DNA from: Natronobacterium haloterrestre
GTDB taxonomy: Archaea > Halobacteriota > Halobacteria > Halobacteriales > Natrialbaceae
Assembly: GCF_900112205.1 (NCBI RefSeq)
Contig: NZ_FOKW01000006.1
Coordinates: 124,001 to 188,000, forward strand
Direction of reading: 5' to 3'
DNA length: 64,000 bases
The translations under genes were made by a program, and so were the position numbers. The notes under the pieces were generated by a model. It searched no databases and was not told where the DNA came from. It saw only the letters and a list, made by a program, of their open reading frames with translations. Position 1 is the stretch's first letter, and each line of letters opens with the position of its first letter. Shown in pieces: positions 1 to 64,000 of this stretch.

Positions 1-299
1 TTCGAGAGCATATCATCGCGTTTTCGCAACTCGCCGTCCGGCCCCTCCTCGAGGCCGAAGATGGTCTCGCCCTTGTAGGTGACCTCTCCGCCGACGATCT
101 CGCCGGGGTTCTCGACGAGTCGGAGCAGGCTCATCGAGGCGACGCTCTTGCCCGCGCCGCTTTCCCCGACGAGGCCGACGATCTCTCCCTCGTAGACCTC
201 GAAGGAGATGCCGTCGACTGCGCGTACTGTACCGGTGTCCGTGAAGAACTGCGTCTTGAGGTTTTCGACGCGGAGTAGTGGTTCGGAGCTCATCGTCAT
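1..299 (-). CDS. Peptide ABC transporter ATPase, DppD-like (partial, 3' end outside window)
   Basis: The first 99 residues of an ATP-binding subunit of a dipeptide/oligopeptide importer are visible; the rest lies beyond the window start. The Walker A motif GESGAGKS is at residues 45-52, after an A-loop region typical of the DppD/OppD family (LLRVENLKTQF). It is the fourth gene of a minus-strand operon after the binding protein, DppB and DppC. Its ATG is one base past the permease stop codon, so translation is probably coupled. A second in-frame ATG two codons later (293) could also serve. The family hydrolyses ATP at the cytoplasmic face to drive import; the substrate cannot be read from this piece. 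Confidence 0.9.
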   Translation of the reverse strand, partial: MTMSSEPLLRVENLKTQFFTDTGTVRAVDGISFEVYEGEIVGLVGESGAGKSVASMSLLRLVENPGEIVGGEVTYKGETIFGLEEGPDGELRKRDDMLS

Positions 300-300
300 C

Positions 301-1296
301 TTACTCGTTGATACGTGGATCGAGCGCGTCCTGCAGGCCGTCGCCGAACAGGTTGAAGCCCATGATGGTGATCATGATCGCCAGCCCCGGCCAGATCGAG
401 AGCCAGACGTTCGAGTGCATGTAGCCGTGCGAGGTGTTGAGCATCTCGCCCCAGTCGGGCGTCGGCGGCTGTGCGCCAAAGCCCAGAAACGAGATGCCGG
501 CGACGATCAGGATCGTCACACCGATCTGCAGCGTCGCGTAGACCAGCACCGGCGCGAAGCTGTTCGGAATGACGTGGCGCAGGATGATGTCTCGGTCTTT
601 CACCCCCGCCGCTCGAGCGGCCTCGATGTAGTCCATCTCGCGGACCGACAGTACCTCGCTGCGTATGATCCGGGCGAACACCGGGATGAACGCGATCCCG
701 ACGCCGACGATGGCGTACATGACGTCGGGACTGCCGCCGCTGACGAACACCGTGAACACGATGATGAGGATCAGCGGCGGGATGGCGTAGACGGTCTCGA
801 TCGCTCGCATCAGAACGTCGTCGACCCAGCCGCCGTAGTAGCCGGCGACGGCACCGATGATCGTCCCGCCGAGCAGTCCGAGGAACGTCGCCGCGATGCC
901 GACGCTGACCGACACCTGGGCCCCGTAGACGATCCGGGTGAAGTAGTCCCGGCCGTTGGGATCGGTGCCAAGCGGGTGCGACATCGTTCCGTCGGCGTGG
1001 AAGGCGGGCGGCAGGTTCGTCTCCGCCTCGCCCGGCGGCGGCAGCCGCTCGGGGTGTTCGAAGATCGGTAGCGTTTCCGCCATCGTGAAATCCGAGACGG
1101 CCCCGAACGTGAGCCGCGAGAGGTTACCGTCGATGAGCGTGTACGCCGTGATGGCAAGCACGATCGTGATGACGTACAGTCCCCATCGCGCGGTCGTGTC
1201 CTGCTTGATCTTCCGCAAGGTGTTTCGCCAGCCGGTCTCGGTCTCCTTGGTGGCCGGTTCGGCCCCGCTCTCGACCTGGGTTTCTCCGACCGCCAT
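301..1296 (-). CDS. Peptide ABC transporter permease, DppC-like
   Basis: A 331-residue inner-membrane subunit of the first peptide importer. A hydrophobic segment at residues 40-58 is followed by an extracellular loop and the family motif HPLGTDPNGRDYFTR (108-121). The cytoplasmic EAA loop that docks on the ATPases is at about 225-245 (EAARAAG to RHVIP). The family ending SFLGFGAQPPTPDWG is at 269-283. Length is normal for DppC. It sits two bases after the DppB gene and one base before the ATPase gene. Substrate specificity is set mainly by the binding protein at 2409-4079. Confidence 0.93.
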   Translation of the reverse strand: MAVGETQVESGAEPATKETETGWRNTLRKIKQDTTARWGLYVITIVLAITAYTLIDGNLSRLTFGAVSDFTMAETLPIFEHPERLPPPGEAETNLPPAFHADGTMSHPLGTDPNGRDYFTRIVYGAQVSVSVGIAATFLGLLGGTIIGAVAGYYGGWVDDVLMRAIETVYAIPPLILIIVFTVFVSGGSPDVMYAIVGVGIAFIPVFARIIRSEVLSVREMDYIEAARAAGVKDRDIILRHVIPNSFAPVLVYATLQIGVTILIVAGISFLGFGAQPPTPDWGEMLNTSHGYMHSNVWLSIWPGLAIMITIMGFNLFGDGLQDALDPRINE

Positions 1297-1298
1297 CG

Positions 1299-2297
1299 TT
1301 ACTCAGCCTCCCCGTAGGTGACGCGCGGATCGATGTACGCGTACGCGATGTCGGTGATGATGACGCCGATCACGAACATCGTCGCGATGATCATCGTGAT
1401 ACCCATGATAACCTGGTAATCTAACTGGACGATCGCGTCGTAGAACAGCCGTCCCAGCCCGTTGATGTTGAAGACGAACTCGGTGAGGACGGCACCCCCG
1501 AGCGCCGTCGACAGGTTGAGGCCGACGATCGTGATGATCGGCAACTGTGCGACCTGGAACGCGTGTTTCCGCAGGATTGTCCGTTCGGGGACCCCGTACG
1601 CCCGTGCGAGTTTGACGTACTCGCCCTGCAGCGACTCGATCATCTGGGTCCGCTCGACGCGCATCAGCGTCGCCATCTGCAGCGTGCCCAGCGCGATCAT
1701 CGGCAACAGCAGGTGACGTATCGTTTCGACGAAGTGCTCGACGTAGCCGTCGTGACCGTACGTTTCGGGCGACCACCAGGGGTAGACGAGCCCCGCCGAG
1801 GGGAGCCAGCCGAGCTGGACTGCGAAGATCAGGATCAGCATGATCCCGATCCAGAACGAGGGAGTGCTCACCCCGATCAGAGCGACGATCCTCGAGACGT
1901 GATCGAACGGTTCGTTGCGCCGCTTGGCCGCGATGATCCCGAGCGGGATCGACGTGGCGAGAGCGAACGCGTACGCCGACAGGACCAGCAACAGCGTCGG
2001 CCCGATCCGGCTGGCGATCAGTTCCGAAACCGACCGGTTCCGGTGGAAGCTGTGACCCATATCGCCCTGGACCAGGCCGGCCATGTAGTCGAGGTATCGC
2101 TCGTACAGCGGCCTGTCGAGGCCGTACTGGGCCTCGATCTGCTCGATCATCTCCTGGTCGGCCTCGACGCCCTGTAACATGAGCCTGACCGGATCCCCCG
2201 GCGTCAGATTCGCCAGAACGAACGTCAGGATAGAGATGCCGATCAGGACGGGAATCGCCTGAGCGAACCGGTACGTCGTGTAGCGAAGGAGTCCCAT
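1299..2297 (-). CDS. Peptide ABC transporter permease, DppB-like
   Basis: A 332-residue permease with the DppB hallmark N-terminus: a first helix ending in LTPGDPVRLM (31-40), then an extracellular region carrying GHSFHRNRSV (81-90). The EAA loop is at about 226-246 (EYVKLARAYGVPERTILRKH). It pairs with the DppC-like subunit encoded just downstream to form the membrane channel. The 111-base gap separating it from the binding-protein gene is long enough for RNA processing or a weak internal promoter, which often lets the binding protein be made in excess; no such site is obvious. Confidence 0.93.
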   Translation of the reverse strand: MGLLRYTTYRFAQAIPVLIGISILTFVLANLTPGDPVRLMLQGVEADQEMIEQIEAQYGLDRPLYERYLDYMAGLVQGDMGHSFHRNRSVSELIASRIGPTLLLVLSAYAFALATSIPLGIIAAKRRNEPFDHVSRIVALIGVSTPSFWIGIMLILIFAVQLGWLPSAGLVYPWWSPETYGHDGYVEHFVETIRHLLLPMIALGTLQMATLMRVERTQMIESLQGEYVKLARAYGVPERTILRKHAFQVAQLPIITIVGLNLSTALGGAVLTEFVFNINGLGRLFYDAIVQLDYQVIMGITMIIATMFVIGVIITDIAYAYIDPRVTYGEAE

Positions 2298-2408
2298 GGT
2301 TTGAAACCACCTGCCTATCTTCGAGGGGCGGTGCCGTTTGTCGGGTTCATATCGAAGTGTCGTCGAGAGAGCCGAGTCGGTCCGGAGCCGACCCCGGCGA
2401 CGTCGACC

Positions 2409-4079
2409 CTACTCGTCGATCCAGGTGTTCTGGTAGTCGGAGACGATTCGCGGGTTGTAGCTGACCGACGGGTGCGCGTGGAGGTCCTTGACCTCCTCCC
2501 GTGCGGCCATCGTGTTGTGCTCGGTGTACGCCGGGAGGACGGGCAGGTACTCGAGGATTTCTTCGGTAACGCTGATGTACAACTCCCGTCGTTCCTCCTG
2601 ATCGGCGCTCTCGCGGGCGTTCAGGATGTTGTCGTGGAACTCGCCCTGTCCCTCGTAGAAGTGGCCCTGTGCGACGCCTTCCTGACTCTCGTGGAACAGG
2701 TTGTAGTAGTAGACGTCGGGGTCCGGACCGCCGGTCCAGCCAAGCAGGTACATCTCGTAGTCGTCGACGTTCCCGGTGTTGTACGTATCGACCAGCGTCG
2801 CGAACGACATCCCCTGGACGTCGGCACCGTAGCCGATCTCGGTCAGGCGCGACCCGATGCGCTCGGCCAGGGCCTCGCGCGGACCGCCCTCCGGCGCGAT
2901 GATCCGCGGTTCCCAGTCGTCGGGGACGCCAGCGTCCGCGAGCAGTTGCTCGGCCTGATCGGGGTCGTACTCGGGCATCATCCCTTCCCACTCGTCCATC
3001 GGGAAGTCCCAGTTCCCCGATTCGTTCGTGATCGGTGGAACCGGACTCTCGAGCGGATCGGCCGCCGGACCGAGGTGTTCGTTGACGAACTCCCGCATCG
3101 AGAACGAGTGACCGACCGCACGCCGGACGTCGGGATCGGTCGTTTCGCCCTCGTTGCAGTTGAACGCGAGGTACATGTACGACGGACTGCGGCTTCCGTG
3201 GATCCGGACGCCGTCCGCGCCCTCGACTTCGTCCCACTCCGTCGCGGGAACGGTGTCGATGACGTCGGTGTCCCCCGCAAGCACCTGCGCGATACGGTTC
3301 GCGTCGTCCGGCGCGGCCTCGAACCGGATGTCCGCGACGTACGGCTGCGGATCGTCCCAGTAGTCGTCCCACCGCTCGAGTTCGACGTACTCGCCGGCCT
3401 GAAAGTCCGCGAACTGGAACGGGCCGGACCCGATCGGATCCGTATTGAACGCCTCGCGGTCCTCCGTGCGGACCTCTTCCGGAACGACCGGGACGGCCAT
3501 CGTCGACAGGGTGAACGGTCCGTACGGGAACTCGAGGTTGACCTCGAGGGAGTAGTCGTCGATCGCCTCGGCCGACTCGATCATCCCGTAGGTCGCCGCG
3601 TTCTGGGTCTCCTCCTCCACCGGAGCCGTAAAGGAGTGTGCGACGTCGGAGGCGGTCACCTCGTCGCCGTTGTGGAACTCGATGCCCTCCTGAATCTCGA
3701 AGATGTACGTCTCGCCGTCGTCTTCCTCCTCGGGCATCCCGTCTGCGATCTTGGGCTCGAGTTCCAGCTGGTCGTCCCACTCGTAGAGGCCGTCGAACAC
3801 GAGGTTCGCGACCTGCATGCTGTAGGAGTCGAACGAAACGACCGGGTCGAAGTCCTCGTCCCGTTCCGCCGGCTGGAGGAACTCGAGGGAGTCGCTCCGG
3901 TCCCCGTCGTCCGGTTCTTCCCTATCGTACTGGAATTCGCTAATGTCGGCGACGTCGTCGCCGTTCCCGTCGCCGTCGCCACCATCCTCACCGATGCACC
4001 CTGCGATGGCCGCTGCGGAGACAGCCGCCCCGGAGGCGAGGACTCGCCGACGGGTCGGCTGCAGTGACTGTCGTACCAT
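2409..4079 (-). CDS. Peptide-binding lipoprotein, SBP family 5 (first transporter)
   Basis: A 556-residue extracellular solute-binding protein of the DppA/OppA family, first gene of the operon. The N-terminus has a twin-arginine signal (RRRVL at 10-14) ending in a lipobox AIAGC with the lipid-carrying Cys at 28, then a Gly/Asp-rich linker. The family core EGIEFHNGDEVTASDV follows in the usual N-terminal half, and the GIDV-like and D-P-D-x-Y segments lie in the C-terminal half, so the order is canonical. It should be folded before Tat export, anchored to the outer membrane face and deliver peptides to DppBC. Opines, nickel or sugars are possible alternatives in this family. Confidence 0.92.
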   Translation of the reverse strand: MVRQSLQPTRRRVLASGAAVSAAAIAGCIGEDGGDGDGNGDDVADISEFQYDREEPDDGDRSDSLEFLQPAERDEDFDPVVSFDSYSMQVANLVFDGLYEWDDQLELEPKIADGMPEEEDDGETYIFEIQEGIEFHNGDEVTASDVAHSFTAPVEEETQNAATYGMIESAEAIDDYSLEVNLEFPYGPFTLSTMAVPVVPEEVRTEDREAFNTDPIGSGPFQFADFQAGEYVELERWDDYWDDPQPYVADIRFEAAPDDANRIAQVLAGDTDVIDTVPATEWDEVEGADGVRIHGSRSPSYMYLAFNCNEGETTDPDVRRAVGHSFSMREFVNEHLGPAADPLESPVPPITNESGNWDFPMDEWEGMMPEYDPDQAEQLLADAGVPDDWEPRIIAPEGGPREALAERIGSRLTEIGYGADVQGMSFATLVDTYNTGNVDDYEMYLLGWTGGPDPDVYYYNLFHESQEGVAQGHFYEGQGEFHDNILNARESADQEERRELYISVTEEILEYLPVLPAYTEHNTMAAREEVKDLHAHPSVSYNPRIVSDYQNTWIDE

Positions 4080-4121
4080 CTCCTCGTGGGTACGATGTCG
4101 AGCGCCCTTTGTTATCCTCTA

Positions 4122-4140
4122 CCAAATAACGCGAATAATC
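4122..4140 (-). promoter_or_regulatory. Candidate promoter of first peptide transporter operon
   Basis: On the minus strand two AT-rich hexamers (GTTATTTGG and GATTATTCG) lie 43-61 bases before the binding-protein ATG, in an otherwise GC-rich stretch. Either could be the archaeal TATA box. Placement only; no consensus BRE is evident. Confidence 0.4.
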
Positions 4141-4315
4141 GTTGTACCTAGGGTCTCCCCGCGGTAATCTCGTTTTGAAAAGTACTGACGTGTCGGGGAC
4201 TACCCGGTCCTGATCGCGACCGTACAGGTGTGTCGGTCGATTCGAACCGGCCACCACAACGCCTGTTCTCGCTCGTGGTGCCGTTCGGGCTCGAGTCGGA
4301 GCCCGATTGCGGCCG

Positions 4316-4867
4316 TCAGTCTTCGGTGCCGTCGCCGTGCCAGTTCGCGACCCGCTCGATGTCGGGGACGAACTTCTCGTAGTCGTCGTGCTTGAACGAG
4401 CCGAGTACCGTCCCGTCGAGCGTTCGAACCCGGGTGTAGATGACGTCCTCGTCGATCGCGGCCTGTGCCATTCCGGGAGCGTCGCGCAGGCGGTACTGGC
4501 CGGCGATCATGATCACCGTCTCGGCGTCGGGATCGCGGTACTCGACGACGAGGAAGACGTTGTCCTCGACGGTCTCCCGGTACACCTCGTAGAGGGGGTA
4601 GTCGCCGCGTTCGAACGCCTCGGCGAACTCCTCCGCGTCGTTGTTCGGAACGACGAAGGACGGACCGAACCGGTCGTCGTCGCGCTCTGCCGGGGCCGTC
4701 GGAGCCGTGTTGCCCGCCCTGGCAATGACGACGTCCCAGCCCTGCTGCTCGCGTTCCGCCGCGAGCGCGTCCATGTCCTCGAGCGTGCGCTGCCACGCTT
4801 CTTTTACCGCTGCTCCGCCGGGCGTTCGCTGCCCGCGACTGTCGTTGCCGTTCCCGACATCGGTCAT
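4316..4867 (-). CDS. Conserved haloarchaeal protein of unknown function
   Basis: A 183-residue soluble acidic protein, probably of a halophile-only DUF family (I recall DUF7529, unverified). It has no signal peptide or membrane helix. Recognisable stretches are EAWQRTLEDMDALAAER near residue 23-39, a central FVVPNNDAEEF, and VRTLDGTVLGSFKHDDYEKF near the C-terminus. Such proteins look like small alpha/beta sensors or enzymes, but no catalytic motif is visible. The gene stands alone, divergent from nothing obvious, between the first transporter operon and a membrane-protein gene reading the same way. Confidence 0.75.
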   Translation of the reverse strand: MTDVGNGNDSRGQRTPGGAAVKEAWQRTLEDMDALAAEREQQGWDVVIARAGNTAPTAPAERDDDRFGPSFVVPNNDAEEFAEAFERGDYPLYEVYRETVEDNVFLVVEYRDPDAETVIMIAGQYRLRDAPGMAQAAIDEDVIYTRVRTLDGTVLGSFKHDDYEKFVPDIERVANWHGDGTED

Positions 4868-4907
4868 ACAGTGTGTCTCACACGGGACACTGGTTTACTT
4901 TTCTCTT

Positions 4908-4962
4908 CGGGACGGCGACGGGACGGCGTCGGGACGGCGTCGGGACGGCGTCGGGACGGCGA
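4908..4962. repeat. Tandem repeat, 5 copies of an 11-bp unit
   Basis: Five head-to-tail copies of cgggacggcgt (the first and last end in a) fill the 102-base gap between the start of the unknown gene at 4867 and the end of the gene at 4970. The region is upstream of the 4316-4867 gene, so it could lie in its promoter. Copies are nearly identical, suggesting recent slippage. Confidence 0.9.
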
Positions 4963-4969
4963 GGCGATC

Positions 4970-5446
4970 TCAAATCCCGAAGACGGTTTCCATCGCGAAC
5001 GATACCGCGAGCACGAGCAGGCTCCCGAGAAACAGCTTCGTGGACGGCGACACCCGTCCCGTCGGCGGCAGCCGATCCGTCGGGTACCAGGAGCGGCCAT
5101 CGAGTGCCGTCTGGAGCCGGGAGTCCTGTTCGGTCGTGAGGGCCGTTCCCGACGCCGACATGGAACTCGACGCGCCCGCGGGTCCGCCGGACCCGTGCCG
5201 TCGCTCCTGTTCCGCGTCGTACTGCTGCTGGGAGGACGCGAACCACAGTCTGAGGCTCCCGTAGCCGAAGAGGGCCATTCCGACGAGAAAGAGGGCGACC
5301 TTGACGCCCGCCCACTCGCCGCGGGTCGCGACGTACGCGACCGGCGTCACTACGGCGACGACGAGGGCCGCGAAGGCGACCGCGTAGGCGACGGCGTCGA
5401 CGATGGTCCATGCGAGCGTCGCGGGGTCGGGACGGGTTCGAGACAT
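4970..5446 (-). CDS. Small haloarchaeal membrane protein of unknown function
   Basis: A 158-residue protein with three likely membrane helices: residues about 15-38, 47-67 and a C-terminal one at 137-156 (FLGSLLVLAVSFAMETVF). The middle part is a polar Ser/Gly-rich loop with a conserved-looking DGRSWYPTDRLPPTGRV. I do not recognise a function; similar small proteins are widespread in haloarchaea as uncharacterised DUFs. It precedes the 4316-4867 gene on the same strand but is separated from it by the 11-bp repeats, so co-transcription is uncertain. Confidence 0.7.
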   Translation of the reverse strand: MSRTRPDPATLAWTIVDAVAYAVAFAALVVAVVTPVAYVATRGEWAGVKVALFLVGMALFGYGSLRLWFASSQQQYDAEQERRHGSGGPAGASSSMSASGTALTTEQDSRLQTALDGRSWYPTDRLPPTGRVSPSTKLFLGSLLVLAVSFAMETVFGI

Positions 5447-5499
5447 AGTCGAAAATCTGGGATCGGAGACGGAAGGACGATGGGGTTAGTTACCGACGG

Positions 5500-6849
5500 T
5501 TACAGTTCTTCGTCGGGCGACGCGTACTCGTCGTCGTGGCGATGACAGGCGCTCGAGCGCCCGGCGTCGCCGACCGTACAGAGGGACGGTGCCTCGCGGT
5601 CGCAGATGCTATCGAACTCCTCGGCGAGGTACTCGCGAGCGCGGTCGAACTCGCCTGCTTCGACGTACTCCTGGGCCTGGTCGACGTGGCGTTCGACGTC
5701 CGCCGACAGATCGAGATCGCCGAACAGTTCGCTTCGAACCTCGGTGATCTCGTCGAAGCGAACGTTCTTCCCGCGGAACTCGCGTACGCGATCGCGGATC
5801 GAGAGGTCGGCCCGCGCCCGCTCGTCCAGGAGGACCCGGAAGAGGTTGATCGCCTCCCAGACGTCGTCGTCCATATCCGCGTACTCCTCCGGCCGGATCT
5901 TCGCCGGACAGCGCGTGCTGAACGGACAGCCAGAGGGCGGATCCCGCGGGCTCGGCGGCGTCCCGTTGAGGATGATCCGGTCCCGGTCGACGGTCGGATC
6001 CGGCTCCGGGATGGCCGACAGCAGCGCGTGCGTGTACGGGTTCGCCGGATTCTCGAACAGTTCTTCGGTGGGTCCGATCTCGAGGATGTTCCCCAGGTAC
6101 ATTACGGCGACCCGGTCGCAGATGTGCCGGACGACGCTCAGGTCGTGGGCGATGAACAGGTAGGTGAGCCCGAACTCGTCTTGCAGATCCTCGAGCAGGT
6201 TCAGCACCTTCGCCTGGACCGAGACGTCCAGCGCCGAGACGGGTTCGTCGAGGACGACGAACTCCGGTTCGAGCGCGAGCGCCCGCGCGATCCCGATACG
6301 CTGGCGTTGCCCCCCGGAGAACTGGTGGGGGTACCGGTAGTAGTGTTCCTTCTGGAGACCGACCGTCTCGAGCAGGTCGCGGACGTGTTCCCGTCGTTCA
6401 CGAGGGGTCTTCCAGTCGTGGACGTCGAGGGGCTCCCGGACGATCTCGCCGATCGTCATCCGGTCGTTCAGGCTCGACTGGGGGTCCTGGAACACCATCT
6501 GTGCGTTCCGACGCCACTGCTTGAGGTCGGAGCCGCTGAGGCTCGTCACCTCCGTGCCGTCGTAGCGGACCTCGCCGTCGGTGGCCTCCTCGAGGCGGAT
6601 CAGCGTCCGACCGAGGGTGGTCTTCCCACAGCCGGACTCGCCGACGAGCCCGAGGGTCTCGCCGCGGGCGATCTCGAAGTTCACACCGTCGACGGCTTTG
6701 ACGGGCTGTCCGCCGAAGAAGTCGTTACCTTCGTAGTAGGTCTTCAGGTCGTCGACTTCGATCAGCGTCTCGCCGTGCTGGTCGCTCGATACGCGTCGGT
6801 CGGCATCGCGTCGCGGTTCTGATTCCGATTCGGACATGTGCTGGCTCAT
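5500..6849 (-). CDS. Peptide ABC transporter ATPase, DppF-like, with a C-terminal insertion
   Basis: A 449-residue ATPase, last gene of the second peptide transporter operon. Walker A GESGCGKT is at 70-77, the Q-loop QDP at 121-123, the signature SGGQRQR at 178-184, Walker B VVLDEP at 198-203 and the switch His in IAHDLS near 235. The C-terminal cysteine region of peptide-transporter ATPases (oligo_HPY) is present but split: Cys308 and Cys314 stand normally, then about 95 charged, helical residues intervene before Cys416 and Cys435. The third-transporter homologue lacks this insertion. The first four bases of the gene overlap the preceding DppD stop (ATGA). Confidence 0.93.
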
Positions 6850-8288
6850 CGACTCTCACCTCCCTCGGTCGCGTCGCCCGCGCCCTCGGGATCGCTTTCC
6901 GGATCGCCGAGGCGGTCGTGTAACGCGATCCGGTCGGCTTCGGATTCGGATTCGGGGTAGAGCAGACAGGAGACGCGGTGGTCCTCGGCCCCGTCGTCGA
7001 CGGGTACCGACTCGGGGTGGACCCGGTCGCAAGCCTCGAACGCCTTCGGACACCGCGGCGCGAACCGGCAGTAGGTCGCCGGCTCGTTCGGCGTCGGAAC
7101 GTCGCCCTCGATCGTCGAGAGCCGATCGGCGCCGACCTGTCTGCCAGGAATCGACTCGAGCAGCCCCTGCGTATAGGGATGGGACGGCTCGGCGAACAGC
7201 GTCTCGACGTCGGCCGACTCGATGACCTCCCCGGCGTACATGACGTTGACTCGGTCGGAAATCTCCGCGATGACACCCATGTCGTGGGTGATGAACATGA
7301 TCGCGAGATCCCGTTCCTCCTGGAGGTCCTCGAGCAACTCGAGGATCTGGGCCTGGATCGTCACGTCCAGGGCGGTCGTCGGCTCGTCACAGATCAGCAA
7401 CTCCGGATCGCAGGCAAGCGCCATCGCGATGACGGCGCGCTGGCGCATCCCGCCGGAGAACTGGTGGGGATACTCCGAGACTCGCTGTGGGGCGTCCGGG
7501 ATGCCGACGGCCTCGAGGAGTTCGATCGCCTCCTCGGTGGCCTCCTTGCCCGTGATGCCCTGGTGGAGCCGCAGGGCCTCCTTGATCTGGTTGCCGACGG
7601 TGTAGACCGGGTTCAGACTCGTCAGCGGGTCCTGGAACACCATCGCGATGTTCCCGCCCCGCAGTTTGCGCAGGGACTCCCCGCTGGTTCGGGTCACGTC
7701 GACGTAGTTGTCCTCGCGGTCGGCGCTCGAGCGATCGACGAAGACGAAGTCGTCCTCGTCGACCAGTCCGAGTTCCTCGCCGTAACCCGCGTCGATGACG
7801 TCGGCCACGTCGATATCGTCGGCCACGTCGATATCGTCGGCCGACGGCACCGGTTCGCCGGCGTCGGCGAACTCCGCTGCGGACGCGTCGAGGGTCGGAT
7901 CCTCGAGGAGGTCCGCCGGATCGAACTCCTCGCGTGCGGCGGCGAGATCGACCGTGTGGTCGGGGTACTCCTCGGCGTAGTTCTCGACGGTCTCGGGGTG
8001 GTGGTAGCGGATGCTGCTTCCCTCGAGGATGCGGCCGGGGTCGTCGACCAGGCCCATGATCGAGCGGGCCGTGACGCTCTTGCCCGAACCGCTCTCCCCG
8101 ACGATGCCGACGGTTTCGCCGACCTCGATCTCGAAGCTCACGCCGTCGACCGCGCGGATGACTTCCTTCTCGGTGAAGAAGGCGGTCTGGAGGTTCCGAA
8201 CGGTCACGATCGGCTCCGAACTCGAGTCGCTCGTCGTCGCTGTACTCGCGTCGTCGTTCGTCGTTTCGATCGGATCTTCCATCGACAT
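6846..8288 (-). CDS. Peptide ABC transporter ATPase, DppD-like, with a large internal insertion
   Basis: A 480-residue ATPase, against about 330-350 for the family. Walker A GESGSGKS is at 64-71 but the Q-loop MVFQDP comes about 150 residues later, where 55-60 is usual. Roughly 95 acidic residues (about 100-195) are inserted, including a repeated DDIDVA encoded by an 18-bp direct repeat at 7799-7842. The signature FSGGMRQRA, Walker B LLICDEP and the C-terminal cysteine motif [14 protein letters not shown] are normal. It is co-translated with its neighbours through 4-base and 1-base overlaps. It should pair with the DppF-like ATPase encoded downstream. Confidence 0.93.
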
Positions 8289-10024
8289 CAGCCACCACCT
8301 CCGCTTGCGGCGGCACTGGTTCCGGCCTCGTCGCCGCTGGCATCACTTTCGGGGTCGATCGCGTCGCGGATGCCGTCGCCCAGCGCGTTGAACGCGGTGA
8401 CGAGGAACACGACCATCAGCCCCGGAATCGTGGCGGTGTGCCACGACGAGGTCGGAACGTAGGGTCGACCCTCGTAGACCGCACGTCCCCACTCGGGCGT
8501 CGGCGGCTGCACGCCGAACCCGAGGAACGAGAGTGCGGCGACGCCGATAATGACCCCGCCGAGGGTCATCGACGCGTACACGAGCATGTAGCCCGCGATG
8601 TAGGGCGACATGTGCTTTTTCATCGTTTCGACTGGACTCTGCCCGTAGCTCCGGGCGGCATCGACCCACTCCTCCTCGGCGACCTGCAGCGCCGGACCAC
8701 GGACCGCACGCCACAGCAGCGGCCACCCGGTCGCCGCGAAGATCAACGCCAGCAGTAAGCCGCCGTCGTAGATCGTTGCGATCGGATGGTTCGCTTCCAT
8801 GAACACGACCGAGAGGAGCAACACGACCAGCAACCGCGGCAGCGAGATGATCGAGTCGCTGACGACCACCGTGAGCAGGTCGAGCAGCCCCTTGTAGTAG
8901 GCCGTCATTAGCGCAAGCGCCGTCGCAACGAGGGTCATCAGCCCGGTCGCGAGTAGACCGATGACGAGCGACACCTGTGATCCGTACGCGAGGAAGGTAA
9001 ACAGGTCCTTCCCGTCTTGATTCGTCCCCGCCGGATGGAACCTGTCGTACTTGTCGTAGCTCATCAGGCCGACGTTACTGTCGCCGCCGACCGACCGCGT
9101 CTCGAGGTTCGCCTCACCGTGAGGGATCGAGGCGACGTCTTCGATCTCCTCGTCGTAGTACTGTACTTCGTGTTCGTACGGACTGTAGAGGTTCGCTTCC
9201 GCAGTGACCGGGCTGAGTGCCGGTGCCCACAGGGCCATCACGACGAAGACGAAGACGACGACGAACCCGAACACCCCCCAGTAGTGGTTCCGGAACCGAT
9301 TGACGCTGTCGTCACGGGGCGTCCAGTCGGCCTCGCGGTAGTGGTTCCGGAAGACGTTGTACCCCCTCCAGAACCACGCGAGGAGACCGAACGCGTAGGC
9401 GTAGATGAGAAGCACGCGAGCGCCCCACGCCATCGCGGGCGAGAGCCCGAGCCAGGTCCCCTCCCAGCTTCCGTCGGGCAGCTGGTACCCCTGGTTGGGG
9501 ATCGTCTCGCGGCTCGTCAGGGTCTGGAGGGAACTGATCGACTCGAGACCCTGCGTGAGCGCGCCGATCACGGCGTCGACCGCGGCGCCGAGCGGCGTCG
9601 CGACGAAAAGCAGCGTGACGACGCCGACGACGGCGGTCACGATCGCCCGCTCGACGACGTCGGCCTTGCCGACGCCCAGTTCGAGCCCGAGCCGATCGAC
9701 GATCGAGAACGGGACGAACAGCCACTTGACGACGATCGCTGCGATCACGAGCAGTGCAAGCGCCGTGAGGCCGTAGGCGATCGTCCCGCCGATCGACCCG
9801 AGCGATTCGGAGACGAACCCGGCCATCCACGACGGTGTGTTCGCGATTCCGCCGATCGCGAATTTGACCACGCTGCCGACCCGGAGGACGGCGGCCGCGA
9901 TCGAGCCGAGCTCGAGCGCCATCAGGACGACGAGTCCGGCGACCCACAGCATGGCCGGTCGTGGGTTCTCTGCGATACGTTCTCGAAGGGTCTTGTCGTC
10001 GAATTCGTTTTCTACGCTCATCAT
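8288..10024 (-). CDS. Peptide ABC transporter permease, DppC-like, with an N-terminal membrane extension
   Basis: A 578-residue permease, nearly twice the usual length. Residues 1-240 are an added region with about four membrane helices (23-47, 81-104, 127-148, 201-219) and no recognised domain. The canonical DppC part starts with a helix at 249-268, followed by the extracellular loop, HPAGTNQDGKDLFTF (330-344), the EAA loop (WVDAARSYG to MKKHM) and the ending FLGFGVQPPTPEWG. A short motif FRNHY occurs twice (225-229 and 244-248) at the join, encoded by a 15-bp direct repeat. Either of the first two Met codons may start translation. Confidence 0.92.
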   Translation of the reverse strand: MMSVENEFDDKTLRERIAENPRPAMLWVAGLVVLMALELGSIAAAVLRVGSVVKFAIGGIANTPSWMAGFVSESLGSIGGTIAYGLTALALLVIAAIVVKWLFVPFSIVDRLGLELGVGKADVVERAIVTAVVGVVTLLFVATPLGAAVDAVIGALTQGLESISSLQTLTSRETIPNQGYQLPDGSWEGTWLGLSPAMAWGARVLLIYAYAFGLLAWFWRGYNVFRNHYREADWTPRDDSVNRFRNHYWGVFGFVVVFVFVVMALWAPALSPVTAEANLYSPYEHEVQYYDEEIEDVASIPHGEANLETRSVGGDSNVGLMSYDKYDRFHPAGTNQDGKDLFTFLAYGSQVSLVIGLLATGLMTLVATALALMTAYYKGLLDLLTVVVSDSIISLPRLLVVLLLSVVFMEANHPIATIYDGGLLLALIFAATGWPLLWRAVRGPALQVAEEEWVDAARSYGQSPVETMKKHMSPYIAGYMLVYASMTLGGVIIGVAALSFLGFGVQPPTPEWGRAVYEGRPYVPTSSWHTATIPGLMVVFLVTAFNALGDGIRDAIDPESDASGDEAGTSAAASGGGG

Positions 10025-11094
10025 TGATACCCCACGCGCGGATCCAGGATCGTATAGAGGAAGTCCTGAAGGATGTTGATCGACACGATCACCAGGATGA
10101 AGATGAACATCAGCGAGGAGACGAGCGGGAAGTCACCCTGGATGGCACCCTGGTAGAACAGGTAGCCGAGGCCGTTGATCCCGAAGATGACCTCGACGAT
10201 GACCGACCCGCCGATCAGGACGAACGCCTCGTTCGTGATGACCGGCACGAGCGGGATCAAGGCGTTACGGAAGACGTGCTTCCAGACGATCACTCGGCTC
10301 CGGAGTCCCTTCGCCTTCGCGGTCTCGACGTAGTTGGAGTTGATCGTCTCGAGGACGGCGGTACGACTGATACGGAGTTCGTTGCCCATCAGCGAGGAGC
10401 CGAGAACGATCGCCGCCGGCAGGATCTGCTTGAACGAGGCCAGGAACGTCGTCGCCGAGAAGTAGATCCCGACCGGGATGCTGATGATACCGAGGCTGAC
10501 CCAGTCGGTGACGGCGATGAAATCGAGCGGTGGCTGTCCGACGAGGCTGTCGATCTCGACGATGAACGTGTCCCACCGGAAGCCAAACAGGAACTTGTCG
10601 CTCAGGCGCAGGAACGCCAGGAGCATGATCGCCAGCCAGAAGTTCGGCATCGCCCGCCAGACGATCCCGCCGAACGAGGCGAGATAGTCGCCCCAGGAGT
10701 TCGAGTTGAGGCCGGCGTAGAACCCGAGCGGGATTCCGACGAAGATCGGGATCAGGATGGACCAAAAGCCCAGCCACAGCGTTCGAGGCGCGTAGCTCGA
10801 AAGAAGCGCAGTCACGTCTGTCCCGGGCTGGATGACCCACGACTGGCCGAGGTCGAACGACCACGGAACCAGCATGTCGGTCATGAAGTCGATGTACTGT
10901 TCCCACAGCGGTTGATTCAATCCGAGCCGTTCTTCGATCCGCGTCCGTTGTGCCGCACCCGCTTCCGGTCCCAGGATTGCCGAGACGGGATCGATCGGTC
11001 CCATGCGGACGATAACGAACGTGATCGTCAGCCCGAAGACGATCACCGGGATCGACAGCAGGACGCGGCGAAGCAGATAGCGCCAGCGACTCAT
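10021..11094 (-). CDS. Peptide ABC transporter permease, DppB-like (second transporter)
   Basis: A 357-residue permease with the DppB start (first helix then MGPIDPVSAIL, in place of the more common PGDP) and an EAA loop NYVETAKAKG to WKHVFRN. It is slightly longer than usual through an extended extracellular loop around residues 70-110. Its stop overlaps the ATG of the DppC-like gene by four bases. The gap of 153 bases to the binding-protein gene contains no clear promoter. Confidence 0.93.
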   Translation of the reverse strand: MSRWRYLLRRVLLSIPVIVFGLTITFVIVRMGPIDPVSAILGPEAGAAQRTRIEERLGLNQPLWEQYIDFMTDMLVPWSFDLGQSWVIQPGTDVTALLSSYAPRTLWLGFWSILIPIFVGIPLGFYAGLNSNSWGDYLASFGGIVWRAMPNFWLAIMLLAFLRLSDKFLFGFRWDTFIVEIDSLVGQPPLDFIAVTDWVSLGIISIPVGIYFSATTFLASFKQILPAAIVLGSSLMGNELRISRTAVLETINSNYVETAKAKGLRSRVIVWKHVFRNALIPLVPVITNEAFVLIGGSVIVEVIFGINGLGYLFYQGAIQGDFPLVSSLMFIFILVIVSINILQDFLYTILDPRVGYQ

Positions 11095-11247
11095 CGGAGA
11101 TCACCCGGCGTTCGAGTGCGTATGCGTATCAATGTGTGTATATCTGGTCTAAGTGCCATATGAACGTTGTTTTGAGCGGGATGAACGAACCGTCCGCCGT
11201 CGAATCCGTCGACGGCGGACGGAAGGCCGGACGAGTATCGCGGTCGG

Positions 11248-13032
11248 TTATTCGTCCAGCGTCACGTCGTTATACACCTGGAAGTACTCTCCCATCGCCC
11301 CGAAGGGCTCGATGTCGACGTGATCGTAGTAGAACAGTTCCTGGAGGTCGTGATAGAGCGGGAGACAGACTGCGTCGTCCCAGACGGCCTCCTCCATTTC
11401 GATGTAGGCCTCGTTACGGACGTCTTCGTCTTCCGGATCCGAATTGGACGAGGCACGTTCCCAGGCCGACTGCGCCTTTTCGACGGCGTCGGTGTCCGCC
11501 TGGTGCCAGTCGAGGTAGTAGCCGTTCGTCTCCTCGGGCATTCGGGAGGTGTCCGTGTTCTCGGGCTCGAACCCGAAGAGTCCGTACCCGAGGTCCGGCC
11601 AGCTCCAGGTCCAGCCCAGCGAGTAGAACTCGAGGTCACCGCTCTCACCGCGCTCGATCAGGGTCGCGAACGGCGACTGCTCGAGACTGAGTTCGACGCC
11701 CAGGCCCGACAGCTGGTCGCGGAGCTCGCGGCCCGCTTCCTGGAAGACGTCCGACTCGTAGGTAGTGAGCGTCAGCTCGTAGGGGTCGTCCTCGGTGTAG
11801 CCCGCCTCCTCGAGGACTTCCCGTGCGGATTCGCGGTCGGCCTCGTCGCGGCTGTAGGGGTAGTCCGCGATGAAGTCCTCGTAGGCGTCGTTGCCGCCGG
11901 GCCACATGGCCGAGGGGGTGAACGTGTACGCTTCCTGTCCGCGGCCCTCGAAGAGGGTCTGGATCAGGGTCTCGCGGTTCATGACGTACGCGATCGCCTG
12001 TCGGACCGGACGCGGGACCGACGGAACGTTGAACGCGAAGTAGTACGTGCTCAGCTGCGGCGCGCCGACGTAATCGACCGTCTCGCCGTTTTCCATCGGG
12101 CCGTACGTCCCGATTTCACGGCCGCGGTCGTCGGTCTCCGCGTCGACCAGGCTGGATTCGTACTGGGCGGTCGGCAGTTCGAAGATGTCGGCGTTGCCCT
12201 CGATCGCGTAGGTGTACTGGGCTTCGTCGTCTTCGATGATCTGCCAGTGGACGGCGTCGACGTTAGCGACGCTGCCGTGGTAGTCGTCGAAGCGAACGAC
12301 CTCCGCTTCGGCGTCGGACTCCCAGGTTTCGAACTCGAAGGGACCGGTCCCGACCGGCTCGCTCGAGGAGAACTCGCTGTGGTCGATTTCGCCGTCGTAG
12401 CCTTCGATATCGCCGACGATGCCCTCCGGAACGACCGAGAACGCGTCGTACGAGAGAATTTCGAGCGCAGAGGGAGCCTGCGTCTCGAGCGTGATCTCGA
12501 GGGTGTAATCGTCGACGGCCTCGACGGCGAGACTCTCGGGAACGACGCCGCCCTCGTCGTCGAACTCGGCCGAGACGTTGAGGAATGTCGGCGACCCGAC
12601 GATGAAGTTCCCACGTTCGCTGTTCGTGGACTCGGCCAGTCGACGGAACGAATAGACGAAGTCATCCGCCGTCATTTCCTCGCCGTTGTGGAACTGAACA
12701 CCTTCTTTGAGCTCGAAGGTGTAGGTCAGGCCGTCGTCGGACAGTTCGTACCCTTCGGCGAGTTGGTTCGTGACGTCAGTCGTCCCGTTCGGGAAGTGCG
12801 TCAGCGGTTCGTACATCTGGCGAATGACGCGACCCGACTCGGTATCCGTCGATTGAATCGGGTCGAGCGACGTCATCGTTCCGTTAATGAGGTTAAGAGT
12901 ACCACTACTCTCGTCCTCGTCACTACCATCGTCGGGCTCTTCACCAACGCACCCGGCGAGAGCTAGTGCACCAGCAGCCCCACCAGTTGCCTTCAGGAAC
13001 GAACGTCGTTCCAGTTCGTCTCCATCCATCAT
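11248..13032 (-). CDS. Peptide-binding lipoprotein, SBP family 5 (second transporter)
   Basis: A 594-residue Tat lipoprotein: ERRSFLK at 8-14 and lipobox ALAGC with Cys28, then an acidic linker. The family core EGVQFHNGEEMTADDF lies in the N-terminal third and the segment LSGLGVELSLEQ with WTWSWPDLGYG in the C-terminal third, so the order is canonical. The frame is open back to 13071, but the TATA-like box at 13074-13087 places the transcript start near 13050, so the ATG at 13032 (or the next one at 13029) is preferred. It is the only obvious binding protein for the enlarged transporter downstream. Confidence 0.9.
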   Translation of the reverse strand: MMDGDELERRSFLKATGGAAGALALAGCVGEEPDDGSDEDESSGTLNLINGTMTSLDPIQSTDTESGRVIRQMYEPLTHFPNGTTDVTNQLAEGYELSDDGLTYTFELKEGVQFHNGEEMTADDFVYSFRRLAESTNSERGNFIVGSPTFLNVSAEFDDEGGVVPESLAVEAVDDYTLEITLETQAPSALEILSYDAFSVVPEGIVGDIEGYDGEIDHSEFSSSEPVGTGPFEFETWESDAEAEVVRFDDYHGSVANVDAVHWQIIEDDEAQYTYAIEGNADIFELPTAQYESSLVDAETDDRGREIGTYGPMENGETVDYVGAPQLSTYYFAFNVPSVPRPVRQAIAYVMNRETLIQTLFEGRGQEAYTFTPSAMWPGGNDAYEDFIADYPYSRDEADRESAREVLEEAGYTEDDPYELTLTTYESDVFQEAGRELRDQLSGLGVELSLEQSPFATLIERGESGDLEFYSLGWTWSWPDLGYGLFGFEPENTDTSRMPEETNGYYLDWHQADTDAVEKAQSAWERASSNSDPEDEDVRNEAYIEMEEAVWDDAVCLPLYHDLQELFYYDHVDIEPFGAMGEYFQVYNDVTLDE

Positions 13033-13073
13033 GATACAGTTTCCCTTAATCGAACCACCAAGTAAATCCATCG

Positions 13074-13087
13074 TTACTTATTTATCG
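13074..13087 (-). promoter_or_regulatory. Promoter of second peptide transporter operon
   Basis: Minus-strand CGATAAATAAGTAA is a good archaeal TATA element, 42 bases before the chosen ATG. It lies upstream of an alternative longer start, which would fall inside the untranscribed region, and so decides the start choice. Confidence 0.6.
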
Positions 13088-13371
13088 GGGACTTACTCGC
13101 GGAATCAGCATCGTCATCGGCTCTTCCCCGAGATACTACGGCTTCACCCTGCGTAATGGCTGGCTGTTTATTTCGTATCACTGATTGATATCGAATCATA
13201 TTCCGCGAAATTCTCGAAACTAGTTCCGTTGTGCGTAGAATCGCGACCCAGAGTGTAAATCTATAATTTCTCGCCCGCTGATGGTCGTCCCCGATCGATC
13301 ATGAATATTTCTGGTCACTCGCCGGCCGACCTTCCTCAACCTTTTTGCGTCTCTCAGTCTCACGTGAGGGT
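13088..13371. other. AT-rich intergenic region between divergent units
   Basis: No coding signal on either strand. The stretch 13140-13320 is much richer in A and T than its surroundings and should hold the promoter of the PPC-polymerase unit to the right; no single TATA box stands out. The only near repeats are short tgatat/cgaatca motifs. Confidence 0.5.
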
Positions 13372-13791
13372 ATGCATTATCGCGAGGTCGAGACAGCCAG
13401 CGAGTACGTGGCCCGCCTCGAGACCGGAGCGGACTGGCGAGCGGAGATCGAGTCCCTCGCGGACGAGGCCGAGGCCGACGCCGCGTGGTTCACCGCGCTC
13501 GGCGCGGTCCAGGACGCGGAACTCTGGTTCTACGATCAGGACGAGTGTGAGTACTACCCGGTCGAGTTCGACGAACCGCTCGAGGTGGCGAGTTGCGTCG
13601 GCAACGTCTCCCTCTTAGACGGCGATCGGTTCGCCCACACCCACGCCGTGCTCTCCGACGACGAGGGGGTCGCCTACGCCGGCCACCTGAACGAGGCGAC
13701 GGTCTGGGCCGGCGAGGTCCACATGCGCGTCTTCGAGGAACCGCTCGAACGGGAGTACGACGAGACCACCGAACTCGACCTCTGGCTCTGA
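13372..13791 (+). CDS. PPC domain (DUF296) DNA-binding-type protein
   Basis: A 139-residue protein of the PPC/DUF296 family, which forms trimers and is linked to DNA binding in plants and to unknown roles in archaea. Features are WFTALGAVQDAELWFYD (43-59), the metal-site style stretch GDRFAHTHAVLSD with paired histidines, and VWAGEVHMRVFEEPL near the end. The ATG at 13372 follows gtgaggg; an upstream in-frame ATG at 13345 would add nine residues of no family character. Its stop is one base before the DP2 polymerase ATG, a coupling I recall from other haloarchaea. Confidence 0.9.
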   Translation: MHYREVETASEYVARLETGADWRAEIESLADEAEADAAWFTALGAVQDAELWFYDQDECEYYPVEFDEPLEVASCVGNVSLLDGDRFAHTHAVLSDDEGVAYAGHLNEATVWAGEVHMRVFEEPLEREYDETTELDLWL

Positions 13792-13792
13792 G

Positions 13793-16700
13793 ATGCGCGA
13801 GGAAGACGAACGGTACTTCAAGCGGCTCGAGTCCCAGCTCGAGGAGGCCTTCGACGTCGCCGAGACGGCGAAGGAACGCGGCGCGGATCCCGAACCCGAA
13901 GTCGAGATCCCGACGGCGCGGGACATGGCCGACCGCGTCGAGAACATTTTGGGGATCGACGGGGTCGCCGAGCGGGTGCGGGAACTCGAGGGGGAGATGT
14001 CCCGCGAGGAAGCGGCCCTCGAACTCGCGAAGGACTTCGCCGAGGGCCGCGTCGGCGACTACGAGACGAAAGCCGGCAAGGTCGAGGGGGCCGTTCGGAC
14101 GGCGGTCGCCCTGCTGACCGAGGGTGTCGTCGCGGCACCGATCGAGGGGATCGACAAGGTCGAGATCTTAGAGAACGACGACGGCACGGAGTTCGTCAAC
14201 GTCTACTACGCCGGTCCCATCCGCTCTGCGGGGGGGACTGCCCAGGCGCTGTCCGTGCTGGTCGCCGACTACACGCGCGCACTCGTCGGTATCGATCAGT
14301 ACAAGGCCCGCGACGAGGAGATCGAACGCTACGCCGAGGAGATCGCCCTCTACGACAAGGAGACCGGCCTCCAGTACACGCCCAAGGACAAGGAGACGAA
14401 GTTCATCGCCGAGCACATGCCGATCATGCTCGACGGCGAGGCGACGGGCGACGAGGAGGTCTCCGGCTTCCGCGACCTGGAGCGGGTCGACACCAACAGC
14501 GCCCGCGGCGGGATGTGTCTGGTGCTTGCGGAGGGGATCGCGCTGAAGGCCCCGAAGATCCAGCGATACACCCGGAACCTCGAGGAGGTCGACTGGCCGT
14601 GGCTCCAGGACCTGATCGATGGCACCTACTACGACGACGCGGGCGACGAGGAAGCGGCCGACGAGGGGGACGGTGACGACGACGGCGAGGAGGAAGACGC
14701 CGACGCCGACGATGAGGCGTCCGAACCGGACGAACCCGAGGGGCCGCCGCGCGTCGACGAATCGAAGAAGTTCCTCCGGGACCTGATCGCCGGCCGGCCG
14801 GTCTTCTCCCACCCCTGCGCGGAAGGCGGGTTCCGACTGCGATACGGACGCGCTCGCAACCACGGCTTCGCGACGGCCGGCGTCCACCCCGCCGCCATGC
14901 ACCTGGTCGACGACTTCCTGGCGACCGGGACCCAGATCAAGACCGAACGGCCCGGGAAGGCGGCCGGCGTCGTCCCCGTCGACTCCATCGAGGGGCCGAC
15001 GGTCAAACTGGCCAACGGCGACGTGCGACGGATCGACGACCCAGAGGAGGCAACGGAGATCAGAAACGGCGTCGAGAAGATCCTCGACCTCGGCGAGTAC
15101 CTGGTCAACTACGGGGAGTTCGTCGAGAACAACCACCCGCTCGCGCCGGCCTCCTACACCTACGAGTGGTGGGTCCAGGACCTCGAGGCCGCCGGCACGG
15201 ACGTCCAGGCGCTCGAGGACGACCCCCGGATCGACCTCGAGTTCCCCGACCCCGAGGAGGCCCTCGAGTGGGCCACGGAGCACGACGCGCCGTTACACCC
15301 CGAGTACACCTACCTCTGGCACGACCTCTCGGTGGCGGCTTTCTGTGATCTCGCCGACGCCGTCGCCGAGGGTCGGATCGAGGGGGACGGCGACGGCAGC
15401 GTGAACGGGAACGGGGACGACAGCATCCTCGTCCTCGAGTACGCCGACGACGTCGCGGACGCGCTCGAGACGATCGTTCTCGAACACCGCCAGCGTCCGG
15501 GCGACGACCGCATCGAGATCGACGACTGGCGGCCGTTCGTCCGCTCGGTCGGCTGTGAGCCCCGGCGGGCTGTCGCCGACGGCGCGGCCCTCGAACCCGA
15601 GGTCGACGATGAGAGCGACGGGGAACCGGCAGTCGAACTCGAGCGGACCTGGAGCGAGGACGACCTCTCCGAGCGCGCCCGAACCTGGGGACAGGAGGAC
15701 GGCGACAACGCCGTCGAGGCGGTCAACGAGGTCGCTCCCTTCGAAGTGCGGGAACGCGCACCCACCCGGATCGGCAACCGGATGGGCCGGCCCGAGAAGT
15801 CCGAGCGCCGGGACCTGAGCCCGCCGGTTCACACGCTCTTCCCGATCGGTGAGGCCGGCGGCGCCCAGCGCAACGTCGCCGACGCGGCCAAACACGCGGA
15901 GACGATGTCCGATACGCCCGGCGTCGTCGAACTGCAGGTCGGACGCCAGCGGTGTCCGAACTGCGAGACGGAGACGTTCAAGAACCGCTGTCCCGACTGC
16001 AACGAGCGGACCGAGCCCGACTATCGCTGTCCGGACTGCGACCGGGCGCTCGAGCCCGACGACGCGGGCCGGGTCGAGTGTGACCGCTGCGAGATCGAGG
16101 GCACCTGCGTCGAAACCCGAGAGATCGACGTCAACGAGGAGTACCGGTCGGCGCTGGAGTCGGTCGGCGAACGCGAGAACGCGTTCGAGATCCTGAAAGG
16201 CGTCAAGGGACTCTCCTCGACGAACAAGATCCCCGAACCGATCGAGAAGGGGATCCTGCGGGCGAAACACGACGTCTCGGCGTTCAAGGACGGCACCGTC
16301 CGCTACGACATGACCGACCTCCCCGTGACGTCCGTTCGAGCGAGCGAACTCGACGTCGACGTCGGCCAACTGCAGGCGCTGGGCTACGAGGAGGACATCC
16401 ACGGCGAACCGCTGACCCACGAGGACCAGCTCGTGGAGCTGAAAGTCCAGGACATCGTCCTCTCGGACGGCGCGGCCGAGCACATGATGCAGACGGCCGA
16501 CTTCATCGACGACCTCCTCGAGCAGTACTACGGGCTCGAGCCGTTCTACGAACTCGAGGATCGCCAGGACCTCGTGGGCGAACTGGTTTTCGGGATGGCA
16601 CCCCACACGAGCGCCGCAACTGTCGGAAGGGTGATTGGTTTCACGAGTGCTGCGGTCGGATATGCTCATCCGTACTTTCACGCCGCGAAGCGCCGAAATT

Positions 16701-17446
16701 GCGACGGTGACGAGGACTGTGTAATGCTCCTCATGGACGGTTTGTTGAACTTCAGTATAAGTTTCTTGCCAGATAAGCGAGGGGGGCGCATGGACGCGCC
16801 TTTGGTCATGTCCTCCCGGATCGACCCCTCCGAGATCGACGACGAGGCCCACAACATGGACATCGTCTCCCAGTACCCCCGGGAGTTCTACGAGGCCACT
16901 CGAGAGCAGGCCGATCCCGAGGAGGTCGACATCCAGATCGGCGAGGACACGCTCGGCACCGACGGCGAGTACACCGGCTTCGAGCACACCCACGACACCA
17001 CCGACATCGCGATGGGGCCCGACCTCTCGGCGTACAAGACGCTCGGCTCGATGATGGAGAAGATGGATGCCCAACTCGAGCTCTCGCGGAAACTCGAGGC
17101 CGTCGACGAGACCGACGTCGCCGAGCGGGTCATCGAGTATCACTTCCTGCCGGACCTGATCGGGAACCTGCGGGCCTTCTCGCGCCAGGAGACCCGGTGT
17201 CTCGACTGCGGCGAGAAGTTCCGCCGGATGCCACTGACCGGCGACTGCCGGGAGTGTGGGGGCCGGGTCAACCTCACCGTCCACCAGGGCTCGGTCAACA
17301 AGTACATGCAGACCGCGATCCAGGTCGCCGAGGAGTACGACTGCCGGCCCTACACGAAACAGCGCCTCGAGGTGCTGGAGAAGTCCCTCGAGAGCATCTT
17401 CGAGAACGACAAGAACAAGCAGTCGGGTATCGAGGACTTCATGTGA
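13793..17446 (+). CDS. polC: DNA polymerase D (Pol II) large subunit DP2, intein-free
   Basis: The 1217-residue catalytic subunit of the archaeal replicative polymerase. Diagnostic parts are YYAGPIRSAGGTAQALSV near 141-158, DTNSARGGMCLVL, the catalytic double-psi barrel with HAAKRRNCDGDEDC (DNA 16682-16720), a central zinc cluster (CPNC, CPDC, CPDC, CDRC; DNA 15955-16095), a C-terminal ribbon CLDCG...CRECG and a PIP-like tail QSGIEDFM for PCNA. A highly acidic linker at about 283-318 is a halophile insertion. DNA from about 16618 to 16805, centred on the classical intein point between N and C of RRNCDG, has low GC and rare codons. Partner DP1 is not in the window. Confidence 0.98.
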   Translation: MREEDERYFKRLESQLEEAFDVAETAKERGADPEPEVEIPTARDMADRVENILGIDGVAERVRELEGEMSREEAALELAKDFAEGRVGDYETKAGKVEGAVRTAVALLTEGVVAAPIEGIDKVEILENDDGTEFVNVYYAGPIRSAGGTAQALSVLVADYTRALVGIDQYKARDEEIERYAEEIALYDKETGLQYTPKDKETKFIAEHMPIMLDGEATGDEEVSGFRDLERVDTNSARGGMCLVLAEGIALKAPKIQRYTRNLEEVDWPWLQDLIDGTYYDDAGDEEAADEGDGDDDGEEEDADADDEASEPDEPEGPPRVDESKKFLRDLIAGRPVFSHPCAEGGFRLRYGRARNHGFATAGVHPAAMHLVDDFLATGTQIKTERPGKAAGVVPVDSIEGPTVKLANGDVRRIDDPEEATEIRNGVEKILDLGEYLVNYGEFVENNHPLAPASYTYEWWVQDLEAAGTDVQALEDDPRIDLEFPDPEEALEWATEHDAPLHPEYTYLWHDLSVAAFCDLADAVAEGRIEGDGDGSVNGNGDDSILVLEYADDVADALETIVLEHRQRPGDDRIEIDDWRPFVRSVGCEPRRAVADGAALEPEVDDESDGEPAVELERTWSEDDLSERARTWGQEDGDNAVEAVNEVAPFEVRERAPTRIGNRMGRPEKSERRDLSPPVHTLFPIGEAGGAQRNVADAAKHAETMSDTPGVVELQVGRQRCPNCETETFKNRCPDCNERTEPDYRCPDCDRALEPDDAGRVECDRCEIEGTCVETREIDVNEEYRSALESVGERENAFEILKGVKGLSSTNKIPEPIEKGILRAKHDVSAFKDGTVRYDMTDLPVTSVRASELDVDVGQLQALGYEEDIHGEPLTHEDQLVELKVQDIVLSDGAAEHMMQTADFIDDLLEQYYGLEPFYELEDRQDLVGELVFGMAPHTSAATVGRVIGFTSAAVGYAHPYFHAAKRRNCDGDEDCVMLLMDGLLNFSISFLPDKRGGRMDAPLVMSSRIDPSEIDDEAHNMDIVSQYPREFYEATREQADPEEVDIQIGEDTLGTDGEYTGFEHTHDTTDIAMGPDLSAYKTLGSMMEKMDAQLELSRKLEAVDETDVAERVIEYHFLPDLIGNLRAFSRQETRCLDCGEKFRRMPLTGDCRECGGRVNLTVHQGSVNKYMQTAIQVAEEYDCRPYTKQRLEVLEKSLESIFENDKNKQSGIEDFM

Positions 17447-17560
17447 GTTACCCGGGCGGTTTCGGCCCCTCGTTGCCCTTATCGACGGTTCGCTCGATTA
17501 GAACCGCTCGTCGCCCGTCTGACCCCCTCGAGCGGCCGCTCGAGCAATGCGCACCCGGGG

Positions 17561-17566
17561 TTTATC
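17561..17566 (+). promoter_or_regulatory. TATA box of the rubredoxin-like gene
   Basis: TTTATC in a GC-rich stretch, 25 bases before the ATG at 17591. This spacing implies a leaderless or nearly leaderless mRNA and argues against the upstream ATG at 17579. Confidence 0.6.
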
Positions 17567-17590
17567 CCCCTCCTCGAGGTGGTCACCCCT

Positions 17591-17929
17591 ATGGTTCAAA
17601 CGGGTGAGACGCCAGCCAGAGCGGACGACGAAGAAGCTCTCGAAGAGGTCCACGAGGTCACGTCCGGCCAGACCGTCTACGACGAAGACGGGAACGTTCT
17701 CGGCCGCGTCCGTAGCTTTGAGCAGAGCGGCTTTTTCGTAACCACGCGGGAGGGTGCCGAGGCGATGAGCATCGAACACGCGCGGTCGGGCCACGAGTTC
17801 GGCGAGGCACACCTGATGTGGCGGTGTATGGAGTGTGGGGAGATGGGCGGGATCACCGCCGACCTCCCGGACGAGTGTCCGAACTGTCAGACCGGTCGCG
17901 AAGATCTGATGTATTGGACGGAGGACTGA
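17591..17929 (+). CDS. Rubredoxin-like zinc-ribbon protein
   Basis: A 112-residue protein whose N-terminal part (TVYDEDGNVLGRVRSFEQSGFFV) resembles a PRC-barrel-like fold and whose C-terminus is a zinc ribbon CMECGEMGG...CPNCQTGREDLMYW, close in style to rubredoxin domains. Probably a haloarchaeal family of unknown function. The start at 17591 is chosen from the TATA box spacing. It lies between polC and the ketopantoate reductase gene, all on the plus strand, with its own promoter. Confidence 0.8.
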   Translation: MVQTGETPARADDEEALEEVHEVTSGQTVYDEDGNVLGRVRSFEQSGFFVTTREGAEAMSIEHARSGHEFGEAHLMWRCMECGEMGGITADLPDECPNCQTGREDLMYWTED

Positions 17930-18099
17930 GTGCTCCCATCGGCGCATCGACGCGATTCGATATATCGACATTGGGTTTACTGGGTCGTATACGAGGAAAT
18001 CGCTGCCAGGACTGACCCGTCGACGGACGTGGCTCGAGAGGCTCTCTCCGTGGATAAAGGACGAAAACCGTTTTTACTGCGCCGGTTCCCCTCCCTACC

Positions 18100-19023
18100 A
18101 TGGACACGGTCGTCTTCGGTGCCGGCAGCCTGGGAAGTCTCGTCGGCGGCTTGCTCGCCCGCGAGCACGACGTAACGCTCGTCGCCCGCGAGGACCACGC
18201 TCGAGCCGTCCGCGAGTCCGGCCTCCGCGTCTGCGGCGAGTTCGACGAGCGGGTGGTTCCGAACGCGACGACCGACGGCCGGAACCTCGCGGCCGACCTC
18301 GCCGTCGTCGCGGTAAAGTCCTTCGACACGGCGTCGGCTGCCGCCGCACTCGCGACGGGGTCGTTCGATGCCGTCCTCTCGTTACAAAACGGGATGGGGA
18401 ACGAGGCGGTTCTCGCCGAGCGACTCGAGCCCGGGACACCGGTGTTGGCCGGGACAGCGACTTACGGCGCAGTCCTTCGCGAACCCGGGGTCGTCGAGTG
18501 TACCGGGCGCGGGGAGATCGTCCTCGGCGACCGCGATGGCGGCGCGTCCGATCGTGCCAACGCCGTGGGCGAGGCCTTCACCGCCGCCGGCCTCGAGACG
18601 GCGGTCGTCGACGATATGCCGCGCTGGCTCTGGGAGAAACTCGCAGTCAACGCGGGAATCAATCCGGTCACCGCGCTCACCGGGACGACAAACGGGGCCG
18701 TCCTCGAGCCCCCGGCGCGGGACCTCGCCCGGGCGGCGACCCGGGAGGCCGCGCGGGTGGCTCGGGAGCGTGGCGTCGCGCTGTCGAACCGCGAGGCGGT
18801 CGACGCGATGGAGACCGTCGCCGAGGCGACGGCGGCAAACACGTCCTCGATGGCCCAGGACCTCCGGCAGGAACGCCGTACGGAGATCGACGCGATCAAC
18901 GGCTACGTCGTCGATCGTGCGGCAGAATCCGGTCTCGAGGTGCCGACGAACCGCCACCTCACGGCTCTCGTCCGCACCTGGGAGGAGGGTCGAGGGCTCC
19001 GTGAAGAGCCGGGGGAGGAGTGA
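18100..19023 (+). CDS. panE: 2-dehydropantoate 2-reductase (ketopantoate reductase)
   Basis: A 307-residue NADP-dependent reductase that makes pantoate for coenzyme A. The N-terminal Rossmann loop GAGSLGSLVGG is at 7-17; LAVVAVKSFDT (67-77) and LQNGMGN carry the family nucleotide-site residues; KLAVNAGINPVTALTG (181-196) holds the catalytic Lys and Asn; and NTSSMAQDLRQERRTEID is the substrate-side signature. Length is standard. The ATG follows a tight gap after a poly-T/GC promoter-like stretch (TTTTTACTG at about 18071-18079). No other pantothenate gene is adjacent. Close relatives annotated as generic reductases exist, but the motifs fit PanE well. Confidence 0.9.
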   Translation: MDTVVFGAGSLGSLVGGLLAREHDVTLVAREDHARAVRESGLRVCGEFDERVVPNATTDGRNLAADLAVVAVKSFDTASAAAALATGSFDAVLSLQNGMGNEAVLAERLEPGTPVLAGTATYGAVLREPGVVECTGRGEIVLGDRDGGASDRANAVGEAFTAAGLETAVVDDMPRWLWEKLAVNAGINPVTALTGTTNGAVLEPPARDLARAATREAARVARERGVALSNREAVDAMETVAEATAANTSSMAQDLRQERRTEIDAINGYVVDRAAESGLEVPTNRHLTALVRTWEEGRGLREEPGEE

Positions 19024-19108
19024 CTCGCCGCTTCAGCGAACCCGGTCCAGTGACTGTTCGAAGGGAGAAAGCGGGAGTCGACGAACGTCGGTGATCGAAC
19101 TCGAGAAC

Positions 19109-19474
19109 TTAGAACGGCGCTTCGGGCCCTTCGTCGGGTTCGCCGTCGTCGTCGACGGTCTCGCCGGGGAAGGAGGGGCTCATGCCGCCACCGCCGCCCA
19201 TGTCGCCGCCGTCGGCACCCGTGTGGGCGTTTACTTTCTCGATTTCGGGGATCTCCTTGACCATTCGGCTCTTGATCGCCTGAATCGTCATCGGGGAGAT
19301 ACCACAGCCACTGCAGGCGCCGCCGAGCGCGATCGTAACTTCGCCGGTCTCGCGGTCCAGATCCTGAATCGCTGCGCTACCGCCGTGCATCTGGATCTGC
19401 GGGAAATTCCGCCGCAGGAAGTTCGAGACGCGGTCCTCGAGGTCGTCCCCGTCGTTCTGAGACTCGGTGCTCAT
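19109..19474 (-). CDS. NifU C-terminal domain Fe-S scaffold protein
   Basis: A 121-residue iron-sulfur scaffold or carrier of the Nfu type. The domain runs from LEDRVSNFLRRNFPQIQMHGG (12-32) to the cluster motif ACSGCGISPMT, in which the CxxC cysteines of two monomers hold a [4Fe-4S] cluster for delivery to target enzymes. The tail is Gly/Met-rich and acidic, usual for haloarchaeal versions. The start MSTES at 19474 is chosen: the frame is open further upstream, but a TATA-like GTTTAGGG lies about 25 bases before it. It is convergent with panE. Confidence 0.9.
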   Translation of the reverse strand: MSTESQNDGDDLEDRVSNFLRRNFPQIQMHGGSAAIQDLDRETGEVTIALGGACSGCGISPMTIQAIKSRMVKEIPEIEKVNAHTGADGGDMGGGGGMSPSFPGETVDDDGEPDEGPEAPF

Positions 19475-19919
19475 GAACGGGCCTTGGGTACCGGAGCCCC
19501 TAAACCTTCCGTCCGGTCTTCCCTGACGAACAACCCCGGAAAGTCCTTGCGGAGGGGAGCGAACCCGCCCGAGTTGTTCCGTCCACGGGATTCCGTTGGA
19601 CTCGGAAACTGGACGAGGGCGTTCGCTCCGAGCCGTTCTTCCCTCGGTGTTCGATCGCTCTCGGATCGTCGTTGGACACGAAAAATCGGTAGAGGATAGC
19701 CGACCGCACTGACCGGAAAGTCGTTGAAGGCCGGTCGATACGATCATGAGTGGTTAGTATACGAACACGCAACGGTAACTACGAAACGCCAACCGATGTA
19801 GTCGGCAATGGATATATCTCATATCGGTATACAGAATTGGCGACCGTCCCTCCGTTCCTTGGACGCGATTTAAAATGGTCCGGTAGATTGAAATCAACGC
19901 CAGCTATATCTCACATCTC
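19475..19919. other. Intergenic region with divergent promoters
   Basis: 445 bases without a convincing gene. Near the left end is the TATA-like GTTTAGGG (minus) of the NifU-type gene. TTTAAA at 19869-19874 (plus) lies 45 bases before the M28 peptidase ATG and is a good TATA box. Between them 19740-19850 is AT-rich (ggatatatctcatatcgg) with no further recognised element. Confidence 0.5.
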
Positions 19920-21314
19920 ATGACATTCCTTCCCACATCGGTGATCGGTGAGGCGTACACGGATACGACGGCATGGAACCTCCTTGCCGATCTCTCGGAT
20001 CTCGACGACCGAATGCCGGGCCACGAGGGTGAGCGGATCGGTGCGGATCTGATCGCGGATGCGTTTCGTGAAGCCGGACTCGAGGACGTCACGAAGACGT
20101 CGTTTCCGATCCCGGGGTGGTGGCGCGGGACGGCATCGTTGAGCGTTCATCACGGACGTCGGGACAGTACCTTCGCTGATTCGCACGAACTGGTCGAGTT
20201 GCCGGGGACGCCTTCGGGTGAGGTTACCGGCGAGATCGTCGACATGGGGTACGGGCTTCCGGAGGACTTCGAAGGGGTCGATCTCTCGGGATCGATCGCC
20301 ATGGCGTCGAGCCTTACCCCCGATGACTACGGTCGATGGGTTCACCGGAGCGAGAAGTACAGCTACGCGGCCGAATCGGGGGCAGAGGCGTTCCTCTTTT
20401 ACAATCACATCGAGGGTGCACTCCCGCCGACCGGCGGTATCGGACGCGTCGACGGCCCGGGACCGATTCCGGCGGTCGGCCTCAGCAAGGAGGTTGGGGT
20501 ACGTCTCGCTCGGCACTGTGAGGACGCCGAGGGGGACAGTGGGATCGAAGCGACGCTGTCGGTCGAGGCACGAAACGAACCCGCGACCTCCGCGAACGTC
20601 GAGGCGGTCGTCGGCCCCGACACGGAGGAAGAAGTGCTGTTTACCGCTCACGTCGACGCACACGACGTCGGCACCGGTGCGAACGACAACGGGTTCGGAT
20701 CCGCACTCGTCGTCGGCGTAGCGCGGATCCTCGCGTCGATCGAGGAGGACCTCGAGACCCGCGTGCGACTCGTCGTCTTCGGCGCGGAGGAAACCGGGCT
20801 GTACGGGTCGTACTACTGGACCCACACCCACGATCTCGACCGCGTCAAATGCGTGGTCAACGCCGACGGGGCGGGCTACTCGAGAAATCTCGAGATCCAC
20901 ACGCACGGGATCGAAGCGATCGGAGAGGCCTTTGCGGAGGTGAGCGACGAGTTCGCGATCCCGATCGAGATCGAGGACGGATTGCGTCCCCACAGCGATC
21001 ACTGGCCGTTCGTTCAGCGGGGCGTCGCCGGCGCCCAGGCCAGATCGAGGTCGGACGGCAGCGGTCGGGGATGGGGACACACACACGGGGACACGTTCGA
21101 CAAACTCGATCCTCGTGACCTGCGTGACCTGTCAGTGTTGTCTGCTGCCGGAGTTGCGAAGCTTGCAGAAGTGGATCGGCCGGTCGAGGCCCGGCCGAGC
21201 GATGAGATCCGCGCCGAGGCGATCGAGGAAGGGTACGACGTCGGAATGAAGGCGACGGCAACGTGGCCGTGGGGTGAGCCACGTCCGTGGCCGTGGAGCG
21301 ACCGGACCGAGTGA
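19920..21314 (+). CDS. Cytoplasmic M28 family aminopeptidase with PA domain
   Basis: A 464-residue zinc peptidase. The catalytic domain carries the two-metal ligands: AHVDAHDVG (His244, Asp246), Asp256 in NDNGFG, the Glu pair 290-291 in GAEETG, Asp316 in VNADGAG and a His in GHTHGDTFDK (385-394). Residues about 100-215 form the inserted PA domain. There is no signal peptide, unlike many secreted M28 enzymes, so it should trim imported peptides inside the cell. It stands upstream of the third peptide transporter on the same strand, which supports that role. A C-terminal Trp/Pro-rich tail (WPWGEPRPWPWS) is odd and of unknown use. Confidence 0.92.
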   Translation: MTFLPTSVIGEAYTDTTAWNLLADLSDLDDRMPGHEGERIGADLIADAFREAGLEDVTKTSFPIPGWWRGTASLSVHHGRRDSTFADSHELVELPGTPSGEVTGEIVDMGYGLPEDFEGVDLSGSIAMASSLTPDDYGRWVHRSEKYSYAAESGAEAFLFYNHIEGALPPTGGIGRVDGPGPIPAVGLSKEVGVRLARHCEDAEGDSGIEATLSVEARNEPATSANVEAVVGPDTEEEVLFTAHVDAHDVGTGANDNGFGSALVVGVARILASIEEDLETRVRLVVFGAEETGLYGSYYWTHTHDLDRVKCVVNADGAGYSRNLEIHTHGIEAIGEAFAEVSDEFAIPIEIEDGLRPHSDHWPFVQRGVAGAQARSRSDGSGRGWGHTHGDTFDKLDPRDLRDLSVLSAAGVAKLAEVDRPVEARPSDEIRAEAIEEGYDVGMKATATWPWGEPRPWPWSDRTE

Positions 21315-21730
21315 GTGCCTGGCGCCGAAACTGTACAGTGGCCGCTCAAACGGTTTGTGACCGCAATGACGCCGTGCAGTCAGGCGTACGCGTTCAGTAG
21401 AAATCGATAGTAAATAGTCAACTAGATGACAAACTGGAGAATGGGTTGCACCGCGAGCATCGTTCTGGGCCCGGACGATCGTAGGCTGGCAGACGAACAG
21501 CCCCACGTCCGGCTTTCCCTGAGACGGAGAGCTCGAGGGTGGTGTGATGGCCTCGTCTTCGGCGACCGACGGCGGAGGAGTTTACCTGATGGAGTCTGGA
21601 ATACCGAAATCATGGAGCGGATCCGTTCCCCGAGTCCGGCGACGCCCGAGGAGTACCGAAACCCGTCTGCGGGAATCCCGACCGGAGAACCGAAACGAGG
21701 ACCGACGACGCGAGAGGCATAGCGAGTGAT
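21315..21730. other. Intergenic region, possible decayed or very small gene
   Basis: 416 bases with short open frames in several directions but no family I recognise. A 37-codon frame starting ATG at 21612 (MERIRSPSPATPEEYRNPSA...) ends eight bases before the next gene and has a TTTACC box about 30 bases upstream; it may be a small real gene, but the evidence is thin. Confidence 0.35.
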
Positions 21731-21964
21731 ATGGTAGACGTTGCACGCAGTAGAGGCCGTGCGAAGATCGCTCTTGGTCTCTCGGTGTTTGCTGCAGCGA
21801 CTGCAGTCGGTTGGTTTTGGTTTCGCGGTGACCCCGTCACCGGGGCTGTACTGGGAGGGCTGTTGCTGGGCGGCGGATACTGGGAGTATCGCCGACACCT
21901 CGTGGACGTCAGGCGGGCCGCACGGGCCGAAAGCGATGTCGAGGACGATATGGGTCGTAACTGA
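21731..21964 (+). CDS. Small two-helix membrane protein
   Basis: A 77-residue protein with two hydrophobic stretches (residues 12-30, IALGLSVFAAATAVGWFWF, and 36-49, TGAVLGGLLLGGGYW) joined by a short RGDP turn. A charged tail (YRRHLVDVRRAARAESDVEDD) follows. Topology suggests both ends inside. It sits between the M28 peptidase and the permuted binding protein on the same strand, but with its own gaps of 416 and 156 bases, so a shared role is only a guess. No family recognised. Confidence 0.55.
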   Translation: MVDVARSRGRAKIALGLSVFAAATAVGWFWFRGDPVTGAVLGGLLLGGGYWEYRRHLVDVRRAARAESDVEDDMGRN

Positions 21965-22086
21965 GTAGACGATAGTGCGGTGCAGTAATATATTCACCAA
22001 AAGTACTACTGCATCATATATAATATCTTAAAACTCTTTCAGCCATCCCCCACTGTTTAAGTACATTTGACATTCTGATCGGTAGA

Positions 22087-22096
22087 CTTATTAACC
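22087..22096 (+). promoter_or_regulatory. Promoter of third peptide transporter operon
   Basis: CTTATTAACC, 25-34 bases before the binding-protein ATG, in an AT-rich approach region; a second candidate GTTTAAG is at about 22055. The nearer one predicts a leaderless transcript. Confidence 0.55.
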
Positions 22097-22120
22097 GCAG
22101 GAACACTGGTTTGATAGAGT

Positions 22121-23818
22121 ATGTCATACAAGGAAGCAACCAACCGAAGAAAATTTTTGACCAAAGCAGGCGCAACGGCGGGCCTGGTCGGGCTTACCGT
22201 GACTGCTGGCTGTTTCGGTGCCGGGGATGACGAAGAGGAAGACGAGGACGGCGGCGCCGACGTCGAGGCGACCGATCCCGACGAACTCGGCGAGCAACTG
22301 CCGACGTACCAGTTTCTCAACAACGCACAGAGCTACAATCCGCCACGCCACGACGCGATCAACCTCATGGCGGACCAGTTCGGGGAGATCGGGCTGGACA
22401 TGGAGGTCGAGGTGCTGGAGTGGGGGACCCTGTTCAATCGCGTCGACGTGGAGTACGATTACGACTTCTCGACGTGGCACACGTTCTTCACCATCGACCC
22501 GGTGCTCGAGCTCAACTCGACGATGTACTCCGAGAACACCGATCCGGGCGAGGGGAACTTCGCCGGCTACGAGAACCCCGACGCCGACGACCTGATGGAT
22601 CAGTACCTCGAGGAGCCCGACGCGGACACTCGGATCGAGTTGATCCACGATCTCCAGCGGACGCTGATGGAGGATCTGCCGCAGATGCCGGTCGTCGACA
22701 TGCCGTTCCTGGCCGTGTACAACAACGAGGAGGTCGACAACTGGGAGGCCGACCTTCCGCTCGGGTTCAACTCCTACTGGACCATGATCAACCTCGAGAT
22801 GCAGGGTGGCGAGGACACCCTGAAGGGGTACTGGCCGGAGGCGCTCGACACGATGAACGTTCTCGGTCACAACGACGAGAACAAGCATACGTACAACTTC
22901 TCGGTGATGTACGACAGCATCGTCCGCCTCGATAACGAGGGCGAGATCAACACCGACGTGAGTCTCGCAACCGACTACGAGCGGGTCGATGCGACGACGA
23001 TGGAGTACACCATCCGCGACCACACCTTCCACGACGGCGAGCCACTCACCGTCGAGGACGTCGCGTTCAGCTACAACTACATCAGCGAGAACGAGGTGCC
23101 GGTGTACTCGGTCCAGTCGAACTTCATCGACGAAGCGGAAGTGGTCGACGACAGCACCGTCCGGATCCACATGCCCGATGACAACCCCCTCGGTCCGTTC
23201 AACCTGCTCGTCGGCACGCAGATCCCGATCCTTCCCGAACACCGGTGGGCCGACCGCGACGAACCGAGCCAGGTGAACGTCCAAGAGCCCGTGGGCTCGG
23301 GCCCGCTCCAGTTCGACTACTGGGATCAGGGTGCCGAACTGGGCCTCGAACGCTTCGACGACCACTTCGCGCCGGTCGACTTCGAGCAGCGGTTCTGGCG
23401 GATCATTCCGGAGACGTCCACGGTGTGGGAGAACCTCCGTAACGGTGATCTGAACTACGAGCCGTTCGGCCGGATCGACCGCCAACTCGACGAGAACCGG
23501 GATGAAGACCAGATCAGCGTCGAGTCGCTCCCGGCCACCTCGTTCTGGCACTGCACGCCCAACCAGCGCAGCGACGGACTCGACGATCCCGAAGTCCGGA
23601 AGGCAGCGTTCAACGCAGTTCCGAGGTCGGCGATCGTCGACCAGATCCTCTTCGGCGTTCCGGAGCCCGGGTTCAACGTGGTTACCGAAGCGTTCGGTCC
23701 GCTCCACACGGACGACGTTCCCCGGTACGAGGAGGGTGTCGACGTCGCGATCGAACGACTCCAGGATGCCGGCTACGGGTACGACGAGGACGGCATGCTT
23801 CACTTCCTGGCTGAATAG
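22121..23818 (+). CDS. Peptide-binding lipoprotein, SBP family 5, apparently circularly permuted
   Basis: A 565-residue Tat lipoprotein (RRKFLTK at 9-15, lipobox TAGC with Cys31, acidic linker to 58). What follows is the family in swapped order. Residues 61-226 match the usual C-terminal lobe: GLDMEVEVLEWGTLFNRV (91-108), FTIDPVLELNSTMYS (123-137), GNFAGYENPDADDLMD (145-160). Residues 231-565 match the usual N-terminal part: YTIRDHTFHDGEPLTVEDV (296-314), GSGPLQF (392-398), SLPATSFWH (469-477), DPEVRKAAFNAVPRSAIV (489-506), ending AIERLQDAGYGYDEDG, the point where normal proteins run into the C-terminal lobe. Frame, signal and operon position are intact, so it should be functional with displaced termini. 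Confidence 0.93.
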   Translation: MSYKEATNRRKFLTKAGATAGLVGLTVTAGCFGAGDDEEEDEDGGADVEATDPDELGEQLPTYQFLNNAQSYNPPRHDAINLMADQFGEIGLDMEVEVLEWGTLFNRVDVEYDYDFSTWHTFFTIDPVLELNSTMYSENTDPGEGNFAGYENPDADDLMDQYLEEPDADTRIELIHDLQRTLMEDLPQMPVVDMPFLAVYNNEEVDNWEADLPLGFNSYWTMINLEMQGGEDTLKGYWPEALDTMNVLGHNDENKHTYNFSVMYDSIVRLDNEGEINTDVSLATDYERVDATTMEYTIRDHTFHDGEPLTVEDVAFSYNYISENEVPVYSVQSNFIDEAEVVDDSTVRIHMPDDNPLGPFNLLVGTQIPILPEHRWADRDEPSQVNVQEPVGSGPLQFDYWDQGAELGLERFDDHFAPVDFEQRFWRIIPETSTVWENLRNGDLNYEPFGRIDRQLDENRDEDQISVESLPATSFWHCTPNQRSDGLDDPEVRKAAFNAVPRSAIVDQILFGVPEPGFNVVTEAFGPLHTDDVPRYEEGVDVAIERLQDAGYGYDEDGMLHFLAE

Positions 23819-23869
23819 GAACCCGACTGCGGTGCGATTCAGATTTAATGATAATACATACGATCGAAT

Positions 23870-24847
23870 ATGAGTAAGGCAAGTTTCGTCGTCCGACGGC
23901 TGCTCCAGCTCGGCGTGACCTTCTGGGCGGTCGGAACCGTGCTGTTCTTCCTGTTCCGTCTCATGCCGGGCGATCCGACGGCGTTCGTCGTCTCCGCGCA
24001 GATGACGCCGGAGGCACGACAACAGGTAATCGAGAGCTACGGCCTCAACGAGCCGCTGTACGTCCAGTACATGCGCTTCCTCGAGAACGCGCTCACTCTC
24101 AACTTCGGGCAGTCGTTCCACACCAACCAACCGGTCCGTGAAGTGATCTGGACGTACCTCCCGAACACGCTGGTGTTGATGTTGTCCGCGTTCGTCGTCG
24201 CGTACATCCTCGGTATCGTCCTCGGCGTGCTCACCGGATGGTACCGCGGCTCCAGATTCGAAAAGACGACCGTCGTGACCGCGCTGACCGCACGGAGCCT
24301 GCCCACCTTCTACGTGGGGCTCATCGTGCTGTGGCTCTTCGGCGCGACGCTCGGTGTGATCCCGATGAGCGGAATGGGGGCGGCCGGGCAGACGTACGAC
24401 TCGTTCTGGGCCCGGATCTTCACCCTCGACTTCCTGCATCACCTCGCCGCTCCCGCAGCGGTGCTCGCGTTCTACTACATGGGCTACCCGCTCCTGATCA
24501 TGCGCTCGAGCATGATGGAAGTGCTCTCGCAGGACTTCATCGACGTCTGCCGCGCGAAAGGGCTCAGCGAGCGGGCGATCATGTTCAAGCACGCGGCACG
24601 GAACGCGTTGCTACCGATCATCACGGCTGCGGCGATCGCGCTCGGCTACGCCGTCGGCGGAAGCGTCCTCATCGAGACGGTTTTCGGGTGGCCCGGGCTC
24701 GGACGGGAGATGGTCAACGCCGTGTTGCGGCGTGACTTCCCGGTCGCGCAGGGCACGTTCATGGTGCTCGCCGCGACGATAATCATCCTGAACTTCGTCG
24801 CCGACCTGCTGTACGGCTACTTGGATCCACGGGTGACTTACGAGTAA
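23870..24847 (+). CDS. Peptide ABC transporter permease, DppB-like (third transporter)
   Basis: A 325-residue permease: first helix then RLMPGDPTAFV (27-37), extracellular NFGQSFHTNQPV, and EAA loop DFIDVCRAKGLSERAIMFKH. Length is normal. It follows the permuted binding protein by 51 bases containing an AT-rich patch (tttaatgataatacatacg) that might act as an internal promoter or processing site. Confidence 0.94.
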   Translation: MSKASFVVRRLLQLGVTFWAVGTVLFFLFRLMPGDPTAFVVSAQMTPEARQQVIESYGLNEPLYVQYMRFLENALTLNFGQSFHTNQPVREVIWTYLPNTLVLMLSAFVVAYILGIVLGVLTGWYRGSRFEKTTVVTALTARSLPTFYVGLIVLWLFGATLGVIPMSGMGAAGQTYDSFWARIFTLDFLHHLAAPAAVLAFYYMGYPLLIMRSSMMEVLSQDFIDVCRAKGLSERAIMFKHAARNALLPIITAAAIALGYAVGGSVLIETVFGWPGLGREMVNAVLRRDFPVAQGTFMVLAATIIILNFVADLLYGYLDPRVTYE

Positions 24848-24849
24848 CC

Positions 24850-25833
24850 ATGGCAACACAGGACAAACCATCGATCTTCGCGGACATCGACGACGGAGAC
24901 GTCGACCAGGAGGACGAAAGCGTCGACCGCTGGAGGCGAAACCTGCGGCTGTGGCGCGAGACGCTCACGGAACAGTGGCGTATGCTCACGGATGACCTGA
25001 TGGTTCGGCTGGCCATGATCACCATCGCCTTCTTCATGGCCGTCGCCGTGTTCGCACCGTTCATCGCGCCCCACGGGCCGCTCACCCGACAGTACGAGGG
25101 GGATGCGGGGATCATCATCGTCGACTGGGCGGAGCCGTCGTTCATGTCGGCGGAGTCGGAGTACCTCCTCGGGACGACCGCCGAAGGGTTCGATATCTTC
25201 AGTCAACTCGTGTACGGCTCCCGTGCCGCCCTGCTGGTCGGACTGGTGGCGGCAGTGTTCACCGCCGGAATCGGCACTCTCGTCGGGCTGACGGCGGGTT
25301 ACTACGGCGGCAAGATCGACGACACGCTGATGCGGATCGTCGACTTCCTGTACGGGATGCCGCTCCTGCCGACGGTGATCATTCTCGTCGCCCTGCTGGG
25401 GCCGAGCCTGTGGAACATCCTCCTGGCGATCATCCTGCTCCAGTGGCGGTCGACGGCGCGGGTGATCCGGTCACAGGCGCTGTCGCTGCGGGAGCGCCCC
25501 TTCGTCAAGGCGGCACAGGTTGCCGGTGCGAGCGACTGGCACATCATTTCCAGGCATCTCGCACCGAACGTCCTCCCACTGTCGTTCCTTTACGGGGCAT
25601 TCGCCATCGCGTGGGCCATCCTCGCGGAGGCCGGAGTCTCGTTCATCGGTCTCGGCGATCCCAACACCGTCTCGTGGGGGACGATGCTGCAGTCGTCGCG
25701 CGCGTACTCCGCGCTCGACTTCGGTGCCTGGTGGTGGTTCATTCCGCCAGGCATCTGCATCGGTCTCGTGGTCATCAGTGGGTTCCTGATCGGCCGCGGG
25801 TACGAAGAGATCACGAACCCGGAGCTCAGATAA
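24850..25833 (+). CDS. Peptide ABC transporter permease, DppC-like (third transporter)
   Basis: A 327-residue permease with an acidic N-terminal tail (ADIDDGDVDQEDESVD), first helix at about 58-77, LLGTTAEGFDIFSQLVYGSR (family form of the G-T-D-x-x-G-R-D motif), EAA loop PFVKAAQVAGASDWHIISRH and the ending SFIGLGDPNTVSWG. It starts two bases after the DppB stop and ends directly against the next ATG (TAAATG). Confidence 0.94.
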   Translation: MATQDKPSIFADIDDGDVDQEDESVDRWRRNLRLWRETLTEQWRMLTDDLMVRLAMITIAFFMAVAVFAPFIAPHGPLTRQYEGDAGIIIVDWAEPSFMSAESEYLLGTTAEGFDIFSQLVYGSRAALLVGLVAAVFTAGIGTLVGLTAGYYGGKIDDTLMRIVDFLYGMPLLPTVIILVALLGPSLWNILLAIILLQWRSTARVIRSQALSLRERPFVKAAQVAGASDWHIISRHLAPNVLPLSFLYGAFAIAWAILAEAGVSFIGLGDPNTVSWGTMLQSSRAYSALDFGAWWWFIPPGICIGLVVISGFLIGRGYEEITNPELR

Positions 25834-26886
25834 ATGTCAGTACTCGACGTTTCGGATCTAGAAGTCTACTACGAAACGGAAACGGCACCGGCACAGGCGG
25901 TCGACGGCGTCTCGTTCACCATCGAAGAAGGGGAGAACCTCGGTATCGTCGGCGAATCCGGCTGTGGAAAGACCACGCTCGCGAAGGCGATCATCGGCAT
26001 CCTCCCGGACGAGGGCTACGTCAACAACGGCTCGATCGAGTTCGAGGGTGAAGATCTCACGGAGATGTCCGACGCGGAACGGCGTCGGCACAAGTGGGAG
26101 GAGATATCGATGATCGCCCAGTCGGCGATGAACGCGCTCGATCCCGTCTACACGATCCGCGAGCAGATCGTCGAGGCGATCGAGACGCATCGCCCCGGAA
26201 CGGGCCGAACGGAGGCCAACGAGATCGTCGCCGAGATGTTCGATCTCGTCGGTCTCGACCCCGAGCGAGCGGACGACTATCCACACCAGTTCTCCGGCGG
26301 GATGCGACAGCGTGCGATGATCGCGATGGCGCTTGCACTCGAACCGTCGCTCGTGCTCGCGGACGAGCCGACGACGGCACTGGACGTGATCATGCAGGAC
26401 CAGATCCTGAAACGTATCGGGGAGATCCAGTCGGACATCAACTCCTCGATGATGGTGATCACCCACGACGTAAGCGTGGTCGCGGAGACCTGCGACCGCG
26501 TGATCGTGATGTACGCGGGCAAGATCGCGGAGGAGGGTCCCGTCGAAGAGATATTCGGGAACCCGTATCACCCGTACACGATCGGTCTCAAGCGGGCGTT
26601 CCCGAACATTCGCGAGTCGGATCAGGATCTGCTGTCGATCGCCGGCTACCCGCCGGAACTGACCGACCCCCCGTCGGGCTGTCGCTTCGCGGAGCGATGT
26701 CCGATGGCGACTACCGAGTGTCGGACGACCGAGCCCGAGCCGCACCACCAGGGCGACCTCCGGACGTACTGCCACTACGCCGACGAGATAGACGACGGCT
26801 TCCGTTCGCGGGCCGACGACCCCGAAACGTGGCGGGACACGGAGGCCGCTCGATCCGCCCGGACGGCCGCGGAGGTGAACGATTGA
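25834..26886 (+). CDS. Peptide ABC transporter ATPase, DppD-like (third transporter)
   Basis: A 350-residue ATPase of standard build: Walker A GESGCGKT at 40-47, QSAMNALDP in place of the Q-loop QDP, signature FSGGMRQRA, Walker B LVLADEP and switch MVITHDVS. The C-terminal cysteine motif CRFAERCPMATTEC plus a later Cys in TYCHY matches peptide-transporter ATPases, for which a mycobacterial relative was found to bind an iron-sulfur cluster. Between Walker A and the Q-loop there are about 60 residues, unlike the enlarged homologue at 6846-8288. Confidence 0.94.
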   Translation: MSVLDVSDLEVYYETETAPAQAVDGVSFTIEEGENLGIVGESGCGKTTLAKAIIGILPDEGYVNNGSIEFEGEDLTEMSDAERRRHKWEEISMIAQSAMNALDPVYTIREQIVEAIETHRPGTGRTEANEIVAEMFDLVGLDPERADDYPHQFSGGMRQRAMIAMALALEPSLVLADEPTTALDVIMQDQILKRIGEIQSDINSSMMVITHDVSVVAETCDRVIVMYAGKIAEEGPVEEIFGNPYHPYTIGLKRAFPNIRESDQDLLSIAGYPPELTDPPSGCRFAERCPMATTECRTTEPEPHHQGDLRTYCHYADEIDDGFRSRADDPETWRDTEAARSARTAAEVND

Positions 26887-26887
26887 G

Positions 26888-27937
26888 ATGAGCGACGCTG
26901 AATCTCCCGACGGCGCGGACGAGAACCCGCTCCTTCGGGTGGAGGGGCTACAGAAACACTTCCAGGTCGACGAGGGTCTGATATCCAGCCTCCTCCGTGC
27001 GACCATGGGAAAGGAAGCGGACTACGTCCACGCCGTCGACGGCGTGAGCTTCGAACTCGAGCGCGGCGAGACGCTCGGGCTCGCGGGCGAATCAGGCTGT
27101 GGCAAAACGACGACGGGAATGTCCCTCGTGAAACTCCACGAGCCGACCGACGGCCGGATCGAGTTCAGGGGGATGGACCTCACGGAATCCAACGACGAGG
27201 AACTCGACGAGTTCCGACGGAACGCACAGATGATCTTTCAGGATCCGTTCGAGTCGTTGAACCCCCGCATGACGGTGTACGACACCCTCGCCGAGCCGCT
27301 GCGGATCCACGACATCGAGAACGAAACCGCTCGCATCCGGCGAGCCCTGGAGTTCGCGGAACTCCAGCCACCGGACCAGTACTTCGATCAGTACCCCCAC
27401 GAACTGTCGGGCGGCCAGCGACAGCGGGTCGCCATCGCTCGAGCGCTGGTCCTGGATCCCGATTTCGTCGTCGCCGACGAACCCGTCAGCATGCTCGACG
27501 TCTCGCTGCGCGCGGGCGTGCTGTCGCTGATGGAGCGGATGACCGAGGAGTTCAACCTGTCCGTCGTCTACATCAGTCACGACCTCTCGTTGCTTCGGCA
27601 CATGTGTGATCGACTCGCGATCATGTACATGGGCGAGATCGTCGAAAAAGGAGCCACCGAGGACATCATCGAGAACCCACAGCACCCGTACACGCGCTCG
27701 CTCATCAACGCGGTGCCCGTTCCCGACCCCGACGTGGGACGCGAGCGCGTCGAACTCGCCGGGGAGGTCGGGGACGCAATCGACGTCCCCTCCGGCTGCC
27801 GGTTCCACGGCCGGTGTTCGGAGTACATCGGCGACATCTGCGAGACAGAGTCGCCCTCGCTCGAACGGAAGGCGGAGTTCGACGACGACCGTGAGGTCGC
27901 CTGTCATCTGTACGACAGTTGTGGAGAGCGATCGTAG
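26888..27937 (+). CDS. Peptide ABC transporter ATPase, DppF-like (third transporter)
   Basis: A 349-residue ATPase: Walker A GESGCGKT at 67-74, Q-loop FQDPFESLNP, signature LSGGQRQRV, Walker B FVVADEP, switch VYISHDLS. The cysteine region CRFHGRCSEYIGDIC...ACH is uninterrupted. A short insertion (LISSLLRATMGKEADYV, 31-47) before the core sits between the A-loop and strand 2. Last gene of the operon; the stop is followed after 12 bases by a 7-bp tandem repeat. Confidence 0.94.
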   Translation: MSDAESPDGADENPLLRVEGLQKHFQVDEGLISSLLRATMGKEADYVHAVDGVSFELERGETLGLAGESGCGKTTTGMSLVKLHEPTDGRIEFRGMDLTESNDEELDEFRRNAQMIFQDPFESLNPRMTVYDTLAEPLRIHDIENETARIRRALEFAELQPPDQYFDQYPHELSGGQRQRVAIARALVLDPDFVVADEPVSMLDVSLRAGVLSLMERMTEEFNLSVVYISHDLSLLRHMCDRLAIMYMGEIVEKGATEDIIENPQHPYTRSLINAVPVPDPDVGRERVELAGEVGDAIDVPSGCRFHGRCSEYIGDICETESPSLERKAEFDDDREVACHLYDSCGERS

Positions 27938-27949
27938 CCCTCGATCGCG

Positions 27950-27984
27950 AACTCAGAACTCAGAACTCAGAACTCAGAACTCAG
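27950..27984. repeat. Tandem repeat, 5 copies of aactcag
   Basis: Five perfect head-to-tail copies of a 7-bp unit fill the gap between two convergent genes and run into the stop codon of the minus-strand TldD-like gene. Probably slippage-prone; no termination role can be shown. Confidence 0.95.
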
Positions 27985-29426
27985 TTTTCACACCGGACGT
28001 CGAGCCGTATCGCGGGTGCCGTGACGGCGTACGGGAGCCGTGACTTGTGTTTCGACGCGACGCCCGTCACGGTCGAGCGTGTCTCACCGATCCCGTCGAT
28101 CGTCTCGAGCGCGTCGGCCGTCCAGACCACCGTCGAGTCGACGGCCGGACCGAGTTCGCCGTCCTCGACGAGGAACCCCTCGGCGATCGGGAGTTCGACC
28201 GTCCCGGCGTCGGGGCAGTCGCCCATCCGTTCCGCGACGTCGTGAGCGTACAGCGAACTCGGTGGCATCGCACCGTTGCGCTGCGTTCGTTCGAACTCGT
28301 CGCGGTAGAAGGCCGGCCCGAAGCGGCGGACGTACACGTCCGCATCGGCCAGCAGTTCGTCCCTGCTCGCCGCTCCAGCGTGAACGTTCAGGTGGCGGTG
28401 ATGGATTCGGGGGGCCTGCTCGAACCCGATCGCCGGGATTACGTTGCCGGCCGGGATTTCTTCGGCTTTTGCAGCCGTCGTCGTGTCGTGGAGGAACGAC
28501 TCGACTCGCCCCTGGTCGACGAGTCGGACCGGCGTGGTCGGTCGAGCCTCGGCGTCGTACGCTGTGGCAGCCCACGACCCCGGCCGAATTCCATCGTCGA
28601 TCGTCAACGGAGCGTCGGTCACCCGGTCGCCCGGCTCGAACGGGGAAAATCCGAACGCCGCGACGTCGGCCGCGAGATACCCGCCGATCTCGTGACAGAG
28701 CTGTCCGGTCGCAGACGGGCTCAACACGACGGTCGTGGGCCCGGACGGCGGATCGGCTGTGGCTGCGCTCGCGATCGTACTCGCGTCGCGGTCGATCTCC
28801 GCAAAGAGGTTCGGAAGGCGGTCGAGGAGCGCTGCGCCGCGAGTACTGCCGTGATGACGCCGGAGCTTGGGCCCGTCGACGGGTGCGACCGTCGCGTCCA
28901 CGCTTGCCCGATCGACCGTCGTTCGGACCACGCTGTCCGCGGTCGTCGCGATCGAGTGGTCCACGCGCTCGTCGGCGTACGTTATTCGGGCGCGGTCGAG
29001 TGGCGTCTCGACCGCCTCGAGGGCGGCCTCCACGGACGCACGCTTCTCCGAGAGGGAGCGGTCCGTGACTGACTCGCGGGCCCAGCCGTCGTGGACGCCC
29101 CGGTGACTCGATTCGACGTCGACGCGTTCGGGCGCCGACTGAGCGAGCTGGTTGCCACCGGTCGTGGCGCGACTCGCGGCGTCGGAGAGGGCATTCGACG
29201 AGAGGTCGCTCGTGAACCGATACGCCGCGGAACCACCGGCAAAGACGCGACACCAGACGCCGGTCGTCGTCCACTCGCTGTCGCTTCGCACCCCGGTTTC
29301 GGTGACGACGACTTCCGTCGCGTTCCTCGTGATTCCGCCGACCTCCGCGAAGGAAACTTCGTCGTCCGATTCCAGAATGGTTAGCAGTTCGTCGACCGCC
29401 TCAACGACGTCCCCCCGTTCGCTCAT
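27981..29426 (-). CDS. TldD/PmbA-like protein with a degenerate metal motif
   Basis: A 481-residue member of the TldD/TldE family, which in bacteria acts on unfolded or modified peptides. The domain order fits: N-terminal alpha/beta part, then a segment around 240-260 equivalent to the TldD metal helix, then a beta-rich C-terminal part with EIPAGNVIPAIGF and IAEGFLVEDGELG. In TldD the metal helix is HExxxH; here it reads HEIGGY (His245, Glu246, Tyr250), so the second His is lost while TldE-type proteins normally lose all of it. No partner gene is adjacent. It is convergent with the peptide transporter and divergent from an M20 hydrolase, consistent with peptide metabolism. Confidence 0.85.
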   Translation of the reverse strand: MSERGDVVEAVDELLTILESDDEVSFAEVGGITRNATEVVVTETGVRSDSEWTTTGVWCRVFAGGSAAYRFTSDLSSNALSDAASRATTGGNQLAQSAPERVDVESSHRGVHDGWARESVTDRSLSEKRASVEAALEAVETPLDRARITYADERVDHSIATTADSVVRTTVDRASVDATVAPVDGPKLRRHHGSTRGAALLDRLPNLFAEIDRDASTIASAATADPPSGPTTVVLSPSATGQLCHEIGGYLAADVAAFGFSPFEPGDRVTDAPLTIDDGIRPGSWAATAYDAEARPTTPVRLVDQGRVESFLHDTTTAAKAEEIPAGNVIPAIGFEQAPRIHHRHLNVHAGAASRDELLADADVYVRRFGPAFYRDEFERTQRNGAMPPSSLYAHDVAERMGDCPDAGTVELPIAEGFLVEDGELGPAVDSTVVWTADALETIDGIGETRSTVTGVASKHKSRLPYAVTAPAIRLDVRCEN

Positions 29427-29465
29427 TGGTCCCCGTTTCCGGTCTCGAAACTTGAATCTTCGTCA

Positions 29466-29486
29466 CGACGAGGGGGACCCTCGTCG
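29466..29486. promoter_or_regulatory. Perfect hairpin between the TldD-like and M20 genes
   Basis: A 9-bp perfect stem (cgacgaggg / ccctcgtcg) with a 3-base loop, 40 bases before the TldD-like ATG and 127 before the M20 ATG. Its position between divergent genes suggests an operator; a chance GC palindrome cannot be excluded. A second weak dyad gtaac-N6-gttac follows at 29501-29516. Confidence 0.45.
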
Positions 29487-29612
29487 GGAACGACAGGACA
29501 GTAACTTGCCTGTTACAGACGGGAAACCCGGACCCAGCCCGACAGGAACGACCGGTACCGATCGACTCGCCGCCAACCAATGTTTTTTCACCGCCCTCTG
29601 AGAGTCACTGTC

Positions 29613-30881
29613 ATGGACACGCTTGACACGTTCGTTGAGGCTCCTCTTCGCGACGTTCGACGGGATCTCCACGCGCATCCGGAGGCGGGCTGGAAGGAGT
29701 TCCGGACGACGGCACTGCTCGCGGACGCACTCGAGGATCTCGGATACGACGTGCTGTTGGGTTCGGAGACGGTCGATCCCGACGAACGACTGGGAGTCCC
29801 GCCGGCGGACGACGTCGCCGCGGCTCGAGCGCGCGCCCGTAACGAGGGAGCGCCTGAAGAGTATCTCGACGAGATGGGCGACATCACCGGCGTTATCGCG
29901 ACGAAGACGTTCGGTGACGGCCCCGTGATCGGAGTCCGGACCGACATCGACGCCCTCCCGATGCAGGAAGCGATGGACGACGACCATCGACCGGCCCGGG
30001 AAGGATTCGCGAGCGCTCATCCCGGGGAAATGCACGCCTGCGGCCACGATGCACACGCAGCGATCGGGCTCGGCGTCGCCCGCGAGTTCGCCGGAAACGG
30101 ATTCGACGGCACGCTAAAACTCTTCTTCCAGTCCGCGGAGGAGGGGGGTCGCGGCGGGAAGCCGATGGCCGAGTCGGGCCACCTCGACGATGTCGACCAC
30201 CTGCTTGCCGTACACGTCGGACTCGACGAACCGACCGGGACGGTGCTGTCCAGTTACGACGCACCGCTCGCGAACGCCAAACTCGACGTCACGTTCGACG
30301 GGGAACCGGCACACGCGGGCCGCGAGCCGAACGCCGGACGAAACGCGCTTCAGGCCGCGACGGCGGCGATCGGAAACCTGTACGGCATTGCACGACACGG
30401 GGACGAACGGACCCGGATCAACGTCGGCCGCGTAAGCGCCGACAACGCACAGAACGTCATCTGTGAAGAGGCAACGATGCGCGTCGAAGTCCGTGGCGGA
30501 ACCCACGACGCCAACGAGTACATGCTCGAGCGTGCACGCGAGGTGATCGATGGTGCGGCGACGATGCACGACGTGGACTACGAGACGAGCCTCTACGGAA
30601 AGACGACGACGTTCGAGAACGACGACGCTCTGACGGAACGCGTCGAAGCAGCGGCACGGGCGACCGAAGCCGTCGACGAGATAATCAGAAAAGAGTTCGG
30701 CGGCAGCGAGGACGCCTCGTATCTCATCCGCCGGGTCCAGAAGCAGGGCGGCACCGCGACGTACCTCGGTATCGGCGCGAGTAATTCCGCGGGCCACCAC
30801 ACGGCGTACTTCGACATCGACGAGACGGCCATCGACATCGGCGTCGACGTGCTCGTCGACACGGTCGAACTGCTCACCTGA
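29613..30881 (+). CDS. M20 family amidohydrolase / aminoacylase-like metallopeptidase
   Basis: A 422-residue zinc amidohydrolase. Metal and catalytic residues are visible: MHACGHDAH (140-148, Cys143, His145, His148), the Glu pair in QSAEEG (173-178) and a late His in NSAGHHTAYF. An extra segment (about 53-90, rich in Ala/Arg) before DITGVIATK resembles AbgA-type enzymes that split aminobenzoyl-glutamate or N-acyl amino acids. The dimerisation domain (ANAKLDVTFDGEPAHAGREPN) is present. No signal peptide, so it acts inside the cell. The ATG at 29613 is preferred over 29580 because the extra residues are not family-like. Exact substrate unknown; peptide or acyl-amino-acid turnover is likely. Confidence 0.88.
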   Translation: MDTLDTFVEAPLRDVRRDLHAHPEAGWKEFRTTALLADALEDLGYDVLLGSETVDPDERLGVPPADDVAAARARARNEGAPEEYLDEMGDITGVIATKTFGDGPVIGVRTDIDALPMQEAMDDDHRPAREGFASAHPGEMHACGHDAHAAIGLGVAREFAGNGFDGTLKLFFQSAEEGGRGGKPMAESGHLDDVDHLLAVHVGLDEPTGTVLSSYDAPLANAKLDVTFDGEPAHAGREPNAGRNALQAATAAIGNLYGIARHGDERTRINVGRVSADNAQNVICEEATMRVEVRGGTHDANEYMLERAREVIDGAATMHDVDYETSLYGKTTTFENDDALTERVEAAARATEAVDEIIRKEFGGSEDASYLIRRVQKQGGTATYLGIGASNSAGHHTAYFDIDETAIDIGVDVLVDTVELLT

Positions 30882-31356
30882 GCCGGCGGCGTTCGAACCG
30901 GCGAGCGGCGTGGTAACGATGGAGACCGACGACGACGTAACTGATCGTCGTCGTGTTCCGATGGCGTGGATCCGTGGACTCGCGACTCCGCCGTGCTGGT
31001 CGTAACCGTCAGCGGGGCGAACTGGTCGGTCCCGTGGTCGGACTCGAGCAGACTTGCTCAAACGTTCTTCCTTCCGAAATCCCGGCACTGGGGCAGCGTC
31101 GCCGGAGACTCGGAAGTGGCCTGGTTTTCCGGACAGCCGGAGCCACTGCCGTTTCCGACCCAGTCGTCACGACCTCGATGACGTTGCGTTTCTCGCCGGG
31201 TCAGCACCATGGCCGGCGTCCTCGTTCGGGGGATAACACGCCACAGCTTCCGGCTGGAAACCGTTTCAGTTTCGGACGTGTCGACTCAGCAACCGCCGAA
31301 CCACGGTCACTTCTTCGGGACCGGGGAACTCCAAAACCGCGCTGTCGGCCCTTCGA
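30882..31356. other. Gene-free region with one hairpin
   Basis: 475 bases with only short, Arg/Ser-rich shadow frames. A 9-bp perfect stem acgacgacg / cgtcgtcgt with an 8-base loop at 30929-30954 lies 48 bases after the M20 stop and could be a terminator or processing hairpin, though no T-run follows. Nothing else recognised. Confidence 0.5.
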
Positions 31357-31674
31357 TCAGTCGAACTCGAAAACCCGCTCGAGTTCGGTCTCGATCTCCT
31401 CGACGTGAATCTCGAGCACTTCCTCGAACCGCTCTCGCTCGACGAGCACGTTCGAGAGCCGGTCGTACGGGTCCTCGGGGAGTTCGACGCGGAATTCGCC
31501 GTCACCCTCGTAGAAGGGTTCGCTCTCGTTCAGTACCTGCTGGTCGATCGCGTGGACGAGTTCGGAGTCGTAGCGGTCGTTCATCCGGTTGAACGCGTTC
31601 TTGTACGCCTGCTGGAGTTCGGTAAAGTAGTGGGCGTACTTGTCTTCGAATTTCTCGGGATCGAACGTCGTCAT
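31357..31674 (-). CDS. Conserved haloarchaeal protein (DUF5783-like)
   Basis: A 105-residue acidic protein. The sequence TTFDPEKFEDKYAHYF at the start, HAIDQQVLNESEPFYEGDG in the middle and ERFEEVLEIHVEEIETELER at the end match a small halophile-only family that I recall as DUF5783. Mostly helical by appearance; function unknown. The ATG at 31674 is chosen because upstream residues are not family-like. Its start is 76 bases from that of the divergent gene at 31751, so the two share one promoter region. Confidence 0.85.
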   Translation of the reverse strand: MTTFDPEKFEDKYAHYFTELQQAYKNAFNRMNDRYDSELVHAIDQQVLNESEPFYEGDGEFRVELPEDPYDRLSNVLVERERFEEVLEIHVEEIETELERVFEFD

Positions 31675-31750
31675 ACTCGATACGAACGCGAGCGAGGACA
31701 AAAGTCGGACGGTCGGCGTCAAGACGACGGTTGCATTCGCAAGCGGAACG

Positions 31751-32176
31751 ATGACCCCGGGCGGTGGCGATTCGCCCTATATGGTCGCCGACAATCCGCC
31801 CATTCCCCCGGAGGCGTTACCGCCGGGGTGGGGCGAAACCGAACTCGGCGAGGGCACGTTCGCGTACCGGTACACTCGCCCACCGCTCGAACTCATCGCG
31901 GACCGGACGACCGCCGATCACTGTCACCCGGGCCTCGGGCTGGGCCAGTGCTGGGAACTCCGGTACCGGTACCCGCTCGGCGATCGGTCCGTCTCGGAGG
32001 AAATCGGCCGCGTGTCGACGCGCCGGGCCGCCGTCGACGGCATCCTCGAGTGCATGCGTCGGGTCCACGAGGCCGTCGAGTCCCTTGACGATCCGATGGA
32101 GATTCGCCGGGTCCTCGATCGGGTTTCGCTCTCGGACCACGTTCCGGACGAACCATCGGAGCCGACGGACATTTAG
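31751..32176 (+). CDS. Conserved haloarchaeal hypothetical protein
   Basis: A 141-residue protein with no known domain. It starts with a Pro-rich stretch (ADNPPIPPEALPPGWGE), contains FAYRYTRPPLELIADRT and a Cys/His pair in DHCHPGLGLGQCWELRY, and ends in a helical, acidic region. Length and composition fit a real haloarchaeal gene; the frame is open upstream to 31640 but the proline-rich start at 31751 seems natural. Divergent from the DUF5783-like gene. Confidence 0.7.
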   Translation: MTPGGGDSPYMVADNPPIPPEALPPGWGETELGEGTFAYRYTRPPLELIADRTTADHCHPGLGLGQCWELRYRYPLGDRSVSEEIGRVSTRRAAVDGILECMRRVHEAVESLDDPMEIRRVLDRVSLSDHVPDEPSEPTDI

Positions 32177-32903
32177 TATCGTTCTATACGATTTATGCTG
32201 CGTTTTCGGCCCGGTTCGGAGAGCTGTGTGCAGCGCTCGAAAATCGGCTCGTTCGCTTCGCTGGCCGGCGATCGATGGTCTCCGAGCCGAGGTCGACTGC
32301 ACGGCCTCGGTTTTCGTCGGGCGCATCTCGAGGGCGCCGTCGAACCGCGGTCCCATGCACCGTGTTCGGCTTACCCAGTGTGTCGCACGAACCAGGGGTT
32401 TGGATTGCTGTCCCGATTTCCGGCGCACCCGCCGCCCGGGTCGTGGGTGCGCCGGAACTGACGGACAGTAGACCGTATCAGTCAGGAAACGGCTCGATCG
32501 CGCGTGCATGTCCGCAATGTGGACTGACCGGGGATCCGAGACGGCGACGGATCGACGACCTCGAGTGGCCCCACGTCGAGTGACGCCACGAGCGTCAGTG
32601 GGGACGTTCCTGTCGAAGTGCTGGGCTGACCGCGGAATCAGAGCCATGTCTCGCGTGGGGAACGATCTCCGCGTTTCGAACTGGGGCACCGTCCCTCGAG
32701 CGGCCATCGGCGTTCCCGGTGCCGTTCCATGCACTCCCCGGCGGTGTGTCTCCCGTCCGCTAAACCTGGCTGTTCGATACTGCGGGGCCAATCTGGCAGC
32801 ACAACCCCGACATAAACTTTCTATTGCTATATCGAATCCGTCCGCGACCGGCAACAGAGTGTTTATGCGGGGCAACGGGCTATTAGCGGTAATCAACCCC
32901 GCT
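32177..32903. other. Long gene-free region containing a palindromic repeat
   Basis: 727 bases without a supportable gene. An 81-bp palindromic element occupies 32398-32478. A plus-strand frame reads ARACPQCGLTGDP near 32505-32545, which looks like a relic of a zinc ribbon, but nothing around it is coding. TTTATG at 32862-32867 is a candidate TATA box for the PHP gene starting at 32904. Confidence 0.5.
32398..32478. repeat. 81-bp palindromic repeat element, copy A
   Basis: Two arms of about 33-34 bp (32398-32430 and 32445-32478) are inverted repeats around a GC-rich centre. Shared core words are ctgtcc and ttccggcgcaccc. The outer right end read on the minus strand is TGATACGGTC. Length and end sequence match copy B at 49515-49595. 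Confidence 0.75.
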
Positions 32904-33656
32904 ATGACGACCCACATTCCGTTTGCGATCGACTTTCACGTCCACTCCGACGAGTCCTACGACGGTCACGAACCGATCGAACTCATCCTGGAACACGCGG
33001 CGGACATCGGACTCGACGGAATCGTCATCACGGATCACGACCGGATCGCCGAATCCCTCCGTGCGGCCGAGATCGCTCCGGAATACGGGCTGATCGGCAT
33101 CCCCGGCGTCGAAGTGTCGACGAAACACGGCCACCTCCTCGCGATCGGTGTCGAAAAGCGGCCCGATCCGGGGCGTCCGTTCTCGGAAACCGTCGACGCG
33201 GTCCGGGAACTCGGGGGGATCGCGGTCGTTCCTCATCCTTTCCAGCGCAGTCGCCACGGCGTCCGGAAACGCCACGTCGACGGCGTCGACGCGATCGAGA
33301 CCTACAACTCGATGCTGTTTACCGGCTACCGGAACCGGCGAGCGCGGACGTTCGCCCGCCGACGGGGATACCCCGAGATCGGCGCGAGCGACGCCCACTA
33401 CCTGCCGAACGTCGGCAAAGCCTATACCGAGATACTCGTCTCGCCGGACGCCCAGAACCCCACGAAGGCGGACATCGACGGCGACGAACTCGTCGAGGCC
33501 ATCCTCGAGGGCCGCACCCAGATCCGCGGGAAGCGCACGCCGATTCACAAGAGCACGGTCCAGTACGCGAAAGGTGCCGTTCGCAAGTCGGCGTACGTGT
33601 TGACCTCGCGTGCGCCGCTCGTTCCGACGGTTCCGGCCTCGATGGACCGGACGTAG
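32904..33656 (+). CDS. PHP-domain metal-dependent phosphoesterase
   Basis: A 250-residue PHP protein. Metal-site motifs: FHVHSDESYDG (11-21), ITDHDR, GVEVSTKHGH, VPHPFQRSRHG and IGASDAHY. This arrangement matches stand-alone PHP phosphoesterases related to RNase AM and histidinol phosphatase-like enzymes; haloarchaeal members are uncharacterised. The long upstream open frame is not coding-like, so the ATG at 32904 is used. It has a basic C-terminal tail with TRAPL-like turn (TSRAPLVPTVPASMDRT). Cytoplasmic. Confidence 0.88.
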   Translation: MTTHIPFAIDFHVHSDESYDGHEPIELILEHAADIGLDGIVITDHDRIAESLRAAEIAPEYGLIGIPGVEVSTKHGHLLAIGVEKRPDPGRPFSETVDAVRELGGIAVVPHPFQRSRHGVRKRHVDGVDAIETYNSMLFTGYRNRRARTFARRRGYPEIGASDAHYLPNVGKAYTEILVSPDAQNPTKADIDGDELVEAILEGRTQIRGKRTPIHKSTVQYAKGAVRKSAYVLTSRAPLVPTVPASMDRT

Positions 33657-33683
33657 CGGTATACGGTATAGCGGTAGCAGTCG

Positions 33684-35174
33684 TCAGGACAGTTGTTCGC
33701 CCACGATCTCGTCGGCCCGTTCGACGAACTCGGTTTCGCGCCCGGCGGGGACCGTCGCCCCGGCCGCGACGTCGTGACCGCCGCCGTCGCCGTCGACGGC
33801 CCGCGAGGCCTCGGTCATCACCGTCGAGAGGTCGAGGCCGTCCCGGACCAGACCGTGGGTCCCGCGGGCCGACACTTTCACTTCATCGTCGGTTTTCTCC
33901 GCGAACGCGACGATCGGCTTCGAGCGGCTGATCCCCTCGTTGCCCATCGCCATCCCGGCGACGATGCCCACGATCGTCTCGCGAATGCGATCCTCCGCGT
34001 GGAACCACTGGAGATGCTCTTCGTGGGTGACGCCCTCTCTGGTGATGAGGTCGATCCCCTCAGAGAGGTTCCGGCGGTGGTTCCGCAGGAGTTTGCGTGC
34101 ACGCTCGAGCGCGTCGCTTCGGTTGCCCAGGCAGACCCCAAGGCCGACGTCGGCGCGCTCGTAGCGGGCGGTCGCGTTGAGCAGCGTCGAGAACTCGCTT
34201 GCGTCCCGGAGTTCGGTACCGACCGGCTCCGCGCTGAGCACGTAGCTGGTCCCGACCAGCTGGTCGATCTTCTTCGCGGGAACTCCACGCGAGACGGCGC
34301 GCCTGACCAGGGCGCTGGCGACGGTCTGTTTCTCCTCGCTGGTCAGCCCCGACCACCGGCGCCACTCGCCGTCCTCGCGGCGCAACTCGAGGTCGAGATC
34401 CTCGAGGAACCGCAGCGAGCCGTCCTCGTCGCCGGAGATTCCCGGGATCCCTACGTCGGTCGCGTACTCGAGCAGTTTCGGCAGGGGCCGGGTCTGCTTT
34501 CCATAAAGCGCGAGGTCCTTGCCCGTCTCGAGGACGCCGGCGTCGACGCCCTCCTCGACGATCCGTTCGTTCGCGCCCCGGAGTTCGCCGCCGGAGGCCT
34601 GCATGTCGCCGACGGCGCCGACGACGGCCAGGGCGGCGAGGTCGCGGTTGTCCGCGCGGGCCGCCGTGCTCGCAGCGCCGCCGTCGGTTGCGACCGCCGT
34701 CGTCGTTTCCGTGACGTCCGCGAGTGCACGCGCGAGGACGTAACTCGCGCCGGCACCCGAGAGTTCCGAGGCGCCGTCGATCCCGAAAAGCAGCGGGTTG
34801 AGGTGGTACTCCGTTTCCCGATCTGCGGGCTGGTGGTGGTCCGCGATGACGGGCGTGAACGCGCCCGCGTCCTCGTGGTCGCCGATGACGTCGAGCTGGC
34901 CGCTCCCGAAGTCCGTAAAGAGGACGGTGTCGTAGTCGGTCGCCGCGATCGCGGCGATCGCGTCCTCGTCGAGCTGTTTCTCGAAGACCGTCTCGAAGGG
35001 CAGTCCCGCACGTTCGAGCGCCTGTGCGGCGATCGCGGCGCTGGTCAGCCCGTCGGCGTCGATATGCGAAGCGAGCAACACGCGGTCGGCCGAACACAGG
35101 CGCTCGGCGCACGCTACCGCACGATCCTCGAGTTCGGGAACCGGCCCTGGCATCGGAACACCCTGGGGCGGCAT
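33684..35174 (-). CDS. DHH family RecJ-like phosphoesterase
   Basis: A 496-residue DHH-DHHA1 protein of the archaeal RecJ type, single-strand nucleases or their relatives, some of which bind GINS and the replicative helicase. Visible motifs: ASHIDADGLTSAAI (35-48), FTDFGSG, the name motif IADHHQP, VGAVGDMQASGG, and the DHHA1 motif GGGHDVAAGA near the end. All metal ligands appear present. A second ATG seven codons in (35153) is possible. It may work with DNA polymerase D encoded 16 kb away, but no direct link is seen. Haloarchaea have several RecJ paralogues; I cannot say which this is. Confidence 0.9.
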   Translation of the reverse strand: MPPQGVPMPGPVPELEDRAVACAERLCSADRVLLASHIDADGLTSAAIAAQALERAGLPFETVFEKQLDEDAIAAIAATDYDTVLFTDFGSGQLDVIGDHEDAGAFTPVIADHHQPADRETEYHLNPLLFGIDGASELSGAGASYVLARALADVTETTTAVATDGGAASTAARADNRDLAALAVVGAVGDMQASGGELRGANERIVEEGVDAGVLETGKDLALYGKQTRPLPKLLEYATDVGIPGISGDEDGSLRFLEDLDLELRREDGEWRRWSGLTSEEKQTVASALVRRAVSRGVPAKKIDQLVGTSYVLSAEPVGTELRDASEFSTLLNATARYERADVGLGVCLGNRSDALERARKLLRNHRRNLSEGIDLITREGVTHEEHLQWFHAEDRIRETIVGIVAGMAMGNEGISRSKPIVAFAEKTDDEVKVSARGTHGLVRDGLDLSTVMTEASRAVDGDGGGHDVAAGATVPAGRETEFVERADEIVGEQLS

Positions 35175-35234
35175 TGCTCATAAACCCGCGGATCGCCCCT
35201 CGAGCGCCGAGAACGGGGAACGACCCTCGGCCGC

Positions 35235-36326
35235 CTACAGCGGCAGGACGAGCGTGTCGCCGTCGCGTTCGTACTCGGTCCCGAACGGCGCGGAGCGGTC
35301 GCGCATCGTCTCCCGGAGCCACGCCGCCTCGTCCTCGTCGGCCTTAGAGACCGTCAGATCGTCGATGACGGCGGGGACGAGGCGGAGTTCCGCCGGGCTC
35401 CCGTCCTCGAGGCCGAGTTCGAAGAGGAACGTGCGATCGTTCCGCAGGTCCTCCTTGATCACGTAGTCGTCGACGATGTCCCCGGTGTCGTGGAGCACGA
35501 GGCCGTCGCCGTAGCGCTCGATCCCCTGGACGACGTGGGCGCTGTGGCCGTGGACGAGGTCGACGCCCTGATCGACGAGCCAGTGGCCGAAGGCCCGCAG
35601 ATCGTCGTCGGGGTACTCGACCCAGTTCGGCCCCCAGTGGACCGACGCGACCAGCAGGTCGGGCTCAGTTTCCCGGGCACGCTCGAGCGCCGCGCTCACG
35701 AGTCGCCTGGTGTCGGGAACGTCCGGATCGGTCTCGACGTAGGCGGTCCCCGGGCGGTCGTCGGTCGCGCCGTACTCCGCGTAGTGGTCCGCGAGGGAGA
35801 CGACTGCGACGTCGACGTCGCCGATGGAAACCGTCGCGGGCGCGCGGGCCGCCGCCGGCCGCTCGCCGGCCCCCGCGAACCCGATCCCCGCGTCCGCGAG
35901 CGCGTCGACGGTGTCCCGAAGCGCAGTCGGTCCGAAATCCAGGATGTGGTTGTTCGCCAGGGACGCGAACCGGACGTTCCCCGCCTCGAGGGCCGGGACG
36001 GCCCAGTCGGGATCGGCCCGGAAGTAGTAGGTCCGGTCGGGGAACCGTTCGCCCCGCGTCGACAGGCAACACTCGAGGTTACAGCAGACCCCGTCCAGCG
36101 ACTGTAATCGAGGTCGAAGATCGCCCCAGACGCTCGCCGGATCGGCTCGACCGCTCCCGTAGCGGTCCTCGAGGTCGCGCCCGAGCATGGCGTCGCCGAC
36201 GAACCCGATCGTCGTCCCGTGGCGCTCGTGGGCCTCGAACTCGATCGGCCCGGCCGCGGGCGCGGTACAGCCGCCGAGGACCGCGGCTCCCGCTGCCGCG
36301 AGGAACCGGCGGCGGCTCCCGGTCAT
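35235..36326 (-). CDS. CapA-like Tat lipoprotein (poly-gamma-glutamate synthesis type)
   Basis: A 363-residue exported protein: SRRRFLAAAG Tat signal (4-13) and lipobox LGGC with Cys20. The body is the CapA metallophosphatase-like fold with GFVGDAMLGRDLE near 41-53, NLECCLS, SLANNHILDFG, SVHWGPNWVEYPDDDLRAFGHWL and GHSAHVVQGIE. The family is tied to capsular poly-gamma-glutamate export in bacteria; many archaeal members are of unknown role. No pgsB/pgsC genes are nearby. It lies between the DHH gene and hemD on the minus strand, with gaps that suggest a separate unit. Confidence 0.9.
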   Translation of the reverse strand: MTGSRRRFLAAAGAAVLGGCTAPAAGPIEFEAHERHGTTIGFVGDAMLGRDLEDRYGSGRADPASVWGDLRPRLQSLDGVCCNLECCLSTRGERFPDRTYYFRADPDWAVPALEAGNVRFASLANNHILDFGPTALRDTVDALADAGIGFAGAGERPAAARAPATVSIGDVDVAVVSLADHYAEYGATDDRPGTAYVETDPDVPDTRRLVSAALERARETEPDLLVASVHWGPNWVEYPDDDLRAFGHWLVDQGVDLVHGHSAHVVQGIERYGDGLVLHDTGDIVDDYVIKEDLRNDRTFLFELGLEDGSPAELRLVPAVIDDLTVSKADEDEAAWLRETMRDRSAPFGTEYERDGDTLVLPL

Positions 36327-36453
36327 CGGTTCGCCGGTCGCGGCCGTGGGACCGCGCCGGTGTCTCCCCGTCTCCCCGTTCGCGTTGGCGTTCGCTGCCC
36401 TCGACTCATCGATCCCGTGTTCACGCTCCCGGTTGAAATAGCCCGCCGGGAGG

Positions 36454-37206
36454 TCACTCGCCGTCGGCCGACGCCGCGTCGACCGTCTCCGTCGCGAGCC
36501 GTTCGAAGGTGGCCTCGCTGGCGACCAGATCGACCTCGAGGCCGTGCTCGCGGGCCGTCTCGGCCGTCGGTTCGCCGATGACGCCGACGACGGCGTCCGC
36601 GAGCCCGTCGCGGGCCCGTTCCTCGAGGCCGCGGTCAGCGGCCGCCTCGAGGAAGTGCTCGACGGTCAGCGACGAAGTGAAACAGAGACCGTCGAGCTCG
36701 CCCTCGGCGGCGAGTTCGGCCGAGCGGCCGCTCCCCTCGGGACGGACGAGCCGGTAGAGGATCGTCTCGTGGAGGTACGCGCCCGCCGCCTCGAGCCCCT
36801 CGAGCAACACTGGACTGCCGTGGTCGCTGCGAGCGACCTCGACGCGCGCGCCGTCGACCTGCCCCTCGAGCGCGGCGACGAGGCCGCTCGAGGTGTACTC
36901 CTCGGGGACGAGATCCACGGCGTACCCCGCCGTCCGGAGCCGGTCGGCCGTCGCGGGGCCGATCGCACAGACGGTCGCATCGCCGGGCTCCCAGCCGGCG
37001 TCGGCGACGAGTTCGACGCCGGTCTTGCTCGTCAGGACGACGTAGTCGGCGTCGGTCCGGGGCGTCGCGTCGGTCGGTTCGACGGCGAGCATCGGGTCCG
37101 GGACGGGCTCGGCCCCGAGCGACTCGAGGCGACCGATCGCGTCCTCGATGCGTTCGTCGTCGGGGCGAAACACGGCTACGGTCGGGCTGTCGGCGGCGTC
37201 TTTCAT
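36454..37206 (-). CDS. hemD: Uroporphyrinogen-III synthase
   Basis: A 250-residue HemD. It closes and inverts ring D of hydroxymethylbilane to give uroporphyrinogen III. HemD diverges strongly, but the two-lobed pattern is clear: VAVFRPDD (10-17), DYVVLTSKTGVELV, AIGPATADRLRTAGY, a central EEYTSSGLVAALE, then CFTSSLTVEHFLEAA and VIGEPTAETAREHGLEVD. It is last in hemC-cobA-hemD, starting one base after the cobA stop, which confirms the assignment. Confidence 0.93.
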   Translation of the reverse strand: MKDAADSPTVAVFRPDDERIEDAIGRLESLGAEPVPDPMLAVEPTDATPRTDADYVVLTSKTGVELVADAGWEPGDATVCAIGPATADRLRTAGYAVDLVPEEYTSSGLVAALEGQVDGARVEVARSDHGSPVLLEGLEAAGAYLHETILYRLVRPEGSGRSAELAAEGELDGLCFTSSLTVEHFLEAAADRGLEERARDGLADAVVGVIGEPTAETAREHGLEVDLVASEATFERLATETVDAASADGE

Positions 37207-37207
37207 G

Positions 37208-38047
37208 CTAGGTGTCGGGTACGTCCGCCGGGACGGCGTCGGTTTCGGATTCCGCCCGACCCGGCTCTCGTTCGTTCTCGAGGAACTCGACCACCGACTC
37301 GCGGGTGGCGGCGACCTCGCCGATCACCGTCACGGCCGGCGGTTCGATCCCGACCTCGTCGCGGGCATCGACGATCGTCTCGAGGGTCCCGGTCGCGACC
37401 CGCTGTTCCTGCCAGGTGCCGCGTTCGACGAGGGCGGCCGGCGTTTCGGGGTCCATCCCGCCCTCCCGCAGCGCCGTGACGTACTGGGGCAGTCGGGTGA
37501 CGCCCATCAGGACGACGATCGTTCCGCCCGCCGTGGCGAGCGCGTCCCAGTCGACCGCCGAGTCCTCCTTCGTCGGGTCCTCGTGGCCGGTCACGAACGA
37601 GACCGACGAGGCGTGGTCCCGGTGGGTCACGGGGATGCCGGCGACGGCCGGCGCGGCGACCGCCGAGGTGACCGCCGGGACGACCTCGAACGGGACGCCG
37701 TGCTCGGCGAGGTACTCCGCCTCCTCGCCGCCGCGACCGAAGACGAACGAGTCGCCCCCCTTGAGTCGGACGACGCTTTTCCCCTCGTCGGCGAGTTCGA
37801 CCAGTCGCTCGTTGATCTCCGACTGGGGCGTCCGGTCGCCGTGGGCACGCTTCCCGACGTCTATGCATCGCTCATCGGGGAGATCCCCGAGAATCTCGGG
37901 GCCCGGGAGCTTGTCGTGGAGTACGACGTCCGCTCGCTCGAGCAGTCGTTTCGCCTTGACCGTCAGCAGGCCGGGGTCGCCGGGGCCGCTCCCGACGAGG
38001 TAGACGGTTCCGGGTTCCGGTTCGCCTCCGTGGTACTCGATTTCCAT
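37208..38047 (-). CDS. cobA: Uroporphyrinogen-III C-methyltransferase (SUMT)
   Basis: A 279-residue SAM-dependent methyltransferase making precorrin-2. Motifs: YLVGSGPGDPGLLTVKA (16-32), DVVLHDKLPG, VVRLKGGDSFVFGRGGEE, the GIPVTHRDHASSV loop, and TIVVLMGV. The acidic C-terminal tail (ESETDAVPADVPDT) is a halophile addition. Precorrin-2 feeds siroheme, cobalamin and, in archaea, heme through the siroheme-dependent Ahb route, so this gene fits between hemC and hemD as a core heme step. Adjacent to hemC (1-base gap) and hemD (1-base gap). Confidence 0.96.
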   Translation of the reverse strand: MEIEYHGGEPEPGTVYLVGSGPGDPGLLTVKAKRLLERADVVLHDKLPGPEILGDLPDERCIDVGKRAHGDRTPQSEINERLVELADEGKSVVRLKGGDSFVFGRGGEEAEYLAEHGVPFEVVPAVTSAVAAPAVAGIPVTHRDHASSVSFVTGHEDPTKEDSAVDWDALATAGGTIVVLMGVTRLPQYVTALREGGMDPETPAALVERGTWQEQRVATGTLETIVDARDEVGIEPPAVTVIGEVAATRESVVEFLENEREPGRAESETDAVPADVPDT

Positions 38048-38048
38048 C

Positions 38049-39182
38049 TCATTTCCCCTCCGGTGGGTCGGTATCTGTCGTGTCGTTGCTCTCGGCTGCG
38101 TCGCGGGCGGCCTCGATGAGGTCGGCCGCGCCGCGGTCGGCGAGGTCGGCCGCGAACTCCCGGGCCGCCTCGGCGTGGCGCTCGACGGGCAGGTCCCGGC
38201 TCGCGACGACCGACTCCTCGCCGTCGCGGTCGAAGACGGTGACGTTCGTGCGGACGTACTCGCCCTGGATGACGCCGTAGATGCCGATCGGCGCGATACA
38301 GCCGCCGCCTAACTCCGCGAGCAGAGTCCGTTCGACGGTCGTCTCGACGCGGCTGCGCGGGTGATCGATCGCCTCGCGGATGTCTCGCGCGGTTTCGCCG
38401 TCGGCCGCCGTGACCGCGAGCGCGCCCTGGCCGGGCGCGGGGACGAACGTGTCGGTCGGCAACTCCTGATAGTCGACGGAGTGGGCCAGTCCAGTGCGCT
38501 CGAGGCCGGCGGCCGCGAGTACGATCGCGTCGTACTCGGTTTCGACTTCCCGGCCCAGCGCCTGGCGCTCGAGTTCCGAGAGGTCGTCGAACCACTCGTC
38601 GACGGTGCGGTCGTACTCGTCCTCGGGTTCGTCGTCCCCGTCGCTCTCTTCTCGCTCCTCCTCGGCGTCCGACCGTTTCCGGTGTTCCTCCTGCAGCGAG
38701 GGTGCGAGCAGTTTCTCGAGGCGCGTGTCGACGTTGCCCCGCAGCGGCTCGACCTCGAGGTCCGACCGTTCGGAAAGCAGTTGCGCGCGCCGGCGCAGGC
38801 TCGAGGTCCCGACGGTGGCTCCCTCCGGCAGCTCCTCGAGACTCGAGCCGTCGGGCGTGACGAGGACGTCGCCCGGCCGGCCCCGCTCGGGGACCGCAGC
38901 CGTGACGAGTTCGTCGGGCTGTTCGGTCGGCATGTCCTTCATCGAGTGGATCGCGCCGTCGAGGTCGCCCTCGAGGACGCGTTCGTCGAGTTCGCGGACG
39001 AACGCGCCCGTCTTGCCGAGCCGGTGGATGAGTTCGTCCCTGATCTGGTCGCCGGTCGTCTCGACGGTCACGAGTTCGACCTCGTACCGCCGGTCCTCGA
39101 GGGCCTCCTTGACGAGCCCGGCCTGTCGTCGGGCCAGCGTGGATCCCCGCGTCGCAAGTCGTAGCGTCCCGCGCGTTTTCAT
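38049..39182 (-). CDS. hemC: Hydroxymethylbilane synthase (porphobilinogen deaminase)
   Basis: A 377-residue HemC joining four porphobilinogens. Motifs: LRLATRGSTLARRQAG (7-22), DGAIHSMKDMPTE, VGTSSLRRRAQLL, PLRGNVDTRLEKL, and the dipyrromethane-cofactor Cys in LGGGCIAPIG. About 40 acidic residues are inserted after the N-terminal domain (EEEREESDGDDEPEDEYD), making it longer than the usual 310. First gene of hemC-cobA-hemD. The ATG at 39182 (MKTRGTLRLATRG) is chosen over one 12 codons upstream because homology begins there. Confidence 0.95.
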   Translation of the reverse strand: MKTRGTLRLATRGSTLARRQAGLVKEALEDRRYEVELVTVETTGDQIRDELIHRLGKTGAFVRELDERVLEGDLDGAIHSMKDMPTEQPDELVTAAVPERGRPGDVLVTPDGSSLEELPEGATVGTSSLRRRAQLLSERSDLEVEPLRGNVDTRLEKLLAPSLQEEHRKRSDAEEEREESDGDDEPEDEYDRTVDEWFDDLSELERQALGREVETEYDAIVLAAAGLERTGLAHSVDYQELPTDTFVPAPGQGALAVTAADGETARDIREAIDHPRSRVETTVERTLLAELGGGCIAPIGIYGVIQGEYVRTNVTVFDRDGEESVVASRDLPVERHAEAAREFAADLADRGAADLIEAARDAAESNDTTDTDPPEGK

Positions 39183-39508
39183 GGCCGATAGTCCTCGCCT
39201 CGGGTATGAAAAGCGCACGCTTGCCCGCCGGACGACCGAGCGTGGCTCCTCGGGTCGGTTCGTCTCCGGTACGGTCCCCCGCAGGTCATCGTGGCACGGC
39301 CTTCGGCACGTATTTTTTCACCACTATGTTCGGTTTTCCCTTCTCGAACCATCAAGACCGTCCATATGACCGTTTCCGTGAGACGACCACACGGCCGACG
39401 GTCCGACGAGTTCGATTCGTTTCGCCGACGCTCTCTACTGCATGATCTACCATTAAATAAATTGTCGCCGCTAGCAAACCAACGCCTCGAGCCCCGTAGC
39501 CGGCTCGC

Positions 39509-39520
39509 CGAACACGTTCG
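39509..39520. promoter_or_regulatory. Candidate operator of the NO reductase gene
   Basis: Perfect palindrome CGAACACGTTCG, 35 bases before the TATA element. It resembles the CGAAC/GTTCG half-sites I recall for the haloarchaeal anaerobic regulator NarO, but the spacer here is 2 rather than the reported 4 bases, so the match is only suggestive. Confidence 0.4.
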
Positions 39521-39554
39521 CTGGCTTTTCCAGCGTATAGGAACTGCTGTCCGG

Positions 39555-39566
39555 TTTAACTATAAA
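39555..39566 (+). promoter_or_regulatory. Promoter (TATA) of the NO reductase gene
   Basis: TTTAACTATAAA, 20-31 bases before the ATG at 39586, predicts a leaderless or very short-leader mRNA. Confidence 0.65.
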
Positions 39567-39585
39567 GGGCCGTCGAACGTCGGCT

Positions 39586-41901
39586 ATGAAAGTAACCAGA
39601 AAACAACTGGCTACGTTCCTCGCGGCCATCTTCGTCGCGAACCTCATCGTGATGGGCGGCGGGGCGTGGCTCTCCTACCAGAACTCCCCCGATATTCCGG
39701 AGACGGTCGTCGGACCGGACGGCGAGACCATCGCCACAAGCGCCGACGTCCAGGAGGGGAAGATGGTCTTCCAGGAGAACGGGCTGATGAACCAGGGGTC
39801 GATGCTCGGTCGTGGTAGCTACTACGACGTCGACTACACCGCCGACAGCCTCGAGTTGAAGACCGAGCACATGCGCGATTACTACGCGCAGGAGGAACAC
39901 GGAACCGCCTACGCGGACCTCGAGAACTCGGAACAAGCAGCGATCGACGCCACGGTTCGCCAGGAACTCCAGTCGAGCACTCCCGGCGAGCAGGTCGAGT
40001 ACTCCGCGGCCGAGGCCTACGCCCACGAACAGGTGCGCCAGGAGTACGTCGAGCGCTACCACGAGGGCGACCGCGAACGCGGGGTTCAGGAGGGGCTGAT
40101 CCCGACCGAGGAGGAGGCCGAGCAGTTCGCGGACTTCGCGCTGTGGACCGCGTGGATCTCCCACACCGATCGTCCGGACTCGGACGCCTCCTTCACCAAC
40201 GACTTCCCGTACTCGCCCGCCGCGGGTAACGACGCCGGCGGCCCCGTGATGACCTGGAGCGTCATCGCGATGGTCCTGCTCGTCGGCGGCGCGGGGCTCG
40301 CGATCTGGCTCTACCGGGCCATCGAACTCCCCGAACCCGAGGCCGACGGCGTCACGATCCCCCACCCGAAGGAGATCGACCTGACCCCGAGCCAGCTCCT
40401 GAGCACGCGGTTCATCCTCATCGGGGCCTTACTGTTCGTCCTCCAGACGTTCCTGGGCGGCTTGCTCGCCCACTACTACGTCGAGCGCAACGACTTCTTC
40501 GGGCTCCACGAGGTGCTGGGGATCGACATCCTCGAGTTCCTCCCGTGGACGATCGCCCGCACCTGGCACGTCGACCTGGGGATCCTCTGGATCGCCACGA
40601 TGTGGCTCGGTGCAGGGCTGTTCCTCGCGCCGCTGCTGACCGGTCGTGAACCCCGCCGGCAGGCGCTGTACGTCAAGGGCCTGATCGGCGCGTTGCTGGT
40701 CGTCGCCGTCGGCGGCCTCGCCGGCATCTGGCTCGGTATCAACAACGCCTTCGACGGCCAGTTCTGGTGGCTGCTCGGTAACGAAGGCCTCGAGTACTTG
40801 GAGATCGGCCGCGTCTGGCAGGCCGGCCTGCTGGTCGGCTTCCTGGGCTGGACGGCCCTCGTCGCCCGCGGGTTCAAACCGCTGCTCGATCGCGAACCGC
40901 GCTACGGGCTGGCCCACATGATCGTCTACGCGGGCGGCTCGATCGGCCTGCTGTTCATGGCCGGGTTCCTCTACACGCCGGAGACGAACTTCGTCATGAC
41001 GGAGTTCTGGCGCTGGTGGGTCGTCCACATGTGGGTCGAGGGCGTCTTCGAGTTCTTCATCCTCGTCGTCATCGCCCTGACGCTCGTCTCGATGAACCTC
41101 CTCTCGAAGAAGTCCGCCGAGAAGGCGGTCATCTTCCAGGCCGCCCTCGTGATGGGCAGCGGCATCATCGGGGTCTCCCACCACTACTGGTGGGCCGGCC
41201 TCCCCGAGGTCTGGCTGCCGATCGGCAGCGTCTTCTCGACCATCGAGTTCATCCCGCTGCTCTTTATCCTCTACGAGGCGCTGGGGCAGTACCGCGCCAT
41301 GAGCGGCGCCGGGAAGTCGTTCCCCTACCGGATGGCCTTCTACTTCATCGTCGCCTCGAGCGTCTGGAACTTCTTCGGGGCCGGCGTCATCGGCTTCTTC
41401 ATCAACCTGCCGGTGATCAGCTACTTCCAGAGCGGGACCTACCTCACGGTGGCCCACGCCCACGGCGCGATGTTCGGCGCGTTCGGCTTCCTCGCGATGG
41501 GGATGGCCGTCTACATCCTGCGCGTGACCACCCGGTCCGAGAAGTGGTCCGAGAAACGGCTGCGCTGGTCGTTCTGGCTCTGTAACGCCGGGCTGGCGCT
41601 CATGCTGTTCCTGTCGTTGCTGCCCGTCGGCTTCCTCCAGCTAGAGGTCGCGTTCACCGAGGGGTACGCCGCCGCCCGCGCCCTCGAGTTCTACGAGGGT
41701 GGGCTGATCCAGACGCTGTTCTGGCTGCGCATGCCCGGCGACACGCTGTTGATCCTCGGCGCGGTCGTCTTCGCCTGGGACGTCGCCGCGAAGCTGCTGT
41801 TCCAGCGGAAGCCGACCGACTCGACGACCGATGACCACGTCATCGCCGACCGGATCTTCGCGGTCGACGAGCCCGTCGAGCCGGTTAGCGACGACGACTG
41901 A
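39586..41901 (+). CDS. norB: Quinol-dependent nitric oxide reductase (qNOR type)
   Basis: A 771-residue membrane enzyme reducing NO to nitrous oxide with electrons from menaquinol. The N-terminal helix (8-30) is followed by a large extracellular domain (about 35-220), as in single-subunit qNOR that lacks the cytochrome c partner. Heme and iron ligands are visible: His328 in TWHVDLG, His481 with WVEGVFEFF (Glu485, Glu489) for the non-heme iron site, His532-533 in SHHYWW, and His624/His626 in AHAHGAMFGAFGF. About 14 helices in total. It has its own promoter and faces hemC-cobA-hemD, whose product route supplies its hemes. No nir or nos structural gene is in the window. Confidence 0.95.
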   Translation: MKVTRKQLATFLAAIFVANLIVMGGGAWLSYQNSPDIPETVVGPDGETIATSADVQEGKMVFQENGLMNQGSMLGRGSYYDVDYTADSLELKTEHMRDYYAQEEHGTAYADLENSEQAAIDATVRQELQSSTPGEQVEYSAAEAYAHEQVRQEYVERYHEGDRERGVQEGLIPTEEEAEQFADFALWTAWISHTDRPDSDASFTNDFPYSPAAGNDAGGPVMTWSVIAMVLLVGGAGLAIWLYRAIELPEPEADGVTIPHPKEIDLTPSQLLSTRFILIGALLFVLQTFLGGLLAHYYVERNDFFGLHEVLGIDILEFLPWTIARTWHVDLGILWIATMWLGAGLFLAPLLTGREPRRQALYVKGLIGALLVVAVGGLAGIWLGINNAFDGQFWWLLGNEGLEYLEIGRVWQAGLLVGFLGWTALVARGFKPLLDREPRYGLAHMIVYAGGSIGLLFMAGFLYTPETNFVMTEFWRWWVVHMWVEGVFEFFILVVIALTLVSMNLLSKKSAEKAVIFQAALVMGSGIIGVSHHYWWAGLPEVWLPIGSVFSTIEFIPLLFILYEALGQYRAMSGAGKSFPYRMAFYFIVASSVWNFFGAGVIGFFINLPVISYFQSGTYLTVAHAHGAMFGAFGFLAMGMAVYILRVTTRSEKWSEKRLRWSFWLCNAGLALMLFLSLLPVGFLQLEVAFTEGYAAARALEFYEGGLIQTLFWLRMPGDTLLILGAVVFAWDVAAKLLFQRKPTDSTTDDHVIADRIFAVDEPVEPVSDDD

Positions 41902-41915
41902 CGGCTCCGCTGTCC

Positions 41916-41943
41916 TTTTTAAACCCTCCCACTATCGTGGGAG
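41916..41943 (+). promoter_or_regulatory. Candidate promoter with palindrome before the MerB-like gene
   Basis: TTTTTAAAC (41916-41924) could be a TATA box or the T-run ending the norB transcript. It is followed at once by a perfect 7-bp dyad CTCCCAC-TATC-GTGGGAG (41926-41943), placed where transcription would begin, as expected for a repressor site or a terminator stem. Confidence 0.5.
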
Positions 41944-41978
41944 TCACGCGGGTGTCGCTCCGCCCGGTATAGCCGAGT

Positions 41979-42623
41979 ATGGGGAACGATCGTACCGATC
42001 GTAGCGATCCCGACGTCGACGAACCGAGCGCCGATTCCGGACGCTGGCTCCCGGACAGGCCCGAGCCGACCCTCGAGGCGCCGATCCCGGACGACCTGGG
42101 GACGGCGCTGGGACGACTCGTCGGAACCGACCCGGTCGCCACCCTCGAGGAGTGGGTCGCCGAGTGTCGCCGGCTGACCGGCGGCATCGGCCTCGAGGAG
42201 CTCTGTCACGCCGAGGGGGAGACGGCCCACTGGGGCGAACTCGGCGGTGCGGGCGGGGAACGATACGACTTCCGGTGCGTGTACGACGCCGTGATCCTGG
42301 CCGCGGTCGCCGACGAACCGGTCCGTATCCACACCGAGAGCCCCGACGGGACGCCGATCGAGGCCCGCGCGACCGGCGACGAGGTGACCCCGACCCCGCC
42401 GAGCGCCGTCGTTTCGTTCGGGGTCGAGACCGACGTCGACCGGCCGGGAGGCGGGGCGAAAGCGGAGCCGACCCTCGAGGACGTCTACGCGACCGTCTGC
42501 CCGTACGTCAGGGCGTTCCCGGACCGCGAGGCGTACGACCGGTGGGCGTCGCGAGCCCCGGCCGCGACCGTGGCGATGCCGCTCGCCGGCGCGACGGACC
42601 TGGCCGAGGCGCTCGTCGAGTGA
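41979..42623 (+). CDS. MerB/NosL-fold protein (alkylmercury lyase family)
   Basis: A 214-residue protein. Residues 53-78 form a helical N-terminal part; the C-terminal half matches organomercurial lyase. The three MerB active residues seem conserved with similar spacing: Cys100-x2-Asp103 (RCVYDAV) and Cys174 (VCPYVRAF), compared with Cys96, Asp99 and Cys159 in the plasmid enzyme. It could cleave carbon-mercury bonds, but the related NosL copper chaperone shares the fold, and the position between an NO reductase and a NosF/NosY-like ABC pair makes a copper or nitrogen-oxide role plausible. No merA or merR is nearby. Confidence 0.7.
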   Translation: MGNDRTDRSDPDVDEPSADSGRWLPDRPEPTLEAPIPDDLGTALGRLVGTDPVATLEEWVAECRRLTGGIGLEELCHAEGETAHWGELGGAGGERYDFRCVYDAVILAAVADEPVRIHTESPDGTPIEARATGDEVTPTPPSAVVSFGVETDVDRPGGGAKAEPTLEDVYATVCPYVRAFPDREAYDRWASRAPAATVAMPLAGATDLAEALVE

Positions 42624-42630
42624 CCCGGCG

Positions 42631-42639
42631 GTATAAACC
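42631..42639 (+). promoter_or_regulatory. TATA box of the ABC-2 exporter genes
   Basis: GTATAAACC, 53-61 bases before the ATPase ATG at 42692, begins seven bases after the MerB-like stop. It suggests the exporter can be transcribed apart from the gene before it. Confidence 0.5.
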
Positions 42640-42691
42640 GTCCCACCATACCCGGCAAACGGCCCTTTCGAATCACCGTTGTACGAAGTGT

Positions 42692-43654
42692 ATGATGCCA
42701 GCGATCCGTACCGACGGCCTCACGAAACGGTTCGACGACGTCGTCGCCGTCGACTCGCTCGACCTGGAAGTGTGGAAGGGAGAAGTGTTCGGCTTCCTCG
42801 GCCCCAACGGGGCCGGGAAGTCGACCGTGATCAACGTCCTGCTCGATTTCGTCCGGCCGACAGCCGGCTCGGTCCGGGTTCTCGGCCACGACCCGCGGAC
42901 CGACGCCGACCGGATCCGCCGACGGACCGGCGTCGTCCCCGAGGGGAACCCGCTCTACGACAGGCTGACCGGTCGCGAACACCTCGAGTGGACCGCCCGC
43001 GCACACGACGTCGCCGTCGACGCGACGGCGCTGCTCGAGCGGGTCGGCCTCCCGCTCGAGGCGGGCGACAGGCCCGTCGGCGGCTACTCCACGGGAATGC
43101 GCCAGCGGCTCTCGCTGGCGATGGCGCTCGCCGGCGACCCCGACCTGCTGATCCTCGACGAGCCGTCCGCCGGCCTCGATCCGACCGGCTCGCGACGGTT
43201 CCGCGAGATCGTCCGCGAGGAGGCCGACGACGGCCGGACGGTGTTCTTCTCCAGTCACGTGCTCGGGGAGGTCGAGGCGGTCAGTGACCGGGTCGGGATC
43301 ATGGCCGACGGCCGACTCGTCGCCACGGGGACGATCCCGGAACTGCGGGCCGAACTGGACCTCGACGCGTCGATCGTCCTCGAGGTCGAACGCGTGCCCC
43401 CCGACCTCGCGCTCGAGGCGGTGCCGGGCGTCGACGGGGTCGCGGTCGACGGGACCACGCTGCGGGTCGACCTCGCGGACGCGACGGCGAAAGGCGAGGT
43501 CGTCGCCCGCGTCGCCCGGCACGCTCGCGTCCTCGACGTCCGCTCGGAGGGGACGTCGCTCGAGCGACTGTTCGCCACGTACACGTCGGCCGGTTCGACG
43601 GAGCGATCGGCGGAGTCGGCCGACCGTTCCCGGCTCGCGGAGGTGGAGGAATGA
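42692..43654 (+). CDS. ABC-2 type transporter ATPase (NosF-like)
   Basis: A 320-residue ATPase of the exporter class: Walker A GPNGAGKST near 39-47, PEGNPLYDRLTGREHL, signature YSTGMRQRL in place of LSGGQ (usual in this class), Walker B LLILDEPSAGLDP and switch FFSSHVL. A C-terminal domain of about 90 residues (LDASIVLEVERVPPDL...) follows. Two adjacent ATGs occur at 42692 and 42695. It overlaps its permease gene by four bases. NosF of denitrifiers and many Na+/lipid exporters look alike; the substrate is open. Confidence 0.9.
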   Translation: MMPAIRTDGLTKRFDDVVAVDSLDLEVWKGEVFGFLGPNGAGKSTVINVLLDFVRPTAGSVRVLGHDPRTDADRIRRRTGVVPEGNPLYDRLTGREHLEWTARAHDVAVDATALLERVGLPLEAGDRPVGGYSTGMRQRLSLAMALAGDPDLLILDEPSAGLDPTGSRRFREIVREEADDGRTVFFSSHVLGEVEAVSDRVGIMADGRLVATGTIPELRAELDLDASIVLEVERVPPDLALEAVPGVDGVAVDGTTLRVDLADATAKGEVVARVARHARVLDVRSEGTSLERLFATYTSAGSTERSAESADRSRLAEVEE

Positions 43655-44496
43655 GCGTCCGCACCGTCGTCGCCAAGGACTTCCTCGACGTCCGGCGGGC
43701 CAGGACCGTCCGGTTCGTCGGCGGCCTCTACACGACCCTGATCGTACTGCTGTTCGCGCAGGTCCGGTTTGGAACCGGCGGGCCGTCCGACGCCAGGATG
43801 GCCGTCTGGAACATGGTCGTCGTCGGCGCGGCGTTCATCCCCGCGATCGCGCTCGTGTCGGCGTACCTCGCGATCGCCGGCGAGCGCGAATCCGGGAGCA
43901 TCGTCTCCCTGCTGTCGACGCCGGTCAGCCGCCGGGACGTCGTCCTCGGGAAGTACGTCTCGCGGGCGGTCGTCGTCGCTGCGTCGCTGGCCGTCGCGTT
44001 CACGATCGCGGCCGGCCTCGCCGCGGTCTGGTTCCCCGCGTTCGATCCGGCCGTGTTCGCGGGCACGGCGGCGCTGACGACGCTGTACGCGCTGGCGTAC
44101 GTGTCGGTCGCGATCGCCGTCTCCGCGTCGACGGCCACTCGAGCGCGCGCCATGGCCGGCGCGATCGGGTTCTACTTCGCGACGAACCTGGTGACGCTGT
44201 TCGACGACGTCTCCGGGCTGGCGGCGCTCGAGTACGTCGCGAACGAGTTGCTTGGCCTCGGCCTCGGCGCGGACGCGATCCAGTTCCTCGGGATTCTCTC
44301 GAACCCGACCCGCGCCTATCTGGCGTCGACGATGCTCGTGCTCCCCGCGGAACTCACCGAGGCGATCGGCCTCCCGGCACGCGAGTCGCTCTCCTGGTAC
44401 GTCCAGCCCGAAATCGCGGTCGCGATCCTGTTCGGGTGGCTGGTCGTTCCGGTGGCGATCGGCTGGTACCGGTTCGAGCGGGCCGACATCACCTGA
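43651..44496 (+). CDS. ABC-2 type transporter permease (NosY-like)
   Basis: A 281-residue permease with six likely helices. ISS: an N-terminal VVAKDFLDVRRARTVRFVGG, then the conserved AGERESGSIVSLLSTPVSRRDVVLGKYVSR block typical of the NosY/ABC-2 subunit class (shown at about 73-103; written here as two parts GERESGSIVSLL and TPVSRRDVVLGKY). Helices follow at about 107-130, 138-158, 165-185 and 245-268. Translation is coupled to the ATPase through ATGA. Together they form an exporter of unknown cargo. Confidence 0.88.
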   Translation: MSVRTVVAKDFLDVRRARTVRFVGGLYTTLIVLLFAQVRFGTGGPSDARMAVWNMVVVGAAFIPAIALVSAYLAIAGERESGSIVSLLSTPVSRRDVVLGKYVSRAVVVAASLAVAFTIAAGLAAVWFPAFDPAVFAGTAALTTLYALAYVSVAIAVSASTATRARAMAGAIGFYFATNLVTLFDDVSGLAALEYVANELLGLGLGADAIQFLGILSNPTRAYLASTMLVLPAELTEAIGLPARESLSWYVQPEIAVAILFGWLVVPVAIGWYRFERADIT

Positions 44497-44504
44497 CGAC
44501 GGCC

Positions 44505-45197
44505 TCAGTCGAGGGCCGGCACACCGATCGCCTCGCGACGGTGATACAGGTAGTACCCCGCGAGGGCCGGCTGGACCGGCGGGACCGAAAGCGAGAGGAA
44601 CGCCAGCGCGAGGTACACCCCCGGATTGGGTCGCCACGAGTCGCTTTCCGTACAGACGTAGGCCGCGTCCCGGTGGATCGCGACCGGAAACGCCCCGAAC
44701 GCGACCGCACCGGCGAGCCCGGCCCCGGTCACCAGCAGGCCGGGGATCGAGAGGAGGATCGAGACGCCCGCGGCGACGAGCCCGAACAGCGTCGTCGCGA
44801 GCGACAGCGCGACGACGACCCACCAGCCCGACCACCCCGGGGGCGTCCCGAACCGGCGGTGTCGTCGCGCCAGGTAGACGACGCCCGCGGCCGGCGCCCA
44901 CAGGAGCGCGAACGCGGCGTTGATCCACGGCCGCGGACGCCAGTTACCGCTCGCCCGGGGCTGGCGCCGGATCCGGTCCGCGTCGAAGAACAGCGCCAGC
45001 GTCATCCCGAGCGTCAGGAGCGTGTAGCCGGCCGTCCCGACGAGGAACAGCCCCCACGAGAGACCGGGGACGCCGGGGTCGAGGTCCTCGAGCACGCCGA
45101 CGGCGCCGACGCCGACGACCGGCGGGAAGAGATAGCAGAGCCGCTCCGCGAGCCGGGCCCAGCCGATGTCGTCGACGTGCGTCGGCACCTGAATCAT
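44505..45197 (-). CDS. Haloarchaeal multi-helix membrane protein of unknown function
   Basis: A 230-residue protein with about six membrane segments (roughly 18-38, 49-70, 89-110, 124-148, 150-172, 190-215). Charged loops carry FFDADRIRRQPRASGNWRPRP and YLARRHRRFGTPPGW. The pattern of a His/Arg-rich loop after a YL motif is common in halophile families annotated only as DUFs. It is convergent with the exporter permease (8-base gap) and precedes hemL on the same strand by 106 bases. No catalytic motif. Confidence 0.7.
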   Translation of the reverse strand: MIQVPTHVDDIGWARLAERLCYLFPPVVGVGAVGVLEDLDPGVPGLSWGLFLVGTAGYTLLTLGMTLALFFDADRIRRQPRASGNWRPRPWINAAFALLWAPAAGVVYLARRHRRFGTPPGWSGWWVVVALSLATTLFGLVAAGVSILLSIPGLLVTGAGLAGAVAFGAFPVAIHRDAAYVCTESDSWRPNPGVYLALAFLSLSVPPVQPALAGYYLYHRREAIGVPALD

Positions 45198-45303
45198 CGA
45201 ATCTCGACCGTGCGACCGTCGGGTCGGGGTCGCGAGAGCGGGAACCGTTGGGGCCCGCTCCGGTTCCGCCGTGAGGGACGGGAGGGCCGTCTGGCCCGCA
45301 CCG

Positions 45304-46650
45304 CTACAGCGCTTCCTTGTACGCCTCGAGCGTCCGCTCGACGTCCTCCTCGGTGTGGGCGTAGCTCACGAACTGGCACTCGAACTGGTTCTGCGAGAGG
45401 AACACGCCCTGCTCTTTCATCTGGCCCCAGAAGATCCGCCGCCAGCGGTCCGTGTCGGCGTTCTTGACGTCGCCCGCGTTTTTCGGACAGTAATCGTAGC
45501 GCGGGCAGGTGGGGTCCTGCCGACAGCCGGCCTCGCACTGCTCCTCGAGGGCGTTCGCCCCGGGGCCGTCCCGGGTGAAGATCACCTTGAACATGCTGTC
45601 GGTGCCGGTGACGGTGTACTGGGGTGCCTGGTCGGCGACGATCTCGGTCAGGCCGCGACGGAGCCGGTCGCCCAGTTCGTTGACGTGGTCGTAGACGTCG
45701 TTCTCGGCCGCGAACTTGAGCGTCTCGAGGCCGGCGGCCATCGTGACCGGATGGCCGGAGAAGGTGCCGGCCTGGAAGACGTCGCCCGAGGGAGTAAACT
45801 GTTCGACGATCTCGGCGCGGCCGCCGATCGCGCCGACGGGGAAGCCGCCGCCGACGATCTTTCCGAAGGTGGTCAGGTCCGGCGTGACGCCGAACTCGCT
45901 CTGTGCACAGCCGAGGCCGCCGACGCGGAAGCCGGTGATGACCTCGTCGAAGATCAGCAGCGAGCCGTGCTCGTCGGTGATCTCCCGGAGGAACTCGTGG
46001 TATCCCTCCTCGGGGTGGACGATCCCGTAGTTCCCCAGGATGGGTTCGGTCATGACCGCCGCGATGTCGTCGCCGTGTTCCTCGAAGACCTCGCGGACGG
46101 CCTCCTCGTCGTTGAACGGGACCGGCAGGGTGTGCTCGGCGAACGCCTGCGGCACGCCGGCCGAGGAGGGCGCGGGGTTCTCGTGATCGCCTTCGACGAG
46201 CGTCGACTCCTGTGCGCCGTGGTAGCCGCCCTGGTTGACGACGATCTTGTTCCGGCCGGTGTAGCCCCGGGCCAGCCGAACGGCCGAGGTGGTCGCCTCC
46301 GTCCCCGAGTTGACGAACCGGATCTTCTCGACCGACGGGACGTGGCGGACGACGAACTCCGCGAGGTCGACCTCGATCTCGGTCGGCGCGCCGTACATCG
46401 GTCCTTCGCTTGCTCGCTGCTGGATCCCCGCCTGTACGGGATCGGGGAGGTCGTGCCCCAGGAGGAGGGGACCGAGCCCCATCACCCAGTCGACGTAGCG
46501 GTTACCGTCGGCGTCGACGACGTGGCCGCCGTCGCCCTTCCGGACGAAGAACGGGTAGGGTTCGATCGCCGCTCGAACCGCCGAGTTGACGCCGCCGGGC
46601 ATGACCGACAGCGCCCTGTCGTACAACTCCCGCGAGTTGTCGTCGTTCAT
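45304..46650 (-). CDS. hemL: Glutamate-1-semialdehyde 2,1-aminomutase
   Basis: A 448-residue PLP enzyme making 5-aminolevulinate from glutamate-1-semialdehyde, the entry of tetrapyrrole synthesis. Motifs: [11 protein letters not shown] (17-27), [17 protein letters not shown] (113-129), [10 protein letters not shown] (233-242) and the PLP Lys264 in [13 protein letters not shown]. Between 362 and 400 lies an insertion absent from bacterial HemL, with four cysteines (372, 376, 382, 388; C-x3-C-x5-C-x5-C). The ATG at 46650 is chosen; the frame is open upstream but unrelated. The partner hemA is not in the window. Confidence 0.95.
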
Positions 46651-46742
46651 ACGCGGGGCTTGGGGGGCGGACGCCAAAGTAGTACCGAGGTTCGGCCGGC
46701 GCTCTCGAGGACGCGAATCCCTCGACCGGCGCTGGCCCCGGG

Positions 46743-47333
46743 TCAGCGACCGTCCCCGCCCTCGTTGGCGAGGGCGGACTTGCGCCGTCGGATCGTCTCC
46801 GTCGCTCGCTCGAACGCCGGCAGCCCCCGGAGCCGGAGCCCCTTCCGGCCGAAACTGCCCGTAGAAAAGACACGCGAGACCGTCACCGTCCCGTACCCCC
46901 GGTTGCGGCTGAACGCGGTCGTCTTCGTCTCGAGGCCGTTTACGTCCTCGATCCACGCCTCGGTCGTCGTCCTGGCCGAGAACCCGGCGACGACCACGAT
47001 CCGGCGATCCGTCACGAGGTAGCGGACGCGGTTGCGCCGGTACCAGGCGTAGCCCGCGACGGCCAGGCCCGCGACGACTCCCAGCAGTCCGAACGCTGCC
47101 TCCTGCGTGGCGATAGCGAGCCCACCGAGTACGAACACCACCGCGAGAGCGAGGTGTCCGGCCCAGGCCCACCACGTCGGCCGCTCGTCGACGAGGATCG
47201 TCTCGTCGTCCAGAAGCGGCGGGTGCGTCCTCGAGGCGGGCCCCGACGACCCGGTTTCCTCCGACGGACTCGAGTCGTCGGCCGCCTCGCTCTCGTCGTA
47301 CGACACCGTCGATCGATCGCTCCGCCCACTCAT
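46743..47333 (-). CDS. PH-domain (bacterial PH2-type) membrane protein
   Basis: A 196-residue protein: Ser-rich acidic N-terminus, the conserved [18 protein letters not shown] entry, two close helices (57-77 and 81-98), then the PH-like domain [20 protein letters not shown] with YLVT-DRRI, the family mark, and a basic end. Such proteins sit in the membrane with the PH domain inside; function unknown in archaea. The start MSGRSD at 47333 gives a normal length. Confidence 0.82.
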
Positions 47334-47443
47334 TCGTTCGCTAACAGATAACTCGGGTTGATAAGCGTGGTGGCGTCTCGAGTTTCGTTCGGACCGAACG
47401 GGGTGCTCCGCAGGAAAAGACGTATTCTCCGTTTCTCCGTCGA

Positions 47444-49102
47444 TCAGACCGCTTCGGATCCGCTCTTGCCGGTCCGGATCTGGTAGGCGTCCTCGACGGG
47501 GTGGACGAAGATCTTGCCGTCGCCCGGTTCGCCGGTGTTCGCGGCCTCGCCGATGGCCTCGACGACCTCCTCGGCGGGGACGTCCGAGACGACGCACTCG
47601 ACTTTGGCCTTCTGGTGGAGGTCGACCGTGTACTCCTCGCCGCGCCACTGGCCCTTCTTCGCGGGCTGTGAGCCGCGGCCGGAGACGTCGGTGACCGTCA
47701 GCGAGGGGGCACCGACGTCCGCAAGCGCCGTCTTGACCTCGCCCAGTCGGTCGGGGCGGATGATCGCGGTGACCAGTTTGATCTCACCGTCGTTCGGGTT
47801 GCCGCCGTCCGCGCGGACGACCGTCGAGTCGTCGTCGACGGCGCCCCCGTCGGTCGCGACCTCGGGCTTGCCGAACTCGGGGTAGGTGTCGACGCCGTGT
47901 TCGGAGACGTCGAGCCCGTCGCGTTCGTGTTCGGGCGAGACGCGGGCCTGACCGATAGCCTTGAACGCGAACCAGATGACGGCGGTCGCGCCGACCGTCC
48001 AGGCGGTGATGACGACGACGCCGAGCACCTGCGTCGCGAAGGCGGTGCCGACGCTCTCGACGACGCCCGGCGCGGCGACGAAGGGGAACAGCAGGGTGCC
48101 CAGGACGCCGGCCGATCCGTGGACCGGGAAGACCGCACAGACGTCGTCGATCTTCAGGTACTGTTCGACGAACTCGAAGACGAGCGGCAACTGCGCTCCG
48201 GCGAGGCCGCCGACGACGAACGCGCCCCACCACGCGGTGGTGTCGGGGATCGCCGTGATGCCGACGAGGCCGGCGAGCAGGCCGTTGGCGACGTACAGCG
48301 TGTCGACCTTGCCCGTCTTGAGCCAGGCGACCAGGCCGGCACCCATCGCGCCGCAGGCCATCGAGATCGTGGTCGTCATGGCGACGCGCCCGAGCTGGTC
48401 GCCGAGGAACGCGCCGTCACCGAAGATGGCCGACGTCCCGACGTTGAACCCGTACCAGCCGAACGCGAGGATCAGCGTGCCGAGCACGGCGAACGTCAGC
48501 GAGTGGCCGGGAATGACGTTCGCGGTGCCGTCCTCGTTGTACCGGTCCATGCGCGGGCCCAGCACCCACGCGGCGGTGAGCCCGGCGATGCCGCCCATCC
48601 CGTGGACGATCATCCCGCCCGCGAAGTCGGCGAACGGCGTTCCGGTGACCGCCCCGATGTGGCCGCCGGCCCAGGTCAGGCCCGTGACCACGGGGTAGAT
48701 GACCGCCGCCAGCAGGAAGGTGTAGCCGACGTACGCACGCAGTTTCGCGCGGCCCGCGACCGCGCCGGAGACGATCGTCGCCGCGGTCATGGCGAAGACC
48801 GCGCCGTACAGCCAGTCGATCCAGCTACTCGCCTCGGCGGTAAAGGCCGGTTCGAAGCCGCTTCCGGCGACGACGCCCTCTATCCCGACGCCGATCAGGA
48901 AGAAGACCGTCACGCCGACGCTCCAGGTCAGCAAGTTCTTCGTCAGCTGGTTCGCCACGTTCTTCGAGCGCACCTGTCCCGCCTCGAGCATGGCGAAGCC
49001 GGCGTGCATGAAGAAGATGAGGAACGTGACGACCAGGATCCACGTGGCGTTGAGCGACTCCATCAACACCTCGGCGTCGGTCTGCAGGATCGTCGGCTCC
49101 AT
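47444..49102 (-). CDS. amt: Ammonium transporter fused to a PII (GlnK) signal domain
   Basis: A 552-residue fusion. Residues 1-400 are an Amt channel with about 11 helices, the twin pore histidines His167 (MIVHGMGG) and His328 (FPVHGSAG), and the first-helix [18 protein letters not shown]. After an acidic linker (401-438) a complete PII domain spans 439-552: [14 protein letters not shown]-loop [10 protein letters not shown] with the Tyr that is uridylylated in bacteria, and B-loop [21 protein letters not shown]. In most archaea GlnK is a separate neighbour that plugs the channel when nitrogen is plentiful; here the plug is tethered. No separate glnK lies nearby. Confidence 0.95.
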
Positions 49103-49594
49103 CAGGCGACCACCTCTCCGGAGCAGCCGTCAGTTTGTATACGGACGTCTATTTCTACGCTATTCTTCCGCACGATCGTATTTCGAATCACGATTGTGGT
49201 GGATGGTAGAGTTGAATATAAGGGTTAGCGTTAACGTCCGTCGAATTACGCTGGTGTAATAGGGACGAACGACCAAATCTAAAGGCGATCTAATGTGTAT
49301 AAGGGTATTTCCGCCGCGGTTCGGTCGCTTTCGCGGCCGGGTTTCGACGTTCGTCAACCCGTCGAGCGGGCTATCACGGGGTACTCGGAGGGGATTCGGT
49401 CGTATCGTCGGTCCGTGCGAGCACGTCACGCTCGTGCGCGGCAGATGTTGCCACGGACTCGAGGGGCCGTCGATCCGAATGGACGTTCGTCAGAATGATG
49501 GGGGCTGTGGGGTCATACGGACTGCTGTAAGTCATTACCGGCGCAACCGCGACCGCCCTGCGGTTGCACCGGTAAACAGTTACAGCAATCCGTA
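49103..49594. other. Intergenic region: amt promoter and a palindromic repeat
   Basis: 492 bases, no gene. Two minus-strand TATA candidates for amt are GTATAC at 49137-49142 (about 35 bases before the ATG) and TTATATTC at 49215-49222. The region 49190-49300 is AT-rich. The right end is taken by palindromic repeat copy B. Confidence 0.5.
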
Positions 49595-49595
49595 T
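49515..49595. repeat. 81-bp palindromic repeat element, copy B
   Basis: Two 36-bp arms (49515-49550, 49560-49595) are inverted repeats with about six mismatches around a 9-base centre gaccgccct. Arm words: atacgga-tgctgtaa and ttaccgg-gcaaccgc. The right end reads TGATACGG on the minus strand and its TGA is the stop codon of hemB, so the element abuts or overlaps the gene end. Confidence 0.85.
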
Positions 49596-50683
49596 CAGTC
49601 GTCCTCGGTCAATCGCGATGCGACGTCCTCGGTGAAGTAGGTCAGGATCAGGTCCGCGCCCGCCCGCTTGATCGACAGCAGCGACTCGAGCGCGACTGCC
49701 TCGAGATCCAGCCAGCCCTTCTCGGCGGCGGCGTGTAGCATCGCGTACTCGCCGGAGACGTTGTACGCGGCGACGGGATGATCGAACTCCCGGCGGACGT
49801 CGGCGACGATGTCGAGGTAGGGGAGGGCGGGTTTGACCATCAGGACGTCCGCGCCCTGTTCGACGTCCAGTGCGACCTCGCGGACGGCCTCGCGGGCGTT
49901 CGCGGGGTCCATCTGGTAGTGGCGGCGGTCGCCGAAGGCGGGCGCGCCGTCGGCGGCGTCCCGGAAGGGGCCATAGAAGGCGCTCTCGTACTTGGCGGCG
50001 TAGCTCATGATCGGGACGTGTTCGTGGTCGGCGGCGTCTAAGGCCTCCCGGATCGCGCCGACCATCCCGTCCATCATCCCGCTCGGCGCGACCATGTCCG
50101 CGCCGGCGTCGGCGTGTGAGACCGCGATCTTCCGGAGCGACTCGAGGGTGGCGTCGTTGTCGACGGTGATCGACGGGTCCTCGGGGAGCGAGTGGCCCTC
50201 GCCGGGAACGTGACCGTCTCCGGTTCCGTCGCTCGAGCCGTCCTGGAGGCTGCCCTCGGTTCCGTCGTCCGAACCGTCCCGGAGCCTCCCCTCCAGGGTC
50301 CCGCAGTGGCCGTGGTCGGTGTACTCACAGAGGCAGACGTCGGTGACGACGTAAGCGTCCGTCTCGGCGGTGATCCGGCGGGTCGCCTCCTGGACGACGC
50401 CGTCGTCGGCCCACGCGCGAGTCCCCTCGGAGTCTTTGGATTCGGGGACGCCGAACAGCATGACAGCCTCGACGCCCGTCTCCAGGACTTCCTCGACGCG
50501 GTCGACGGCCGCCTCGAGCGGGACGCGTTCGTGGCCCGGCATCGACTCGATCGGCCGGCGCTCGTCGGTCGTCGCGTCGACGAACACCGGGGCGATGAGG
50601 TCGGTGGGCTCGAGGCTCGTCTCGCTGACGAGCCCGCGGACGCCGTCCTGGCGGAGCCGTCGGGGGCGATGGGTGAGGTCCAT
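49595..50683 (-). CDS. hemB: Delta-aminolevulinic acid dehydratase (porphobilinogen synthase)
   Basis: A 362-residue zinc enzyme condensing two 5-aminolevulinates. Zinc cysteines 117, 119 and 127 lie in VCLCEYTDHGHCG; the Schiff-base lysines are Lys231 (YAAKYESAFYGPF) and Lys284 (MVKPALPYLD). Between Cys127 and VDNDATL (174-180) there is a 40-residue Gly/Asp insertion containing two copies of a 12-residue unit (EGRLRDGSDDGT / EGSLQDGSSDGT), absent from usual HemB. The ATG at 50683 (MDLTHRPRRLR) matches the family start. Confidence 0.95.
   Translation of the reverse strand: MDLTHRPRRLRQDGVRGLVSETSLEPTDLIAPVFVDATTDERRPIESMPGHERVPLEAAVDRVEEVLETGVEAVMLFGVPESKDSEGTRAWADDGVVQEATRRITAETDAYVVTDVCLCEYTDHGHCGTLEGRLRDGSDDGTEGSLQDGSSDGTGDGHVPGEGHSLPEDPSITVDNDATLESLRKIAVSHADAGADMVAPSGMMDGMVGAIREALDAADHEHVPIMSYAAKYESAFYGPFRDAADGAPAFGDRRHYQMDPANAREAVREVALDVEQGADVLMVKPALPYLDIVADVRREFDHPVAAYNVSGEYAMLHAAAEKGWLDLEAVALESLLSIKRAGADLILTYFTEDVASRLTEDD
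50222..50293. repeat. 36-bp tandem duplication inside hemB
   Basis: Two imperfect 36-bp copies (50222-50257, 50258-50293), in frame, encode the repeated 12-residue unit of the HemB insertion. Confidence 0.85.
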
Positions 50684-50779
50684 GCGGGATCCTACAGACG
50701 GCCGGGTCAAAAACGGCGCGCTCTCGGTAGGTCTCGAGGGTCGACGAGCGCTGCGCTGCGCCCCTCGACCGATCGACGT

Positions 50780-52267
50780 TCAGTCGTCGTCCGCGACGTC
50801 GGTCACTTCACCGGCGTTCAGCCGGTTCATGTCCCGGCTCGCGTGTTCCCGGATCGTCTCGTTGTTGAACCGCTCCCCGTCGTAGGCCACGCTGATGGCC
50901 CAGATGGTGAGGATCGCCGCGGCCGTCGCGGGGACCGCTGGTTCGACCTGGCCCTGGCCGAAGAGTTCGGGAGAGCCCAGTCCGAACTCCCAGCCGACGA
51001 AGACGAGTCCGCCGACGACGAAGCCGGGCAGGCCCGCCTCGCGGACGGTGCCGTCCCAGAGCATCATCACCAGGCCGGCGAACAGCACGGACATGATGCC
51101 CATCCCGAGCGTGTTGATGACGATGATTTCGATCCCGCTGAAGGCGATCAGCGCGGCCCCGACCCCGAACGCGACGATCGTCAGCCGGGTGACGACGACG
51201 AGGTGGGCGTCCGAGAGTTCGTCGCGCCCGCCGCGGAACGGGATGTAGAGGTCGTTGATGAAACTCGTCGCGCCGGCGAGCAGAAACGAGTCCGCCCCCG
51301 TGATGACCGAGGAGACGGCGGCGGCGAGCAACAGGCCCGCGAAGGCGTCGGGGAGGGTGTTCGTGATCGTCCAGGCGAACGCCATCGACGACTCGATCTC
51401 GGCCCCCTGTGCGTTGGCGATCATCCCCGCCGTCGCGGTGAGGATCCCGTAGCCCGTGATGATGGTGCCGGCGAGGAAGGTGCCGAACATCGCGACCTTT
51501 CGGCTCCGGGCGGACCACGTGCGCTGGAGCATCTGCTGTTGTGCGCCGGCAACGGTGATGTACATCAGGTACCAGGTGCCGATCTGGACGAGGCCGACGC
51601 CGAACCAGTTCTGGTGACCCTGGGAGACCTCCGCGGTGACCGCGCCGACGCCCCCGGCGTTCGAGAGCGCCAGCGGGATCGCGACGATCATCCCGACGAT
51701 TATGACGACGCCGTGGAGCGTGTCGGTGTACGCGACCGTGTTCATCCCGCCGTACGCGGTGAGGCCGACGAACACCGCCACGCTGACCCAGAACGCCGTC
51801 GAGAGGTCGAGTCCCGTGACGACCGAGAGAACGGACGCCATGCCGATCGTCTGTCCGGCCGTGAGTGCGACCTGCCCGACGACGGTAAACAGCCCGGCGA
51901 AGTACTTGGTGTACTCGCCGTAGACGCGCCCGAGCAGTTCGGGGACGCTCACGACCTCGAACGAGTAGATGAACCCGATAAACAGCGCCATCGTCATCCA
52001 GGCCAGCCCCTGGGTCATCGCGTACCACTGCGCGCTGATCCCCTCGACGAACGCCTGCTGGGCGATCCCCATCGTCAGCCCGCCCCCGGTAAACGTCGCG
52101 AAGTAGGTCATCAGGTAGACCGGGAGGCTCAGGTTTCGCCCGGCGAGCGTGAACTCGACGTACCCCTCGCCAGCCCCGCGGCCGTACCACAGGCCGACGG
52201 CGAGCGTCACCGCGAAATAGAGCACCATCGCCACCACTACCGGATCGCTAGACACGCCGTCGATCAC
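50780..52267 (-). CDS. Sodium:solute symporter family transporter
   Basis: A 495-residue carrier with about 13 helices, of the SSS (LeuT-fold) family. Recognisable parts: DFTLAGRNLSLP-like EFTLAGRNLSLPVYLMTYFA near 38-57, GGMNTVAYTDTLHGVVII, GLLLAAAVSSVITGADSFLLAGA and the family helix MTQGLAWMTMALFIGFIYS. The sequences around the sodium site (AVSSVITGADS) look intact. Substrate cannot be told; proline, pantothenate, acetate and solute-sensing members are all related. Divergent from an MFS carrier, with 264 bases between. Confidence 0.9.
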   Translation of the reverse strand: MIDGVSSDPVVVAMVLYFAVTLAVGLWYGRGAGEGYVEFTLAGRNLSLPVYLMTYFATFTGGGLTMGIAQQAFVEGISAQWYAMTQGLAWMTMALFIGFIYSFEVVSVPELLGRVYGEYTKYFAGLFTVVGQVALTAGQTIGMASVLSVVTGLDLSTAFWVSVAVFVGLTAYGGMNTVAYTDTLHGVVIIVGMIVAIPLALSNAGGVGAVTAEVSQGHQNWFGVGLVQIGTWYLMYITVAGAQQQMLQRTWSARSRKVAMFGTFLAGTIITGYGILTATAGMIANAQGAEIESSMAFAWTITNTLPDAFAGLLLAAAVSSVITGADSFLLAGATSFINDLYIPFRGGRDELSDAHLVVVTRLTIVAFGVGAALIAFSGIEIIVINTLGMGIMSVLFAGLVMMLWDGTVREAGLPGFVVGGLVFVGWEFGLGSPELFGQGQVEPAVPATAAAILTIWAISVAYDGERFNNETIREHASRDMNRLNAGEVTDVADDD

Positions 52268-52308
52268 GGTACCACGTCGGCGCGACTCGCCGCCCTGTTA
52301 TCGCCGCT

Positions 52309-52332
52309 GTGAAACATGCTATACGGTTTCAC
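52309..52332. promoter_or_regulatory. Inverted repeat between the divergent carrier genes
   Basis: Perfect dyad gtgaaac-N10-gttt cac (52309-52315 and 52326-52332), 42 bases before the symporter ATG. Placement suits an operator of the symporter; the centre (atgctatacg) is AT-richer than its flanks. The rest of the 264-base gap shows nothing further. Confidence 0.45.
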
Positions 52333-52531
52333 GGGGTGGGGATTAGGCCCACGCCTTGCTCGCAAATGCCACATAACAGGCGACTCGAGGCCGAGCCACC
52401 CCTGGGGCCCCGAGCCCACGGGTTCCGTCCTTCGAAAGGCCGCCCCGTTGCCGAGATCAACACCCTCATTTGCGGAGGGAAGCGACGGTCACACGATCGG
52501 CATCGATGACGACGAGACGGAGGCCATGTGA

Positions 52532-53704
52532 ATGAGGTGGCGCTACCGAGAGACGGTGCTCGTGTTGAGCACGCTCGCGTTCTTCGCGACGATGGTCGGT
52601 CGGCTGGCGATCAGTCCGGTCGTCCCGATGGTCACCGAGGACTTCGGCGTCTCGAACTCGGTGATCGGGATCGCGCTGACGGGGATGTGGATGACCTACT
52701 TCCTCTCGCAGTTCCCCAGCGGCCTGTTCGCCGATCGCCACGGCGAACGACCTGTCATCCTCGTCGCCGTCGGCGGAACCGCCGTCGCGAGCGTCTTCCT
52801 CGCCGTCGCGCCGCTGTTCGGGATCTTCCTGCTCGGGACGCTCCTCCTGGGGGCCGTCGCCGGACTCCACTACAGCGTCGCGACGACGCTGCTCACGCGG
52901 ACCTACGACGAGATCGGCACCGCGATCGGCGTCCACAACAGCGGCGGCCCCCTCGCGGGACTGATCGCGCCGCCGATCGCCGCCTGGATCGGGGTCCGCT
53001 ACGGCTGGCGGCCCGCCGTCGCGATCGGCGCCGCGGCCGCCGTCCCCGTCTTCGTGCTGTTCGCGTGGCGAGTTCGCCCCACCGAGCCGCGCCGGCCGGA
53101 CGAACCCGTCCGCGACCGCCTCGAGCTAGAACCCATCCTCGAGTTGCTCTCGCGGCCGGAGATCGCGTTCCCGGTCGTGCTCGCGATCCTCGCGGCGTTC
53201 GTCTGGCAGGCGACCTCCTCGTTCCTGCCGACCTTCCTCGTCGAGCACCGCGGCCAGTCGACGGAGTTCGCGGGGGTGGTGTTCGCGAGTTACTTCGTCG
53301 TGCAGGCGATCACGCAGGTCGGCGTCGGGGCGGTCTCGGACCGGTACGGCCGGGACCTGGCGACGGCCGGCTGTATGGTCCTCGCGTCGACCGGGTTCGG
53401 CCTGCTGGTGGCCGTTCCGGGCCGGATCGCGCTCGGCGGGGCGGTCCTCCTGATCGGAACGGGGCTCGGCTGGGGGGCCGCGCTGTTGCCGCGGTTCATG
53501 GACGTCCTCGGCGAGGAGGAGCGAGGTGCGGGCTTCGGCCTCGTCCGGACCGTCTACGGGTTCGTCGGCGCGCTCGGCTCGGTCTGTACGGGGATCCTGG
53601 CCGATCTCTTCGGCTGGGGGGTCTCCTTCGCCGTACTCGGCGGACTGCTGGCGCTCGTGTTCGTCGCGCTGGTGGTCAACCGGGCGCTCTCGCTCGGGTA
53701 CTGA
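52532..53704 (+). CDS. Major facilitator superfamily transporter
   Basis: A 390-residue, 12-helix carrier. The A-motif between helices 2 and 3 reads GLFADRHGERPVILVA (67-82) and its repeat in the second half GAVSDRYGRDLATAG. NSGGPLAGLIAPPIAAWIG sits in helices 4-5. This build resembles organic-anion or oxalate/nitrate-type MFS carriers; the substrate is unknown. The stop TGA forms the first bases of a TGATACGG element end. Confidence 0.9.
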   Translation: MRWRYRETVLVLSTLAFFATMVGRLAISPVVPMVTEDFGVSNSVIGIALTGMWMTYFLSQFPSGLFADRHGERPVILVAVGGTAVASVFLAVAPLFGIFLLGTLLLGAVAGLHYSVATTLLTRTYDEIGTAIGVHNSGGPLAGLIAPPIAAWIGVRYGWRPAVAIGAAAAVPVFVLFAWRVRPTEPRRPDEPVRDRLELEPILELLSRPEIAFPVVLAILAAFVWQATSSFLPTFLVEHRGQSTEFAGVVFASYFVVQAITQVGVGAVSDRYGRDLATAGCMVLASTGFGLLVAVPGRIALGGAVLLIGTGLGWGAALLPRFMDVLGEEERGAGFGLVRTVYGFVGALGSVCTGILADLFGWGVSFAVLGGLLALVFVALVVNRALSLGY

Positions 53705-53740
53705 TACGGATTGCTGTACCGGTCTATCGGGGCGACCACG
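53702..53740. repeat. Probable half copy of the 81-bp palindromic repeat
   Basis: TGATACGGATTGCTGTA at 53702-53718 is identical to the hemB-proximal end of copy B, then similarity fades (ccgg, ggcgacca). No matching second arm within 90 bases. Its TGA is the stop codon of the MFS gene. Confidence 0.65.
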
Positions 53741-53828
53741 ACCTCGTTGTTACGTCCGGAACACGAGGGCTGGTACCCCCGTCGAACTCCCGGACGTGTT
53801 ATACGTGGCGGCCGAATACCGAGCGTCG

Positions 53829-54059
53829 ATGACCGCGAAGAACAGGACTCGAGGCGCGGCCACGTGTGTCGACTGTGGACGGGCCCTGGCGGTCCGGATC
53901 TCTGGGACAGACGTTCTGCACCCGATCGGGAGTACCGACGGCTGTCCCTGCGGCGGGACCGAGTTCCGGCTGCTCGGGGACGGACCCGCGCCGACGCCCG
54001 GAGACGACCGCGAGCGGGCCGCAGCTCGGCACACGTCAGTCGAAAGCTCCGACCTTTAG
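53829..54059 (+). CDS. Small zinc-ribbon protein
   Basis: A 76-residue protein with CVDCGRALAV (13-22) and GCPCGGTEFRLLG (39-51), a two-knuckle zinc ribbon usual in haloarchaeal small proteins. A GTTATAC box at 53798-53804 lies 25 bases before the ATG, supporting a leaderless start at 53829. Its tail is disordered and charged. Function unknown; nucleic-acid or protein binding is typical. Confidence 0.78.
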   Translation: MTAKNRTRGAATCVDCGRALAVRISGTDVLHPIGSTDGCPCGGTEFRLLGDGPAPTPGDDRERAAARHTSVESSDL

Positions 54060-54082
54060 CCGCCCCAGAACGTAGCCGATCC

Positions 54083-55322
<1,240 letters not shown>

Positions 55323-55473
55323 TACGGTCCGACACTCTTGCTGCGGTTCGAGTAACTGCCGTCGGCTAACGGCTACCGATTGACGACCTCCGCGATTTTG
55401 TTCGCCCTGCTCCCGCTCCCGAGACTGGCGATCGTCGCGAACGGAGAGCCCGAAAACGGCGAGTCCCTTCCCG

Positions 55474-55638
55474 TTACTCGGCGCGGTCGACGTCGACCTG
55501 TTCCTTGAGCGTCTCGAGTCCGTCTGCCTCGGCGAGTTCCTGTAACCGCTCCCGGAAGTGTTCTTCACAGAGGCCGACTTTCAGCCCGTCGGATTCCGCT
55601 GCGAAGGCGGCTTCGCGGTCACAGTAGTGGCAGTTCAT
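55474..55638 (-). CDS. Small Cys/His zinc-binding protein
   Basis: A 54-residue protein MNCHYCDREAAF... with one CxxC pair at Cys3/Cys6 and a later C-x2-H (LCEEHF), a compact treble-clef-like zinc site. The remainder is a charged helix (RERLQELAEADGLETL). A conserved haloarchaeal family; function unknown. Start chosen at MNCHYC, 38 bases after the PHP gene's stop on the same strand. Confidence 0.8.
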   Translation of the reverse strand: MNCHYCDREAAFAAESDGLKVGLCEEHFRERLQELAEADGLETLKEQVDVDRAE

Positions 55639-55675
55639 GAACGCGGGTACGACCCCCGAGACATTGAACCCTCCG

Positions 55676-56536
55676 CTATCGGCCGGTGTTCCCGCTACCG
55701 CTACCGTACCGGTCCCCGTCGGGTGCTGGCAGTCCCAGTCGCTCGTACTCGTCCCGCGAGAGGCCGGCGACGCCGAGTTCGTCTCCATGTGCGTCGGTCC
55801 CGCCCGTCACGAGCAGGTCGTGGCGATCGATCGTTCGCCGGACGGGCGTCAGATCGACGTCGCGGCCGTACGGATAGTGGAGTTCGACGGCGTCTAACGC
55901 CGCAGCCCGCTCGAGGGCGCTTTCGGGGTCGCGATATCGAAGCGGGTGGGCGAGCGCGACGACCGAACACGCTTCCGCGAGCACCGCCCGGCCGCGCTCG
56001 AACGAGGGGACGTTCCGCGGTACGAAACAGGGGTCACCACCGCCGATGAGCCCGTCGAACGCGTCCTCGTAGTCGTAGTCGACGTCGGGGTGGTCGTCGA
56101 TCGCACGGGCGACGTGGGGGCGGCCGAAGCCGTCGGTGACGGTGACGCCGAGGTCGACGCCGAGCCGATCCTCCACGCGGTCGACGATCGCCTGCCCGCG
56201 TTCGATCCGGTCCCGCTGGATTCGCTCGGTCAGGGTCTCGAGTTCGGCCGTTCGCTCGACCGCGTATCCCAGCAGGTCGACGCGCTGGCCGGGATCGGGC
56301 CGGTCGCCCGGCGGCCGAACCTCGTCGATGCCATCGATTTCGACGCGAAGTTCGATTCCGTTGACGACCGTCACGCCGTCGCGCTCGACGACCGGTTCCT
56401 CGACGGGCTGGAGCCGGTCGTGGTCGGTGAGTCCAACGACGTCCACGCCGTGGCGCTTCGCCGCGGCCGGCACCGCCTCCCGCTCGAGGCTGCCGTCCGA
56501 GCGGGTGGTGTGGACGTGCAGATCGGCGTATGGCAT
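55676..56536 (-). CDS. PHP-domain phosphoesterase (RNase AM/YciV-like)
   Basis: A 286-residue PHP protein close to bacterial RNase AM and 3',5'-nucleotide phosphatases. Motifs: YADLHVHTTRSDGSL (3-17), VVGLTDHDRL (32-41), GIELRVEI (60-67), a long helical insertion, HVARAIDDH, VALAHPLRYRD and TGGTDAHGDELG. All metal ligands are visible. It is distinct from the shorter PHP protein at 32904-33656. The small zinc protein gene follows by 37 bases, perhaps co-transcribed. Confidence 0.9.
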   Translation of the reverse strand: MPYADLHVHTTRSDGSLEREAVPAAAKRHGVDVVGLTDHDRLQPVEEPVVERDGVTVVNGIELRVEIDGIDEVRPPGDRPDPGQRVDLLGYAVERTAELETLTERIQRDRIERGQAIVDRVEDRLGVDLGVTVTDGFGRPHVARAIDDHPDVDYDYEDAFDGLIGGGDPCFVPRNVPSFERGRAVLAEACSVVALAHPLRYRDPESALERAAALDAVELHYPYGRDVDLTPVRRTIDRHDLLVTGGTDAHGDELGVAGLSRDEYERLGLPAPDGDRYGSGSGNTGR

Positions 56537-56661
56537 ACTCCACCCGAGCGCGGCCGGGCCTAAAGTCGTTTTCAGTCCCGGAGCTGTCGATCCGCCCGCC
56601 CATGAAGGTCCCTCTAGCTGTATAAGGTGTAGTATCGGCCTAGAGATCGTTTATGGACAAT

Positions 56662-56669
56662 GTTTATAA
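56662..56669 (+). promoter_or_regulatory. Promoter deciding the start of the 95-residue gene
   Basis: GTTTATAA, 27-34 bases before ATG 56696. It overlaps what would be the first codons of a longer frame starting at 56660, which is why the later ATG is chosen. Confidence 0.55.
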
Positions 56670-56695
56670 TCATCGTTCACTCAGAATACGACGTA

Positions 56696-56983
56696 ATGCT
56701 GCTCAACGGCACCGGCGAACTCATCGACGATTACGAGTACCCCGCGACCACCGAGGAACTGATCGATGCCCACGGCGACCGAACCCTCGAACTCCCGAAC
56801 GGCTCCGAACGGGTCGAGGAGGTACTCGCACGCCTCGAGTCCGAGACCTTCGAGACGCCGGAGGACGCCCGTTTCGCCATCTACGCCGCCGTGAGCGAGA
56901 AGGCGGTCGGTCGAGTCGGCTACAGCGACCGTGATCCGACGCCGGTCGGCAGCCCGTACAGCCCCGACGCGGTGTCGTTCTAG
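56696..56983 (+). CDS. Conserved haloarchaeal protein (DUF5789-like)
   Basis: A 95-residue acidic protein. YPATTEELIDAHGDRTLELPNG (20-41) and ETFETPEDARFAIYAAVSEKAVGRVGYSDRD (51-81; key residues VGR, GYSDRD) match a haloarchaeal family I recall as DUF5789, in which a helix is followed by a short motif. Function unknown. The ATG at 56696 is chosen because a TATA box overlaps the longer alternative. Confidence 0.75.
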   Translation: MLLNGTGELIDDYEYPATTEELIDAHGDRTLELPNGSERVEEVLARLESETFETPEDARFAIYAAVSEKAVGRVGYSDRDPTPVGSPYSPDAVSF

Positions 56984-57220
56984 CCGTTTCGGGCCCGGAA
57001 TCCGGCTCGTCCTATCCCGTCCCGTCCCGTCTCGTCCCATCCCATCGTACTTTTCCGATCGTCAGTCCCCAACAGCGGTACGCCCCGTGGTCTCGGGCCG
57101 TCCGTCGGTCGGTTCGATGGCCGGAAACACTACTACCCAGAAGCCACGAGTTGGCGTCGTTGCGCGTCCGGTCGTCGCCCCGTCCTGCCTTCGTCCGGGA
57201 ACGTAAGCCCGGAGCGGCCG

Positions 57221-57260
57221 GGACGAAACGGACCGAAACGGACCGAAACGGACCGAAACG
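57221..57260. repeat. Tandem repeat, 4 copies of a 10-bp unit
   Basis: Four copies of gaccgaaacg (first copy ggacgaaacg) end 13 bases before the cheD ATG. The unit length is close to one helical turn. About 200 bases upstream, 57014-57048 holds a shorter run of gtccc-like 5-mers. Confidence 0.9.
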
Positions 57261-57273
57261 GAACGAGTACCGA

Positions 57274-57759
57274 ATGGCCGAAACAGCCCCAATACGCGTC
57301 GGAATCTCCGAACACGGACTCTCGACTGACGGCCGTCCGTTAGTGACGAATGGGGTCGGCTCCTGCGGCGTGGTCATCCTCCACGACGACACCGCCGGGG
57401 TCAGCGCGATGCTCCATTTCATGCTCCCCGAACGCGAGTCCCCGTCGCCGGCGGATCCCGACGAAAAGTTCGCCGATACCGGACTCGAGGTGCTGGTCTC
57501 GGCCTTCGAGTCCAACGGTGGGCGGACGCGGCGGGCGTGGGCGAAACTCGCGGGCGGTGCCCGGATGTTCGAATTCGATAGCTTCGACACGCCGATCGGT
57601 GAGCAGAACGTCGCGGCCGCACGCGACGGTCTCGAGTCCCGGAACATCTCGATCCGGGGATCCGACGTCGGCGGCAGCGAGGGGCGACAGGTCACGTTCG
57701 AGCCGGCCTCCGGCGGGATGATCGTCAAGACTGCTGCCGGGAAGACGCGGCGGCTCTAG
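57274..57759 (+). CDS. cheD: Chemoreceptor glutamine deamidase CheD
   Basis: A 161-residue CheD. It deamidates glutamines in chemoreceptors and in some species activates CheC. The catalytic triad is Cys31 (GVGSCGV), His48 (MLHFMLPE) and Thr25, at the same spacing as in Thermotoga CheD (Cys27, His44, Thr21). The ATG at 57274 starts the homologous region; a longer frame upstream is not family-like. Its stop and that of cheC share the palindrome CTAG (convergent, 4-base overlap). The rest of the che cluster is not in the window. Confidence 0.95.
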   Translation: MAETAPIRVGISEHGLSTDGRPLVTNGVGSCGVVILHDDTAGVSAMLHFMLPERESPSPADPDEKFADTGLEVLVSAFESNGGRTRRAWAKLAGGARMFEFDSFDTPIGEQNVAAARDGLESRNISIRGSDVGGSEGRQVTFEPASGGMIVKTAAGKTRRL

Positions 57760-59018
57760 AAGAGGTCGTCGGGGTCGGCGTCGGTCTCGTCGGCGCGTTC
57801 GACGAGCAGATCGTCCAGTGCGGACTCGAGTTCCGCGGGTCGGGGGACGGCGAACAACTGGCACTGCAGGGCATCGCTGTCGCCGATCCGGATCGCGGAA
57901 TCGAGCAGGAACGCGTAGTTCTCCTCGCGGCCGACGTCCGCGATGATCGGGCTCACGATCGACGACCCCATGTCGTCGACGAACGCTGGCGGCGAGTGTT
58001 CGATCGACGTCTCGAGGACGTTCGCCCAGCCGTCGATGAAGCCGCTGGCGATCACGTTCCCGAGCTCCTCGAGGGCCTCCCGTCTTCGGCCGGCCCACTC
58101 GATTTCCGCGCCATCCGCCCGGTCGCTTTCCAGGTCGACGAACGGCAACGCGCCGACGGCGGTCCGGGCCGCGCCGGGGTCGAACAGGATCGCCAGGTGG
58201 CCGCTGGGGGTCCCGTCGAACTGGACGACGGTGCCGACACGCCGCCGATCGCTGACGTGGGTCGGGACGTCGGAAAGCGGGACGAACCGTAGCCGATTGA
58301 CCTCGACGGCCGTCGAAAGCTGTGTCATATCGCTGACGTTGTCCGCGGCCTTCGTCGACCCGTGCTCGGTCATCTCCGAGAACACTTCGAGTTTCTCGAA
58401 GGGGATCCGCCCGCGACCGGTCGGGACGGCGCCCGAGTCGTCGACCCGGGTGTCCAGCAACCGCTCGAGCGACTCGAGTTCCGGGAACAGCAGCATTCGG
58501 AAGGAGACGTCCTCGCCGACGGCGTCGACCCGGCTCCGGAAGACGACGACGTATTCGTCGTCGGTCAGGTCCTCCGGGAACACCGCGACGCCCGTCCCCT
58601 CGACGTACTCCGGCGGCGAGACCTCGACTTTCGTCTCGAGGTGGTCGGCCCACCCACCGACGAACCCGTTGACCATGATGTTCCCGGCCTCGACGATCGC
58701 GCTCTCGGTCAGTTCCGGATCGGCGGGACCGTCGCGGCCGGCGTTCGGAACCAGTTCGCGCGCGATGGTCTCGCGCCCCTCGGCGTCGAACGCGAGCACG
58801 GTCGTTCCCGACAGCGGGTCACCGAGCGAGACGTCGATCCCGGCGAATTCCCGGCCGTCGAACTCGTACTCGAGGTCGGCGGTCGACAGCAACGAGACGT
58901 CGGTCACTTCGACGCGTGTCTCGATCCCGGTCAGTTCGGCAAGCGCCTCCGCTGCCGACTCGCCGCCGTCGCGGGCCAGTTCGTTGTAGGTCTTCAGCGA
59001 TTGGACGTCGATCTCCAT
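57756..59018 (-). CDS. cheC: CheC-type chemotaxis phosphatase, two tandem CheC domains
   Basis: A 420-residue protein with two CheC units: one around 100-200 (ESAIVEAGNIMVNGFVGGW) and one around 320-420 (LEELGNVIASGFIDGWANVL), each with the E-x2-N phosphatase motif followed by helices and a Pro-rich P-P turn. CheC dephosphorylates CheY-P and forms a switch with CheD. Single-domain CheC is about 200 residues; haloarchaea are known to have a double form. The ATG at 59018 matches the usual start. The upstream segment 59019-59199 contains a hairpin (cgagccc/gggctcg, 59072-59094) and a TATA-like AATAAATTA near 59165. Confidence 0.92.
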   Translation of the reverse strand: MEIDVQSLKTYNELARDGGESAAEALAELTGIETRVEVTDVSLLSTADLEYEFDGREFAGIDVSLGDPLSGTTVLAFDAEGRETIARELVPNAGRDGPADPELTESAIVEAGNIMVNGFVGGWADHLETKVEVSPPEYVEGTGVAVFPEDLTDDEYVVVFRSRVDAVGEDVSFRMLLFPELESLERLLDTRVDDSGAVPTGRGRIPFEKLEVFSEMTEHGSTKAADNVSDMTQLSTAVEVNRLRFVPLSDVPTHVSDRRRVGTVVQFDGTPSGHLAILFDPGAARTAVGALPFVDLESDRADGAEIEWAGRRREALEELGNVIASGFIDGWANVLETSIEHSPPAFVDDMGSSIVSPIIADVGREENYAFLLDSAIRIGDSDALQCQLFAVPRPAELESALDDLLVERADETDADPDDLF

Positions 59019-59199
59019 CGTTAGTTCCTCGCAGGCTGGCGCTGGCGCGCGGACGCGCCCGTCCCGGCGTTCGAGCCCTCGAGGGTCGGGCTCGCGCCCG
59101 TCACTGTCCCCACCTCGGTCCCGATCGCTGTTCGTAACACGTTCTGTACCTGAACGAATCACGTAATTTATTTTTCGGCGATCGACCGTCGACGGCCGC

Positions 59200-60213
59200 T
59201 CAGTCGACGAACTCGACCGCGTCGTTCGCCTCGAGGTCGAGCGGCACCGACCCCTTGCGGTACCCTTCGACGTGGCCGTCGGGCCGGGCGCGGTAGACGA
59301 CGGCGGGCCGGTGGCGGACGTCCGGTCGTTCGTCGCGGACGGCGGCCCAGCTATCGTCACGGAAACTCGAGCAGTCGACGAACAGGACCGCGCCGCCGCC
59401 GTGTTTGGCGAGCTGTCCGTTGGTCTTCGTCTCGGCGGTGTCACGGACCGCGGCGACGGGGCCGGCGGCGCTGCGGTTCGTCGGCGGCTGTGGGCGAGTC
59501 ACCTCGACCAGGGCGTTCGTCTCCCCGTCCTCGGCGCGGAAGTCGAGGGAGTGGCCGGTCGTCACCTCGATCTCGGGGACGACCTCGTAGCCGGCGTCGG
59601 TGAGGATCTTCGCGGCGATGAACTCGGCCATCGTCGCGCTCATGCGGACGCGGTCGACGTGGTTGCTGGTACCGAGTTTGCCCGCCATCACGTGTCGGTA
59701 GTCGTCGAACACGCCGGTCTTCAGGAACTCCTCGAAGAAGCGCGTGGTCTCCCGGCGGCCGGCGTCGGGGAAGCCGGCGGCGTGTTCCCGGAAGAACGCG
59801 CGGGTCGACTCCCGGCCGTCCTTGGACATGAACACGGGGAGGAAAAACCAGGAGATGTAGGGGTAGTCGGCGAGCCACGGATCCTCCTCGTGGAGCGTCG
59901 CGAGCAGTTCCCGCTGGGTCCAGCGAGCGACGTGATAGGGCACCTCGTCCCAGCCGAACTTGTCGGTCCGCCACAGCGACGACGGCGTCTCCGTGTTGCC
60001 CATCCAGTAGGCCTCGGAGTCGTTGCGCGCAAACAGGGCGAGGTCGCCGTTTTGCATTTCGAAACGGTGAGTACTCCAGTCGGCACCGATGTCGAACCGC
60101 GGGGAGACGGCCCGGGCACCGATATTCGAGCGGAGCGGCTGTAGAATATCCTGCCGGACTCGTTGCTCGCTCCACGACTGGGGCGAGTAACGAAAGCGAA
60201 GCGGCTGTGCCAC
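59200..60213 (-). CDS. Conserved haloarchaeal protein (DUF5784-like), possible PD-(D/E)XK fold
   Basis: A 337-residue protein found widely in haloarchaea (I recall DUF5784). Residues 220-250 read as a PD-(D/E)XK-type core: a strand ending VVPEIEVTTGHSLDF with Asp, then LVEVTRPQPP with Glu, followed by helices and VLFVDCSSFRDD. The lysine of the usual motif is replaced by Thr. If true it could be a nuclease, active or not. The N-terminal part (1-200) is helical with WFFLPVFMSKDGR and RRETTRFFEEFL. Alone between cheC and the next small gene. Confidence 0.75.
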   Translation of the reverse strand: MAQPLRFRYSPQSWSEQRVRQDILQPLRSNIGARAVSPRFDIGADWSTHRFEMQNGDLALFARNDSEAYWMGNTETPSSLWRTDKFGWDEVPYHVARWTQRELLATLHEEDPWLADYPYISWFFLPVFMSKDGRESTRAFFREHAAGFPDAGRRETTRFFEEFLKTGVFDDYRHVMAGKLGTSNHVDRVRMSATMAEFIAAKILTDAGYEVVPEIEVTTGHSLDFRAEDGETNALVEVTRPQPPTNRSAAGPVAAVRDTAETKTNGQLAKHGGGAVLFVDCSSFRDDSWAAVRDERPDVRHRPAVVYRARPDGHVEGYRKGSVPLDLEANDAVEFVD

Positions 60214-60330
60214 ACCCTTATTTCGGCTCGAGCGCGCTTACGTGTTACGAGAGCCGGGACACGAGATGATGGGTGTCTCGAACCACCGTTACATTGATGT
60301 GTTCGAGCCACCTATGTGTGTATACCTACC

Positions 60331-60504
60331 ATGTCAATGGGTGCCTATGACGAGGACGAACACGAGCGACGCGAGCAGCAGTCTTCGCGGGTCGACGCCG
60401 ACTTCGACGACGAGCGCACGATCTATCACGGCGAGGTCGAGTACGACGCGGGCTCGTCTGCGGAGGAGCTTCTAGACCAGTTCGAGGAGATCAAGTCGAA
60501 CTGA
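60331..60504 (+). CDS. Small acidic conserved haloarchaeal protein (DUF5786-like)
   Basis: A 57-residue acidic protein starting MSMGAYDEDEHERREQQ and ending SAEELLDQFEEIKSN. The family (recalled as DUF5786) occurs in most haloarchaea and is of unknown function; its short, charged form suggests a regulator or adaptor. ATG choices at 60331 or 60337. Upstream gtgtatac (60320-60327) is too close to be its TATA, so the promoter is unclear. Convergent with the membrane protein at 60528. Confidence 0.8.
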   Translation: MSMGAYDEDEHERREQQSSRVDADFDDERTIYHGEVEYDAGSSAEELLDQFEEIKSN

Positions 60505-60527
60505 CGCGGTGACACGCCTTTTCTGTG

Positions 60528-61241
60528 TCACCGCTGGACTCCGATCGCCAGCAGTGTAACGACCGCGACCGCGACGACGTGACCGACGAGAACGACGAGG
60601 AGCGCCGGCTGTTCCAGGACGAACGGGACCAGCAGCAACTGTACCGCGGCGAACGCGACGTTTATCGCGTCGACGCGCCGGTAGCGACGACTCACGCTCG
60701 GCTCGAACTCGTAGACGAGCGATCGCCACAGGCCGACGACGCTCGCCCACCAGCACGTCCCGATCCGATAGACGACGTCCCACAGCACCAGCAACGCGAG
60801 TGCGACCGCGATCGGCGGCGGGTCGGTCCCGAACAGGTCGACGAGCAAGGTTCGCTCGAACCCGGCGCCGCGCGGATCGACCACGAACAGGTAGGTCACG
60901 AGCGCGACGAACGCCAGGACACCGAGGACGACGTCGATGCTCGAGCCGAACAGGAGCCGCCGGTACTCCCGCGGCGTCGGGAGATCGCGGACCATGTGGC
61001 TGAACCGCAGCATGAGCCAGCTCCCGATCGTCGCGACGAGGACGGCGACCGTGCCGGGCACGACCGCGGCCCGGAGGTCGTAGGCCGCGGCGACGAGGAG
61101 AATTGCGACTTCGAAGCCGACGAACTGGAGGCCGATCGCCGTCCGGCCGGAGACGTTCAGTCCCGGAACGGTTCCGAGCAGACTCTCGTAGACCCACGTC
61201 TCCCCGTAGTCGAGGTCGGACGGCTCCGCGGCGTCGGTCAT
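60528..61241 (-). CDS. Haloarchaeal membrane protein of unknown function
   Basis: A 237-residue protein with five or six helices (about 32-55, 58-78, 100-120, 140-165, 200-220 plus a possible pair at the end). Charged cytoplasmic patches include MVRDLPTPREYRRLLFG and VYEFEPSVSRRYRRVDAINV. Of a DUF type common in haloarchaea; I do not know a function. Its ATG at 61241 overlaps the stop of the NAD(P)-binding gene by four bases, so the two are translated as one unit. Confidence 0.72.
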   Translation of the reverse strand: MTDAAEPSDLDYGETWVYESLLGTVPGLNVSGRTAIGLQFVGFEVAILLVAAAYDLRAAVVPGTVAVLVATIGSWLMLRFSHMVRDLPTPREYRRLLFGSSIDVVLGVLAFVALVTYLFVVDPRGAGFERTLLVDLFGTDPPPIAVALALLVLWDVVYRIGTCWWASVVGLWRSLVYEFEPSVSRRYRRVDAINVAFAAVQLLLVPFVLEQPALLVVLVGHVVAVAVVTLLAIGVQR

Positions 61242-62221
61242 CGATCGCCCCGTTCGGGCGACGTCCCGGACGCCGCGGTCCCCCCTCGAGCGGCGTTGTG
61301 GTCCGGCTGGGGACCCGGATCGACCGCGTCCCTGTCCCCCTCGAGCGCCCGCGCGACGGCCTCCTCGAGGGGCGTTCGCTCGAGGCCGACGAGTTCCTGG
61401 AGGCGGTCGTCGGTGACGACGACGCGATTCCGGACTCCCTCGATGAGCGGGCGGGCGACCGCCGACGGGACGTCGGTGACCAGCCCGACCCAGTACGCCG
61501 AGAGTCGCGGACTCAGGACCGGAACGGCGACGATACGCGGCGGCCGGCCGGTCGCGAGTTCGGCGGTCGTCGTCAGCAGCTCCCGGTAGGTCACCACGTC
61601 GGGGCCGCCGATCTCGTAGGTCTCGCCGGCCGTCTCCGGGCGCTCGAGGACGGCGAGACAGTACGCGACGACGTCGTCGATCGCGATTGGCTGGCAGTCG
61701 GTCTGGACCCACTGGGGCGTGATCATCACGGGGAGTCGGGTCGCGAGCTGTCGGACGAGACGGAAACTCGCGCTGCCGTCGCCGACGATGATCGCCGCTC
61801 GAAGGACGGTCACGTCCGGCGTCCCGGCGGCGAGCAGCGTCTCGACCTCTCGGCGGGACTCGAGGTGACTCGAGAGCGTCTCCGACTCGCTGCCGAGGCC
61901 GCTGAGGTAGATCACCCGCTCGACGCCGGCGTCGCTGGCGGCCCGTTCGAAGTTCCGCGCGGCGCGGCGGTCCCGTTCGACGAAGTTCCCGGCCGCCCCC
62001 ATCGCGTGGATCAGGTAGTAGGCGGCGTCGACGTCTGCAAGCGCCGACTCGAAACTCCCCGGTTCGAGGACGTCACCTTCGACCACGGCGACGCCGTCGG
62101 GCGGATCGTACGCGTCGGCGTCCCTGACGAGAACGGTTACGTCGTGGTCGGTCGTCGAACGCAAGGCGTCCACGAGTCGCCCCCCGACGAACCCGGTCGC
62201 GCCCGTGACGAGAACGTGCAT
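61238..62221 (-). CDS. NAD(P)-binding epimerase/atypical SDR protein
   Basis: A 327-residue Rossmann protein of the atypical short-chain dehydrogenase class (NmrA/complex I NDUFA9-like). The nucleotide site is VTGATGFVGGRLVDAL (5-20); DVTVLVRDADAYDPP follows strand 2; YYLIHAMG (78-85) and YLSGLGSES mark the active region. The NDUFA9-like branch is often linked to quinone or complex I assembly in halophiles, but many are uncharacterised. Its stop overlaps the next gene. Upstream partner on the minus strand is the YkgJ-like gene, 57 bases away. Confidence 0.85.
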   Translation of the reverse strand: MHVLVTGATGFVGGRLVDALRSTTDHDVTVLVRDADAYDPPDGVAVVEGDVLEPGSFESALADVDAAYYLIHAMGAAGNFVERDRRAARNFERAASDAGVERVIYLSGLGSESETLSSHLESRREVETLLAAGTPDVTVLRAAIIVGDGSASFRLVRQLATRLPVMITPQWVQTDCQPIAIDDVVAYCLAVLERPETAGETYEIGGPDVVTYRELLTTTAELATGRPPRIVAVPVLSPRLSAYWVGLVTDVPSAVARPLIEGVRNRVVVTDDRLQELVGLERTPLEEAVARALEGDRDAVDPGPQPDHNAARGGTAASGTSPERGDR

Positions 62222-62278
62222 GCCCGTTCTTCGGGTGGGACGACCTTAACAGTCGTTGGCCCCTGAACGTTTTCGCCG

Positions 62279-63259
62279 TCACTCGAGCGCGTCCCAGCCC
62301 GGCGTCTCCGGGGCGTCACGGCTCAGTTCGACCGCGGCGGCGAGATCCGCTCGCCCCTCCTCGGTTTCTCGCTCCCCGACGTCGTCCGCCCGCCGGTGCC
62401 ACTCCCGGATCGCGGGGCCGACCCACGACGCGTTCCCGTCGGCGTCGGGCACCGACTCGAGCGCCCGTTCTTTCGCCTCCTCGTAGTGGTAGTCCGACGT
62501 GGCGAGCGTGCCCGGACTCGAGGCGGCCGCGACCGCGAGACACTCCGCCCGGTCGGCGGCGGTCGGTTCGCCCGCGGCGATCCGGCGGATCGTCCCCTCG
62601 AGCGCGTCGGGTCGGGGGTGACAGAACAGTTTCTCACCGATGGCCTGGGTCCCGAGGAGGAGGCCGCCGGAATCCGTGTCGACGTCGACCTCGTCCGAGA
62701 CCAGCCGCTCCGTGCCGCGGTCGACGGTCGCCTCGACCCGTTCGCACTCGGTTTCGTGCTCGAGCGCGAAGTTGTGCGCCGGGTAGGCACGACACTCCGC
62801 GGGGTAGCGGTCGTCGTCGTGGATCCGACACTGCAGGGTCTCCGGATCGAGGAAGACGCAGGCCGGCAGCCAGGTCGGCTCCCGGCCGAAGGGCGCGACG
62901 GGCTTGGGCGGCTTCCGCAGGCCGACGAAGAAGGCCGGCCGGCCCGCGACCGCGGCGAGGGTGTGGCCGTCGATCTCCACGCCCTCGTCGCCCTCCCGGG
63001 CGTGCCAGAACCGCGGCGTCAGGGCACCGGCCATCCCGTCATCGAGGAAGCCCCGGACTTCGTCGCGGGTGAGCGGGACGAAGTTGGGGTCGTCGTCGAG
63101 TGGGTCCCGACCGTCGCCGTCGCCGTCGCTGTCACGAAACGGGCGGCGTCCGGATCGGTCGCGTCGCTCGCGGTCGACCCCGTCGCCTTCGTCGAACTCC
63201 TCGAGCAGCGGCCGCCAGTCCATACAACAGGCCGCACAGCCCTCGCAGTTCAACTCCAT
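62279..63259 (-). CDS. YkgJ family cysteine-cluster protein
   Basis: A 326-residue protein with the signature CEGCAACCMDW (5-15) and a second cluster CVFLDPETLQC...ECRAYPAHNF (about 140-165), together a zinc or iron-sulfur binding site of the YkgJ/Fe-S cluster family. An acidic, Gly/Asp-rich linker (32-65) separates the first cluster from VPLTRDEVRGFLDDG. The C-terminal half is helical and unassigned. The start MELNCEG at 63259 is chosen because the cysteine motif then begins the protein as in relatives. Confidence 0.85.
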   Translation of the reverse strand: MELNCEGCAACCMDWRPLLEEFDEGDGVDRERRDRSGRRPFRDSDGDGDGRDPLDDDPNFVPLTRDEVRGFLDDGMAGALTPRFWHAREGDEGVEIDGHTLAAVAGRPAFFVGLRKPPKPVAPFGREPTWLPACVFLDPETLQCRIHDDDRYPAECRAYPAHNFALEHETECERVEATVDRGTERLVSDEVDVDTDSGGLLLGTQAIGEKLFCHPRPDALEGTIRRIAAGEPTAADRAECLAVAAASSPGTLATSDYHYEEAKERALESVPDADGNASWVGPAIREWHRRADDVGERETEEGRADLAAAVELSRDAPETPGWDALE

Positions 63260-63363
63260 ACCCGTCGGTACCCGCTCGGCGAGCAAAACGGTACTGTCGA
63301 CTATCGACTGTCGACCCCCTACCCAGGCGAACCACTTTCACCGTTCGGCTCCCACCCTCGAGT

Positions 63364-63606
63364 ATGGCAAAGGACTCCTGTGACGGCTGTGGCCGAACGG
63401 TGACCGTGGCCGGCGGTATCGCCAACATCTGGACGTTCGGCGAGGACGCCGGCAAGGGCACCGCGATGACTCTGGAGTTCGAGGACGGGACCGAGCACCT
63501 GCTCTGTTACCCCTGTATCGAGGCTCTACCGGACAACCCGTCCGCGGCGGACGTCGATCGACTCGAGGAGGTCGACGAGACGACGTCCCGGCACGCGGGG
63601 CCGTAA
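63364..63606 (+). CDS. Small zinc-ribbon protein of haloarchaeal type
   Basis: An 80-residue protein: CDGCGRTVTVAGGIANIWTF (6-25) then EFEDGTEHLLCYPCIEALPD, giving two CxxC pairs, Cys6/Cys9 and Cys49/Cys52, for one zinc. A charged tail follows. Such proteins are widespread in halophiles as uncharacterised DUFs. Start at 63364 follows cgagt; divergent from the YkgJ-like gene with a 104-base gap. Confidence 0.82.
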   Translation: MAKDSCDGCGRTVTVAGGIANIWTFGEDAGKGTAMTLEFEDGTEHLLCYPCIEALPDNPSAADVDRLEEVDETTSRHAGP

Positions 63607-63838
63607 AAATGGCGGTAGTGCGCGTGAGCGTGGGGACGATCGCCGACGCGGAAGAGGGGCCGGAGCCGCCCTGACACGGCTGCCCGGGGTCGGGCGATCG
63701 TCCCTGTCGACGGGGACCGGAGTCCCACGCGGCGTGACGGCCGCGCGGGGATGCGATCGAAGCCGTATGGCAACCACACCGACGGTCGGTCGTGCTGCGA
63801 CCGTGCTGGAAGCGAACCGTACTGCGACACACCGAGAC

Positions 63839-63904
63839 CGCACAGCGGTCGCACAGCAGTCGCACCGCAACCGCACCGCAACCGTACCGCAACCGCACCG
63901 CAAG
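63839..63904. repeat. Tandem repeat, 6 copies of an 11-bp unit, abutting a tRNA-like sequence
   Basis: Six 11-bp copies (cgcacagcggt, cgcacagcagt, then four of cgcaccgcaac type) end exactly at the base before the tRNA-like sequence. The 230 bases before it hold no gene. Confidence 0.9.
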
Positions 63905-63992
63905 CGGAAGGGGTGGGATTTGAACGCCACGAGGCTTAACGCCGCCGCGGGCCAAAGGGCACCGCGGTGCTCTACCGCTGAGCGACCCTTCC
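63905..63992 (-). tRNA. tRNA-like sequence, atypical or pseudo-tRNA
   Basis: Minus strand. A 7-bp acceptor GGAAGGG / CCCTTCC, spacer TC, D-arm GCTC-AGCGGTA-GAGC and T-loop TTCAAAT followed by CCCAC are all normal. But the T-stem has one extra base (GTGG-C-G), and the anticodon arm reads CCGCGG-T-GCC-CTTT-GGC-CCGCGG, a long hairpin without a regular 5-bp stem and 7-base loop. Total length is 88. I cannot assign an amino acid. It could be a decayed tRNA, an attachment-site remnant or an unusual tRNA. Confidence 0.55.
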
Positions 63993-64000
63993 GCACGTCG

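Follow-up and report, generated by a model that had tools for sequence, protein, structure and literature searches.

The type I and type II topologies of periplasmic-binding proteins go back to an old rearrangement of strand order. Natural circular permutation is, to our knowledge, rare, and a family typically shows it once. One such case is TpMglB-2 of Treponema pallidum, which together with its homologues ("Type Ic / Cluster Bc") represents a naturally permuted, tethered ABC binding protein conserved in a clade; its authors suggested that permutation and tethering are linked (PMC4990184). For the ribose-binding protein, duplication and swapping are reported (PMC9815098). Apart from YejA, published oligopeptide-binding structures have their N- and C-termini close to each other, next to the sheet of domain I (PMC10924461). 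All described members of family 5 (PF00496, cluster C), among them DppA, OppA and AppA, share one linear order of segments, and the protein described here, P0001, does not follow it. Comparison with DppA, OppA and AppA reveals full-length homology, an export signal and dppBCDF partner genes in common. The differences are that the C-terminal third of P0001 comes first, with the chain cut between DppA residues 368 and 371 and the old termini joined, that residues R383 and D436 are not conserved, and that the lipid anchor would sit on the other lobe. TpMglB-2 differs from P0001 as a cluster B sugar-binding protein of another fold class (P0001 has no match to that fold, only to PF00496 in Pfam), in which strands of the N-lobe have moved to the C-terminus; it also stands for one described clade, whereas the cluster C case comprises repeated events. 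While the type I and type II topologies are an ancient fold-level difference between whole classes, P0001 is permuted inside one family. Searches of open-licence papers found no description of a permuted Opp/Dpp, cluster C or haloarchaeal binding protein, and within that literature the statement of the first-pass annotation that no permutation is described in family 5 holds, with TpMglB-2 as the cluster B precedent.

The gene for P0001 lies in the window (the whole stretch of 64,000 nucleotides that was analysed) as an intact frame from ATG to stop, and the N-terminus of its product reads as a Tat motif with a lipobox, as is present in most of its relatives (Table 1). Numbered as in E. coli DppA, the chain runs from 371 to the end, through a linker of about five residues and then from 33 to 368, with the old N-terminal segment stopping just past DAGY552, the equivalent of DppA 368. 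The Pfam scan of P0001 returns SBP_bac_5 only (163.5 bits, against a gathering score of 32.4), with residues 282–559 matching profile positions 6–285 plus a second stretch; the six-frame scan of the whole genome places the end of the profile (287–362) upstream of its beginning at this gene. With phmmer against AppA (1xoc), residues 256–559 correspond to chain residues 45–352 and residues 65–185 to chain residues 362–480. Placing residues 60–228 after residue 565 yields one Pfam stretch (6–362 of 368) at 174.9 bits, compared with 163.5 bits in two pieces, and single full-length collinear matches in the PDB, such as AppA 44–480 and HbpA 28–508. Homology to family 5 over the full mature length appears only after this rearrangement.

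We also scored all rotations of residues 60–562 against a profile of 19 canonical proteins, none of them from the same genome. The best rotation starts at residue 221, with 276.6 bits over profile positions 13–487 of 501 and a plateau at 200–238; the best single domain of the unrotated protein reaches 198.4 bits and shuffled sequences about 0 bits. The rotation scores refer to cores without the acidic linker, which, if left in, splits the profile match into two domains and blurs the optimum. Two comparators in the window show the normal order, and PF00496 covers each in one stretch. At the level of sequence, the comparisons confirm P0001 as a circularly permuted solute-binding protein of family 5 (PF00496, cluster C); because its segment order differs, it is filed as a permuted subclass rather than as a standard member of the family. 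What the first-pass annotation had claimed for the gene at sequence level is borne out throughout: an intact, in-frame gene with a Tat lipobox, the segment boundaries (to within about five residues), a full-length alignment once rearranged, and normal order in the two comparators. Among the best 60 of 118 matches to solved chains none is collinear with the permuted profile; each has its best stretch on the old N-terminal segment. AlphaFold2 with a shallow alignment of five sequences gave pLDDT values of 28 and 30 for the full-length and mature protein; a scan of viral contigs to deepen the alignment found no relatives.

Table 1 Features of the P0001 locus and the proteins with the third cut site (window coordinates unless a locus is named)
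Feature	Coordinates	Strand	Evidence or remarks
Circularly permuted family 5 solute-binding lipoprotein (P0001), 565 aa	22121..23818	+	ORF; PF00496 in two swapped pieces; full-length once rearranged
Residues 1–59: Tat signal, lipobox (NRRKFL...TVTAGC, Cys31), acidic linker	22121..22297	+	sequence reading
Moved C-terminal segment, residues 60–226 (DppA about 371 to C-terminus)	22298..22798	+	alignment
New joint of old C- and N-termini, residues 227–231 (MQGGE)	22799..22813	+	rotation scoring; joint comparison
Old N-terminal segment, residues 232–565 (DppA 33–368 and short tail), ending after AGY helix	22814..23815	+	alignment
DppB-type permease	23870..24847	+	PF00528 and PF19300; NCBIfam Opp/Dpp B models below cut-off
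DppC-type permease	24850..25833	+	PF00528 and PF12911
DppD-type ATPase	25834..26886	+	PF00005 and PF08352 oligo_HPY
DppF-type ATPase	26888..27937	+	PF00005 and PF08352
M28 peptidase, upstream of P0001	19920..21314	+	PF04389
TldD/PmbA metallopeptidase-like gene	27981..29426	-	PF19289; also in Halorussus
M20 peptidase	29580..30881	+	PF01546
Canonical-order family 5 binding protein (comparator)	2409..4079	-	PF00496 1–365, one stretch
Canonical-order family 5 binding protein (comparator)	11248..13071	-	PF00496 2–358, one stretch
Third-cut-site proteins, Bacillota	L131:796-2511 (-), L132, L133:795-2597 (-)		genomes G871, G847, G829

An assembly or annotation artefact, in which two genes had been falsely joined, would give the same picture, and the source genome is a draft of 31 contigs. 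The same order is nevertheless seen in independent assemblies of Natrialba hulunbeirensis, Natronococcus pandeyae, Halorubrum vacuolatum and Halorubrum alkaliphilum, where the orthologues are 81–93% identical, and on complete haloarchaeal and alphaproteobacterial plasmids. The reading frame is unbroken, and dN/dS against those orthologues is low, at 0.09–0.17 overall and 0–0.21 across the joint (residues 215–245), over which dN is about 0 against the two nearest of them. The orthologues in other species rule out a false join, which the first-pass annotation had named as grounds for rejecting its reading, and we give an artefact next to no chance. The other ground it had named, a rearranged sequence that fails to match family 5 from end to end, falls as well. 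P0001 is kept under purifying selection.

The first-pass annotation put the scale too low. P0001 is no lone oddity: it belongs to a large clade, and separate permutations are found elsewhere in the family. In a survey of 391 Halobacteria with P0001 as the query, more than 80 of the matches listed are collinear from about residue 7 to about residue 560, at identities down to about 28%. A profile built from 29 permuted proteins (A2) finds a collinear member in at least 29 of 43 Halobacteria genomes and in four genomes of one other archaeal family of the same phylum (f15, going by sequence style perhaps Archaeoglobaceae); in the other families of the phylum it matches the old N-terminal segment only. 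Five of the eight family 5 proteins in the genome of P0001 are permuted, the four others (L063 on C15, L064 on C20, and two genes at L065 on C21) being about 646–690 aa long with acidic insertions. Permuted members also occur on alphaproteobacterial plasmids (Nitratireductor, Ketogulonicigenium, Maritalea, Microvirga, Neorhizobium and Roseomonas) and in Bacillota genomes, and 81 Chloroflexota-side genomes yield one candidate (L134, G752). Every permuted gene that carries an annotation is labelled plainly as "ABC transporter substrate-binding protein". As a separate observation, a haloarchaeal protein of canonical order (L113, genome G131) scores 269 bits with the permuted-segment profiles, which is unusually high; it may be closely related to the ancestor, or may have reverted.

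The number of events was approached with 113 proteins from selected loci, each assigned to a class by which of two segment profiles matches first; for the long haloarchaeal paralogues L003, L004 and L063, in which insertions blur the rotation optimum, the class is that of the segment-profile order. The clade of P0001 comprises 34 rows of the two-segment tree, all of them permuted and drawn from Halobacteria, Alphaproteobacteria and Bacillota (SH-aLRT 99). Permuted L067 groups with canonical L097 and L098, and permuted L063, L059 and L109 with canonical L087. Both placements recur in the per-segment trees, with supports of 80–95 for the long segment and 73–90 for the short one. A single origin for all permuted proteins was rejected, at a cost of 208 log-likelihood units (p-AU 4.6e-8). 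Strongly supported branches force at least four order changes and the best tree has eight or nine, a rough count, as the trees are quick and have long branches. Three distinct cut sites are present regardless of the tree, with the circular order kept in all cases. P0001 and most other permuted proteins are cut after the AGY helix; the haloarchaeal L059 and L109 are cut before it, so that the helix sits at the new N-terminus, and their relative L063, from the genome of P0001, is cut after it. The Bacillota proteins L131–L133 start near DppA 236, continue across the native C-terminus into what was the N-terminus and stop near DppA 235, with the native connection from AGY helix to strand intact and the C-to-N joint present. 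Trees and cut sites, both read from sequence, show more than one order change in family 5. Cluster C proteins are probably unusually prone to natural permutation, with repeated changes of order, cuts around the AGY helix of lobe 2 in several lineages and near DppA 235 in a Bacillota group, and an excess of permuted over canonical proteins in some haloarchaea. None of the 113 classified proteins carries the moved segment on both sides, as a duplicated or fusion intermediate would, and the members of 640–680 aa have longer linkers and tails without a second C segment.

How such a chain could work can be outlined from the homology. We consider it very probable that P0001 works as a circularly permuted cluster C solute-binding protein, with the ordinary fold and export by Tat, that serves DppBCDF. 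The opening would lie in lobe 2, at the surface loop that leads from the AGY helix to the following strand; about five residues would bridge the former termini, which are neighbours in domain I. As the termini lie close in canonical structures, a joint of this length can close the chain; in relatives it measures about 5 to 53 residues. P0001 most likely folds as an ordinary two-lobed flytrap. After Tat export its lipid anchor would be attached to a new N-terminus on lobe 2 instead of lobe 1, and it would pass its ligand on to the adjacent DppBCDF translocator; peptides or compounds derived from them are the probable ligand. The path to this order probably led through duplication of the C-terminal segment or fusion of tandem genes, followed by trimming. 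The rearrangement is old, being common to the whole clade in Halobacteria, Alphaproteobacteria and Bacillota, and independent permutations of the same family seem to have taken place elsewhere, one of them at a very different loop. The topology cannot be put down to anchoring alone, since the alphaproteobacterial members have signal peptides without an evident lipobox, and L067:3730-5472 (minus strand; genome G549, outside Halobacteria) also lacks one and ends in a hydrophobic C-terminal segment that resembles a PGF-CTERM anchor.

Order and fold would be the same if a C-terminal segment taken from another family 5 gene had come to lie behind the signal peptide and the original one had been lost, in which case the two halves have different ancestors. 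Divergence is deep, mutation can easily reach such a state by duplication or capture and later truncation, and the same possibility was raised by the TpMglB-2 authors for their protein (PMC4990184). Such a chimera is nonetheless unlikely, as the two segment trees agree on the small groups that can be tested (L087/L063/L059/L109 and L067/L097/L098) and the two-segment tree holds the main clade at 99. This tree establishes changes of order but leaves their direction free, so the permuted order could also be ancestral, with canonical proteins arising by reverse permutation. Every solved chain that was matched is canonical, however, canonical order is the rule in the sampled Chloroflexota-side and other same-phylum genomes, and there is a third cut site, which together make this reading very improbable. 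A joint of about five residues is short, and might suggest that the permuted chain functions only in a domain-swapped dimer, where lobe 1 of one molecule is completed by lobe 2 of another. Since the native termini are close (PMC10924461), a short joint is enough, and its variation in length among relatives is as expected of a surface loop; we give the swapped dimer hardly any weight. Several permutations have apparently occurred in a major nutrient-uptake family, and purifying selection has maintained the products. If so, nature has repeated its experiment on chain topology, folding and tethering within one of the largest binding-protein families, and the effect of an anchor shift from lobe 1 to lobe 2 on translocator docking becomes testable. 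The permuted proteins are natural scaffolds for permuted biosensors. Annotation is affected as well, because profile matches look split or truncated, and so are structure prediction and ligand inference.

The complete set of DppBCDF genes reported at first pass behind P0001 is intact and Pfam-supported. All nine NCBIfam matches of P0001 fall far below their cut-offs (the DppA equivalog at 41.7 bits against 1005). R383 and D436 of DppA clamp dipeptides (PMC12136057); in P0001 the former aligns with a gap and the latter with Thr124. With neither residue conserved, the ligand would not be bound in the manner of DppA, and the argument for a peptide role comes from gene context alone. The label "peptide-binding" given at first pass is thus an inference. 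The neighbouring peptidase genes (M28, TldD/PmbA and M20) favour peptides or peptide derivatives as the ligand. Alphaproteobacterial permuted genes lie, where annotated, in complete ABC operons, and the operons of Ketogulonicigenium and Roseomonas have M28 and M20 peptidases alongside. M28, M20 or TldD/PmbA genes recur beside permuted-protein operons at L075, L119, L121 and L078 and at 19920–30881 of the window, hinting at one substrate class in bacteria and haloarchaea. The window also holds two more Opp/Dpp-type ABC operons with canonical binding proteins, at 301–4079 and 5500–13071, both on the minus strand, opposite to P0001.
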